This document shows, piece by piece, positions 1 through 64,000 of a stretch of DNA of 64,000 nt. Below the pieces are notes generated by a model. The model was not told the DNA's origin, made no database searches, and worked only from the letters and a program-made list of their open reading frames with translations. This DNA comes from Henckelia pumila (taxonomy: Eukaryota; Streptophyta; Magnoliopsida; Lamiales; Gesneriaceae): the NCBI RefSeq assembly GCF_033568475.1, contig NW_027331831.1, forward strand, positions 1,922,001 through 1,986,000, written 5' to 3'. The position numbers were made by a program, and so were the translations under genes. Position 1 is the stretch's first letter; every line of letters starts with the position of its first letter.

Positions 1-1
1 A

Positions 2-622
2 ATGCCCATAGAGCCTGATGTCTCTATTTGGTCTGCTTTTTTTGCTGCCTGCCGGGCACATGGGAATGTTAAGTTGGCAATTTACGCAGGAGAGAGGTTA
101 CTTGAACTTGAACCAGGAAATGCTTTCATTCACAGGGTAGTCGTACACCTATATAACTTGGTTGGAATTTCCAAGGATTCTTCCTATATAAAAGCATCCG
201 AAATTAGGAAAGATTCAACGGAACCTATGGGTCTGAGCTAGATCGAAGATAAAAACACGGTTCATATGTTTAGTTCTGGTAATCTTGGCCAACTTGATGA
301 TAAATCTATACTTTCTTGGATAAAAAAGGAAGAATTAAGAACCAAGGGGACAAAATACTATGACGTGCTCGTCATTCCGGAAGAAGAAAAAAAAGAAATG
401 AATGGAGTTCACAGTGAGAAACTTGCATTAGCTTTTGCTCTCATCAAATCTGCTCAAAGGTCTCGAAGTATAAGGATAGTCAAGAACTTGAGGACGTGTG
501 AGCAATGCCATGGATTTGCCAAATCAGTTTCTGAAACGCATGGGTGTGAAATATACTTAAGTGATCCAAAATGCTTGCACCATTTCGAAAACGGGGTCTG
601 TTCGTGTGGCGATTACTGGTAG
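2..622 (+). pseudogene. C-terminal part of a DYW-class PPR protein, copy A
   Basis: The last PPR motif, E/E+ region and DYW domain of a PLS-class pentatricopeptide protein; the family carries out C-to-U RNA editing in plastids or mitochondria. The first 79 codons contain WSAFFAACRAHG and EPGNAFIHRVVVHLY, typical of the final repeat and E motif. A TAG at 239-241 replaces the tryptophan normally in the GLSWIE motif. After it the same frame stays open for 127 codons and keeps the deaminase signature: HSEKLALAF (HxE), CEQCHGF (CxxCH) and a C-terminal CSCGDYW. From memory it resembles Arabidopsis At1g19720. The 5' part is outside the window. The same TAG is in copy B, so it predates the duplication. 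Probably a pseudogene, though this copy's DYW domain is otherwise undamaged. Confidence 0.85.
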
Positions 623-1518
623 ATTGATCATATAGGACCGTACACCTTCACCCACTGCTGTTCCGCAAGAAGCACTCTCGATGAGGTAAATATGTATATA
701 TTTTGCATTGTAAATTGAGGAGGCTTGTAGATAAAACTGTACCCAAAGTTTTGTCTATGGCTCCTAGGCTTTCCATGAAAATACAGTGGTGTAATGGCAC
801 TGGCTAAGTATGTTGTTTCTGAATGTAGCTTTTCTTTGTAGATAAGAAATGAATGCATAATGTTATAACTGTTGTAAGCAAAGCAATAATTTTTCTTTTT
901 TGTGAGGATGAATGATAATACAAAGGCTTGAGCCGAGGCACAAAGAGGCACCAAATGGATTATTGAACAAATATATGTGCTATTAATTTACATTTACTCG
1001 TATTTTGTTCAGATAATTTATAAATGTAATCATGCTGACGGATCTAGCTTAGGCCAATCCTAGGCTACAGCCCACCCCAAATTCTTTTTTATTACATATA
1101 TAAGTTGTTTTACTTAATCCAATAAAATTTACTTTTTACACCGGAAGCCTATGTGCACAACTTCATTTTTGGGTGGAAAATTGCATTGTAGTCCTGCATA
1201 TTTGTCATTTTACGATTTTTATTCTCTGTGTTAGGAAATTTCAGTTTTAGTCACTCAATTTTTTTGGTATTCTAGTCTTTTTTTATTGGAAGTGCTAATG
1301 TGGCAATATACACTCCAGTGTTAGCAGTACTGCATTGTTTCCATGTCAGAGCCAAGTCGGAACAAAGATGAAAGTTGCAAAAAAAAAATCAAAGATAACA
1401 GATTAAAATTGAAATTTGACAACATAGAGGATCAAAATCCTAAAGACAAACATATAGGATTAAAAACACAATTTGTCTATTTTTTGTGAGTAGTACAATG
1501 TAATGACTTTTTTTTATA

Positions 1519-2630
1519 CTACCTACGTCCCAATTATATTGTCCACGTTTTTTTTGTTTGTCCCAAATATATAGTAATATACCATATTTAGTAATATTTT
1601 TTTACACTTCTTTACTAATATACCCTTATTAACTACACCTTGAAAATTGTGCAATCATTTTTTAATGAGAGAATTTTTAAAATAGCCTTATACAAGTATC
1701 TATAATCAATTTTGGCCTTAATTTAGCTATTTTTTCAAATTAGACTTTTAATCATCCCAAGTTACAGATTTATCCCTTAAACCCTATTATCACTTATTAT
1801 CACCGATTTATCATTCTTATTTTTTTCTCTTTGTTGCCACCAACAAAAAATTAAATCCAAGATACGAAATCTCATGTTTTGTGGTTTTGATTTTTTATTT
1901 ATTCTTATATTTTATTTTAGTTTATTGAAAAAGTCACAAATTTCATTATATTATCTTCTCCCTCTCCCGGACTCTCACCGCCAACCATCAAATCAAATCA
2001 AGGGAGGTAATCTCTTTTTCTTTTTGCATCATTTTTTATGTGTTTTTATATCATGTTTTAATGTATTGAAAATTCATGATGAATATCAGATTATATAATT
2101 TTTTATGTAATATTGATAAGTATATGACACAAAGCTAATTGTTAGAGTAATGTTATCTACGTGCAGTAACTAGTAATTAGATAGTAGAGACTGATACATT
2201 GATATAGTTGTGGGGTTCGGCTCTATTAGCGGTGTTGAATCATATGCATATTGTGAAAAATATTGTGTTAATTTAAAATACATTTTAAACAATATTTTTA
2301 CGAGCCAATTTTTTTTCTTCCAAATATAGTGTTGTAAATCTCTCTTAATTTATTGAGTGAGTTATAGTAATAGAATCTACTAATTTATAAAATGTTTAAA
2401 AGGATATTTTAGGATTTTAAGTATATGGAAAGGCTATACTGCAAAATATTTGATGAACAAGGCTATTTTTAAAAATATGGTTTGGAAGTAGGCTAGAATC
2501 CTTAAATTCTCTTTTTTAATATATTACATATGGATAAAATAGGAAGTTTATATAAAATTTACTTTCCCAATAAATTTTTCTTAATCTGTGTGAAAAACAA
2601 AATAGGAGAATGTATTTGGAACAGAGAGAG
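1519..2630. mobile_element. Stowaway-like (Tc1/Mariner) MITE carrying a nested element
   Basis: Left end CTACCTACGTCCC and right end GGAACAGAGAGAG match as degenerate inverted repeats of the Stowaway consensus CTCCCTCCGTCCC. A TA dinucleotide flanks each end (1517-1518, 2631-2632), the expected target duplication. Its own sequence is about 270 bp; the rest is the insertion at 1667-2511. Confidence 0.6.
1667..2511. mobile_element. MULE-like MITE nested in the Stowaway element
   Basis: Starts GAGAGAATTT and ends AAATTCTC, short inverted ends. Exact 9-bp direct repeats TTTTTTAAT lie at 1658-1666 and 2512-2520, the size used by Mutator-like elements. The repeat is low complexity, which lowers its weight. 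No transposase is visible; open frames inside are AT-rich and not protein-like. Confidence 0.5.
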
Positions 2631-2918
2631 TAATATATAATTCATTGATTAAGTTCAACCCACCCCAACTCTAATTTATGAATCCGTCCCTGATCATGCA
2701 TTTAAATATTCGTTTGCAATAATTAAGAGAAATGTGAAAATTTGGTTGAGTTGAGTGCTTGTGATTATTATTTTTAAGTTGACCATTGAAAATAAGTAAT
2801 GTATTTTTTCAATAAGAAGAATATATGTTGATTTTGATTAGTACTTGGAGATCTATAATTTGAAGTCTAATATGGTATCATTCGAATAAAATATTCTTCT
2901 CAATTCCATGTCTCCCAT

Positions 2919-4688
2919 GAAAGAGTGGGTGCTCGGTGAGCCAACTTGTGGCTAAGGGCTTTGATGACTCTTTGTATAAATAATCTTTTGTTTAATATAA
3001 TTTACACTTTTATTAATGGCAATGACTTTATCTTTCTTCATATTGTTATATTGTGATATACTATTGTTGTTTTGATAAAGACCTTGAATATACTATAGTG
3101 TATGTAAGATGTGGTAGTGCATGGGGATGACTATCATGAAACACATCTTATAGTCACTGTATATTCTAAACAGTTCCTAGTCGATTGAGCCGTCCGTTAA
3201 TAAGGATAAGGATCGCTCGAGATTGAGACTAGCATTTGCGATGCCGAGTACCACGTTTCATTGGTATGGAACATAGAGATGTTCAAAGCATGCAAATGGA
3301 TATTCATACGATGAATGATCGAACTACCCTATCCGGACTTTCCAAGTGGTTATCACTTATCGAGTGGATAAAGTCCGCGCGTTTTGGTTGTACACCATTA
3401 GTCCTTACTACTTGAAACATCATTGAGACTTTATATGCTAGTACTGTACTTTGACTCGTTTACCGACTCTATTGGGGTCATCAGGTGTCGGGATTGGGTA
3501 CAATTACGACACATATAGGAGTCGATGCTTTGTTGTCAAGGATTCACCACATACTTGCTAGTGTGGATATCCTATGCAATCTGAGGAGATATTAGTGTGA
3601 CGAATCTCTGGCCAGAGTACATGATGTGTTTTAAGAAATAGTTTCTTAGTAGCACATGCGATGTCACTATTTGATCTTCAAGATGTATTGCATAGTTATC
3701 GAATCTCGAACGACTCTCGATTTACCAATTATGGAGACATTGCTCAGGTGAGAATTTTACCAACTCTGTTTGGTTTCAAACAAAATAAATAAATAAAATA
3801 TTTATGTTCTTACGTAATTTATTTAATAATTTGGTGGTTGGGTATTACTAGACTACTAGTAATGGGTGCTGATATATGCAATAGAAATAGAACAATATTG
3901 TTAGTTTATCTTAATAATAATTAATTATGAATTGTACAAAACCTTAAATTAATTATCATAATTTTGAGACGACTATATTTTTTTAATATATAAATAAATA
4001 TAAAAGTCTACCATAATTGAATGTTAAGTTATTTGCGAAGTTCAGGATACTTCTTTAACATTTGATTTATTCGCAAATATTAAAATTAATTCAAACCTCA
4101 ATCGAGGGGAAAAAATAATTTAATTAATACGACAAGCTGGTTCAATCTAATCCAGTTGTGTGGGGAAGGGAAATTGGGATTTTGTAATCTTGATAATTTT
4201 AGTTTAACACGAAATTAGGATTGAATTTGCATTTAATCACATATATTAATTGACTAGCTGGAAATGCAAATGGAAATGGAAAGGCTCTACTTAATTATAC
4301 GTCGACATTTTCCAACAAATGTTATCAAATTAATGATGGTTTTGGACTTGTGATTTGTCAACATTGGTAGACACAATTTTGTGGAATATATTATTCAATT
4401 TTAATTGTGTAATTGTGTTAACATTGCTCTTTTTTTCCCCCAGTCAATTCGAATTCTTTTATACTATCAAAAATAAATTTTTTTTTATCTAGTACCAATT
4501 CAAACTTTCTTGAACCAAAGCAAGAACAAAATGGCATGATAGAATTGGGTCTTGATATCAAATAAAATTATTGAAGTTTTAAGCGTATTATATGTGTAAA
4601 GTCCTGAAAATAATAATTGAAACCTCCATTCTTTCTGTTCAAAAGAATATATACATTATGTGGTTTGTAACATGACAGGTCTGGAGCA
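2919..4688. other. Non-coding DNA resembling a dispersed plant retroelement, then AT-rich spacer
   Basis: No gene seen. From 2919 to about 3770 the sequence has balanced composition with no long open frame, starting just where copy A similarity stops (gaaagagtgggtgctcggtg). It has the look of the untranslated part of a widespread plant LTR element; this is recollection of style, not a demonstrated match, and no terminal repeats are seen. From about 3770 to 4688 it is AT-rich spacer. Confidence 0.35.
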
Positions 4689-4993
4689 ATGGGAGATCGA
4701 AGAAAGTTAGAGGAAGACCGATACCATGTTCGGGCGACGATTTAGGTCGCGTAACAATGTCTCTACTGGTTACCCTCCCGGTGGAAAGCATGGTGTCCCC
4801 TCGACCAGCTCCAAAAGTAGCCATTGAAGGTGGACACGATGGCAATGATGAAGAAAACGACCGCGACATCGAAGACGAAGACGCCGAGACTGAACCACAA
4901 GTGTTCCATTCGTTTCCTTTTGAAGATTACGCTTGGAAAGTATATCATGAACGTATTCTGCTCAAAGACCCACTCCTCAGATATAGAATTTAA
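4689..4993 (+). pseudogene. Small unidentified gene or terminal exon, possibly frameshifted
   Basis: Not recognised. The open frame from 4757 ends in acidic DGNDEENDRDIEDEDAETEP followed by FHSFPFEDYAWKVYHERI and LLKDPLLRYRI, which has the non-random composition of a conserved C-terminus. A neighbouring frame from the ATG at 4731 reads MFGRRFRSRNNVSTGYPPGG before a TGA at 4848, which also looks protein-like, so the two may be one frame split by an indel near 4835-4845. A possible splice acceptor (acatgacag) lies just upstream at about 4670-4679. Alternatively it is the last exon of a gene whose earlier exons were lost when the upstream duplication was placed here. Confidence 0.4.
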
Positions 4994-5954
4994 TTGATCA
5001 GTGTCATTGATGATAATTGGTGTGGTGTGGTGTGGCCTTGTTGTATTTAGTACCCAATGGATGTCTTATTATTTTAGTACATTTTTTGGTACATTGGTTA
5101 AACATGCATGAGATGGAGAGTACGTCCACTTTCAATTTTTGGATTATATAGACTTTTTGTCAATGCAAAATTTATTGGGAAAATAAATGAATTTATATTA
5201 TATTTATTTAATTTATTAAAAAATTGTAGGGTTTTTTTTTTTGAAGAGATTAAAAATAGGGATATATTAGTAAATTATTAATTTTTTTTTTACTAAATAT
5301 GAAACAAGTTTATATATTTTAGACAAACGAAGAGGAAAATTTAGGAGCATATATAAATTGTTAAATATAGAAACTGAATATAATGCAGTAGAGATCATTT
5401 GAAACCCCGTGCCGGCCTACTTCTAATATTTTTTTAAAAAGAACTCAAATAAAAAATCTAATAATAAATCATATCGAATAAATTAATACTATGAATAATG
5501 TTTAAAAATTTAAAATTTAACAACAGTCCAATTTGTTATTTTCGTTAAATCAAAGTTTTGTTATAATACCATTATTTGCTTTTTTAATTGTCATCGTAAA
5601 CTTCATTACTTAATTTTGTCAATATTATTTATTGTTGTTTGGATTCGTTATAACCACCAAAGCATATAAGTTATAGCCAAAAAAATTTCAAACCAAACAG
5701 ACGATAAACAAAGCATGTACGCTTAACATTTTCGTAGGGACCAAACGGAAATGTAAATATTTTTCTTCTACGTTTTGACCAAATTAACCATCGAGTGTGA
5801 CTCCCATCATCGTAGCGTTTGACATAGTTTTTAATAATGAGGAAATACTTGTCAGCTTCGGCTTAAAAAAAACCGAGAATTGTTACGTACGAAAAGTACC
5901 TATAACAAACAAGCTGCAGTAGCCATTAGCTAAGCCTCTGGAACGTTTTGGGCA
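4994..5954. other. AT-rich intergenic spacer
   Basis: No gene, RNA or clear transposon recognised. Low-complexity A/T runs dominate; the last 60 bp are the 3' flank of the DOG1-like relic. Confidence 0.6.
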
Positions 5955-6525
5955 TCACTTAATTTGCATCCCCCAGCAGCTACGGATCTTGAGCCGCCAA
6001 GAACCGGACGGTTTGAGCCGGTTTAAGCGTCTCCACAATCTTGATCACGGTTCTTTTCCTCAAAAAATCGGCACATTGCAGTAGACCCACCGTCCATGGA
6101 AGCAGCTAAATGTTCCATAGCCGAATCGAAGTTAGCCTCGTCCCCGTTACGTGGCCTTCCCACTGTCCTAGCCAATTCCACCATTGTTGGAGACACCTAT
6201 ATATATATGGTCACAAGCAACATTAATAATAATTTAAATATTCATGGATATATATATTAGAATGAATGAATGAATAATATTAATATTATACCAACTCTAG
6301 CAAGTTCGTTCTTTTTCCTCTTGTTTGATCTGTGTCATCAAGTTGCATGTGTCAAATCCAACACATTGCTGATCACAATCCGAATAGCCAATCCCGGCCT
6401 GAATCCACAGATAGGTTCTCTCCAAGGAGCTAAACCAAGCCGGTGCGAACACCAGGAAAACATCCTCACCCGCAACTCTTCCCTTGGCTTCGTAATATTG
6501 GTTCCAATGAGCCATGACTTGTTGG
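5955..6525 (-). pseudogene. DOG1-like gene, 3' part (interrupted)
   Basis: Minus-strand remains of a DOG1-domain protein, the plant family that includes DELAY OF GERMINATION 1 and the C-terminal half of TGA factors. Visible motifs in order: QQVMAHWNQYYEAKGRV, EDVFLVFAPAWFSSLERT, LWI, then in another frame GFRPGLAIRIV, a second exon with VSPTMVELARTVGRP, then LRKRTVIKIVETLKPAQTV and RFLAA, and a tail KIRSCWGMQIK ending in TGA at 5955-5957. A candidate intron lies between about 6282 and 6208 (donor GTATAAT, acceptor TATATAG). At least three frame changes are needed between these motifs, so it is decayed. It is separated from its 5' end (9358-9457) by the eIF2alpha insert. Confidence 0.75.
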
Positions 6526-9357
6526 ATAAGCAACACGACAAAGTTCATGTATAAGCCACGGCTTCGATGCAAACAATACAACAATAGACGTGCCAAAACA
6601 GAGTCGAATCCAAGAATTTGGAAGGGGGTGGTTCGACGAGATTGTGCATTAGCTAGATTTTTTGCGATGAAACTTTACTTTCTAAGACAAATTAAAACAT
6701 AAAATGGGACAACAAAGATATATAGATTCAAATATAACATTAAATCTTGCATACGTTAGCCAAAATTTAAAAATATAACAGGAAAACATGGGTAAAATGA
6801 CAATACATTTGTTCAAATTGTATTTGGGGATAGGGTGAACAAAATTGTTTAAATTAACAAGTACTCTCACACAGGTACGAATAAGAAAGAAGAAATATCT
6901 AATCTGTTATCCCAGATCCCGTGTTCTCCAGATCTATGTCTCCCATCCCTGTATCTTCCTCCGCTTCACTATCTTCATCTCCACTAATCTCCTCGTTCTC
7001 GCGACCAAGCTTAGCCATATGCTCTGCGAGCAGTTTATCTTCTCGTTCGCTCACCTAAATAAAACCAAACGAATTAAACACATGATGGTGGTGGCCATGA
7101 TGAATATTCAATCGAGGTGAAAATTTTGAAACCGTAACAGAACATGCAAATGGAAACGATTTTTAGCGACAATCTGATGTGATATGGGAAAGTTGAAATT
7201 CTAATTTTGATAAATATAGTCATCCTCACCGCTCTAGGTGCTTCTTTGACAGTAAGTTTTCCTGAGTGTCGTGCAATCTCTTCTGTGAAAGCTTCAATGG
7301 CCTTGTTAAGTACAGATATATACCTTGTTCCTGCAATGCAAAAATGAAACTAATTTTATTGGTGACAGCTTTTTGAATCATCTCAAACATAAAGTTAAAT
7401 ATAGGGAAATACAGGAATTGATGATAACAAGGCACCTTAACATTCACCAATGGCAAAAGCAAATTTTATGTCATTCGCTGGTGATGTACACCAGTTGCAT
7501 TGCTTAACAAACTTTGATGCTTACCATAGGATCGTGAGTATCAATATTGATCCAGAACTCATTGCTGCCCATGCATAAGGCAATATCAGATTATTAAGCG
7601 TAACATGCTTGTCTAGTAATTTACCTTGTCAAGAGTCTGGGTGTTGAGAACATATGCTGGAGGAGCAACAAGTTTAATTTTAACAGGGCAATCCTTGTTT
7701 CCTGCAGCTTCAGCTTTTCGCATCGCGTCCTGAAAAGCATTTGGGAGATATCAGTGGTACATAACACCAAAGAGAGATCCCAGTAATGCTACTAACCACG
7801 ATAATAATAAAGTTTTAAAAAAAATTAAAAACAAAAAAAAAAGAGTCAGATGATTAATCATGGGAGTGAACCTTTATGTGCAGAACACCATCAAATTGAA
7901 AGCACTTCATTTCAATATCTGCACGAATTTTTAAAGGCTGTGGTGTCATTCTTCTCCTAATATTTTTAACTAAAGAGTCTTTTACGTCCTCCGATAAAGC
8001 AGGAACAACCTTAGTTATCTGCAGGATTTCCAGATGGAAAATAATCATATACGTTGATCTCGTGAAGAATATGAGATTGAAATGAAAATGTATACTACCT
8101 CTTGTCCGTTAGGTCCGACTTCTTTTACTTCACGAGTAAGAGAGTCAAGCACGGAATCAGGATCATTGACAACTACTTTAAACGCCTGTAATTTAGAAAT
8201 CAGTAAAACGTTTGTTACGGAATTAAATATTAAGTTGGCGCAAATATACAACATATACTATATTGATTGAACTTCTGAGCATCTCACCTCAAATGCATGA
8301 CCATATTTCCTGTATAAAGGCCAGCCCACATGAATATAGAGGTCCTGCAACAAAAAATCATCTAAGCAAAGCTCATAATAGATTGTAAAATTAGTTCACT
8401 AGTCAAATAGTTCATTAATCGGGTAGCGCAACAAGCAGTATTAGCAAATCGTTTTGAGTTAATTGGTCAGTTGGCATAATTGATGCTCACACCTTTAAAA
8501 AGTACAGTGAGACCTTAACAACTCTACAAGTAACCAAAGGTAACCACAATTTAGTTCCATTGACCAATACCGAGCTCAAAATTCACAAAGTTGCAATTGG
8601 TCCTATTCAACAATAACAAGACAACCATATTCAGATTCAAATACCAAAAGCTATTCCCAGGAGATGTGTTAAACAGAGTGAAGCCTAGATCTAGTAAGTA
8701 GCCTACAAAGCTCTTCTAGAAAAGCTTCAAACTACCCATAACTGCATCCATATAAGTGTTGAATGTTCTCTGACAGTTCCTTGTAGTTTTTTTCTTCCCT
8801 TTCTTCTCTTTCACCATTTTTTTTACAAGTTTCACGGCATACTTTGCCTATAAATAGCTACTTACACCTATTTCGTTGGGATAAAATTTACAAATCACAA
8901 GCATGCTGCCAAAGGCAAAATCAAGTTAATTATTTGGAGTCAAGCAACATATCAGTAGAAGTAGCAAACAAACATGAGACTAAAATAGAAAATGCAAAAC
9001 ACAAACTCCCTAACCGATGTTTATTAGCAAGGAAAATAACAACAAAAAATGATACAAAAACATAGAACATTCCCCAATGGACTCGTTGGCAGTATTTCAA
9101 AAGCACTGAGCTAAAATCAATTTAAAGGTGCATCTTTTTATTCAAATAAGAAAACAAAAGAATAGAAATGAAAAGGAAAACTTTGAAATAAAAATTTCAA
9201 CAGATACAATCCAATTTAAAGATAACCTCAAGATCAATCTTCATTGTCTCCGCCACATGTCGCATTATGGAATGGACAAGCTTGCTCTTGTTAAATCTCT
9301 CCTCGCACGCCTGGATATCCTCTTCAGAAACTCGCCTCTTGCTGAGATCAATGTAAC
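6526..9357 (-). pseudogene. Truncated eIF2alpha copy inserted in the DOG1-like gene
   Basis: A 2832-bp copy of 32931-35762, colinear and by eye over 99 percent identical, with all introns kept, so DNA-based rather than retrotransposed. It holds the end of exon 1 (9227-9357, from [10 protein letters not shown] on), then exons at 8288-8344, 8099-8185, 7872-8018, 7625-7729, 7230-7330 and 6899-7054. It lacks the first 86 codons, hence the promoter, start codon and regulatory serine region. The 7230-7330 exon has a 2-bp TA insertion that shifts the frame and ends translation at its last codons. The 5' edge is in frame with the DOG1 fragment at 9358-9457. The 3' edge stops in eIF2alpha 3' flank. 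No target duplication flanks the insert; only gtaac is shared at one junction. Confidence 0.9.
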
Positions 9358-9457
9358 GTTCTTGATCGATCAACCAATGTTCGAAAAACAGCTGGAATGA
9401 CTGAGCATCCGAGGTGTTTGAATATGATCCAAGAGAGACATGATTCCCGGAGGCCAA
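9358..9457 (-). pseudogene. DOG1-like gene, 5' part, fused in frame to eIF2alpha
   Basis: Minus strand reads [20 protein letters not shown], the N-terminal signature of the DOG1 domain (family pattern SFxxFFexWLxxQ). The next codon belongs to the inserted eIF2alpha exon, giving a continuous frame from 9457 to 9197. The first codon after an upstream in-frame TAA is TTG, so there is no in-frame ATG here; either the start was lost or an upstream exon is missing. Family members usually have some 20 residues between this motif and the MAHWNQYY motif, which here resumes at 6525, so a short stretch may have been lost at the insertion. Confidence 0.75.
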
Positions 9458-9604
9458 TTAGGATATGGATTTGGGCAAAACTTTGAGAAGACGGGATGCT
9501 TCGGAATATGGGCATCCGAAGCTGGGTTTTCGAAGGGTGGGATCAAGAAACGGTGGATTTCGAAGGTTTACAAGTCGGTTGCAAAAGGGTTGATGGAAGC
9601 GTAG
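9440..9604 (+). CDS. Small ORF, unrecognised (54 codons)
   Basis: Plus-strand ATG at 9440 opens a frame ending at TAG 9602-9604. The peptide is rich in Gly, Lys and Trp, including [18 protein letters not shown] and [16 protein letters not shown]. It overlaps the DOG1 fragment by 18 bp on the other strand. I do not recognise it; it may be a fragment of another gene or chance. Confidence 0.2.
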
Positions 9605-9840
9605 AAGATTATTAATTATGAGCGGCGGCGGAGGAGAATTGTGGGGGAAGAACTGCAAGCACTGTGAATTGATGGGGGAAGAACGGAATTATGCGGTGGA
9701 ATTATGCGGTGGCCGCCTCAATTTAATTTTTGAAGCTATCTTTATTTAAACATAATATTTATAACCATATACTTGTTCCCACATCTAGAATTCAATAAAT
9801 AATTTGTTATTTATAAATCACTTTTCACAATTGTTTGTTT

Positions 9841-10120
9841 GCCGGGCTCAGTCGCGAGGGCCTGTAACCATAGCTGGGGCAATAAAGTGAAGGTGAATGA
9901 AGCCGTGCCCACTATCTTCAAAGAAGAACCTTGAGCCCAGACTTGACCGCTGATAGCTGGCGATGGCGGTCCCATCGTGCATAAGAGTGAACTCCGAATA
10001 AGAGGTACTCCTCTTTACTTGCCGGCTTGACAGAGCGCATAGGAGGTACTCCTCTTTAGTTGCCGGCTTGACAGAGCAGCGACAGTATATCGGTTTCTAA
10101 ATTGGGCTTATAAGATGGTG
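9841..10120. other. GC-balanced patch, possibly organelle-derived
   Basis: About 280 bp with roughly half G+C inside an otherwise strongly AT-rich region, no open frame of note. The style (gccgggctcagtcgcgag, ttgccggcttgacagagc) recalls plant mitochondrial non-coding DNA, but I cannot confirm a match. It contains a short direct tandem repeat. Confidence 0.3.
10002..10077. repeat. 41-bp-period tandem duplication
   Basis: About 35 bp (gaggtactcctcttta followed by ttgccggcttgacagagc, one base differing) occurs at 10002-10036 and again at 10043-10077. Confidence 0.85.
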
Positions 10121-10266
10121 TTTCCACCTCATTCGAACCCCCAAACTTTTTTTGATTTATAAATTAAACACACATTTTTTAATTAAAAACATTATACAAT
10201 TTTTTTTAATTTTTTTCAACTCTTCCCGATGTCACACTCCTATCTCCCTCCCAAAAACTTCCCTAA

Positions 10267-12281
10267 CTAGTATTCCCACCTGTGCGATGCGCAGAATGAT
10301 ATTTTTGTGTAATTATTGACATAATATGAGTGCTTGAATAAATAATTAAAATATAAATAAATTAAGGTTGAAGTGGATTAAAAAATTTGAAATATACGGA
10401 TATAAATATATCTTCATTGCTTATATAACTTTTTTTAAAAATTCAACTTGATATTTATTAAACCACAATTGAAGTCATCACAACGGATTTCAAATCCTTA
10501 GATTATTGGAATCAATTTAAATTCATTGTAGTTGGAGTGGTTTGTGACAGAGTTTAATATTTTTGTAAATTTCTTTGGAAAATTTTTTAGAAAACAGTTT
10601 TAAGCAATTGAAATAAGTTATTTGACATCTTCTAATATGTTTATAGATATATAAATATATAAGGTTTTCCGCCCCTATTTTTTTCATAAATTTCTTATTT
10701 TAATATTTTAATTTTCATATTATATTTTTATTAAAAAATTTGTTATTTTCTAAGGGATTTATTTACCCAATAATTATAAATTTGATGCATGCAATATTTG
10801 TATTCTATACAAAAGAAAAATATAATTTTTTTAAATTTTAAAATTTCAAAGTTGAAATATAAAAATATAAAATATAAAATATAAAAATAAATATAATAAA
10901 ATATAGATACATAATATTTTAATAATATAAGTTACATTAAACTTTTTACAATTAGTATAAAATGTTTTTTATATAAACAAAAAATTAATATATAAATTAT
11001 ATAAAATTAAATAAACAAAAAATTTAATTATTATAACAAAAAAAATTTAAATTAAATCGTAAATTTGTCTATATTTTAAAAAACTTTAATCAAATAATAT
11101 ATCACTCAAATCAAAATAATATTTTCTTGAATATCCTATATAATCTCTATCTATAGTTTTAAACTCAATCATATCTTATTTGAATTTTTAAGTTTGATGA
11201 TAATGTGTTCACTATTTTCAAAAATAATTTTTCGGTTGAAAATATTATAGTTTCTATTTTAGAAATCTTTTCATCTTATATATATATATATAAACAAAAA
11301 TAAATTTTTTTTTATCACAAAAAAAAATTTAATTTAGTTTAACTTCAGGAATATTTTTATCTATGTTCTAAAATTTTATATTAAATAATATATCACTCAT
11401 AACATCATATTTTTTTGAATATTTTTGTTGTGTATATCTACATATGCATATAGACAAATCAATCATCATATTAAAAATAATATTAAATTTTATTTGATAA
11501 AAATAATATTTTAAATTTTTTCAATCGTATTTTGAAGTATATTTATAATTTCTAGATTAAATATAATATCACTAATTTTTATTAAATTTTGTTTAATAAT
11601 GAAATTTTTTTATCAAACTTTTATTAAATTTTGTTTAATAATGAAAAATATTTTTTTTAAAAAAAATCTGTCGGATTTTTATAAAAAGAGGAAGAATTTA
11701 AATTTTTTAGAAGACTATTTTGAATTTTGTTTTTAATTAAATCATATTTTTTACTTATATTTTAAAAATTTTAGTTTAAATATTTGCATATGAGTTTTAT
11801 GTTTTTATATATAAAAATTGCTAAAGGTATAACAAATATCATATACAATGATATCTAAAATATTAATATCTTGAAATTTTTTTATTTTATCGCGATATTT
11901 TGTATCTAATTTATCATGATATTTTTATATATTAAATTCCTATATAATTTTTTGTGTTGTAAAATTTGGTGTACAAATTTTGTTTTATTGAGCAAAACAA
12001 CCAACGTCAAAAGCAAAAATTAAATTTTTTTTGATCAAGATAAATTATATTTTAAATTTTTAAAATTAAATTATATTTTTATCTATATTTTAAAATTTTT
12101 ATGTCAAATATTTTATCATTTATAATATCATCTTATTTTTTGAATATTCAATATTTTCTCTATCTATAATTTTAAATTAAATTATATTTTTTTTATTTTT
12201 AATTTTATGATATCTTTAATATTTTTGAAAATATCTTTTGGGCTTGAAAATTTGTTTTATTTCTATTTATGTCACTTTTTT

Positions 12282-12318
<37 letters not shown>

Positions 12319-12955
12319 CTAAACAACCACATTAAAAAAAATTGTTTGATCACTATAAATAGTACTTTAATTTTTTTAAATTAAATCATATTTATATATA
12401 TATATTTTAAAATTTTTAAATCAAATATTTTATCACTCATAATATTATTTTTTTAAACTTCAATATTATCTCTATCTATACTTTTAAATTTAACCATATT
12501 TTATTTTCAAATTTAATGATTAATGATAATGTTTTTACTATTTTTATAAATTACTTTTGAACGAAAAACTATTTTTAGCAGACTTTTATTCTTTTATATA
12601 GATATATATTAATAATATTATTTTTTAATCTTTGTTGTGTATATACATAATTGATAGTCAAAACACCGGCTATAAGAAAATTTTCAATTTTGTTAAATCA
12701 ATAAAAATAATTTTTTTAATTTTTTTAAAAAAATCACTCGTATTTTAACTATATTTTAAATTTTTTGGATAATATACTTTATCACTTATAATATAATATT
12801 TGTTTTATTTTGAATATTATCTTTACCTAGTTTAAATTCAACAATATCTTTATTTTATCTATGCAATATTTTTACTAATTTTAGAATAAACTTTAGGCGG
12901 AAAAATGTTTGTTTTCTTTTTTTAGCATACTTTCTTGTTTTTATATATATATAGA
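10267..12955 (-). mobile_element. Non-autonomous Helitron
   Basis: Read on the minus strand the element begins TCTATATATATATAAAAAC at 12955 and ends GGTGGGAATACTAG at 10267. Just inside the 3' end is the short hairpin CTGCGCATCGCACAG (plus 10281-10295). It sits between host A and T with no target duplication: plus strand ccctaa before, tttctg after. These are the TC start, CTAG end, hairpin and A|T site of plant Helitrons. The 2.69-kb interior is extremely AT-rich, has no Rep/helicase coding, and contains four or five degenerate copies of a roughly 300-450-bp unit recognisable by tatcactcataatat, a ctctatctata block and a later ttttgaaaat block (near 11090, 11390, 12110, 12430, 12780). Confidence 0.75.
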
Positions 12956-13210
12956 TTTCTGTTCTTCCTCCCATCGTCTTGCTCGCTTCCTTCTACGCCA
13001 AAAATCGTCGCCCAACACCAGCTCTATCATCCTCCAATCTCGTCTCGTCTGCTTTCCTTTTCCTACGTTGATCGAAATTATAAGTACGTGCATTTGTTTT
13101 TTTTTTTCTGGTTATTTAATTGCGATTTCTTTGTCGTGACCGAATTGTTCAAACCTCTGTTCTTCTTCGTCGTTGCCCCCGCATTCGATTACCCGAACAA
13201 GTTCTCGGAG
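12956..13210 (+). other. Pyrimidine-rich gene-like leader fragment
   Basis: Sequence rich in C and T (cttcctcccatcgtcttgc, cgcttccttctacgcc) with a GTACGTG-type donor at about 13083, resembling a plant 5' leader and first intron. It ends ttctcggag directly before the 27-bp DOG1 shard. No protein match is recognised. Likely the remnant of a gene start. Confidence 0.3.
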
Positions 13211-13237
13211 GTAACGTTCTTGATCGATCAACCAATG
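13211..13237. repeat. 27-bp shard of the DOG1-like exon
   Basis: An exact copy of 9353-9379 (gtaacgttcttgatcg followed by atcaaccaatg), which codes for HWLIDQERY on the minus strand at the DOG1 junction. Sequence on either side is unrelated: a leader-like fragment before it and a T-run after it. It fits templated filler DNA at a repaired break. Confidence 0.85.
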
Positions 13238-13539
13238 CTTTTTTTTTTTTTTTGAAAAAATAAATGAATAAATTTTCAAAAAAAGAAGAGAAAAACAACA
13301 GAATAGGCTTGGTTGGTTTTAGGAGGTGGATTTCTCGGCCCCCTGTGTTAAACTTTACTTGTTGGATAGAGCCTGAGCTTCATTAATTCATTTGGGCCCA
13401 GAAGAATTTAGATGGCCCATATTATTATGGACATAACCCAATTTATTCGGGTGGTACACAATTAAGCAGCCAATAAAGCGCCGGTCGGATTTGTGGCTCA
13501 GCATCCACCAATGTCTTGCAGCACCAAAAACTCTCGAGA
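13238..13539 (+). promoter_or_regulatory. 5' flank of PPR copy B
   Basis: A poly-T run, then about 280 bp without features up to the ATG at 13540. No clear TATA element. An out-of-frame ATG at 13511 opens a 13-codon upstream frame. Confidence 0.35.
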
Positions 13540-15801
13540 ATGGAGAACATAGTTCTTCCATGTAAAACTATACCCCTTGGAATCCCTGAAACTTTGCGAT
13601 TTCCGCACAAGATCTCTTTCAGAAGGCCCAGTTCAGCTGAAGATTTCGAATTGAAGCAGCTCTGCAAGCAAGGACGCCTCGGTGAAGCTATTGCCTATTT
13701 GGATTCCATTGCTTTATCATGGTCGAAGGTACGACACAACACTTTATCGTACTTGATTCAATCGTGCATTCATTCTCGTTTAATAAGGCTATGTTCCGAG
13801 CTGTATGCCCGTGTCAGGGAATGGCTAAAACGAAAACCTGACCCGTTTCTTGAAGCCAAGTTAGTTGGCATGTTTGCGAAGTGTGGTTCCCTAGATGATG
13901 CATTTCAAGTATTTGATGAAATGGTTGAAAGGAATTTGTATGCGTGGTCTGCTGCCATTGGCGCCTGTTCAAGAGAGAAGAGGTAGGGTGAAGTGTTGGA
14001 CCTATTTTATTTGATGATGATTGAGGGTGATGCGTTTCCTGATAATTTCTTGTTTCCCAAAATTTTACAGGCGTGTGGAAAGTGTGGGGATGTCGATACA
14101 GGGAGATTGATACATGCTATGACAATTAAACTTGGGATGAGTAGAGAACTGCGTGTGAGTAATTCTATTATTGCTGTCTACGCGAAATGTGGATGGTTGA
14201 GCTGTGCTGAGAAGTTTTTTGGAAGATCAGAAGTGAATGATATAGTTTCTTGGAATGCAATAATTACAGGGTATTGCCTGCAGGGAAAGATGGATGATGC
14301 ACTTAGATTTTTTAACTTGATGTGCAAAGATGGTGTTGAGCCGGGGATGATCACTTGGAATATAATGATTTCAAGCTATAACAATGCAGGAAAGTGTGAT
14401 GAAGCGATTGAAATGATGAATGAGATGGAGAGTTATGGTCTCATGCCCGATGTTTTCACTTGGACTAGTATGATTTCTGGACTTGCGCAGAATGATAAGG
14501 GGGCGGAGGCATTACGTTTGTTTCAGAAGATGCTTTCATCAAGAGTTGAACCAAATGGGGTTACTCTATTGAGTGCCATATCAGCATGTTCATCTTCAAA
14601 AGATCTTAGGAAAGGAAAGGAAGTTCATTTATTTGCCATCAAGTTGGGATATGCTGAAGATGTTCTTGTGGGGAATTCCCTCGTTGACATGTATTCCAAG
14701 AGTGGAAAACTTCGGGCAGCTCGCCAGGTTTTTGATATGATATCAGAAAAAGATGTGTATTCGTGGAACACAATGATAGGAGGATATTGCCAAGCTGGAT
14801 ACTGTGGTGTAGCACATGAGCTCTTTAAAAGAATGCAAGAATCAAGCATAAAGCCCAACGTAATTACGTGGAATGTGATGATCACGGGTTACATTCATAA
14901 TGGAGATGTGGATCAGGCCATGGATCTTTTCCAGAAGATGGAAAAGGATGGGGGAATTCATCGGGACACTGCATCTTGGAATGCTCTTATTACTGGTTTC
15001 TTGCACAATGGCTTGAAAAATAGAGCACTGCAGATTTTCCGGATGATGCAGTCTGTTGGTTACAAACCCAGTTCAGTTACTATTTTGAGCATCTTGCCGG
15101 CATGTGCAAATTTGGTTTTTGTGAAAAAGTTGAAAGAGATCCATGGTTGTGCTTTGAGGAGAAATATAGACTCTGATGGTTCGGTTGTGAATTCTCTCAT
15201 AGACACTTACTCGAAATCGGGGATGTTGAAATATGCGGAAGTCATATTCGATGGAAAGTCATCAAAAGATATTGTGACGTGGAACACAATGATTGCTAGT
15301 TATTTTGCGCATGGGCGTTTTATGAAATCAATTGAGCTCTTTGAAATGATGTTGCAACAGCAATACAGACCTAACAGAGGTACATTAGGGGGTGTGATTT
15401 CGGCTTATGGTCGTGCCAAAATGGTTGATGAAGGGTTGCTAGTCTTCTTGAAGATGACTGAAGATTATCAGGTTTTACAAAGTTTAGACCTTTACATGGC
15501 TGTGGTAAATTTATATGGTCGTTCAGGGATGCTCGATGATGCATTGAACTTTATCAGGGGAATGCCCATAGAGCCTGATGTCTCTATTTGGTCTGCTTTT
15601 TTTGCTGCCTGCCGGGCACATGGGAATGTTAAGTTGGCAATTTACGCAGGAGAGAGGTTACTTGAACTTGAACCAGGAAATGCTTTCATTCACAGGGTAG
15701 TCGTACACCTATATAACTTGGTTGAAATTTCCAAGGATTCTTCCTATATAAAAGCATCCGAAATTAGGAAAGATTCAACAGAACCTATGGGTCTGAGCTA
15801 G
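13540..15801 (+). pseudogene. PLS/DYW-class PPR gene, copy B (body)
   Basis: Long PPR protein with many tandem P, L and S repeats such as DIVSWNAIITGYCLQGKMDD, DVYSWNTMIGGYCQAGYCG and DIVTWNTMIASYFAHGRF, followed by the E motifs. Organellar RNA-editing specificity factors have this build. Length, order and unusual repeats (GVEPGMITWNIMISSYNNAG) match, from memory, Arabidopsis At1g19720. The ATG at 13540 (MENIVLPCK) is chosen because that homologue also begins with ME; the frame is open further upstream only through a TTG. Intronless. Two TAG codons occur where tryptophan is expected: at 13984-13986 (after SREKR) and at 15799-15801 (GLS*IED). The second is shared with copy A, the first lies outside it. 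With the LTR insertion just downstream and frameshifts in the tail, this copy is a pseudogene. Confidence 0.85.
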
Positions 15802-15824
15802 ATCGAAGATAAAAACACGGTTCA

Positions 15825-18517
15825 TGTAACACCCGGTATTTTAAATACGTAAATTCGCATGCATAATTAGGAATTTTATTTATTTAGAATTTTAGATTTA
15901 TGGGTTAAATAATTATGTGAAATTATTTGTGCATGTTTTAAGTTATTTTAAGCATTTAACCCATAATTAGTGATTTTCACGATTTATGGAAATTAATTGT
16001 TTTTGATCGCGTAGACGGGACTGTGGACGGACGAGATGACAACTTTCTATCCAAATTATTTTATGAGTCTTTTTAGAGCCCAAAAATATTATTTTGAGTT
16101 TTATTTCCTCAATATTTTTAGTATTTAATTTTATATAATTTTAGGAGTCCATTTTTATTCAAAATAAGTCAAAATAGTGACTTTTAATTGTTTTTAAAAT
16201 TCCCTTAATTATATATTTCGGGATTTTAATTTTAGTTATCAGATTTTACTTCTTAATTAGAGTTTTTAAGTTATATATTTTACATTAAAAAACCCTTATT
16301 AATATTTTAATTATCCTAAAAACCTACTTTTAATTAAATTAAAAACCTAAACCTATCCTACCCAAATCCCTCACCCGATCACTCTCTCAGCCGCCACCCC
16401 TCTCCTTAATTCTTCTTCGACCGATCAACAGCCTCCAAGAAGGCTCCATAGACGTTTTTCTTCGAAGCTTCAAGGTTGTTCGTCGTCCCGTCGTCCCGGA
16501 TTCGTTCTACACGCTCCTACCTCTTATTTTAACGGTGCAAGGCATGATTCTTCTTCTCTTTTTATGCATCAAATCAGTATTAATTGTTTCAGTATGTGTA
16601 TACATCGATTTCTTCAAAGAATTTCAGAAAATGGGTCGTTTTGTGCTTGTGTCACGTTCATGTTCTTGATTTATCATCACTCACGTTTTCTCCATTTTTC
16701 TTTGGGCGACTAGCTGCTGGTCAGGTTCTGTAGGGTGTGCTAAGATGGTCTAGACTCGAATGGCTCGAGTGGTTCGAGCCAAACGAGTCTAGAAACAAGC
16801 TAAGGGAGTTCGGGTCTTGATGGTGGCGCAGATTAGGGTTCTGAGAAGGGGGGCTCGGTGATGAGGTCTAGGCTGCATGGGGCTGGGGCCATGGGCTGGT
16901 TTGGACCGCCCAGACGTGGGCTACGTCTGGGTGGTGGGGCTCCGGCCAGGGGCGGCCGAAGCAGGGAGGCAGCAGCCCTAGAAGGGCTGCTGCTCGCGGC
17001 CAAGAGCTGCAAGGAAGAGGGGCGTCGGGTTTTAGGGTTTGAAGTGATCCGGGTCGGGTTGTTGGGTCCGGGTCGGGTCAGGAAAGTCATGGGTTATGTT
17101 AGTTGGGTCCGGGTCCGGGTTAAGTTAGTTGGGCTCGGGTATTTTTATTTTTAAGTTTTAAGTTTAATTAAGTGTTTAATGGGCCTAATTAAATCTCAAA
17201 ATTTATTTGGGCTCCATTTAATTATTTCGGGTTAAATTTAATTATTTTGGGCTTAATTAAATTAATTAAGTGGGTCCACTAATTTTTATGGGCCTTGAGG
17301 GCCCATGGAAGTTATTGGGCCAGTTTTTGGGCTTTTGGGCCCATTGGACCAGAATATGTTGTTATTGGGCCAGAAGTGTTTTAATGGGCTTTAATTAATT
17401 AATTGGGCTTAGAAATGTAATGTGGGGCTTAAGTATGTTAATGGGTCAGTCTCAGTGTTAATGGGCCAGATTTAAGTAAATGGGCTTGAGTGTTAGGGCC
17501 AGCAGTTCAGTACAATCCATGAGAAATTTGCATAAGTCCTGAATATATATTTAATTATTTTATGCATGGAAGTTATTTTTAATATTTATATGTTAGTATG
17601 AAATTAAATTAAATATATATGAAGGACACACATTTTATTTAAGTACATGCATTCATGAAATAATTTTTATGCATGATTTAATGTTTAAGGTTGAGCAAAA
17701 GAAAATATTTTATGTTGGAAGTTGAAGTAGTGTGACAATTTAAGGGGGACTCGTCCCCATATGTGAACTATTGAAGGGCAGTTTACTGCCAATTTAAGAG
17801 GTGATTCGTCACCGCCACGTACGTTGGTTTCCACGCTGATCAGTATTTGATGTATGATTTAAGGTTACACTATGGATACAACCATGCGATGTTAGAAAAT
17901 AATTTGCTCAACAATGTTTATGTATTATTTATGTTATGATATTTAAGTTAATTGAAGTTATGTGATGTCAATGATATTTTAAGCATGCTCATTCATGTAT
18001 ATGTTATGTATTAGTATTAAAGTGATTTAAATTATTTTAAACCCTTGTTATGTTAGCATGTTGGGCCTCTAGGCTCACTACATTGGTATGGTGCAGGTGA
18101 GTACGTGGAGGAGGATGTAGCTCCTACCGGCGGCGAGGACGTATGAGCAGACTGAGAGTGATCCCCCGTGACCGTTGTCTGAGTCTTTATGCATGTCTCG
18201 AGTTTTTAGCATGTTACATTTTAATTATTTTCAGTGGTTGTGATTTGGGATATTTTATTTAAGAAATTTTCAGTGCATGCAAAACTTTAATTTATTTTAC
18301 TTTTGTCAGTATTGTATTTAACGCATGACTCAGATATTTAAATTATGAAATGTTAAGTTTTCGATTTGTTGCATTATTTTTATTCATGTTATTTATTTTT
18401 AAATCTATTTATTCTGTGCATATATGTATGGGCATGTATGTACATATTTTTATTTAGTAAAAAAAAATAAAAATTTCCGCATATTTATTTATTAATTATA
18501 GAGTTAGGGTCGTTTCA
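15825..18517. mobile_element. Solo LTR, Gypsy superfamily (Tekay/Del-like)
   Basis: A 2693-bp unit starting TGTAACACCCGG and ending GGGTCGTTTCA, flanked by the 5-bp direct repeat GTTCA (15820-15824, 18518-18522). TG...CA ends, target repeat size and no internal coding or second LTR indicate a solo LTR left by recombination. The terminal sequence and great length suit the Tekay/Del chromovirus lineage; the clade is inferred. Copy A retains the empty site, so insertion is probably younger than the duplication. Confidence 0.8.
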
Positions 18518-18522
18518 GTTCA

Positions 18523-18893
18523 TATGTTTAGTTCTGGTAATCTTGGCCAACTTGATGATAAATCTATACTTTCTTGGATAAAAAAAGGAAGAATTAAGAA
18601 CCAAGGGGACAAAATACTATGACGTGCTCGTCATTCCGGAAGAAGAAAAAAAAGAAATGAATGGAGTTCACAGTGAGAAACTTGCATTAGCTTTTGCTCT
18701 CATCAAATCTGCTCAAAGGTCTCGAAGTATAAGGATAGTCAAGAACTTGAGGACGTGTGAGCAATGCCATGGATTTGCCAAATCAGTTTCTGAAACGCAT
18801 GAGTGTGAAATATACTTAAGTGATCCAAAATGCTTGCACCATTTCGAAAACGGGTCTGTTCGTGTGGCGATTACTGGTAGATTGATCATATAG
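18523..18893 (+). pseudogene. DYW-domain tail of PPR copy B, beyond the LTR
   Basis: Continues copy B after the solo LTR and matches copy A from about 263 on. Compared with copy A it has one extra A in the run near 18580 and one G missing near 18851, so the deaminase region is out of frame at its start and the terminal CSCGDYW motif is lost. HSEKLALAF and CEQCHGF are still readable from 18676 on. Confidence 0.85.
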
Positions 18894-19292
18894 GACCGTA
18901 CACCTTCACCCACTGTTGTTCCGCAAGAAGCACTCTCGATGAGGTAAATATGTATATATTTTGCATTGTAAATTGAGGAGGCTTGTAGATGAAACTGTAC
19001 CCAAAGTTTTGTCTATGACTCCTAGGCTTTCCATGAAAATACAGTGGTGTAATGGCACTGGCTAAGTATGTTGTTTCTGAATGTAGCTTTTCTTTGTAGA
19101 TAAGAAATGAATGCATAATGTTATAACTGTTGTAAGCAAAGCAATAATTTTTCTTTTTTGTGAGGATGAATGATAATACAAAGGCTTGAGCCGAGGCACA
19201 AAGAGGCACCAAATGGATTATTGAACAAATATATGTGCTATTAATTTACATTTACTCGTATTTTGTTCAGATAATTTATAAATGTAATCATG

Positions 19293-20951
19293 CTGACGGA
19301 TCTAGCTTAGGCCAATCCTAGGCTGTAGCCCACCCCAAATTCTTTTTTATTACATATATAAGTTGTTTTACTTAATCCAATAAAATTTACTTTTTACACC
19401 GGAAGCCTATGTGCACAACTTCATTTTTGGGTGGAAAATTGCATTGTAGTCCTGCATATTTGTCATTTTACGATTTTTATTCTCTGTGTTAGGAAATTTC
19501 AGTTTTAGTCACGCAATTTTTTTGGTATTCTAGTCTTTTTTTATTGGAAGTGCTAATGTGGCAATATACACTCCAGTGTTAGCAGTACTGCATTATTTTC
19601 ATGTCAAAGCCAAGTCGGAACAAAGATGAAAGTTGAAAAAAAAAAAACAAAGATAACAGATTAAAATTGAAATTTGACAACATAGAGGATCAAAATCCTA
19701 AAGACAAACATATAGGATTAAAAACACAATTTGTCTATTTTTTGTGAGTAGTACAATGTAATGACTTTTTTTTATACTACCTACGTCCCAATTATATTGT
19801 CCACGTTTTTTTTTATTTGTCCCAAATATATAGTAATATACCATATTTAGTAATATTTTTTTACACTTCTTTACTAATATACACTTATTAACTACACTTT
19901 GAAAATTGTGCAATCATTTTTTAATGAGAGAATTTTTAAAATGGCCTTCTACAAGTATCTATAATCAATTTTGGCCTTAATTTAGCTATTTTTTCAAATT
20001 AGACTTTTAATCATCCCAAGTTACAGATTTATCCCTTAAACCCTATTATCACTTATTATCACCGATTTATCATTCTTATTTTTTTCTCTTTGTTGCCACC
20101 AACAAAACATTAAATCCAAGATACGAAATCTCATGTTTTGTGGTTTTGATTTTTTATTTATTCTTATATTTTATTTTAGTTTATTGGAAAAGTCACAAAT
20201 TTCATTATATTATCTTCTCCCTCTCCCGGATTCTCACCGCCAACCATCAAATCAAATCAAGGGAGGTAATCTCTTTTTCTTTTTGCATCATTTTTTATGT
20301 GTTTTTATATCATGTTTTAATGTATTGAAAATTCATGATGAATATCAGATTATATAATTTTTTATGTAATATTGATAAGTATATCACACAAAGCTAATTG
20401 TTAGAGTAATGTTATCTACGTGCAGTATCTAGTAATTGGATAGTAGAGACTGATACATTGATATAGTTGTGGGGTTCGGCTCTATTAGCGGTGTTGAATC
20501 ATATGCATATTGTGAAAAATATTGTGTTAATTTAAAATACATTTTAAACAATATTTTTACGAGCCAATTTTTTTTCTTCCAAATATATTGTTGTAAATCT
20601 CTCTTAATTTATTGAGTGAGTTATAGTAATAGAATCTACAAATTTAGAAAATGTTTAAAAGGATATTTTAGGATTTTAAGTTTATGGAAAGGCTATACTG
20701 CAAAATATTTGATGAACAAGGCTATTTTTAAAAATATGATTTGGAAGTAGGCTAGAATCCTTAAATTCTCTTTTTTAATACATTACATAGGAATAAAATA
20801 GAAAGTTTATATAAAATTTACTTTCCCAATAAATTTTTCTTAATCCATGTGAAAAACAAAATAGGACAATGTATTTGGAACAGAGAGAGTAATATATAAT
20901 TCATTGATTAAGATCAACCCACCCCAACTCTAATTTATAAATCCGTCCCTG
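19293..20951. mobile_element. Nested MITE set, copy B
   Basis: Same three-layer arrangement as 1035-2692, carried along by the duplication: CTGACGGATC at the left edge, ATCCGTCCCTG at the right, Stowaway-like and MULE-like layers inside. Small differences from copy A accumulated afterwards. Confidence 0.5.
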
Positions 20952-21177
20952 ATCATGCATTTAAATATTCGTTTGCAATAATTAAGAGAAATGTGAAAAT
21001 TTGGTTGAGTTGAGTGCTTGTGATTATTATTTTTAAGTTGACCATTGAAAATAAGTAATGTATTTTTTCAATAAGAAGAATATATGTTGATTTTGATTAG
21101 TACTTGGAGATCTATAATTTGAAGTCTAATATGGTATCATTCGAATAAAATATTCTTCTCAATTCCATGTCTCCCAT

Positions 21178-22488
21178 TCATATGACGACGGACACATCAT
21201 GTTTTATTTTTATTTTTTTAGGAAAAAATAAAATAAAATAAAAACCTTTTTCCGTATAATATTCTCTCCTTGTCCCCCATAAAAAAATCCATCCAAAATA
21301 ATTTAAGGAAATATTGTGATCCATCGATTTAAAATTAGTATTTTTGTTTTCTTAAATCACCCCTAATTTATTTCGTGGGATAATTGATGACCCATATGAA
21401 AATACATCCTACAAAATCCAATTTTAACGCCATTCGTTCAAACGTCATTTTATTTTCACTTTAGAAGTATCGTTTACCCACTTTAGAATTATCGTTTACC
21501 CTAAAATAAATCAACTTCCACACAAAATATTTAGGGATTGCTTTGCAAATTTAAATTGCCAACTTAGAAACATACACTATATATATATATTATACAGAAT
21601 TTATTAAGCTCAGGGTGAAATTGTTTCATGGCTTAACGTCTCGACCGTGTCTCCCATGATGCCATTGTTTGCAACTTGGCGTTCATAATAGGAATCATCT
21701 CCGCCACACATTTCACGGTACCGATTAAGAACCCGAAAAAACACGATACACCAAAAACAGTGGCGGAGAAGGGTTCCAAGAAGAGTCCCCGTGTCATGAC
21801 CATGATCTTCACCGCGATACCTTGCGGTACGAGGGCTCAGACATATAGTTTTGTAATTAGATTGATCAACCATATATCCAGATTTCCCAGAATCTTTCGA
21901 ATTCTATTTACTTGTTGTAAAGTAAATATATCGCCATTACATATGTACTTTATTTTTATTTTGTGAATTCGACTATTTACACATGTACATTGCAACACGT
22001 GGGAAAATGGATAGTAGTAACCTGGAGAAACATGCAAATTAACATGTATAGGCTTTGCTTAATTCCATTATATTTTTAACAATATATGTACTCAGCAATG
22101 CTAATTACTAAATTTATATATGAAATGCTAACGTAGAATAAGGAAAGATTGATAAATATTTCCATCACTTCTATTTAGCCTAGCTGCTAAAATTACAAGT
22201 ATATAAATAGATTCTCAAGATACTGATCGATCACGTAATTTATAATTCCCGTCCCCTCAAATTTTTTAATTCCCATTATAAATATAATCTAAGCTCACTC
22301 ACATCTTAAAACGTGACAAAATACATACGTATTAATTAATTAATACTGTGAATTCATGATCAGCTACATAGGAAGTTGATTCTTGGATAATACAGAACCA
22401 AATTTGTGAAATCTTCTCGAAACCCTAGCGATGTTCTTGCATCATTTCCATGCAAATTAACATAAATTAATTAAAGCTTACTTGATTT
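21178..22488. other. Intergenic region downstream of ABI4
   Basis: AT-rich. It contains one exon-like stretch at 21610-21840, listed separately, and the 3' flank of ABI4. A CACGTG hexamer lies near 21996, downstream of ABI4. Confidence 0.5.
21647..21840 (-). pseudogene. Exon-like fragment coding a hydrophobic peptide, unidentified
   Basis: Minus-strand frame ending at about 21647 reads ALVPQGIAVKIMVMTRG, then LFLEPFSATVFGVSCFFGFL, then IGTVKCVAEMIPIMNAKLQ and a stop shortly after. The middle looks like one or two membrane segments and the base composition is richer in G+C than its surroundings. I do not recognise the family. No start codon or partner exon was found, so it may be the last exon of a degraded membrane-protein gene. 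Confidence 0.3.
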
Positions 22489-23490
22489 TCAAAGACTATC
22501 GAACAAGAATGAATCGCTGTAGTCCCAAATATTAGTCGAGGGGAGCTCATCTTCGCCGCCCAGAGCCCATGAAGGGGAGGAGACGTAACCATTCAACACC
22601 ACCGATGGCTCTGCCACAGGCGGCGGCGGCGGAGGCGGAGGCGGAGGCGGAGGTGGATGAGTGGATTCGAGAGACAAGCTGGAACCCACCAGGGAATTAA
22701 TCTCGTCGTACCCAAATTGATGGAAATTGTCGTGGTGATGGTGATTATTTATACTAGGGTTTGGATAGAAGGAGGTGGCTGCAGCTTCGACTTTTGCTGT
22801 GGGGTCGGATTCCACATTCATATCCGCCATTCCGTACTCGTGATGTTGGGCTATTCCCACATGTTCTTGAGACATGTTCGGGTATTGTACGGCTCCGTAC
22901 ATCCCGTACGGAATGTAGTTGGCCCCCATCCCTCCCACCGCATGCTGCTGCGGAGGCGGCGGAGGCGGTTGATTCGAGAACGTGAGGCCAAACCCTGATG
23001 GCCGAGGAAGCAATGGACGGAGGGTTTGAGCGGAAGACGAAGAGGTTCTGTTCCGAGACTGAGAAGACGGATCGCCGGCATCAGCGCCGCCAAGACCAAC
23101 GCCGTCAGCTCCGCCGACAGAGGGTTGTAGGTTGAGCTGAGCCCTGGATCCATACAAGATAACCGCAGCACGGTCATAAGCACGAGCCGCGTCCTCCGCC
23201 GTGGCAAAAGTTCCCAACCATCGACGCGTGCGCTTTCTTGGCTCACGGATCTCCGCCACCCATTTCCCCCAGCTCCGCTGCCTGACACCTCTATACCTGA
23301 ACTTTCCATTATCCGGCCCTCCTTTCCCTTTACACTTCTTGTTCTTGCTACTGCCACCACCATCGGCGACGGCGGAAGAAGAAGAACCTCCGGAAAGGGC
23401 GGGCGGAGAATCGTGGAAAATGAAGGTGGTGTTCTGAGGAGATTGATGAATATCATCAGGAGTGTCTGAAACAGCGGCGCCACCGCTCAT
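22489..23490 (-). CDS. ABI4: ABI4-type AP2/ERF transcription factor
   Basis: Intact single-exon gene of 333 codons; Arabidopsis ABI4 has about 328. A basic stretch [16 protein letters not shown] (49-64) precedes one AP2 domain (about 66-122) with [39 protein letters not shown] and [10 protein letters not shown], which match ABI4 almost exactly, including the DREB-like WVAEIREP. Ser-, His- and Pro-rich tracts follow (a run of about 13 prolines near 280-292), then an acidic, aromatic C-terminus ([13 protein letters not shown]) typical of its activation domain. Known role: nuclear factor acting downstream of ABA and sugar signals in seeds and seedlings, binding CACCG-type elements. The GGC-rich run at 22619-22655 encodes the proline tract. 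A long TA tract that could serve as TATA box lies about 200 bp upstream. Confidence 0.93.
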
Positions 23491-23684
23491 GGTGAGTGGC
23501 TGAAAAGAGAGGTGGAGGGATTAAAATTATAAAGAAAGGTAAAAATGGGGAAGAGTGTAGTAGTAAGTAGGGTTTTGCCTCGTTCTGTGTTTACCCAATA
23601 AAGTCGAGAGAGAAAGAAAGAGAAGATAGTAAAATTTTTAGGGCTCTGAAAGCATTGTCTGCAAATGGTAGAAGAGGGCGGTGG

Positions 23685-23707
23685 TATATATATATATATA
23701 TATATAC
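23685..23707 (-). promoter_or_regulatory. TA-repeat tract, possible TATA box of ABI4
   Basis: A run of alternating T and A about 195-215 bp upstream of the ABI4 ATG. It is also a microsatellite; no transcription start can be placed from sequence alone. Confidence 0.4.
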
Positions 23708-25951
23708 ATGCCTAAGCTACCTACCATGCGTATGTATTCATTCGGTTTATACACACGGTTATGATATGCATACATATAATTATAAGTTATTTCGAAATTA
23801 CAAAGTTATGTATTGATAGAAAAATCTTTCACTAATGTATGATTGTGTCGAAATCCTATATGTACACGTAACATTTTTCATACGGTTATCCATATATCAC
23901 ATGCCAAGCCCGTCTTATTTACTTGCACTTAAATCCGTGAGTATATTTTTGTGTGTTAGGGATATGCGTTTTCTAAAGTTTGAGTTCTTTAGAGTCGTCC
24001 ATACTTTGATTAAAACGACTCTTCAATATGTTTGTTTTGGTATTTCTTTAATTTTTACCGTTATTCCTAGTTCTATTATTAGCATTATCGTGGACGATGT
24101 TTGTAATTCCTCTACTGATGCTTTATAAAATTTGGTGTTTTTTGTTTCCGAAAAAATCTTAAAGAAGCATAAACTTGGATATCCCTATCCGTATATATAA
24201 AAACTATATATGATATTATAAACGGAACAAATAAATAAAATCAAATGAATGTATCAAAATTCAAGAAAAAATGTCATTAATTAATTAATTATAGTTTAAT
24301 TAAAAACTGATAACATGATTTAAGAAATAAAATATTCTTTAAGAAATCAGTTCAAAACTTTATTATTTTCAGATAAAAAAAAATTAAATCATCATTCGAA
24401 ACATGGAAAAATTAAAATTAAGAAATATAATATTATTATTTTTTCAATATATAGTCCTTCACATTATGTCTGACACTCCACACAGGCATGTGTCTGTGTC
24501 GTTTTCCTGGCTGTGTCCTAATGCATTTTTTCCCTCGTAATATTTGCTCATGTCATGTAGCATATATGTCCAATTATAATTAGAATTCATCAAATAGAAA
24601 TTATACGTATAATTGATCGAATAGTGTGATGCGATGGCTACATGTATTGATTTAATCAATCGGGAACATAGATGGTTAAATATTTTTATGTGGTACATAT
24701 CCTAATTTATATTTAATTTTTTTTTATTCATTCATATCCATATACTGATATACAAGGAGATATAATATTGTAAGTATCACATGCGATCTGTGAATACAGA
24801 ATTACAAAAATATCTTCTAGTAGTTGTTTATCTTCTAGCTAGTTATTACCATTATTAATGTTTACAAATAAAATATTTTTGAATGGATAAAGACTAGACG
24901 AATGTTTCTGATTGACATGGCAATGGCATTCATCGTCGTCGAATTAATTAAGTTGAAAAAAAAAAAGGATTATATAATTTTTTTGAATTGGGAAATGATC
25001 AATGATTTCTTTGATCGAGATAATAATTTATTTGCCTTTTCAAAAATCATTAAGAGGCCATAAATTCGATCGACCCCTTGCACTTTTTTCCCCCATTGAC
25101 TAAAGCGAAAGTATATTTTATCAAGAGTTTCATGAGGACATAAAACTTCCCATCAAAATGAAAGAAGATAAATCTGCGTAAAGTTATATATCGTTTTTAT
25201 TATTCATTCTTTCACCTATATATATATATTATCATTATTAAATTAAATACATTAAGTATTCCAACAAATTTATTTTTACTCAATTAAAATATTCACTAAA
25301 AAGGTAAAATTTGAAATTTCTTTTAAAAAATTTAGTTTTCTAAAAACTTTCTTCAGTAATATGAAATGACACTCAAATAAAAACGGATGGAATATGTATT
25401 TTAAAAATCATGAGTATTTTTGGTTGGAGAAACCAAAAAAACTTATTGAAGACTTTTTCAAACTATAATTTAGTAGTTTTGCTATTTTGTTCACCAACCG
25501 TGCCAACTTTTGTACCCAACATGTGCAATAGTTAAGTATTTTATACATGATGAGCATAAAGGTTGGCACGGTTGATGAACAGCATAGCAAAACTCATAAT
25601 TTAGTATCTAAATTTGCTAAATATGAGCGGCTACTGAGTACTGATAATACGCACCCTCTAGCTAATATCAATCAGTTATAATTTTAATAGGGGCCTTAAA
25701 TTAAGAAACTAATTAGGATCAAAGTGTATGAACACCATGTTTGAAATTAAAATTATAACCTAACAATTAGGAGACAATTAATTGAGATGATTAAAAATTG
25801 TGGCCCTGTCTCCTCCAACGACACAAGAAGAAGAAATAAAGATACTACTTCAGATGGGACCACACTACCTATTAACTTTACTCTTTTGGGGAATTTACAA
25901 ATTAAGATTGTGGGGACAAATTGAACAAAGGCAGCAGAGATGATCCATCTA
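23708..25951. other. AT-rich intergenic region upstream of ABI4
   Basis: No gene recognised. Open frames are short and biased by composition. An inverted repeat at 25476-25593 is listed separately. Confidence 0.55.
25476..25593. repeat. Inverted repeat with 36-bp arms
   Basis: Arms 25476-25511 and 25558-25593 match in 32 of 36 positions when one is reverse-complemented (core ccaaccgtgccaac), around a 46-nt loop. Pairing may continue weakly outward. Either a small foldback transposon remnant or a stem-loop that, if transcribed, could feed the small-RNA pathway. No TIR-plus-target-duplication pattern is clear. Confidence 0.6.
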
Positions 25952-26163
25952 ATGGGTGTCCAAGTTAGTGTAGCAGTTGAACTTTTGGTCAAATGTCAGG
26001 AGTTCGATTTCTTTTGTCAACACTTTCTTGGACTAGCCTGTCACACAGGATTTGTCCATTATGGTTTATCTGACTAACGTAGTTTGCAAACTATTTTGTT
26101 AGTTCGGGATTTATCCAGAGCACACCTAAGGATAGCGGTTGTAGGTTTTACGTGAAAAAAAAA
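25952..26163 (+). mobile_element. tRNA-derived plant SINE
   Basis: About 212 bp with an internal pol III promoter: box A-like ttagtgtagcagttg near 25965 and box B-like aggagttcgattt near 25999. The body tcttggactagcctgtcac continues to taaggatagcggttgtagg, and the element ends in an A run. ATCTA lies on both sides (25947-25951, 26164-26168) as target duplication. The body resembles SINE families common in plants. Confidence 0.8.
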
Positions 26164-26455
26164 ATCTAGTATATACATATTTTTAAAGTCTATAGTTTTT
26201 GTATATAAAAAATATATACTAACCGTATCAGCATCTATGTCCATTAAATCCTAGGAATTAATTAGGAACCGATTATTTATGAAAAAAATATCTTATGAGA
26301 GATATTTGGAATTAAAAATAATATATATAAAAGAGGTTACTATTTCCAATGCCATTTCTGAGCTGCAGCCACATGCTGCTGCATATGGAGTGTGCTTGTT
26401 AATTTATAATAAAATAGAAGTGTTTTTTTTTTTTTACCGGGTTTGAATCAAAGGA

Positions 26456-26760
26456 GAGATTTATGCCATTTAGACCAAAAAAGTTTGTGGCACGGACAAA
26501 TTCCATCTACTTTTATGACTCAAAAAAATTAATTATATATATATAATATAAGTTTTGATCTCTTTAACAACTACTATAACACATAGACATAGATGAATTA
26601 ATTATATATATATATATATATAACACATAGACATAGATGAAAACGAGCTCACGTGACATTTTATACATTTAATAAGTAAATGTCAAGTTAGCAAGTGAGA
26701 TTTATGCCAAAAAAGTTTGTGGCACGTACAAATTCCATCCACTTTTATGACTCAAAATAA

Positions 26761-26793
<33 letters not shown>

Positions 26794-26895
26794 ATATGAG
26801 TTTCGATCTCTTTGACAATCACGGTAAACACAAACATTATCACGAGCTGACATGACATTGTATACATCTAATAAATAAATGTCAAGTTAGCAAAT
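26456..26895. repeat. Imperfect tandem duplication of about 240 bp
   Basis: The block starting gagatttatgcca with aaaaaagtttgtggcacg, ttccatctacttttatgac and, at its end, aaatgtcaagttagcaa occurs at about 26456-26696 and again at 26697-26895. TA microsatellites of different length sit inside each unit. Confidence 0.75.
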
Positions 26896-27171
26896 GTTCA
26901 TGTAGGTGCTCACGATTGTTGTCAGGAGATCAAAACTCTATATAATAATGTATAAATATGTATATATGTGTGTGCTGGGGGAAAATCAAACACTTCCATG
27001 GAAAAAAAAAAAGAGGAAGGAAGGAAGGAAACCCAAAATTTACAAACCCAAGAAAATAACGGCAGCCCAACAGTGTGAAGCCCAATATCTGAAAAATGGA
27101 TTCGAATTTAATTTTTATGAAAACCCGACCCGTAAAATCCAAATACTGCCTGGTGATCCGACGAGCTGATA

Positions 27172-27440
27172 ATGCAGCTGCGAACCGCCACCCGCTGCCG
27201 CATACTCGGCGGCGGATGTAATCGGCTCGCCACAAATGCGCAGTCAATTTTCAATGCAACCGCCCGTTGCTTCAGCATCCAAAACCCTAACCAAAATGTA
27301 TCCCCAAATCAACGATTTTCCGACTACGATGACCTAATCGATGCTGCCGGCCGCCAAAGGGATTTCGCCGCCGTTTGCCAATTACTCGTCAAACGTATGA
27401 AACACGGCCGATTTAACACCAGCACTTTGAAGGATTCAAA
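27172..27440 (+). pseudogene. Small mitochondrial-type PPR gene, 5' part
   Basis: ATG at 27172 opens a frame with an Arg-rich, Asp/Glu-free start ending RCFS that fits a mitochondrial presequence, then FSDYDDLIDAAGRQRDFAAV and CQLLVKRMKHGRFNTSTL, the N-terminal signature of a small P-class PPR family (Arabidopsis At3g56030/At2g40240 type, from memory). Continuity is lost near 27440, where Copia-derived sequence in the opposite orientation begins; the gene resumes at about 28809. A possible donor site (aaatcag|gtattg) near 27447 leaves open that the insertion is now within an intron. Otherwise this is a gene split by insertion. Confidence 0.7.
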
Positions 27441-28808
27441 AAATCAGGTATTGAAACAGAGAAACAGGTACCTGATGTAGGATTTAGTTGATTTTCCGGA
27501 GAAGAAGGTTTAGTTTCAAACTTGGCCAGATGTTGCATGAACTTAGTCATTAACTGATCCATTTGGGTTTTATCAAAGCTGTGAAATGTATTGGATGTCG
27601 AAGTGTCAGGACTTGAAGAAGAAGCGTTGGAGACAGTATTTGGCATGGCTTTGTTGACAGGATATGGTCGATGCTTGTAGCCAGGGGGATAACCATGTAT
27701 TTTGTAACATGTTTCAACCGTATGACCAGGTGCCTTACATGCAGTGCAATAAGGTCTGCCACGCTGTGGTTTAATCGGAGCCCGTGAGAAGGAAGATTTC
27801 TGAGAATGCTCACCTTTGATGGCAAAGGCCATGCCATTGCCTGAGAGATTGTCATTCAGGGGATTGCCAATTGCCCGTTGTCGTTCTTCTTGCACAATCA
27901 TAGCAAAAACACGATTAATGGGAGGCAAAGGATCTGTGAGCAAGATCTGACTCCGCACATGAGCAAATGAATCATTAAGACCCATGAGAAAAGCCATAGT
28001 ATAATCCATTTGAAAATATGCTTCAATGTTCTTCACGCCATGACATATGCACTTCCCACAGTTGCACATAGGACGAAAATGAGTTAATTCATCCCAAAAT
28101 GTTTTGAGTTTTGTAAAGTATACACTGACCGGATCTTGACCTTGGCGGAGAGAAACCAAATCCCGGCAAAGTTGAAAGACACGGGGACCATTGCTTTGTT
28201 GAAAACGATCCTGAAGATCAGCCCATATGTCTGCTGCCGATTCAGCAAAAAGAATACTCGCTGATATGTCTTTGGAAACTGAATTCAATAACCATGAAAT
28301 CACAATATTGTTGTTGCGCACCCAAGCATTGAGTAGATTGACATCGGAACTAGCTGGTTTCGCAATAGAACCATCGATAAATCCCAATTTGTTCTTGACA
28401 GAAAGTGCGATCTTCATTGATCTGCTCCAGGATGCGAAATTTTCACCATTGAGAAGTTGAGAAACAAGAACGAGACCAGGGTTATCAGAATGATGGAGAT
28501 AATACGGGCTAATTGGATCATCCATGATCGATCGCGGGGGAAGATTCCACACAGGAGGACCAGTATTGGCCATAGATCTGAAAAAAAAATATCGGATCAA
28601 GAAAGAAAGAACTAGTGAGAATCGATCATATCCCGATCGAGAAAGGAAGTAGCTGATTTCGGAAGCTCTCTGATACCATATTACAAAGTATGAAATGAAT
28701 TTTCCATTCTATATTGAATTAGAACTGATCAGAAAAGGGTTTATATACAAAAGTATATGAAACTGATTTAACTAACTAACAACCCAGTAACTAACAATTT
28801 GGTTAACA
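27440..28808 (-). mobile_element. Copia LTR-retrotransposon, 5' fragment
   Basis: A broken element in minus orientation: one LTR of about 130 bp (28681-28808, starting TGTTAACC on the minus strand), a primer-binding site TGGTATCAGAGAG matching initiator Met-tRNA next to it (28666-28678), and a gag region (about 27440-28600) with a retrotran_gag/UBN2-like domain and a CCHC-type knuckle (YCTACKAPGHTVETC). Protease, integrase, RT and the other LTR are absent. It lies inside a host PPR gene. Age cannot be estimated with one LTR; the long open gag suggests a fairly recent insertion. Confidence 0.8.
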
Positions 28809-29587
28809 CTAAGTATTTTGTAACTATCAAATATGAGATTGAACTCCAATACGCCGATGTACAAGTACTTCCCGAACTCCTGCAGAATCTCGCCAACGTC
28901 GATGATTGGTTCACCAGAAAGCACGCGCATGACGGAGTGGTGGCTCAGCTAGCACGGCTGCACCGCCCGGGAGAGGCCCTGCGCGTGGCGGAGACGATGG
29001 CGAACAAAAATTACGGCGCCACTTCCGTCACGTTTCACCCCATACTCAGCGTGCTGACGCGGAGGAAGGAGATGGAAGCGGCATGGCGCGTGGTGGAGGT
29101 GATGCGAGTGTTGAAAGTGAAGAGGGACGTGACGGCCCTCAATTACATCCTGACGGCGTATTGCTGCGCCGGAGAATTGGCGGCGGCGGCTGACGTGCTT
29201 GTGAAACTGGAGGAGGAAGGCGTGAATGCGGACGCGAGGACGTATGACGCTCTTGTTCTCGGCGCGTGCAAGGCGCGGAAGTTGGAGGTGGCTTTGAGAG
29301 TGATACGGCGGATGGCGGAGAACGGGAAGGCGGCGATGCATTCCACCCATGGGCACGTCGTAAAAGAGATGGTGAGATGTGGGTATGTCGCTCAGGCGGC
29401 GGAGTACGTGAAAATATTCGCCGGAAGGGATCGAAGATTAGATGCGGAGAATTTCGAATTCTTGGCAAGCGGCCTGATAAAGGTTAAAAGAATTGATGAA
29501 GCTGAATCTTTTGTACAAGAGATGAAGAAAAGAAGTTTGCCCATTAGCAACGGATTGAAGAAGATTCTATCTGCTTCCAAATCCTGA
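28809..29587 (+). pseudogene. Small mitochondrial-type PPR gene, 3' part
   Basis: From about 28860 the frame reads VLPELLQNLANVDDWFTRK, HAHDGVVAQLARLHRPGEAL, several degenerate P-type repeats (VTALNYILTAYCCAGELAAA, DARTYDALVLGACKARKLEV, NFEFLASGLIKVKRIDEAES) and ends LKKILSASKS-stop at 29587. High G+C in the third codon position sets it apart from the Copia DNA. The repeats suggest organellar RNA binding; the target is unknown. It stays open for over 240 codons, so either the insertion is recent or the Copia piece is spliced out with an intron. RNA evidence would decide between split pseudogene and working gene. Confidence 0.75.
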
Positions 29588-30841
29588 ATAAATTTTTTCC
29601 CTAAGACAAAGTCACTTGTATGCTGCTAATGGATTGGTGGTGGATTAAATCAAGAGCATGAATAGAAATCAACATTTACTGAACCAAAAGTGGGTTTTTG
29701 AGTGAACCTTCCTTATGAATTCTACCTACACTAGGTTTGGATTTTCCCGTGTAGTGAACATTAAAGTGTAAGCAAGCAAGCTTAACTGGATTGGAGGTGC
29801 ATTTCAACCTGAGTTTTACACTTTTCTACTGCAACTTTGAGGGAAGAATTGGAACTTTCACAAATATATTTCCAGAATATGAAAATCGTTCATTTTAATG
29901 TTGTATTTTAAAGATATGTGAGAAGTTAAAACTTGGGATTGTCGTTTAAAATTACTTGTGTTTTCTATTCCCTAAGCAATCATATTACATTTTGAGTTCA
30001 AACCACGGGTATTGTCCAAAAAGTTAGCACTATCATTCAACGTCAATAGCACTCATATACTGAAATTATAGACTCTTGAATACAGACGTGTCAATGCAAA
30101 AAAGAAGAGTTATTGGATCTAATATATTAAAGTACTACAAGAACATTGTCCATAGTATTGACAGAACCATTGAATACATGGATTGGAGTACTACAACAAC
30201 AAGCTTGTGATGTAAAACGAGTTGTTTTAAAGAGTTGTATTTTTTGTCATTCATCTCATTGATTACCCGATGCCATTGCCAACAAGGAATGATGGATGCC
30301 ACCATTAACTAACTAGGTCTTATTTAAGACGAAATGTGTTGCATGACAGGTGTCCATCTCATACCATAACATCACTTGATAATGGATCATCACTACAAAC
30401 TTTAAAAATGTAATCAATGAATTCAAACTTGTTTACCGGTATTTATATAATTTAATTAATTAATTTTATATGTATTTTTTTTTTATCATAAAATGTTTAT
30501 TAAATTAATTAAGACATGTATTCCCGGCGTGTGCAGTAGTCACTAAGATTATATTGTAGCACATGATACAAGTAATTTATCATCCTCACATTCAATTTTC
30601 AAATAATCTTTCCTAATTTATCATCCTCACATACAATTTTAAAAACAGCAAAAAAAAAGATTTTCTTTTTCATTTTCTTTTTTTGGTGATAAAAAGGCCA
30701 ACGAAACGCTATCTTATCGCAAGTTTAGTCAATGTTAAAATGGTGTTAAAATTGAGCTAATTGTCCAAACCAAAAAGTCAAAAGGATCCATTTGTTAAGC
30801 TTCCCTCCCCGTCGGCCTTTGAATTCCAACCACCGCCAAAT
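29588..30841. other. Intergenic spacer with a small tandem repeat
   Basis: 3' flank of the PPR gene and 5' flank of PNGase A. A roughly 40-bp unit (taatttatcatcctcacat) is repeated at about 30574-30650. Nothing else recognised. Confidence 0.55.
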
Positions 30842-32605
30842 ATGCATCTTCCACACCTACTTGTACTCTCACTAGCTTTCGCACTCTCCTCCGCCACCTC
30901 GCCGCCGCCGCCGCTCCGCCGCCTACCGACTGCAAAACAATACGTCGAAATCAAGCGCCCACTTTCCTTCAGCTCCCTCACCCCTTCCTGCACTCTCCCC
31001 ATCCTCTCCCACGGCTTCGGCAACACCATCAACCTTCCCCCGACATACGCCCCCTACACCCCTCCCGTCAACTGCACCTGGTCACGCGCCGCCATCCACC
31101 TCTCCGCCGCTGCCAACGGCACCCAGAACAACCGCATCGCCGCCGTATGGCTCGACGCCGTCGAGATTCTCCGCACAAGCACTCCCGAACCAGCCACGGG
31201 AGATTCGTTCTGGCTTGTTGAAAAGGATGTCACCAAATACTCTTCCCTCCTCCGAAAACCCAATCTGACCCTCGCGGTTGCCGTCCCAAACGCCGTTAAT
31301 GGCGTCTTCACCGGCTTTTACCAGCTCAACCTAACTTTCCTCTATTACAGTAATGATAATGACACTTCCACTCACGCCGTTAATTTGCCGTTACCTCTGC
31401 TTCCACAGACGGATGAGTCCACCGTGGAAAAGTCTGAAGAAATCCCACGGATCTTGGCTGAAAATTACTCCCCCAATGCATATGATAGCCCCGCAGATTT
31501 GATCATCCCAATATCTGCCATTCCAGGTGAAGGATTTTGGTTCAAAATCGAGACTGCATCGGATGTGAAACAAAAGGGACTTCAAATCCCACTCAACTCA
31601 TACAGGGCAGTTCTTGAACTTTACATTTCCTCCCATTCAAAAGATGAATTTTGGTATTCAAATCCTCCAAATTCATACCTCGAAAAGAACAATTTAACAA
31701 CCGGACGAGGAAATGGGGCGTATAGGGAGGTTTTTGTGACGATCGATAATAGTACAGTAGGATCAGTGATCCCATTCCCTGTGATCTTCAGTGGAGGGAT
31801 CGATCCTTTATATTGGGATCCAGTAGTTTCAATTGGAGCTTTCGATTTGCCTTCATATGATATTGAATTGACCCCATTTCTTGGCATGGTTCTTGATGGG
31901 AAAGCTCATATTTTTCGGCTCGGAGTCACTGATGCTATTTCGTTTTGGCTTGTCGATGCCAATTTGCATCTATGGTTGGATGCAAATGTGGTTGTGGTAA
32001 AGGCAGAGACAGTTGAATACACAGCTCCAAGTGTTAGTGTCAAGCGAAAATCGAAGTTTAGTAAGCTTGATGGGAAGTTTGAGATTAAGGTGAAGAGGAA
32101 AAGCGAGTTCTCTGGGTGGGTGAGTTCGAGTTTAGGCAATTTTACAACCAGCATTTCGGAGAAGTTGGAGTTCAAGAACAAGATAAAGTTCAAAACGAAT
32201 GGAACAGTCAAGGACGTGAAGCAGAAAGTGAAGGTGAAGACTGAAATGGAAGTCGTGTCTTGTACCGGAGATGTCTACAGTACCAAACTAAATCGAAAGT
32301 ATCCTTTAGAAATAACATCTCAAGTCGCTGGATCAGAGGAAGGTAAGTACTCGATAGTATCGGATTTGGAGACCTCGATGGAAGAGGAGAGGTCGAATGA
32401 TAGCTTTACGAGTAGTTTGGTTAACACTCAGAAGGCAAATGGGACAATGTATGTGGAGAATCGGGTTGTACTGTCTGGGGCAGCAAATACTTATCAAACT
32501 TATAGTGTTGCCGATGACTTTGGTTGCTATAGCAGGCAGGTTTCGGCTGCCGGTGGATACATTAGTAACGACACGACGAGTGTCCTGTGTACGTCGTCCT
32601 TATGA
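30842..32605 (+). CDS. Peptide-N-glycosidase A-type amidase (PNGase A)
   Basis: Intact intronless gene of 587 codons. The ATG at 30842 is preferred because it starts a clear signal peptide (MHLPHLLVLSLAFALSSATS); the frame extends upstream only from a TTG. The family (plant PNGase A, first described from almond) cleaves N-glycans from secreted glycopeptides, including those with core alpha-1,3-fucose, in acidic compartments or the apoplast. Family motifs: CTWSRAAIHLSAAANGTQ, VWLDAVEILRTSTPEP, FWLVEKDVTKYSSLL, EVFVTIDNSTVGSVIPFPV and IFSGGIDPLYWDPV, then FWLVDANLHLWLD. Several N-x-S/T sites (NGT, NLT, NST) fit a glycoprotein. A Lys-rich stretch (SVKRKSKF, KVKRKSEF) follows. Almond enzyme is processed into two chains; whether this one is cannot be seen. 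Two similar genes are usual in eudicots, so the exact paralogue is unknown. Confidence 0.9.
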   Translation: MHLPHLLVLSLAFALSSATSPPPPLRRLPTAKQYVEIKRPLSFSSLTPSCTLPILSHGFGNTINLPPTYAPYTPPVNCTWSRAAIHLSAAANGTQNNRIAAVWLDAVEILRTSTPEPATGDSFWLVEKDVTKYSSLLRKPNLTLAVAVPNAVNGVFTGFYQLNLTFLYYSNDNDTSTHAVNLPLPLLPQTDESTVEKSEEIPRILAENYSPNAYDSPADLIIPISAIPGEGFWFKIETASDVKQKGLQIPLNSYRAVLELYISSHSKDEFWYSNPPNSYLEKNNLTTGRGNGAYREVFVTIDNSTVGSVIPFPVIFSGGIDPLYWDPVVSIGAFDLPSYDIELTPFLGMVLDGKAHIFRLGVTDAISFWLVDANLHLWLDANVVVVKAETVEYTAPSVSVKRKSKFSKLDGKFEIKVKRKSEFSGWVSSSLGNFTTSISEKLEFKNKIKFKTNGTVKDVKQKVKVKTEMEVVSCTGDVYSTKLNRKYPLEITSQVAGSEEGKYSIVSDLETSMEEERSNDSFTSSLVNTQKANGTMYVENRVVLSGAANTYQTYSVADDFGCYSRQVSAAGGYISNDTTSVLCTSSL

Positions 32606-32930
32606 TCGGGTTGAATGACTTCTTGTGTTGGTGGGATTTCTGCAGGCAATAGTGTAGTTATATTCTCCGAATAAATGGCTCGTACAGTGATTTTATTTGT
32701 AATTCAATCTATACAAGTTTTATACGAAATTTCTATGTATTACAACAGACGTTTTGAGATCCTTAGAATCTGCTTGAGGTCTAGTACGGGGAGTTTAGCA
32801 ATATTTATCAAACATTAGAATCCAATTATGTGATATCTACGTGTTAAAAGATTGAAAAAAATTATCTAATCGAGGGTATACAACGCCAAAAGCAAATAAG
32901 GGGTGGGCTTTCTTCTGCCAGGTGCAAAAC
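32606..32930. other. Spacer between convergent PNGase A and eIF2alpha
   Basis: 3' flanks of the two convergent genes. The duplicated block begins at 32931. Confidence 0.6.
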
Positions 32931-35762
32931 ATAAGCAACACGACAAAGTTCATGTATAAGCCACGGCTTCGATGCAAACAATACAACAATAGACGTGCCA
33001 AAACAGAGTCGAATCCAAGAATTTGGAAGGGGGTGGTTCGACGAGATTGTGCATTAGCTAGATTTTTTGCGATGAAACTTTACTTTCTAAGACAAATTAA
33101 AACATAAAATGGGACAACAAAGATATATAGATTCAAATATAACTTTAAATCTTGCATACGTTAGCCAAAATTTAAAAATATAACAGGAAAACATGGGTAA
33201 AATGACAATACATTTGTTCAAATTGTATTTGGAGATAGGGTGAACAAAATTGTTTAAATTAACAAGTACTCTCACAGGGGTACGAATAAGAAAGAAGAAA
33301 TATCTAATCTGTTATCCCAGATCCCGTGTTCTCCAGATCTATGTCTCCCATCCCTGTATCTTCCTCCGCTTCACTATCTTCATCTCCACTAATCTCCTCG
33401 TTCTCGCGACCAAGCTTAGCCATATGCTCTGCGAGCAGTTTATCTTCTCGTTCACTCACCTAAATAAAACAAAACGAATTAAACACATGATGGTGGTGGC
33501 CATGATGAATATTCAATCGAGGTGAAAATTTTGAAACCGTAACAGAACATGCAAATGGAAACGATTTTTAGCGACAATCTGATGTGATATGGGAAAGTTG
33601 AAATTCTAATTTTGATAAATATAGTCATCCTCACCGCTCTAGGTGCTTCTTTGACAGTAAGTTTTCCTGAGTGTCGTGCAATCTCTTCTGTGCAAGCTTC
33701 AATGGCCTTGTTAAGTACAGATATACCTTGTTCCTGCAATGCAAAAATGAAACTAATTTTATTGGTGACAGCTTTTTGAATCATCTCAAATATAAAGTTA
33801 AATATAGGGAAATACAGGAATTGATGATAACAAGGCACCTTAACATTCACCAATGGCAAAAGCAAATTTTATGTCATTCGCTGGTGATGTACACCAGTTG
33901 CATTGCTTAACAAACTTTGATGCTTACCATAGGATCGTGAGTATCAATATTGATCCAGAACTCATTGCTGCCCATGCATAAGGCAATATCAGATTATTAA
34001 GCGTAACATGCTTGTCTAGTAATTTACCTTGTCAAGAGTCTGGGTGTTGAGAACATATGCTGGAGGAGCAACAAGTTTAATTTTAACAGGGCAATCCTTG
34101 TTTCCTGCAGCTTCAGCTTTTCGCATCGCGTCCTGAAAAGCATTTGGGAGATATCAGTGGTACATAACACCAAAGAGAGATCCCAGTAATGCTACTAACC
34201 ACGATAATAATAAAGTTTTAAAAAAAAATTAAAAACAAAAAAAAAAGAGTCAGATGATTAATCATGGGAGTGAACCTTTATGTGCAGAACACCATCAAAT
34301 TGAAAGCACTTCATTTCAATATCTGCACGAATTTTTAAAGGCTGTGGTGTCATTCTTCTCCTAATATTTTTAACTAAAGAGTCTTTTACGTCCTCCGATA
34401 AAGCAGGAACAACCTTAGTTATCTGCAGGATTTCCAGATGGAAAATAATCATATACGTTGATCTCGTGAAGAATATGAGATTGAAATGAAAATGTATACT
34501 ACCTCTTGTCCGTTAGGTCCGACTTCTTTTACTTCACGAGTAAGAGAGTCAAGCACGGAATCAGGATCATTGACAACTACTTTAAATGCCTGTAATTTAG
34601 AAATCAGTAAAACGTTTGTTACGGAATTAAATATTAAGTTGGCGCAAATATACAACATATACTATATTGATTGAACTTCTGAGCATCTCACCTCAAATGC
34701 ATGACCATATTTCCTGTATAAAGGCCAGCCCACATGAATATAGAGGTCCTGCAACAAAAAATCATCTAAGCAAAGCTCATAATAGATTGTAAAATTAGTT
34801 CACTAGTCAAATAGTTCATTAATCGGGTAGCGCAACAAGCAGTATTAGCAAATCGTTTTGAGTTAATTAGTCAGTTGGCATAATTGATGCTCACACCTTT
34901 AAAAAGTACAGTGAGACCTTAACAACTCTACAAGTAACCAAAGGTAACCACAATTTAGTTCCATTGACCAATACCGAGCTCAAAATTCACAAAGTTGCAA
35001 TTGGTCCTATTCAACAATAACAAGACAACCATATTCAGATTCAAATACCAAAAGCTATTCCCAGGAGATGTGTTAAACAGAGTGAAGCCTAGATCTAGTA
35101 AGTAGCCTACAAAGCTCTTCTAGAAAAGCTTCAAACTACCCATAACTGCATCCATATAAGTGTTGAATGTTCTCTGACAGTTCCTTGTAGTTTTTTTCTT
35201 CCCTTTCTTCTCTTTCACCATTTTTTTTTACAAGTTTCACTGCATACTTTGCCTATAAATAGCTACTTACACCTATTTCGTTGGGATAAAATTTACAAAT
35301 CACAAGCATGCTGCCAAAGGCAAAATCAAGTTAATTATTTGGAGTCCAGCAACATATCAGTAGAAGTAGCAAACAAACATGAAACAAAAATAGAAAATGC
35401 AAAACACAAACTCCCTAACCGATGTTTATTAGCAAGGAAAATAACAACAAAAAATGATACAAAAACATAGAACATTCCCCAGTGGACTCGTTGCCAGTAT
35501 TTCAAAAGCACTGAGCTAAAATCAATTTAAAGGTGCATCTTTTTATTCAAATAAGAAAACAAAAGAATAGAAATGAAAAGGAAAACTTTGAAATAAAAAT
35601 TTCAACAGATACAATCCAATTTAAAGATAACCTCAAGATCAATCTTCATTGTCTCCGCCACATGTCGCATTATGGAATGGACAAGCTTGCTCTTGTTAAA
35701 TCTCTCCTCGCACGCCTGGATATCCTCTTCAGAAACTCGCCTCTTGCTGAGATCAATGTAAC
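32931..35762. repeat. Segmental duplication, eIF2alpha source copy
   Basis: 2832 bp colinear with 6526-9357 and equal in length. Edges: ggtgcaaaac|ataagcaacac on the left, atcaatgtaac|ccttctcc on the right, the latter inside exon 1. Compensating one- and two-base indels and about a dozen substitutions separate the copies. This copy continues into the intact gene on both sides, so it is the ancestral locus. Confidence 0.95.
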
Positions 35763-36015
35763 CCTTCTCCTTATCAACACGGAGCACCATAACAGGCTCA
35801 ATTCGGCCCACCTTAATGAGGCTGCTGATACTACGAATTCGGCGTCGAGACAGCTCCGAGAACAGAATCATCCCTTCGATGTTGTTGTACTCGAGGAGTG
35901 AAACGTACGCGCCGCTGTCAGCCATGCTCTTCACTTGTATCATCACCGCCATGTCGACCTCCGGGTACTTCGCCTCGTACATCCGGCATTCCAGGTTCAC
36001 CCCGTTCGTCGCCAT
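33304..36015 (-). CDS. eIF2alpha: Translation initiation factor eIF2 alpha subunit
   Basis: Complete seven-exon gene: 36015-35632, 34748-34692, 34589-34503, 34422-34276, 34132-34028, 33733-33635 and 33459-33304, all with GT-AG borders. The exons add up to 344 codons, the same length as the Arabidopsis protein. The product is the regulatory subunit of the eIF2 complex that brings Met-tRNA to the 40S ribosome in the cytosol. The S1 domain (about 12-88) holds [20 protein letters not shown], and [11 protein letters not shown] carries the serine phosphorylated by GCN2-type kinases. Then come [11 protein letters not shown], the helical domain with [20 protein letters not shown], and the C-terminal domain ending in an acidic tail ([20 protein letters not shown]). 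Start context is [20 protein letters not shown], as in other plants. The 5' neighbour region 36016-36138 is a G/C-rich leader. Confidence 0.95.
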
Positions 36016-36964
36016 AGATTCGGATTGATTTCAATCGGGTCGGTCAGCAGGGAATTGGGGATTCTGGGACACTTGCGATTTAGGGTTTCCGTGGCTCTGG
36101 GTTTTTCGCGGGGGTGGGAGAGGAGAGGAGTCAGATAGATTGCGAAAAAGAATACATTTGATACGATAAAATTTCGTTTTATACATTATTTAAATAATAA
36201 TAATAATAATAAGTAATAATAATATTCCGAAAAAAAATGTCGACTTCATCTTAATATATACATACATATTATCTCAAAAAAAATATATACATACATATTA
36301 ATATAATTTTATCTGTTAATGACATTTTTTCTTTTTTTATCTGATAATGACTTAATGTCAAATAGGGAAATTTATTCCATTACTATTTTGAAATACAATG
36401 AAATTTTTAATGAAATTGATATCTACAACATCACAAATTTTTTTTGGAAAGTTCGAAATTTTTTAATAGGAATTGTGTTCTTATGACCGATCAATGTTTT
36501 TATGAGTATGCAAAACTAGTTGATATGCGAAAACTTCATTACATATCGATGTCAACGATGATAACTTTATTGTTTGGTTACGGACTGTCAAATGATATTG
36601 TAGAAAGAATCTTGAAATATTAATTTTTTATTTCACTAAATATATATTTTTATTTAAACACAAAATAATTTTTCTCAATTAAAAGAAATTAAAATTACAC
36701 ATAATTAAAATTTAAAAGTTTTTATGCAATTTTTTTTAAAATAAATTAAAATGATTTTTCTATTTTTAAAAAAATTGAAGTCAAAATAATATTGGTCGGT
36801 GATCTATAACAACCAAATCATCTCATCCACTATTTTATATTTAATTCAAAAATATTTTATTATTAATTTTATTTTTAAATAATTTTAAAATTATTTTTAA
36901 TAATTTAAAACGATATCTGATCGTTTGATCTATCAACTAACTATTTTTTTAATTTTTTTTAAAA

Positions 36965-37140
36965 AAAGAACACTCGGTGGACTTAATGGCGCGGACGATC
37001 TCCGCGCACGAGGCCCACCGCTTTCTCGCACACAGATAATGTGTTATCCGCGTGTGATTCTCGCCCCTTGGAGGGGCGAGAGAGGAACTGGGCCGAGGTG
37101 TTGGGCTTCCTCGCACAACATCCTCGGTAGTTGAACATGG
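36965..37140. other. G+C-rich island with short palindromes
   Basis: About 175 bp with high G+C inside AT-rich spacer. It contains perfect or near-perfect palindromes such as tctcgccccttggaggggcg (continuing aga) and cgcggacgatctccgcg. No open reading frame of interest. Could be the end of a transposon or a small GC-rich insertion. Confidence 0.5.
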
Positions 37141-37871
37141 CTTTAAATAGGTTGAATTCTATCTCTCTACCTCAAATCTTTGACCAATCGACGACCGTCC
37201 AAAAAATTAATCAAGGGATAGTTACATTTTTTTTTAAAATTAATGTCATGAATAGAAAATTTCATGGATAAAATAAATAAATAAATTTTTGATTTTACAT
37301 GTTTCATATATTTTTGGTAATGTCTGGGCTAAAATTCATTTAGATTTTAACGTGTGAATACAAAATCAATGAACATTTGATTCATGTGAGATAGAGTAAC
37401 TTCGGAGTCCATCTTTTAAAAAAATAAAATAAAAATCCATCTGTTTTGGGCTAATGCAAGCCTGCAGGCCCATAAATTAGCTTCAACCAACGGCCAACCA
37501 ACCAATCTCATCTGGGATAATGTATTTGGTGATAATGATATTTATCTCTATTATTCAAAGGGGCATATTCTTACTTAAGGAGTTTGTCTATACTGCAAGT
37601 CTCCACCTACCTACAGTTATTTTCTTCATCTTGCCCAAACCTTGGTAAAACACAATTAATGAGATCTTAGTTTAGGATAATACCAAAATCATGGATTCAA
37701 ATATCCATCTCTTAACACATGGATATTATTAATATAATATAATCGATATAAAGAATCATTGAACACTATTTAGAGTTATACTATTAAGATAAATTGAACA
37801 CTATTCTGAGTTATACTATTAAGGGCCGATGGGCTCATTGGATACAAGGACCAACAAAGCCGACAAATTAA

Positions 37872-38060
37872 GCATCTATACTATATATAAAGTAAAAGTA
37901 TTTTAGTAGTTTTTTAGTGTGCTTACTTTTAATTAAAACTATCAACTTGCGAAAAATAAAGATAAAAAATAAAATCAAATACTTACAAAAATAAATTTAT
38001 ATTATATACACACAAAACAAAATATCTATAATCTATACTATTATATAAAAGATTAGGGCC
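37872..38060 (+). mobile_element. Possible Helitron 5' ends (two)
   Basis: TCTATACTATATATAAAG at about 37873 and TCTATACTATTATATAAAAG at about 38035, each preceded by A, match the typical start of plant Helitrons. No convincing CTAG end with a hairpin was found downstream, so these may be nested remnants. Confidence 0.3.
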
Positions 38061-39655
38061 TTTGAATAACTGTTTTTTGTGTCATGACACACCAAAAATA
38101 TCTTTCAATTTTACCCTTTTATGGTTTTATCCACATTTTTCTCCACTTTTTATCTTCTACCTTTTTTATATAGTAGTATATTAAATTTATATCATATTTC
38201 CAATAACTAATTTTCAAATACTAAATAATATATTATTTCATAAATAAACCATTATAAAATATCATATATTATATCTACACGCAACTACGTATGTTTTTGT
38301 CTCTAGTATATATATAAATTAAGAGCATCTTAATGATCTTTTGGTATGCTCATTTTTAATTATTTTTTCAAAAAAATAATAAAAAACCAATAATTATCGA
38401 CTTGCAAAAAAATAAATAAATAAAATCAAATACTTAAAAAAATAAATCTATATTATTAATTAAGGGAGAGTCGATCCCATTTGAAAACTTTTTTTGGTGA
38501 ATCTTTTTTTTGTTTTGTTTCAAAAATACCCTTAGCACTCTACTTTCAACTTTTTAACCAGTTATCACTTTGCTTATAAATATTATGCAGTTACCGATTT
38601 CATTTTCCTAAATTAATAAACTTGTTTTTTATCTTCTCAAGAAAAAAAAATTTATTCTCCATTTTTTTCACGAGCAGCGATTTTTTATGTACACGCATTG
38701 TGTGTATCACTGTCGCTTTATATTATATACACACAAAACATAATATTTATATTATACATGACGTTATACACACAATGTGTATGCGCTGCGACTAATAATA
38801 TTGGTTAAACATAACCTTTTTTATTGTTTTTGGGAAAGTTAGACATAAACTTCTTTGTTTCGAAAATAGTTTTTTTTTAATTAACTTGGCTATTTTAAAA
38901 AATAAAAATTGTTTCATTTTTTTTCCAAATATTGGTTTTGGTACAGTAATTTTTAGTTTTCGTTTATTTTGGTCCAATTATTGACGTAATACCGAAAAAT
39001 GCTGATGTGGCTTCGAAAAATGATCATATGACATCGTAAAAAACTGACATGTCAAGTTGTCATGTCAACAATTGGATCAAAATAGTCAAAAATTAAAAGT
39101 TAGTATACAAAAACCAGATTTCGAAAAGAAAAATTTACCAAATCCATAAGATAGACTAGTTAATGTTTTTTTTGCCCTTAATACAAAAAAACATAACTTT
39201 TCATTTCATATATTCTGGGACAATTATATTTTTGTTTTTATATATGTGTTTTTTTATTCTTTCGATAATATATAATGTCAAATTTCAATTTTAGTCTTTT
39301 TTTTTTTTTTTATGAATTTATACTTTTTCATCGTAATTCTATTTGTAGAGTTGATGGGGGTAATGCAACATGATCAACACTCAGGTACAAAATGAGTAAA
39401 ATTATAAAAAAATCTGAAGACGATGGAATATTGAGACTAAAATTTGATATCAAGATTTTGAAAAAACAAATATTTAAAACCAAAGAAACATTATTATGGA
39501 TCAAATTTGCAAAAACACAAGGTCAAGACATGATGAGATTCCCGAACATAGGCCATTTATTGTTGGCTAAGGAGAACCAGAAATCTCTTAACCTCGGGAT
39601 AATAATCATCCATGAAATTAGTGGTGGACACATGCAAATCAGGGGGGCTAATTGC

Positions 39656-40314
39656 TAGGGACATGCATTAAACGGTTCAAATCGAAAAAATTGACCAGAT
39701 CGTAAATTTTGTTTTTTTTTTGTTCAGTTTAAATGGTTTTTCGGTCGGTTCTGGTTTTGATTTTTGATAATTTTGGTTTTACGGTCCGGTTTACGGTTTT
39801 GAATTTTAAAAAACCGAAAAAACCGAACCGACCATTTAAATATAAAAAATAATAAAAATAATCAATATATGTTATTTTCATTAGGTTTACAGATTTGCCT
39901 CCTCCCTTCTTTACTTTTCACCGTTAATCTCTAACTTGGTAACCGTCAATCGTTATATTTTTTATTATTTTATTTTGATATCTGTAAGATAAATAACAAA
40001 TTGGTCACAAAAATCATAGCTATGCCTATTTTTATTACTTAATTTTGATGTTTTAAGATAATCAAAAACTTGTTTTGAACACTTTTTTTTTATTATATTT
40101 ATTTTAAATAATTTAACATACAACTTCATTTATAAGTCAAATTGTTACTCAAGCCGTAATAACCGACCGTAATAATCGAAATCGTAATAAAAATAACCGA
40201 ACCAAACCGAAATAAAATGGTTTGGTTTAGGATTAGGAATTTGAAAAACCGTAAACCGAAACACCAAACCTAAATTTGTTAAAATCAAACCGAACCGACC
40301 ATTGCACACCCCTA
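39656..40314. mobile_element. hAT-type MITE
   Basis: Starts TAGGGACATGCATTAAACGG and ends ccgaccattgcacaccccta, giving imperfect inverted repeats (TAGGGACATGCA versus TAGGGGTGTGCA). Flanked by 8-bp repeats ctaattgc (39648-39655) and ctaatcgc (40315-40322), one mismatch, as for hAT elements. Length 659 bp. Subterminal runs of CGGTT/AACCG motifs are characteristic of this type. No transposase. Confidence 0.8.
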
Positions 40315-40454
40315 CTAATCGCCCTTTTTTTTCCCAGATGTTTTCTTCTGAAAAAATAAAAAATTTCAACTTTAGCTAAATGACCATAATCATGCAAGCG
40401 AAACCCTCGAAAATTACAGAAATGCTTAGCTAAAAGTGTTGTGCTCATGTAATC

Positions 40455-41389
40455 ATGTTGATTGTTGAGAAGAAGAGGAATGCTTTTAAGACACCAATCA
40501 AAGTATCATTGGTTATGCTGATGCTGGATATTTATCTAATCCACATAAGACACGTTCCCAAATCGAATATGTATTTATTCGTGGAGGCACCGCAATTTCT
40601 TGGCGTTCACAGAAACAAACACTCGTAACAACTTCATCAAATTACGCCGAGATTATTGCATTACATGAAGCAAGTCGTGAATGTGTGTGGTTAAAATCAA
40701 TGACACAACATATCCAAACTTCTTGTGGATTATCAGTAGACAAGAAGCCTGTGACGTTGTATGAAGACAATGCTGCATGTATTTCTCAAATGAAAGAAGG
40801 ATACATCAAAAGTGACAGAACCAAACATATCCCCCCAAAGTTCTTTGCCTACACTCAAGAGCTTGAGAAGAATAAAGATATTGATATCTGTTACATTCAA
40901 TCAAGTGATAACTCATCAGATCTCTTCACAAAGGCACTTCCCACGACGATATTCAGAAAACATATATACAACATTGGGATGCGCAATCTACGGAATATGT
41001 GAAGAATCACTCATATTAACATGAGAGAGAGTTTACGTGGCTGCACTCTTTTTTCCTTGCTATGGTTTTTATCCCACTGGGTTTTTCTTAGTCAGCATAA
41101 AATACGTAATAGAGACAATCATCATATGACGATCATCATCACAAGGGGGAGTGTTGAAAATATATTATATTATATTAGAATTGTTGAAAATTGAGTTGTA
41201 TTATTTTGAAAATTAGTGTGTGATGATGTAGATGATGATGATTTAATTTTTGGACTAATCTCCCATTGAGATCTATAAATAGGTCTCTCCATTTGTGTAG
41301 AAAAACACAATTTGAGAGAATAAATTTAAAGTGTGGAGTTTGAGAATATTTTGAGTTTTTGAATTTTATAAATTTTACTTTTCACAACA
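40455..41389 (+). mobile_element. Copia element, 3' part (RNase H and LTR), plus orientation
   Basis: A broken element part: a reverse-transcriptase-associated RNase H region (about 40500-41000) with YEDNAACISQMKEGYIKSDR and SSDLFTKALPTT, a purine-rich tract caagggggag at 41142-41151, and a 238-bp LTR at 41152-41389 (TGTTGAAAAT ... TTTTCACAACA). It belongs to the same family as the minus-strand part at 41525-46713. Confidence 0.85.
41152..41389 (+). repeat. Copia LTR, 238 bp (plus)
   Basis: Inverted with respect to the LTR at 46476-46713, same length, about five differences by eye (near 2 percent). If the two came in together this suggests an age around one million years, using usual plant substitution rates. 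Confidence 0.85.
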
Positions 41390-44300
41390 TAAGTCAATTT
41401 CTCAAACATTAAGACTCGTGATATAATCATCACATCGAGAACTCATGATATACTTGTCGTTTCATAAAAAATTATAAGTGATGATTGTGATATAAAATTC
41501 AAATATTTTAAATTAAATATATGTTTAAATATCATACGTGACTCCTAGATAACGAAATATATGTTTAATTCCGTTCCAGTGCCTCTTTGTTGGATATGAA
41601 CTGAATCTTGCCAATAAATTTACAGCAAAAGATATATCAGGTCTAGTGCAATTTGCAAGATACATAAGGGCACTAATGACACTTAGATATGGTACTTCTG
41701 GACCAAGAATAACTTCATCATCCTCACATGGACGGAATGGATCCTTTTCTATGTTTAATAATCTTACAACCATTGGAGTACTTAATGGATTTGATTTATC
41801 CATATTAAAACGTTTAAGGATCTTTTCTGTATAATTTGTCTGGTGAACAAAAATTCCACATTCTTTTTGTTCGATTTGCAAACCCAGACAGTACTTGGTT
41901 TTTCCAAGATCCTTCATTTCAAATTCTTCTTTCAAGTACATCATAACTTCTTGAATTTCTTTATTCGTTCCAATGATGTTTAAATCATCAACATATACAG
42001 CAATGATTACACATCCGGATATTGTTTTCTTGATGAAAACACAAGGGCATATTGAATCATTTACATATCCCTTTTTCATCAAGTGATCACTTAGCCGATT
42101 ATACCACATTCGGCCTGATTGCTTCAACCCATATAATGATCTTTGCAATTTTACAGAATAAAATTCTCTGGGTTTTGAACTTTGTGCTTCAGGCATCTTA
42201 AATCCTTCAGGGATTTTCATGTATATATCACTATCAAGTGATCCGTATAAGTAAGCTGTAACAACATCCATAAGACACATTTCCAAATTTTCAGACACTG
42301 CCAAACTAATCAAATATCGAAACGTAATTGCATCCATAACAGGAGAATACGTTTCTTCATAATCAATTCCAGGCCTTTGAGAAAAACCTTGTGCAACAAG
42401 TCTAGCTTTATATCTGACTATTTCATTTTTCTCATTTCGCTTTCGAATAAAAACCCATTTGTATCCAACAGGTTTTACACCTTCAGGTGTGAGGATTATA
42501 GGTCCAAAAACATTACGTTTATTCAGCGAATCTAATTCAACCTGGATGGCATCTTTCCATTTGGCCCAATCATGACGAGTTTTACATTCACCAAAATTGG
42601 TTCATGATCCTCATTTTCATTTATGATGTCACAAGCCACATTATAAGAAAATATCTCATCAATATCTTCTATGTCTTTTCGGTTCCATATTTTTCCAGTA
42701 TTAATATAATTGATAGAGATTTCACGATTCTCGTCAATTTGTGGTTCTGACAGAACATTTTCATCATCAGGTGTTTCTTCTGGAACACCATTTTCTATTT
42801 TATGATCATCGTGCTTCTCTATGCCTTTTCTTTTCCGAGAATTTTTATCCTTGGAACCGACTGGCCTTCCACGCTTCAGGCGTTTAATGACATCATGAGT
42901 GTCTTCAATCCGTTTCTTTGGAATTTCAATTCGAGCTGGGGCATTTATAGCATGTATATATGATTTTGTCACCCCTTTTGTGCCTGCAAATGCATCTGGC
43001 ATTTGATTTGTTATTCTTTGCAAATGTACAATTTGCTGTACATCTTTTTCACATTATTTGGTCCTTGGATCCAAATGTAACAATGATGATACATACCATG
43101 AGATTTCTTTTTCGATGTGTTTCTTTTCTCCCCCTAACACTGGGAATATTTCTTCATTAAAATGACAATCAGCAAAGTGTGCTGTAAACACATCGCCTGT
43201 CTGAGGCTCAAGATATCGAATGATTGATGGACTATCATAACCGATATAAATATCGATTTTTCTTTGAGGACCTATTTTTGATCGTTGAGGTGGTGCAATA
43301 GGCACATACACCATACATCCAAAAATTCTCAGATGAGAAATATTTGGTTCTTTATCAAATGCAAGCTGCAATGGGGAGAATTTATGATATGCACTTGGTC
43401 TGATGCGAATTAATGCCGCAGCATGTAAAATTGCATGTCCCCATATAGAAATAGGGAGTTTTGTTCTCATAATCATTGGTCTAGCAATCAGTTGTAGACG
43501 TTTAATCAATGATTCAGCTAATCCATTCTGTGTATGAACATGAACAACATGATGTTCAACAGTAATTCCCATTGACATACAATAGTCATTGAAAGTTTGG
43601 GAAGTAAATTCTCCAGCATTATCAAGTCTTATTTTCTTGATTGTATAATCGGAAAATTGATTCCGCAATTTTATTATTTGAGCCATTAATATTGCAAATG
43701 CCACATTTCGAGTTGACAATAAGCATACATGTGACCATCTGCTAGAGGCATCGATCAATACCATAAAGTATCGAAATGGTCCACATGGTGGATGAATTGG
43801 CCCACAAATATCACCCTGAATACGTTCAAGAAATATGGGTGATTCAGTTTGGATTTTAGCTGGTGATGGTCTTATAATAAGTTTTCCAAGTGAACATGCT
43901 TTACATTGAAACTTATTATTCTGAAAGATCTTTTGGTCTTTCAATGGATGACCATGTGTATTTTCAATAATTATTTGCATCATTGTTGAACCAGGATGTC
44001 CCAATCGATCATGCCAATTTGTTAATATTGATGAATTATCCATCACCATATTTGATTCAATTGGACTTATATGTGTATAATGCAATCCAGTAGGGAGCAT
44101 TGGTAATTTATCAACTACAAATTTCTTTCCTGACTTAAATGTGGTAAGACACATATATTTCTGATTTTCATCAGTCATTGTCTCAGTATCATACCCATGA
44201 GAATATATGTCATTAAAACTCAACAAATTTCTTTTCGATCGTGGTGAATATAAAGCATCATTTATCAAAAAATTTGTACCATTAGGTAACAAAAATTTCG

Positions 44301-46035
44301 CTTTACCAAAACCTTCAATCAAGTCTACAGGACCTGATATTGTATTCACCATTGTTTTTGTTGGTTTTAGTTTCAAGAAATATCTTTCATCTCGCAGAAT
44401 AATGTGCGTTGTACCACTATCCGGTATGCAAATTTCCATGATATTATTTCCATGTTTGCTCATAGCATTTTCCATATCAAACTTCACAAAAATGTAATAA
44501 AGAAAAATTAAGTACAATACAAATGTAAAATATAACATGCTTTATAATACAAAAATGCATAAAAAATACAAATTTATTACAATCTAGTCCCACCAATCTT
44601 TTAATCAATGTCTTCGAAATCATTCAAAAAATCTGCAGCACTGAAACTAGTTGAACCAATTAAATGGTCACTATTTTCAACAAAATTGGTCGCTTTTCCT
44701 TTCCCCTTTATCGATTCTTTATAGAGCTTACAAAGGTGCTCGGGGGCTCGACAAGTTCGTGACCAATGTCCCGGAGTGCCACATCTATAACAAACACTCT
44801 CGGTTCTTTTTGAGTGATTTTCATTTTCACTCATGTTTTCATGCTGCCTTTTTAGTGGGTGGTGTGTGACGATCTTTTGAGATGAGTTACTGAAATAACT
44901 ATCTCGATTATTTTCATATCCACGACCACGGTCATTTCTACGTCCACGTCCACGACCTCGTCCACGACCAAAATCTGGTCTATTCCTTTGATTTTGGTTT
45001 TCATTTTTCATTACGACATTTGCTTCAGGAAATGCCGTTGATCCAGTGGGTCGGGATTGATGATTTCTTACTAACAATTCGTTGTTCTTTTCCGCCACAA
45101 GAAGACATGCGATTAGTTCGGAATATCTCGAAAATTCACGCACTCTATACTGTTGTTGTAGAGTTATATTCGATGCGTGAAAAGTGGAAAATGTTTTATC
45201 AAGCATTTCCATCTCTGTGACTTCAAGTCCACAGAATTTTAATTGTGAGACTATTCGATACATCGCAGAATTATAATCACTGACTTTTTTAAAGTCTTGG
45301 AATCTCAACGTATTCCATTCATCACGGGCGGTCGGGAGTATCACTTCCCTTATATGCTCAAATCTTTCTTTCAGCCCTTTTCATAAAGTCATTGGGTCTT
45401 TTTCTGTGAGATACTCACATTTCAACCCTTCATCAAGATGTCGGCGCAAGAAAATCATAGTTTTTGTTTTATCTTGTGAGGTTGATATATTATTTTCTTT
45501 AATGCTTTCACTTAGACCCAATGACTCAAGATGCATCTCAACATCAAGAGTCCATGGCATATAATTTTTTCCAGTGATATCGAGTGCAACGAATTCAAGC
45601 TTTGCCAAGTTTGACATGGTGGTACTAAAAAAATAACAATGCATTTTATTAGTTAATTTCCATTAATATGACAATACAAAATAATGGATAAACGATGAGT
45701 ACAAGTAAGTGTACAAATAGAGAAAAAGCATGTGGTGGAAAATCGCTGGTGAGTACAAAACTCGTGAGCATGATGATCATAATCGTTATGAAAAATATCC
45801 TTAGAAAAGCCAAAAACTCCATCTTCTTCTTTTTCGAAAAAAAAAACCGAGGAGAAAATGTTTTGAGATGAAGAATGAATTTTGGTGTGATTGAAAATGA
45901 GTTTGAGTAAAAATATTTATAGGCCAAAAACTAGTCGTTTGTGACCGTTGGGGGTAAAGAAAAATCGAGTATGTGTTGAATAAAAATTTGTGATAATGAT
46001 ACAATGCATATAATGATAATCATAATTAAATAATT

Positions 46036-46235
46036 ATGTATATCATATCACATTATTATAAGATCGGTGTCGTAGACAGTTTTTTATATAATATTGTGAA
46101 ATTATACCAATATAGTTAGTATAAAGTCAGGTATAGTATATCATATCACATTATTATAAGATCGGTGTCATAGACAACCTTTTATATAATAACATGACAT
46201 TATACAAATATGATTATAATGTTTAAAAACCTTAT
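46036..46235. repeat. About 100-bp tandem duplication in the Copia leader
   Basis: The unit tatatcatatcacattatta with agatcggtgtcgtagacag occurs at about 46039-46135 and again at about 46138-46235, between the LTR/primer site and gag. Confidence 0.8.
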
Positions 46236-46475
46236 AAGCTTTTATACTTGTCGTATCCCTTACCGGAAGTGTGGGATATCGTCTTAACATCCTCCCAGGA
46301 TTTATAACAAGTTTTTTAAAAAATTCATAACATGATATTATATATTGATATATACACAATAAAAATATATAAACAGTAAAATAAAAATTCTTACTTGTTG
46401 AATATTTTTGACTTCTTCTTGTATTTTGGAGCGTCGGAAATTATAGAGAACCTTCGAGCGATCGTGCTGATAACG

Positions 46476-46713
46476 TGTTGTGAAAAGTAAAATTTATAAA
46501 ACTCAAAAACTCAAAATATTCTCAAACTCCACACTTTAAATTTATTTTCTCAAATTGTGTTTTTCTACACAAATGGAGAGACCTATTTATAGATTTAGAT
46601 GGGAGATTAGTCCAAAAATTAAATCATCATCATCTACATCATCACACACTAATTTTCAAAATAATACAACTCAATTTTCAACAATTCTAATATAATATAA
46701 TATATTTTCAACA
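46476..46713 (-). repeat. Copia LTR, 238 bp (minus)
   Basis: Inverted partner of 41152-41389. It ends at 46713, and the outside flank begins agtta. Confidence 0.85.
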
Positions 46714-47010
46714 AGTTACACCATTATTATAACAACAATTAATTTGTTGAAAAACGATCGGAACATTATACACAGAATTTTGTTCAAAATAATATCTTAT
46801 TACTAGCTATGAAATCTAATCAAAAATTTGATATTTAATGTTAAAACTCTCCTAATTTTGCGGTCATCGTTTAATCCTAATTGCATCCACATTTTAGAAA
46901 TGAACACATCGAAATAGTATAGACTTACACCATGGGGTCTCTAGACGATCGTACGGCCTTCATTTTCAACATGTTCCACAAGTTCAATCAGACAATCACA
47001 CGTTTAATTA

Positions 47011-47352
47011 GGAAGTGTTTGCAATGATGATACTTTTGTAAAAGTGATTAATTTATAAATTATAAAAAAAGTTAAGAAAAATCAAAAATTGGTAGTGTTT
47101 GAAAACATATGTGAAAATTTAAAAATCAAAGTTGGGTAGTGTTTGATAAATAAGTGATTAAAGTGATTTTAACAATGACCTTCTTATTAGAATCATTTTT
47201 GGAGAATCATAATCACCACATGACTAGCTTTTGGATTTCAATTGAGTTAAGCATAAACTAACACATAATCTAGGTTTTAGAAACACACAAAGATGATTTT
47301 TTTAAGCCAAGAGCTAACAATCACTTTTTTTTTAGTTATTGCAAACACTCCC
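47011..47352. mobile_element. Tourist-like (PIF/Harbinger) MITE
   Basis: 342 bp with ends GGAAGTGTTTGCAATGATG and, reverse-complemented, GGGAGTGTTTGCAATAACT. TTA on both sides (47008-47010, 47353-47355) is the expected 3-bp target duplication. No coding. Confidence 0.75.
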
Positions 47353-47355
47353 TTA

Positions 47356-49410
47356 GTCATCTCAATTCTGAATTTTAAGATTACGAAAATTGATCGGCAT
47401 GCTTGACTAAAACTAAAACCATTTATATTTTACGATATTTCATTACGATATTTTATCCAACCGATATGACACTAGAAAACTAATACATTAACAAAAAAAA
47501 TTAATAATATATTAACTAGGAAGATCCAGAATTACAAATATCTCTGTTGACTCATTCTAGATTCGACGGAAGCACAAAAGCTTCACGAGCTCGACCTAAT
47601 ATGTTGAATACAGATATCAGATTCCACGAGAGCTCGAAATCAGTGATTGAAATTTGCATGTTGCTTAATTTTTCAGTCATACCATAGAAAAAATATACAA
47701 CATATTTGTCTGAAAAATGTGATACTTATGATTAGATATAAAGTTAGAAAAAAGCAAACATTAAAAATGTCGCCAAAGGACCCTCGTAAATCGCATCTGC
47801 CGACGGGTTCAAATCGGGCAAAGGACAACGTATGGCACAAGACATGAGTGACATTAATTATTATCTTTAAAACAAAAGAAGATGAATTAAAAGCCTAGTT
47901 GCCCACTTGTGCATCAACTTGTAAATAATTCCCTTAATCTTTAACTGAATTTCAACATTAAATTCTTATTTGATAAATAATTTAATAAATATTACTGCTG
48001 GGAAATATATAAAAATGAAATGTCCAAGAAAAGAGTCTATATACTATAACAAGTTGGGTTATAGATTGTACACCAACTTGGTTGTCAATTTTTCAAGTTG
48101 GATGCCAAGCTGCTGCTGGTGCATCATTCTAAATTATAATTCGTTTTTGAATCCTACCCACCAAAATAATATAATATCGTTGCAATTTATCCATATGTCC
48201 ATGTCAAATTCAAATTTTAGAAATTATATTTTTAGTCCTGTGTATTCTTTTTCTCATAATTTATACCTTTTATTTTGTAGAATTTTAATTCAGTCCATAA
48301 ATATATATATATATATTTAACAATTTTAGTATTTTAATTTCACAAGACATTAATGCACCGCTGCTAATATGTGTCATATCATATCAGTACAATCAATTAA
48401 AAAAAGACTAAAATGGCAAAACGGAAATATACATGTAATATGGATCATAAGAAAATTAAATGAGGAAGCAAAAACATACCTCTCCAATTTTCCCTCACAC
48501 AAGTCATATTTTTACCATTTCCATTAGTTATATATTATAATATTTTAACAAAAATAATCTTTAACTTTGTGCAATTTTAGCAATAACCCATGATTTTTCT
48601 ACATAGTGAATTAATGGGATAGGTCGATCTATGGTTGCTTTCGCAACTTGAAGTTTCTACCCTCGAATCCAGCTTGAAATTCTTCAGAGAACAATAAATT
48701 TAATGGGTAAGTCTGAGACTTGCCAGTTTTTTTGTCTTTTAGAATGACAAGATGCCTCAAGAATCGAGAGATTCGAGACAAATATGTAAACAATTTGGCG
48801 GACATGAATATATTTATATATTTATTCCCTATAAATTAAGTTACATATATATTTTTCAGAAGTACTTAGTATATAATTTAAAATAAAGAAAATGCTTCCT
48901 AAAACAAATATAAAAAGGCTGTATTATGTTCGGTCAAGTTCTTTCTTTCGTTTATTTATACTGAAATAAAATCATTTACCCTCAAAAAGAAATATGATGT
49001 TTATTTCATGTTAAAATAATTGAATGAAGTACTGAACCAAAACAACTACATTTTGATTGAATAATTATAAGAATTAAAAAAAAATCATCTCAGAAACATA
49101 GGGAGGGACAATATAGATGCATAAACACAGAAAACCTGGTCCAAATATTTAAACTTTGTTCATTTTAAATGACATAAATATTTTAAATTTGTATATACTC
49201 GTGCATGCCACAATTCTTTTAAGAAAAAATTATACAATGCACACTCTAAATATAAAATATATCCAAACCTAAGGACAAATAAATTAAGCTACCGGGAAAT
49301 TTAATCTACTCCAGTCTAATATAAAATCCATGATCTAACAACATGCATGAGATTAATAAAATAAATTTTTTTTAAAAAAAATTTATGAAATTATACAAAG
49401 TTGAAAACGT
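47356..49410. other. AT-rich intergenic region
   Basis: No gene recognised between the MITE and the PYL gene. Short frames near 47650-47850 and 47970-48320 have no protein-like features. A TA microsatellite is at about 48300-48316. Confidence 0.55.
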
Positions 49411-50037
49411 TTACTGATTTTTGGCCAAATTTACTGAGATTTGAGCCAACGACTGCAGATTGCACCTCACAATCGTATCAACGAACGCACATGTTTCTTC
49501 TTTGGTGTTCCCTTGCGGCACATCCACGACGTACGATTCCACCACCACCGTGCCACCGCCTCCGCCGCCGCTCATCGGCGCTGCATGGAGGGTGGTTACG
49601 GAGCGATAGTTGTGCAAGCGGTGATCGCCGCCTACGACGCTGAAACTCAAAACATGCTTCTCATCGTCCAAGATTTCCAGCCTCTCCGTGCTGGACACCG
49701 CCGGTAGACCCGACACGACCCTCACCTCCCGGAGAGTGCCCACTTCGCCGTGTCCGAGGATGACGTCACAGCTCTTAAGGAAGTGCTTGTACGCCTGCGG
49801 CTTGTCGAAGCGGCGGACGACCGACCAGACGGTGTCCAGCGGCGCATGGATCGTTTGTACCACGGCGGAGCAGCACTGGTTGGGACCCACGGCGTGGGCG
49901 TGGTGATGCGAAGAGTTTTCCGGCAGCGGAGGCGAAACCCATGTGAGCTTGGGGTGCTTGGAGGCGGCGGCGCAGGCTGATCCGGAGGTGGTGTGATTTA
50001 TGTGGTTGATTCTGTGAAGCTGAAGAGAAGAAGGCAT
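49411..50037 (-). CDS. PYL4: PYR/PYL/RCAR abscisic acid receptor, PYL4-6 type
   Basis: Intact single-exon gene of 208 codons, the usual size for the intronless PYL4/5/6 group. It is a soluble START-fold receptor that binds ABA and then inhibits clade-A PP2C phosphatases in cytosol and nucleus. After a variable, His-rich N-terminus come [17 protein letters not shown] and [20 protein letters not shown] (ligand-contacting Lys about 84), the gate loop SGLPA (109-113) and the latch HRL (139-141). The C-terminal helix [20 protein letters not shown] closes the domain. All key gate and latch residues are present, so it should be functional. A Gly run (about 157-162) sits in a surface loop. G+C content is much higher than the surroundings, as usual for these genes. 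PYL4, 5 and 6 cannot be separated with certainty. Confidence 0.92.
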
Positions 50038-53000
50038 TTTCTGGATCTTTAGGTGTTCGATGATTTTCTTGAATGGGAAACGAAAAAAAAAAAAACAAAA
50101 GTTGAAATGAATGGAAATAATGAAGAGATAGATACAGATATAAATACAGAGGTTTGTGTGGTGATTAATTATAAAAATGTTTTGTCAAGTTGTGGTATTT
50201 TGGATTTAATCCTCAGAGCTTACGAGAGGAGTGATCAGAAGATAGAGCAAGTAGGCGAACAAGTTGCGAGGAAATTTTTTTGGACCGCGCTCAATTCCAA
50301 ACTACCCCTGGAAGTCGCCTCAAATTACGTGATCCACCGGTCATGTATATCTTTCTATAAACCGACTCGGTTACATCGGCGTTTCGTTGTGAGATGAGTT
50401 GATTGATTTATATTTATAATAAAAAAATATTAATTTTTTATAAATTATATCTGTATTTTGTTCTTTTATAAATCAAGTCCGTCACACTCACATTGTCTCA
50501 CAAACGATAAATATGGAGATGAATTGATTTGATATATATTTAATTTATAACAAAAAATAACATAGTAGATTTTGTCTTATCAACAAATAATATTATATAT
50601 ATATATATATTAAAAGTTTACTTAATTTTAATTAAATGACTGTGGTTTTTCGATTAAATTCTTGAATTATAATGTTTGGCTGTTAATCATGGTTTCATTC
50701 CCCGTGCATGGCCCCACAAATGTTGAACATGCTGGTTGCTGTAACAACTAACAAATAAGAAACAAGGAGTATAATTTAAATTCGTCAAAAAAATATTACA
50801 TATATAATTGGAAGGTTTCTATTGTAAGGATTATCGTGTAATTGTTAAGTTGATGTATTTAATCATCTTAAACAAAATAACACGTTAAATTTGGAGAATA
50901 AGATTCTGATAAATAATTTTAAAATGTTTTAAAAATTATTTTAAAAATAAATATCCGTTTGAATAATTATTTTATAGAGTACTGAAAGTCCTGTATTTAC
51001 ATTACTTAATACTCGTGGATATGAGTTAGTTATTTTTTTTTAACAACAATATGAGTTAGTTACTTACTTATGAAGAAACAATACATTTGATTTAATTGCC
51101 TCCTACGTAAAATTGGCAGTATTTAAGGATATTTACTGGAGAAAGTCGATGCGGGCAAAAACTTAATTATTTGTTTTTTTTTAAATAAAAAAAACTCAGA
51201 GGTTAACGACAGGAATTTAACAACCAGTGTTTCTTGACATATATATAATAGGTGTATACATATATGTATAATTGTGTTCATTTTTGTGTTATTTTATAAT
51301 TCACGCCTCTTTATGTTAAGAGTGATGTAATGATATTCAAAAGCACAAATGAAGATTTTTTTAAAAAAATAGTTACTTTAGAGATCTTGTATTGTGGATG
51401 TGATATGAGAATTATATATTTATAAATGTTTATGATATGTTAACTGAAACTAAAATACCCTTGTAGTTTCAAAGAAGTTACTTTTGGATTTTTGATAAGT
51501 CAATATTGTATTTTTGGTATTGTATTTTCACCTTTTCGTGATTTTCATTTTTATATTGTTAAATTTCAATGTGATTCCAATAAAATTTGTTGTTTGTTTG
51601 TTGTTGTTATTTTTTTAATTTTTTTTTACGATTCTAATCATTTTTCCAATATGATATTGACTTGATAGACTTACATAGATCATATAGTATTATCTCACAC
51701 TAAGCCGATACTTAACAATGATATTTAGTAATTAGTATTCACAAAAATAAAATATAATCAAGGCTATTTTCGGCCTTCTTCCATAATGATATATTGAAGA
51801 GACCAAATTGCCGCTATGTTTATGCAAATAGATAAACCGAAATTGGCGAGGTCTGCTAGTTCCCGCTCGTGCTAGAATCGGACATGTAAATAATAATAAT
51901 AATAATAATAATAAAAAACAACAAATGGCAGATTGTTTAAAACGTTAATCATTTATTTAATCCCCAATATGCAATGTAATCTATGGGCTACTACAGCTCC
52001 TGGTTTTACATCTACTTTTGAATTCTTCATTCCAATTTGGCAATGTTTAATAAGATTAATTAGGGGACTAGAGTCATTGCACTTAGAGAACAAAACTTGT
52101 CTTGTGTCTCATTTTTTTTATTTCCTTCCAACCATTAAAGTGGTAACCCACTCTATATTATAATTTTAAAATCTACCAAGTTGAGAATTTTCCTTCATAT
52201 ATTGATCAATACTTAATTTGCATCAATGGATTAGGAATCATCTTTTGTATTGAAAGGAGAGATTAATTGGGGGTTAACTGTATATGGACAATATGCATGC
52301 ATTTGTTGGAATGGTCAGATTTTTTTATTTTTTTAAAAAATAAAAATTGATGAGTTGAAGTTAGTATGTGTCTTCAATTTGATAGTTGAAAATTGAAATG
52401 GTCAATCTATTTTTTAAAAAAAATTAATAATTTGAACGAGAATAAGTAAAAATTTGCATGCATCGACTATATACGACGTTGAAGTTTTGAAATTTTATAA
52501 GTAAATTCGAGCCTACATACACCGACGGTTTTATATCAAGTGGAGATATTAATGGTCCATGTTTTAGTTAATGCATCCTTCGCATTGCTATTATCAGGAA
52601 ATTTATAAATAAATTATAATTTAAACCAATAATTTCTATGAAAACTTTTTAATTAATTAGTAATCTCGTATAGGGCCAGTAGGATAAATCAATTGATTTA
52701 TATATGTTGCATACAATTAACAGTGTAATATATATTTGTACCGATTAATGTTATCTTAATGGGGTGATTTCTAACAAACCAAGCAAAACAATAGATTTCT
52801 CGTGTTAATAGCACGCGCATTCGTGGAAAACATGCATAAGATTGTAGGCTTTTCATGTTTGGATTAAAAATAACGTTTATTATTGTAGAAAAAAAAAATC
52901 AGATATTCAAAATTTTGAAATAAATCAGAAAATGTGGATACCATGTTTTTTGTGTTCGAGTGTTTTGAGACAATGTGCATTGATGTTGGAATGTTATAGA

Positions 53001-53194
53001 TATTTTTAGTTTATCGATCCATGAGTTTATGACAATTTAGTTAGTTGTCTTAAATTTAATTATTATATTTTAAATTTAAAAACAAATATATTGAAATAAA
53101 ATTTTTGTATAACGATTAACGTTTTTTCTTTTTTTTTTTAAAGGAATGATAGATAATGATTATGTCAGACGATATACATAATAAGAGAATCCAC
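50038..53194. other. Intergenic region upstream of the PYL gene
   Basis: 50040-50150 is the probable 5' leader with an A/T box (tataaata at 50139-50146). The rest is AT-rich; no gene or complete transposon recognised. A TAA microsatellite lies at 51889-51915 and an AT tract at about 50592-50611. Confidence 0.55.
51889..51915. repeat. TAA microsatellite
   Basis: About nine TAA/AAT units. Similar short tracts: ATT at 54008-54032, TA at 12284-12315, 23685-23707, 26589-26623 and 26761-26792. Confidence 0.9.
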
Positions 53195-53197
53195 TAA

Positions 53198-53853
53198 GGA
53201 TGCATTTGGTACGTGTGATGGGATAGTTAGTTGAAACCAACTTTGTATGATTGTTATAATTTTATGAAGGGATATTTAATACTTATTACAAATATGAAAT
53301 TTGTTTGGTATGTTTTTTGTGAGAAGGATAAAAGTGTGTATAAATTTGTTTGTTACGAGAATACCCCTATTAAATTTAAAAAATTACAAAATCTTATTTT
53401 TCATTTATTTTAATTTTTACGTTTCACGAATCTCAATGAAACCTAACAATCTTAATGACCATTTTCGCCCTCGACTTAAACGAAAAATTCTACTACATAC
53501 CCTTCCATTATTTGCATCGACAAGCCACACAAAATGGATATAGGTTTCGGCGAAGGAAATATCACCGTGAAAGTTGCTTCTCTTTTTTCAGATATGGACT
53601 TCATCGTGAATCTTTGAGGTAAAGAAGTGTGAATAAGGCTTTCAGTTCATATACCTATACTACTTCTGATCCTGGGTACTGTTCAAAGCGGGTTTGTCAA
53701 TACTTGGTCCGACAAAGGATTTATTTTTCCACAATTTCAGGCGCACATGGAATTTTAATAACGGATTTTCAATTATCCTTGAGTAGGCAAAAAACGAAAC
53801 AAACGGCTAAAAATTGAGTAATCCTTGCCTAATCCTATCTACCAAATAGGGCC
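53198..53853. mobile_element. Tourist-like (PIF/Harbinger) MITE
   Basis: 656 bp. Left end GGATGCATTTGGTACG and reverse-complemented right end GGCCCTATTTGGTAGATAGG are imperfect inverted repeats of the Tourist type. TAA flanks both ends (53195-53197, 53854-53856). The interior holds only short frames. Confidence 0.7.
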
Positions 53854-53856
53854 TAA

Positions 53857-53994
53857 GAATGTATATCTTGAAAATATCACGGAAGGAGTGTTACCTTTTC
53901 TTCTTTTTCTTTTTCATCTTCTTTTTTTTATTATTATTATTTAAAAAACAAATATATTTTGGATGAAAAATCAGAATTTTTGTTGTAATTTTGT

Positions 53995-54032
<38 letters not shown>

Positions 54033-57000
54033 AGCCTTATAATTTGTCAAAGTTTGTCTTTCCAGAATTTTTTGGTTTAGGTTTTTTTTTTTTCATGAAA
54101 AAATTAAATCAACCGAATACTATTTATTTATCATGATTTTATCATACATGACTTATTTAACAAAAGTCCATGTTACACATATTAAAACCTGTCTAAACAA
54201 AAGAAACAAGAGAAATAACTAGTTTTTTCCCCTCACTTTGAAATGACGTCGGTTGTGTTTTGCTTTATTAACTCTTTATTATATTTTTTTTCTTAAATGG
54301 ATTTTTTTCAGAATTGGAGGACGAGTTTATTACAATTAAATCTTAAATTCAATACTATATTTCATATTAAATTTTGATGTCAGAGGAACTACATATAAAT
54401 TGAATATTTTAATATGTGTAACATATAAATCTGAGTGACCAAACGAGAGTATTAATGCAATAACCAATGTTACGTGAATTTAGTAGTTTCAGTTTCAGAC
54501 GAAAATAAGACTGGAAAAAAAAATCAAGGTTACACTTCTCACGCAAAACCAAAATTACAAAATTAAAATATAAAACATACCAATTCATAAAACTAAAACT
54601 ATAATTTTCCCTAGCATATGGTAACAGATGTTTCCATGAAATCATAAGTTCATAACATTGTTCTTATTTTTTTTATTACATGAAATTTTTTTTTATGACT
54701 ACGTGTGTCGTCTAACTGAAACTCATTGATTGTTTTTTTTTTTAAGAAAACGAAAAGTACGTGCTTTTTTTGGTGTTGAAAAAGATGATTACTATAACTA
54801 AACCCTCAAACTCAATATTTCATCTCAAACTTAAGACCTTAAAATTAATTAATTTACGAGTCTCGGTTAAATGAAACTACTATAAACTACTCTAAAAGGA
54901 ACAATCATGTGATTTTTTAACCTAAGTTGTTGGCCGTAGGGTATTCAAGTGGACCATTAAACTTGACTAATGTAATTTTAATTTATGTATTGGATTTGAC
55001 ATGCACGAGGGCTTACACGGAACCATGAAACTCGATTTTCTCATATTATTGGGTGGAAATTAGGGTAAACTACTTGTCACTTAATTCACTCATCAATATT
55101 TAATTAATTAAACTGATTGAAGCTACGGACATGAACAAACATACATGAATAAAATAATCGAGAGAAACAATATTTTTTTCCCCTGAAATTGAAGGGTATT
55201 CAGCTTTTGCTATTTGGAGAAACTACTTAATTAAATCAATCGAATTTTGATTTTTTTTTTAAAAAAGAAATTTAACAGTCTTATCGATTTATATTATAAT
55301 TAATATTGTCAATTTGTCATGTTGAATTAATTTAATTCAAAATGTTATAAACCCCAGCTCAAGTTGTCCGATATTTTGTACTCTTATATATATAATAAAT
55401 AAAGGGGAAAATAATTCCAACTTTCAAAGAAAAAAATGTGAAGCTTCTTTTTAAAAAGGGGGAAAAGAAGGAAAAAGAAAAGAAAGCAAAATCAGAGAAA
55501 ACTTTGAGATGAAGAAAGTGAATTAGCACGCGTAAATGGGAAATTTTCCAAGCACATAAAATATAAAATATAAAATATAAAAAATGGTTTCATTTATTAT
55601 ATACAATTTGCCAACTTGTTGAGGTTGTAAATTTTGAGAAAATATAAAAAATGGGTATCATGTCTTATAATATATACAATTTGTCAACTTGTTAAGGTTG
55701 TAAATTCTGACTTTATTCCTGAACAGTCAACGTAGCTAATTTAATTATTATTTAAATAATACCACTAGTCCTTTCCTTATCTTCCAATTTAAGGATCAAA
55801 AAACCCAAATTTTTATACTTGACATATATAATAAGATTGGATAGCTAAGTATTGGAGTGGTGTCCCTTCCACACGTGATCTGTGTACGTATCTGCGCGAA
55901 AAATTATTATTATTATTTTGATAATTTTTAATTTATATAATATTATTTTGTACACATTTGATCATTTTTATAGATATTGTTAAATATTTAGTTTATATTC
56001 TAGTTATATTTTTATTATTATAAACTTTACAATTTTTAATATACGCATATCTATTACCGCAAGAAACAGTTTTTATTTTTTTTTAGTTCTATGGACCATT
56101 GCATGAAAGTATAGATATATAATAAATAAAATGAAATATTTCTTTAAATAGTAATATTGAACTTTCCTAGTAAGATATTATAAGGTAACAATGATGCTAG
56201 TTGATCAAGTTGGGAAGTTGTATTCAAACTTTGTGAAGATTCTTAAAGAGAGTTGCTTATAACTTTTGCAAGTTTTTCAATCAACACTTGCTTTTGTTCA
56301 ACTGTATCGTGGTCCTATCCATATGTAAATGTTTCCTATATTAACGCATATTATGTGTCCTATAAAAGTTTCGGGAATTTGTGTCCTTAAAGAATTTTTT
56401 TTTTTTTTTTATTGTTAAGAAGACGGAATACGAAACCATCATCTTTTGATTTTCATTGAGTAAAGTTTTGAGTTAACACAATATTTTGCGAACATATTCC
56501 ATTGGCTCGAAAGTAATTTATGTTTACTATTTAGTGATAGTAATAGCTTTAAATATTATTTTTTTAATAAAAAATATTGTTTTAGATAAGTTATTTTAAG
56601 AATGGAAACTAATTAATGAATTTACCAAAAATAAAAAAAATCAATATCATTGTCAATTTTTATTATAAAATTAAAGATGAGTTGTAATTAACAAAATATG
56701 AAATGTAAATAACACGCCCAATAATTTATGTAAAAGTTTAATTTTATGAAGTATGGATATAGTTTGTTTGGCTTCTCCAAGTCCAATATTTTCATTCTGT
56801 AAATAAAGATAAACATAATAACCTCCTTCAATGTCAAATATAATTTTTGAAAAAATATAACTTTATTAATTTTTATAATCAGTATATATGTAACAAGAAT
56901 ACTCCGTTATTTTATTATATATATATTGATTTGATATGGTGAACGACCATCGTGGACACTCACGTGAGCACCTGCTGATGTGACATTCACCTGCACATGA

Positions 57001-57626
57001 TGTCACGTCAGCGTGTGCTACTTTCGAGTATACTGTACATTCATGATATGTGGAACATCAACTCAAATTTTTTTTAAAGTTGATCTCAAATTCAATCTTA
57101 TGAAAATTTACAAAACTCGACTCGTTAACTTTGATATGCATCCAATTCGTTGAAACACATTATTTATACTCATCAATTTCTTGTGATATGATCAAGTCTA
57201 GTTTCTTGTTTCAAAATCCCAAAGGTTAGTGGATGGTGATGCGCAACGTACAATCATCTCAAGAAACACAATTAATGAACCAATGACTAATGAATTTGAA
57301 CCGTTCTTTGTTGGATATCATAAGCCTTTCTCTTTGCCCTTGAAAGCATTTCCCATCACTTTCATCTTTTTCGAATTTTGATTCTTGCCAATACACAATT
57401 AGTTGGATCATTACCTATAGTTGCTACTTTTCAACTCAATATAAAATTAACTTAATGCTATACAAAGCGACCTTTATCCCTCGAGAAAAGGAAAATGTTG
57501 GTTTCAGTACAAAAATAACATAAAAAGATGCTGGTGAATGTAACAGCAAGGTGTATCTCCAGCACCAGAAAACATTTGTATATTCTCTCTGCTCCTAAAA
57601 ATATCTAATGCCTTCCAAAACACACT
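53857..57626. other. AT-rich intergenic region
   Basis: No gene recognised. An ATT microsatellite is at about 54008-54032. At 56940-57035 a patch is rich in CACGTG/TGACGT-like words (tcacgtgagcacctgctgat, gatgtcacgtcagcgtg) forming partial palindromes, downstream of the DREB2-type gene. Confidence 0.5.
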
Positions 57627-58463
57627 TCATATCAACAAATCTGAGTCCAAATCCAAAAGCAGCTCACTCAACATGAAGTCATGATCCTCCTGTCTACCTG
57701 GTCCCAAGAAATCCAATCCATAACGAGTTTCATGCTCCATGCGAGGCGAATCACAAAGCCATTTGGCCTCAAAATAATGCTGCAACTGGCGTGACGAGTC
57801 TTCGTGATGGACACTGATATTTTCAGCGAGACCGCTATGGGATCCAGTTTCAATACAAGGCCCTGAAGCATGGTTAGGGACAGAGTCCAAATTGTCAAGA
57901 GGCTTGTCAGCTTCAAAAATTCCGTCCCTTTCTCCCTCTCTTACTGATTCTTGATTTGGTTTTTCTTTCTCTACTTCCTCCTCCATCATCGCTGCCACTT
58001 TCGTGCTTGCCTCACATCCCTCAGAGATGCTACAACTTGGTGAACCCATGGGAGACGAAGCAAACTCGTGGCAATCATTTTTATGAGATGGGAAGTTAAA
58101 GCGAGCACAAGGGCCATACATGGCCAATGCAGCTTCATCATAAGCTAGAGCAGCTTCTTTCGCCGTACTAAAGGTTCCCAACCACAGCCTGCTTCCACGA
58201 CGTGGCTCCCTAATCTCCGCCACCCATTTTCCCCATGTCCTCTGCCTGACGCCTCTGTAATTGCAACGGTTGTTTTGTGGACCACCTTTACCTCTCATAC
58301 ACCCTTTCTTTGATCCCTTGGCAGGTGCTTTACGCACCGGCTTATCGCTCGTTTCAAGAGAGTCGAGCTTATCATTGTACTCCTTCCATTTTGCAAGAGT
58401 CTCAGCTACACTTTTGGATGAGTCCCTCCTGCTTTTTGATTTTTTTTCCCTCGTGAAATCCAT
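57627..58463 (-). CDS. DREB2: DREB2-type AP2/ERF transcription factor
   Basis: 278 codons from the ATG at 58463 ([14 protein letters not shown]), chosen because it begins the basic DREB2 N-terminus just after a splice acceptor; the frame is open upstream for 40 more codons but that stretch is mostly intron. Features in order: [13 protein letters not shown], the CMIV-1 motif [19 protein letters not shown] (44-62), and one AP2 domain (about 69-126) with [19 protein letters not shown] and [19 protein letters not shown], having the DRE-binding WVAEIREP. The acidic, Leu-rich end [14 protein letters not shown] suits an activation domain. Family role: nuclear activator of drought-, heat- and salt-response genes through DRE/CRT elements. 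It is shorter than Arabidopsis DREB2A (335). The Ser/Thr-rich negative regulatory segment of DREB2A is not obvious. Exact paralogue (2A or 2C type) uncertain. Confidence 0.9.
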
Positions 58464-59599
58464 ATGTTGAGTCACTGGGCTAGAAATTTGATTTGATGGG
58501 CTCGTGCCTGTTTTTATCCACCAAGAAGACAAAAGTTCAGCTATATAACATGTAAAAATTTTCTGAAAATATAAGTTCCACAATTTCTATGCTGCAATAT
58601 CACCATCAACAAAAACTGTCGGCGGGTCCCATTGTATTCTAACTAAGAAACAAATCAAACTAAAAAACTAACTACAAGCTAATAAGCTAGACCTTGGAAA
58701 CTTAAGTAGTGCAATTGGCCCCGGAGAATGCATACAAAATCAACAGCGTACAAGAGGAAGAACACATTTCGAAAAAAAATTAATATTTCTTATTTTACTG
58801 AAACTTATCCTCAAGCCAAGTTCCGAAATTAAAAGCCTAAAAATTAGTCATGAAGAAAACCCATAAATGAGTGCATTTCATTGCTGCACGAAACCGTTGA
58901 TTAATTTATTTATTTATTAAAAGACACGGTCATGAAATATGCACCTGTACATGAGGTTTAACGAATATGAAGAGACATACCTTTCCACGTCAATTGATTA
59001 ATACCAATAAATGCTAAAAAAATAAATAAAGAAGGGTCGATTCGTGTAACTACAGTGAAGGGAAATCACAAATTTCACCAAATAAAAAAATTATTCACCA
59101 AATATACGAGAGTATCAGTGTGTGTAAACTCAACCTAAAATCAAGAAAATGGAAAACAAAGCACCACTTCTTCAATTTGCATCCTTAACGCCGGAACTGA
59201 AAGGACTCCTGGGCTACCCAATCGGTTGATTTATGGATTTCGAATGCCAAAAATACGCATAAAATAATAAACTTTTTTTTTTTTTTTTACTTAAAATGAA
59301 CGATGAAACAGGAAAATAACAAGGCACAATCACTTGCAATCCAAATTAAAAATCATAACCACAACTAACAACGCACAGAAGAAATTCACCCAAACAAGAA
59401 ATGCCAGAAAAACCCACACAAAAAAACCCCGAAAAACAGAACACACTCGGATCCAATCAGCGTACCTTCCGTTGGGCTGAAACCCGATATTTCCCCCTCC
59501 TTTTCTGCAATTTCTTGAGCTATGGCACTGTTGTATTGAGGATTGAGGATGAAGTGAAAGAAATCTTTGGTACGGAAAAGATGTTGGGATATATATAAT
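58464..59599 (-). promoter_or_regulatory. 5'UTR, 5'UTR intron and core promoter of the DREB2-type gene
   Basis: On the minus strand a TATA-like attatatatatcc (59588-59599) is followed by a leader exon ending at 59466 with GGAAG|GTACG. The acceptor AACAG|GCACGAG puts the second exon at 58507, 44 bp before the ATG. An intron in the 5'UTR is usual in DREB2 genes. Leader exon length is about 100 bp; the transcription start is inferred. Confidence 0.65.
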
Positions 59600-61210
59600 G
59601 CTGAGACGTGGCGATTATGTCGAGTGAAGCTTCCTCGGCCACACGTTTTGTCTTGATGGAGAAGTTTGATTGAATTTGACTACGTACTCTGTTTTCACTT
59701 TCTTGGGGGCTAAGCAATTTCTCGCTTTTAATTTATCTTTTCTGTTTTTGGGTTTTTGTACCTTTCTTCTTTTTTTTTTTTGAAAAAAAAAATTAATATA
59801 ATTTATTTTCAAATTATTATTATTTCATAAAAAAGGAGATATTTATTAAATTCAAGTAACCAAAAAATGTGGCCCCCAAGAAATCTATTATTAACTAAAA
59901 AAAAAAGGTTATCAGTTGCCAATGGGAATGGAGATGAAATAGTAAATTCTAAAACACAAATTACGGTGTAACAAATATATGTCGATCTTGTTGACATATT
60001 GCACATAAATATATTTTCACTTAATTTTTTTTTTTACTTATGCATCAAATCTAACGATACAAACAGTATCCTAGGAACGGAAAAATAGGAGGAAAATTCA
60101 AATCAATCAAAAGGAAAATTAAAGTAGAGGACAACCACGTAGGGATGAAGCTAATGACGTGGTCATTCGAAGAAGATGACGCAGGCTTATCGAATAGGAC
60201 TCCAAGCAAGTTTACTAAAATCGTCCTCCGAAAACATTGATGTTATATCTAGACACATAATATTAATTAGACAAGTGATATAATGTAATAAATAAAAAAT
60301 AAAAAATGATAGTTAATATAGTATTGAATTTGATTAATAGATTATAATTTATTTGATTTGATTGATTAAATTTTATATAAAAATGTTAAATGATCATTTT
60401 GTCCTTGTAACTTTAAATAAAATATAAATAATATTATTTATAAAAGATAATATAGTAATTTAAATTCAATGATTTGATTGATGTAAGATAAATTATTAAT
60501 GATTTAATTGATGTAAAATTAATAATTAATAGATGGATAAATAATATCATGAGAAAAACGCGCGATTGGATGTGATAAATTATACATGGATTAATAATAT
60601 TGTGTACCAAACGATAAATATTAAATAATAAATGAAATATATCATATTACTTATCTAAAGTGATGTTATTGTAATTTTATTTTTGTAGAAAGGAGTTTTT
60701 TTTTCTTCTATGAAATTCACGTATTTACACAATGATATAATATTGTTTACTTTAAAGTTAATAACTTGATATCTCATGAATTTATTTTTGAATTTAACCC
60801 AAATGCCTCAAGTCAATGTATTCATGATCTTTTTCTCTTTTAATGGGCAACTTTGTTGCATTCACAACCATCCATTCCTCAAACAAAGATCACCGTTATT
60901 TTCAAACTCATAAAGTATATCATCTTCACGTAGAGGATCATACACTCCGATCAAGACAACTATTTTTCGACTACGTTGAGAGCACATGCCTTACGTGAAA
61001 TGCTTGAAGTCCCACTGTCTTCGTTTTAAGTATTTGAGGATTTCATCACGAGTTTTGATCTAAACCTGACTATGATTTCACTTATTGTACAATGAAACTC
61101 ACATGTCCCCAAAATAATATGATATTGTCCCACTTTGGATGAAAATACATCCAACCACCACTAGACGATCCTGAAATATGAAAACATGAACCACATATTT
61201 TATCAAAAAT
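59600..61210. other. Intergenic region, AT-rich, with a MITE-like stretch
   Basis: No gene recognised. About 60235-60625 looks like a MITE: it contains acacataatattaattagac near its left edge and ttaataatattgtgtaccaa near its right edge, which are similar when one is reverse-complemented, but exact ends and target duplication were not found. Confidence 0.4.
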
Positions 61211-61385
61211 AATACAATGATCATAAAATTTTTATCTATGTTACACCAAGTTGTAAATTTATACAAGGATTATACAATGATCATAAGATTTTTATCTATG
61301 TTACACCAAGTTGTAAATTTATATAAGGATAATACAATAATCATAAAATCTTTATCTATGTTACACCAAGTTGTAAATTTACATA
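61211..61385. repeat. Tandem repeat, 60-bp period, three copies
   Basis: The unit, marked by tttatctatgttacaccaag and ttgtaaattta, recurs at exactly 60-bp spacing three times with a few substitutions. It keeps an open plus-strand frame, but only because 60 is a multiple of three; the peptide (FLSMLHQVVNLYKD repeated) has no known relative. Confidence 0.9.
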
Positions 61386-61699
61386 AAATGTTGAAAATAT
61401 CGCATAAAAACAAAAAATATGACGTTCATTAGTGTTTTTTTTGTTATAAAAAATATCAAAGACAAGGTGGAAGAATTTTATCAATCTAAACATTTCTTTG
61501 GCGAAAGTAGCTCATACCATCGTTCTTCAATAGTTGAATTGGGTCATTGACTAATGGATCGTTTTTTTTTTTTTTTTAAAAAATAAAGTAATATTTGAAA
61601 TTGAAATTGGGAACCAGCTTTCATCCTGTCGGAATCGTACCTTTTCAAAAATTGCAGGTGAAAATTGACCTGAAGTCGAACGACAGATATATATTTTTC

Positions 61700-63821
61700 G
61701 GGCTTACCCTCCGTTTCTTTACCTTTTCTGTTGCCTCATACTTCCGCCACCGAATACGCCGCCGCCGTCGTCTGCCAGAATAGCGCGCTTCGTCAAGCTC
61801 GCCCATCACTCTCTTCATCCCTCAGCTTCAGTACAACATAACCACGACCAACTTGCCACTTCTCCAAACTTCGTTCGGCTGCTGCACCTCACTCTTCTTA
61901 CTCGGGTGTGCTGGAAAATTTGGATCTTTATCCATTATGTGAGTAATTTTTGGGTCCTGGAGTTAGGGTTTTGATTCAGGTGTTCAAATCAGGGACTTGA
62001 ATTTTGGTTGGTCGATTGGGTTTTTTCGTGCAGATTTTTGTTGTACGCATGAGAAGTTATTTTTGTGTGTATTTTGGATGAGCAGATTTTTTGATAAAAA
62101 AAAACTTTTAACCCTTTGAATTGCCTATCAAGTAGCTTATCCCGTGATGTTTTGGTTGAAAATTGTATGATATTTTATCGCGATTTCGCAATACGAGAGG
62201 TTATAGCACCCAATATTCCTAAAATCCGGAAGCAACAAGTCTTTATTTCCCTGGTACAGATAGTTTGGTGTTACATTAGTTGCAGTTATGTGCATATGAT
62301 TATATTTAATTGTACTTATATATATGCATTTGCAAAATATTTGTATCTGACTCGTTTCATGTTATATTGTTTTTAAAATTATGTGTCGTGTGTTATCCAT
62401 GTCCTTGTGTTATACCCATTCTTCTTAGATGATAAAAAAACAAACTTTTCAAAGAATACGGAGTTATAACAATTTGGCTACGAAGTATTTCAGACACAGT
62501 TATCTTTCCATTCAAGAAAGCTGATTGAATTTTTTTGGAAGATGTTTAGTATTTGTCTATTTGATGATAACATAGAATACTCGTATTTCAATCCTGCCTT
62601 GTTTTTTAAGTTTTATGGATAAAGACAGGAGCTTTCGATGTCCAAATGCTACCAAAACAGTTACTATGATCTTTTTCAAGTAAAGCTACCATTTTTATCT
62701 TTCACCATCACTTGTCTAAACATATCATTGGCGAAATTATTTTCTCTGCTAAAACAGGTCCCTTCTGTCAGGACTCTCTCTCCACCAATGTATAAAAATG
62801 TTTATGGACATACTTAGTCTTCGCTCTTAATGTTAAAAGGAAAATTTTCAGTTCTTTCCTTCATCTCGATGCCAGTTCAAAACATCATACAGTTTCTTGT
62901 CGCATCTGATGAATTTAAGCTGTGTAGAGTTTTCTGCCTGGTGTAAACTAGGGTTTTTTTTTATCTGATTGTCATTATCGTAAAATATAAGGTACTACAT
63001 TTAATTAAGCAGGAAAGCTGTAGAGATGCAGCAACCAGGTCCAATTTTTCAAGTCATGCAGTCATTTCCCCCTACAAATATCACCACGGAACAGATACAG
63101 AAGGTATTTCTTATTTTTTCCCATGAAACTTTTGAGGGGTATATTGCAAAGATCTAGAATAGTCCTTTTTATGAATTGGTGACATTCCTTTTTGGTTTTG
63201 GCGGGAAAACTCACAAGTCTGTTAATTATTACTGGTAATCTTTCTTAGTATCCCATAGTTAGTACTGTCGATAACCAGTAATTGTCCAATTTACTATTGT
63301 TATCTCAAAAGAAATGTTCATTTGTATACTGATGATTGATCTTTTTCCCAAAGTTTGTAACATGGTAACTTCTAAAATGTAATTTTCTAATGACAGAATC
63401 GATAAAATAGTGGAAAATTTGATTCCTTTGTGTCAAATTTAAAAAATCCAGGCTCTGAACAATCTCTTAGTTGATTTGATCAAGTGTACATTGAAGAGAG
63501 CCTTCTAGCTTTGAAAGTGAATTTTCACCTTTTTGGAGCCATTCACGAGGTGGCACAGCTAAGATTAGTAGAAATAAGTTGCCTTGTTTGATGGTTGAGT
63601 ATGCTTGTTGAAGTTGTCGTTAGAGTTACTTGGTGTTTGATTTTACTCAGGTGAAATATGTTTCATCAAACCCGAACTTGCTATTGCGAAAATTTACATG
63701 ATTTGCATTTTGACATGCAACATTGCCACCAACTGTTGATGCAGTACCTTGACGAGAACAAGAAGTTAATATTGGCGATATTGGACAATCAAAATCTTGG
63801 CAAACTTGCCGAGTGTGCCCA
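61700..63821 (+). CDS. GIF2: GRF-interacting factor (SSXT domain), 5' part
   Basis: Partial gene leaving the window on the right. A leader exon (about 61700-61938, donor gtgagtaa) is followed by an intron with acceptor attaagcag at 63003-63011. Coding starts at ATG 63026: exon 63026-63103 encodes MQQPGPIFQVMQSFPPTNIT then TEQIQK, and exon 63745-63821 encodes YLDENKKLILAILDNQNLGK then LAECAQ, with donor gtaagtgg. The join gives the SSXT/SNH domain. GIF proteins are nuclear coactivators that bind GRF factors and recruit SWI/SNF complexes to control cell number in leaves and floral organs. NITTEQIQKYLDENKKLI matches GIF2/GIF3 rather than GIF1 (AN3). The Gln/Gly-rich C-terminus lies outside. Confidence 0.88.
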
Positions 63822-64000
63822 GTAAGTGGGTTATCTTTTTCTGTTCGTCTTTGCATACGTGATGGCAAGTGCATTTACGCATTTACTTGTCTGCAATTTT
63901 CACTATCAAGCATTGCATTTGCTTCTTGTTTTCTGCTGTGTAGTTAGAATCTTAGTGATCACAGTTTCAACTTCTTATCTTGGATGCAAAACTTCCTTCT

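Follow-up and report, generated by a model that had tools for sequence, protein, structure and literature searches.

We find that a DOG1-like gene of Henckelia pumila is interrupted by a 2832-bp copy of an eIF2alpha gene that lies intact elsewhere in the same window, the window being the whole stretch of 64,000 nucleotides analysed here (contig NW_027331831.1; Table 1). The explanation that we favor, with a probability of about three in four, is that a break in the DOG1-like exon was repaired with this copy, that a second small patch was made nearby, and that the reading frame fused across one border of the insert is a chance by-product. An earlier note on this DNA had described the insertion and the fused frame; to these we add an apparent middle piece of the DOG1 exon at another site, frameshifts in the downstream DOG1 half and microhomology at one junction.

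Table 1. Positions in the window of the features discussed in the text.
Feature	Position	Strand	Extent or basis
eIF2alpha gene, intact	33304..36015	(-)	seven coding exons from ATG to stop; protein of 344 aa
Donor segment inside the intact eIF2alpha gene	32931..35762	(-)	self-comparison of the window
Inserted eIF2alpha copy	6526..9357	(-)	begins at donor residue 86, ends 373 bp beyond the stop codon, holds six introns
2-bp insertion breaking exon 6 (penultimate) of the copy	7316..7317	(-)	alignment of copy and donor
N-terminal exon piece of the DOG1-like gene	9358..9457	(-)	joined-piece alignment to TGA7
Downstream part of the DOG1-like gene	5955..6525	(-)	DOG1 domain from profile position 21, then C-terminal part
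Apparent displaced DOG1 exon fragment, ~95 bp	13143..13237	(-)	27 bp identical to 9353-9379, continues into YLRELVRVIECGGNDEEEQRFEQ
5-bp microhomology GTAAC	9353..9357	(.)	common to donor, DOG1 stand-in (13211-13215) and junction

The eIF2alpha gene and its inserted copy

When the window was compared with itself, the copy and the donor segment appeared as a direct repeat of 2832 bp per side with 99.3% identity, which bears out the earlier description of an eIF2alpha segment of this length, introns included, lying inside a DOG1-domain gene. The donor protein has S1 and EIF_2_alpha domains in a Pfam scan, and the EIF_2_alpha domain (PF07541) is also present in the copy (E=1.3e-34). As the copy begins at donor residue 86, it is without the S1 domain and without the serine at residue 56, which we take to be the plant counterpart of Ser51. 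All six introns of the copy keep GT...AG borders, so that a processed pseudogene or retrocopy can be ruled out. The direction of copying is set by the donor being intact and the copy being truncated at its 5′-end.

A base-by-base list of copy against donor contains 19 differences, namely 16 substitutions and three indel events (four gap positions). Three substitutions are exonic, two of them silent and one changing Cys to Phe. Nothing in the copy would point to selection, and the differences (3 of 779 exonic sites and 13 of 2053 other sites) are too few for a test. Taken together with assumed substitution rates, 16/2832 sites (or 13/2053, or 3/779) would place the insertion very roughly 0.1–0.5 million years ago. 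Patchy gene conversion along the copy was considered and rejected: a stretch free of differences as long as the longest one observed (429 bp) arose in 69% of 5000 random placements of the 19 sites. The same differences speak against an assembly artefact in which two haplotypes of eIF2alpha were joined by mistake, and both joins furthermore lie inside one DOG1 gene with colinear flanks; we found nothing in favour of this explanation, disfavour it and give it next to no weight.

The interrupted DOG1-like gene and the borders of the insert

The two flanks of the insert are of unequal strength as evidence for a DOG1-like gene when taken singly. PF14144 is recognised in the C-side piece by itself (E=4.5e-14), from profile position 21 on, and the N-side piece with the eIF2alpha residues that follow it matched no Pfam family. 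Against solved structures the single pieces gave weak matches, with E=0.1 for the C-side piece and E=0.61 for the N-side piece, the latter after being extended by a few letters supplied by hand, and the last C-terminal piece gave none. When the pieces were joined across the frameshifts, with X for the missing part, they aligned in a single order to residues 87–278 of TGA7 (E=7.2e-13) and also to TGA3. This colinearity is why we read both flanks as one DOG1-domain gene, contrary to the possibility, raised in the earlier note, that they belong to different gene families. By these alignments, both borders of the insert fall within a single DOG1 domain, and nothing else has been added at them.

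At least two shifts of frame, one near 6401 and one near 6087, break the downstream half of the gene, and additional ones are likely, if less certain. For the first frame change, after LERTYLWI, two joins were tried, and these raised the Pfam DOG1 score from 52.8 bits unjoined to 56.7 and 64.4 bits; the 64.4-bit join reaches the end of the DOG1 profile and uses a few bases twice. With the downstream pieces joined over one frameshift, PF14144 was matched at E=1.1e-17, and the other join tried gave 2.8e-15. The second frame change lies between MEHLAASMDG and LLQCADFLRK, and the alignment to TGA7 runs across this join, skipping one residue shortly ahead of it. A possible intron of 95 bp at 6197-6291 would fit with the zero to one intron of most pepper DOG1 genes, as given in an excerpt of PMC12251688. 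On the N-side there is no in-frame ATG, and the nearby ATG at 9439-9441 sits in another frame.

If the DOG1-like gene had gathered indels only at the rate of the eIF2alpha pair (three per 2832 bp), then three frameshifts in its 576 bp would have P=0.024 and four P=0.004, whereas two, worked by hand from the same expectation, would have P of about 0.13. The calculation also covered 4 per 2832, 2 per 2832 and 1 per 779; the figure of 4 counts gap positions, where the true count is three events. These values are suggestive only of a DOG1-like gene that may already have been dead before the insertion.

At the right junction exactly GTAAC is shared among donor, target and copy and nothing longer, the pre-insertion target being represented by the displaced fragment at 13.2 kb. 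When up to 200,000 pairs of places were picked at random in this window, 0.9% of them had a microhomology of at least 5 bp. CTTAT at the left junction could be a second microhomology, a candidate that the displaced fragment, which stops short of it, cannot confirm. Around 23 codons of the target are lost at the insertion site.

The same junctions bear on transposon capture, by which an element of the Helitron or Pack-MULE type would have carried the eIF2alpha fragment into the DOG1-like gene. No target-site duplication was found, the longest word shared by the 30-bp flanks being 6 bp long and 16 bases from each junction, and no terminal inverted repeats were seen, the ends of the insert matching at 6 of 30 positions. 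Helitrons begin with TC at the 5′-end and finish with CTRR at the 3′-end. Such ends are absent by eye from the insert, which runs ATAAG...GTAAC on the plus strand and GTTAC...CTTAT on the minus strand. Plant transposons do capture gene fragments, as stated in an excerpt of PMC3445842, but here eIF2alpha fills the insert from one border to the other with nothing added, and part of the target sequence is missing; we therefore disfavour capture and regard it as very unlikely.

A possible second patch and its neighbourhood

When the DOG1 pieces were searched against the window, HWLIDQER was found again at 13214-13237, and at the level of DNA the 27 bases at 9353-9379 are identical to those at 13211-13237. 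A scan for exact repeats of at least 16 bp, from which low-complexity words and pairs within known repeats had been removed, turned up none longer than this, the next being 19 bp, at 30573 and 30614. The frame at 13.2 kb runs on into YLRELVRVIECGGNDEEEQRFEQ, which is what the DOG1 exon would require between both flanks. Thus, 13143-13237, the far end of which was set by eye, appears to be the segment of the DOG1 exon that is missing at the insertion site, an identification carried mainly by the exact 27-bp overlap and the in-frame continuation.

Profile scores add to this unevenly. Setting the fragment between the flanks lifted the Pfam DOG1 score to 60.9 bits from 55.2, and the match then began at profile position 4 instead of 19. 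Adding ten further residues from 13.2 kb gave just 55.5 bits, the N-side and middle fragment alone gave no Pfam DOG1 match, and a linker written by hand scored higher, at 64.6 bits. In the TGA7 alignment the fragment gained only 0.9 bits over X. On these less favourable scores, the fragment could instead be a relic of a DOG1 paralogue. One base past the fragment there is a run of 15 T (13239-13253), and AT-rich diverged repeats lie between both DOG1 pieces at 11046-12953.

The window also carries PPR-DYW and AP2 genes, and with these, DOG1 and others its gene content points to a plant. There is a second local duplication, of 1-2918 and 15561-21177, which carries the DYW end of a PPR gene and has an identity of 98.5% over its main part and 99.2% over the first 265 bp. 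The right PPR copy has an apparent in-frame stop at 13984-13986, placed from the ORF borders, with PPR matches on either side, and it is split by a 2.69-kb insertion (15825-18517), which is probably an LTR-type element since it has TG...CA ends and a 5-bp direct repeat, GTTCA. A Copia element with RVT_2 and integrase domains (Pfam) occupies 40490-46713 on the minus strand and has two inverted repeats of 238 bp, one at 41152-41389 and the other at 46476-46713; an ORF on the plus strand (40490-41002) resembles copia RNase H by eye and has no Pfam match, and the 3′-end of this element may have been flipped.

The PPR duplication also raises an alternative in which a single coupled event of serial template switching (MMBIR/FoSTeS type) gave rise to both the eIF2alpha insertion and the displaced DOG1 fragment, and perhaps to the border of the PPR duplication as well. 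Such coupling would agree with the nearness of the duplicated PPR block and with the fragment having been copied, as we infer, before or while the DOG1 middle was lost. The PPR duplication is, however, more diverged over its main part than the eIF2alpha one, and its left end lies beyond the window, so we consider a single event for all of these unlikely.

The fused reading frame, a proposed repair origin and known systems

The join from DOG1 to eIF2alpha at 9357/9358 is in frame, and the resulting frame is open for 243 codons between stops. The first Met of this frame, in MRHVAET, is inside the eIF2alpha part, there is no ATG in the DOG1 part, and the frame ends in frameshifted sequence past the insertion in exon 6; the frame accordingly has neither the in-frame start nor the uninterrupted coding sequence of a functional chimeric gene. 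A junction falls in frame by chance one time in three.

The earlier note had reported most of this anatomy correctly, including the in-frame junction, the retained splice sites, the missing phosphorylation site, the 2-bp insertion in the penultimate exon and the lack of an in-frame ATG. What holds of its interpretation is that eIF2alpha was copied into a DOG1-like gene with an in-frame join, while its phrase "a clear snapshot of chimeric gene birth" is too strong and weakly supported: given a one-in-three chance of an in-frame join, no start in the DOG1 part, the frameshift in exon 6 and at least two more in the downstream DOG1 half, it goes too far. As far as it can be judged from the DNA itself, the anatomy is what DNA repair would leave on uniting two damaged gene pieces.

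A nascent chimeric gene would require that a transcript from the DOG1 promoter encodes a DOG1-eIF2alpha protein without the regulatory phosphorylation site. The length of the open frame, its in-frame join and the six GT...AG introns would suit such a gene, but the position of the first Met, the frameshift in exon 6 and the ease with which a join falls in frame make it highly improbable. We suggest instead that the fused frame is a chance by-product, a repair scar that would yield no working protein because the DOG1 part lacks a start codon and exon 6 is frameshifted. There is a small chance of a transcript from an internal start, or of a silencing transcript. More elaborate still, and likewise highly improbable, is a scenario of one repair episode that took an eIF2alpha segment into DOG1 and the middle of the DOG1 exon to 13.2 kb, thus copying two pieces among three points in a 30-kb region, followed by a transcribed fusion whose eIF2alpha part, started at an internal ATG and without the stress-phosphorylation domain, would compete with or silence the true eIF2alpha.

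For the repair of a break with a copied patch, we propose that the DNA broke in the first exon of the DOG1-like gene, which before the insertion would have read ...QERYLRELVRVIECGGNDEEEQRFEQ... and then ...LIQQVMAHW.... Repair would have filled the break with a 2832-bp stretch copied from the eIF2alpha gene, which lies 26 kb off, its orientation being kept. The copying would have gone by SDSA or in a polymerase-theta manner (theta-mediated end joining), with the 5-bp microhomology at one end, and about 23 codons of the target exon would have been lost. A second site, 3.8 kb further on, would have received a copy of the missing part of the exon before this part was lost from DOG1 or while it was being lost. 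As the lost segment also seems to survive at 13.2 kb, at least two local patches would have been made. Since donor, copy, both borders and an apparent displaced piece of the target lie within ~30 kb, the scar is unusually readable and shows the copying step and the microhomology directly. It also illustrates that a chance in-frame join can easily pass for gene birth.

A literature search on eIF2alpha, DOG1 and chimeric genes returned nothing relevant among the matches listed, from which absence from print does not follow, and in a search on plant eIF2alpha duplication, pseudogenes and GCN2 none of the papers concerned such a gene by title and the start of the abstract. Wicker et al. reportedly described in 2010 plant gene "patches" at double-strand breaks, in which genomic DNA holding all or part of a gene is copied in, the mechanism being synthesis-dependent strand annealing together with microhomology or end joining. 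The present locus is similar in that a genomic fragment was apparently copied into a break, with microhomology at the right junction. Unlike in those patches, the donor lies just 26 kb off, the insert sits in a coding exon with an in-frame join, a displaced piece of the target seems to survive nearby, and no transposon is seen at the junctions.

Foreign DNA or gene fragments copied into plant DNA breaks by SDSA or end joining are described in excerpts of several studies (PMC3445842, PMC3503983, PMC4423477, PMC7935947). The length of the insert counts against the patch reading, as 2.8 kb is far longer than the fillers given in excerpts of reports on maize (up to 131 bp; PMC2686159) and rice (1–123 bp; PMC4423477). 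The maize p2/p1 chimeric gene, as described in part of the former report, likewise owes its structure to break repair with filler from nearby, but there a 50-bp filler was copied from two nearby sites and paralogues were fused (PMC2686159), whereas the 2.8-kb insert here is unrelated to its target. Oryza fusion genes similarly unite parts of different genes, and more than 44% of them are reported as expressed in an excerpt of PMC9199173, in contrast to the broken frame found here. In conclusion, gene-fragment filler is already known in plants, and we regard the interrupted DOG1-like gene as a further, well-preserved case of such an event and not as a new working gene.
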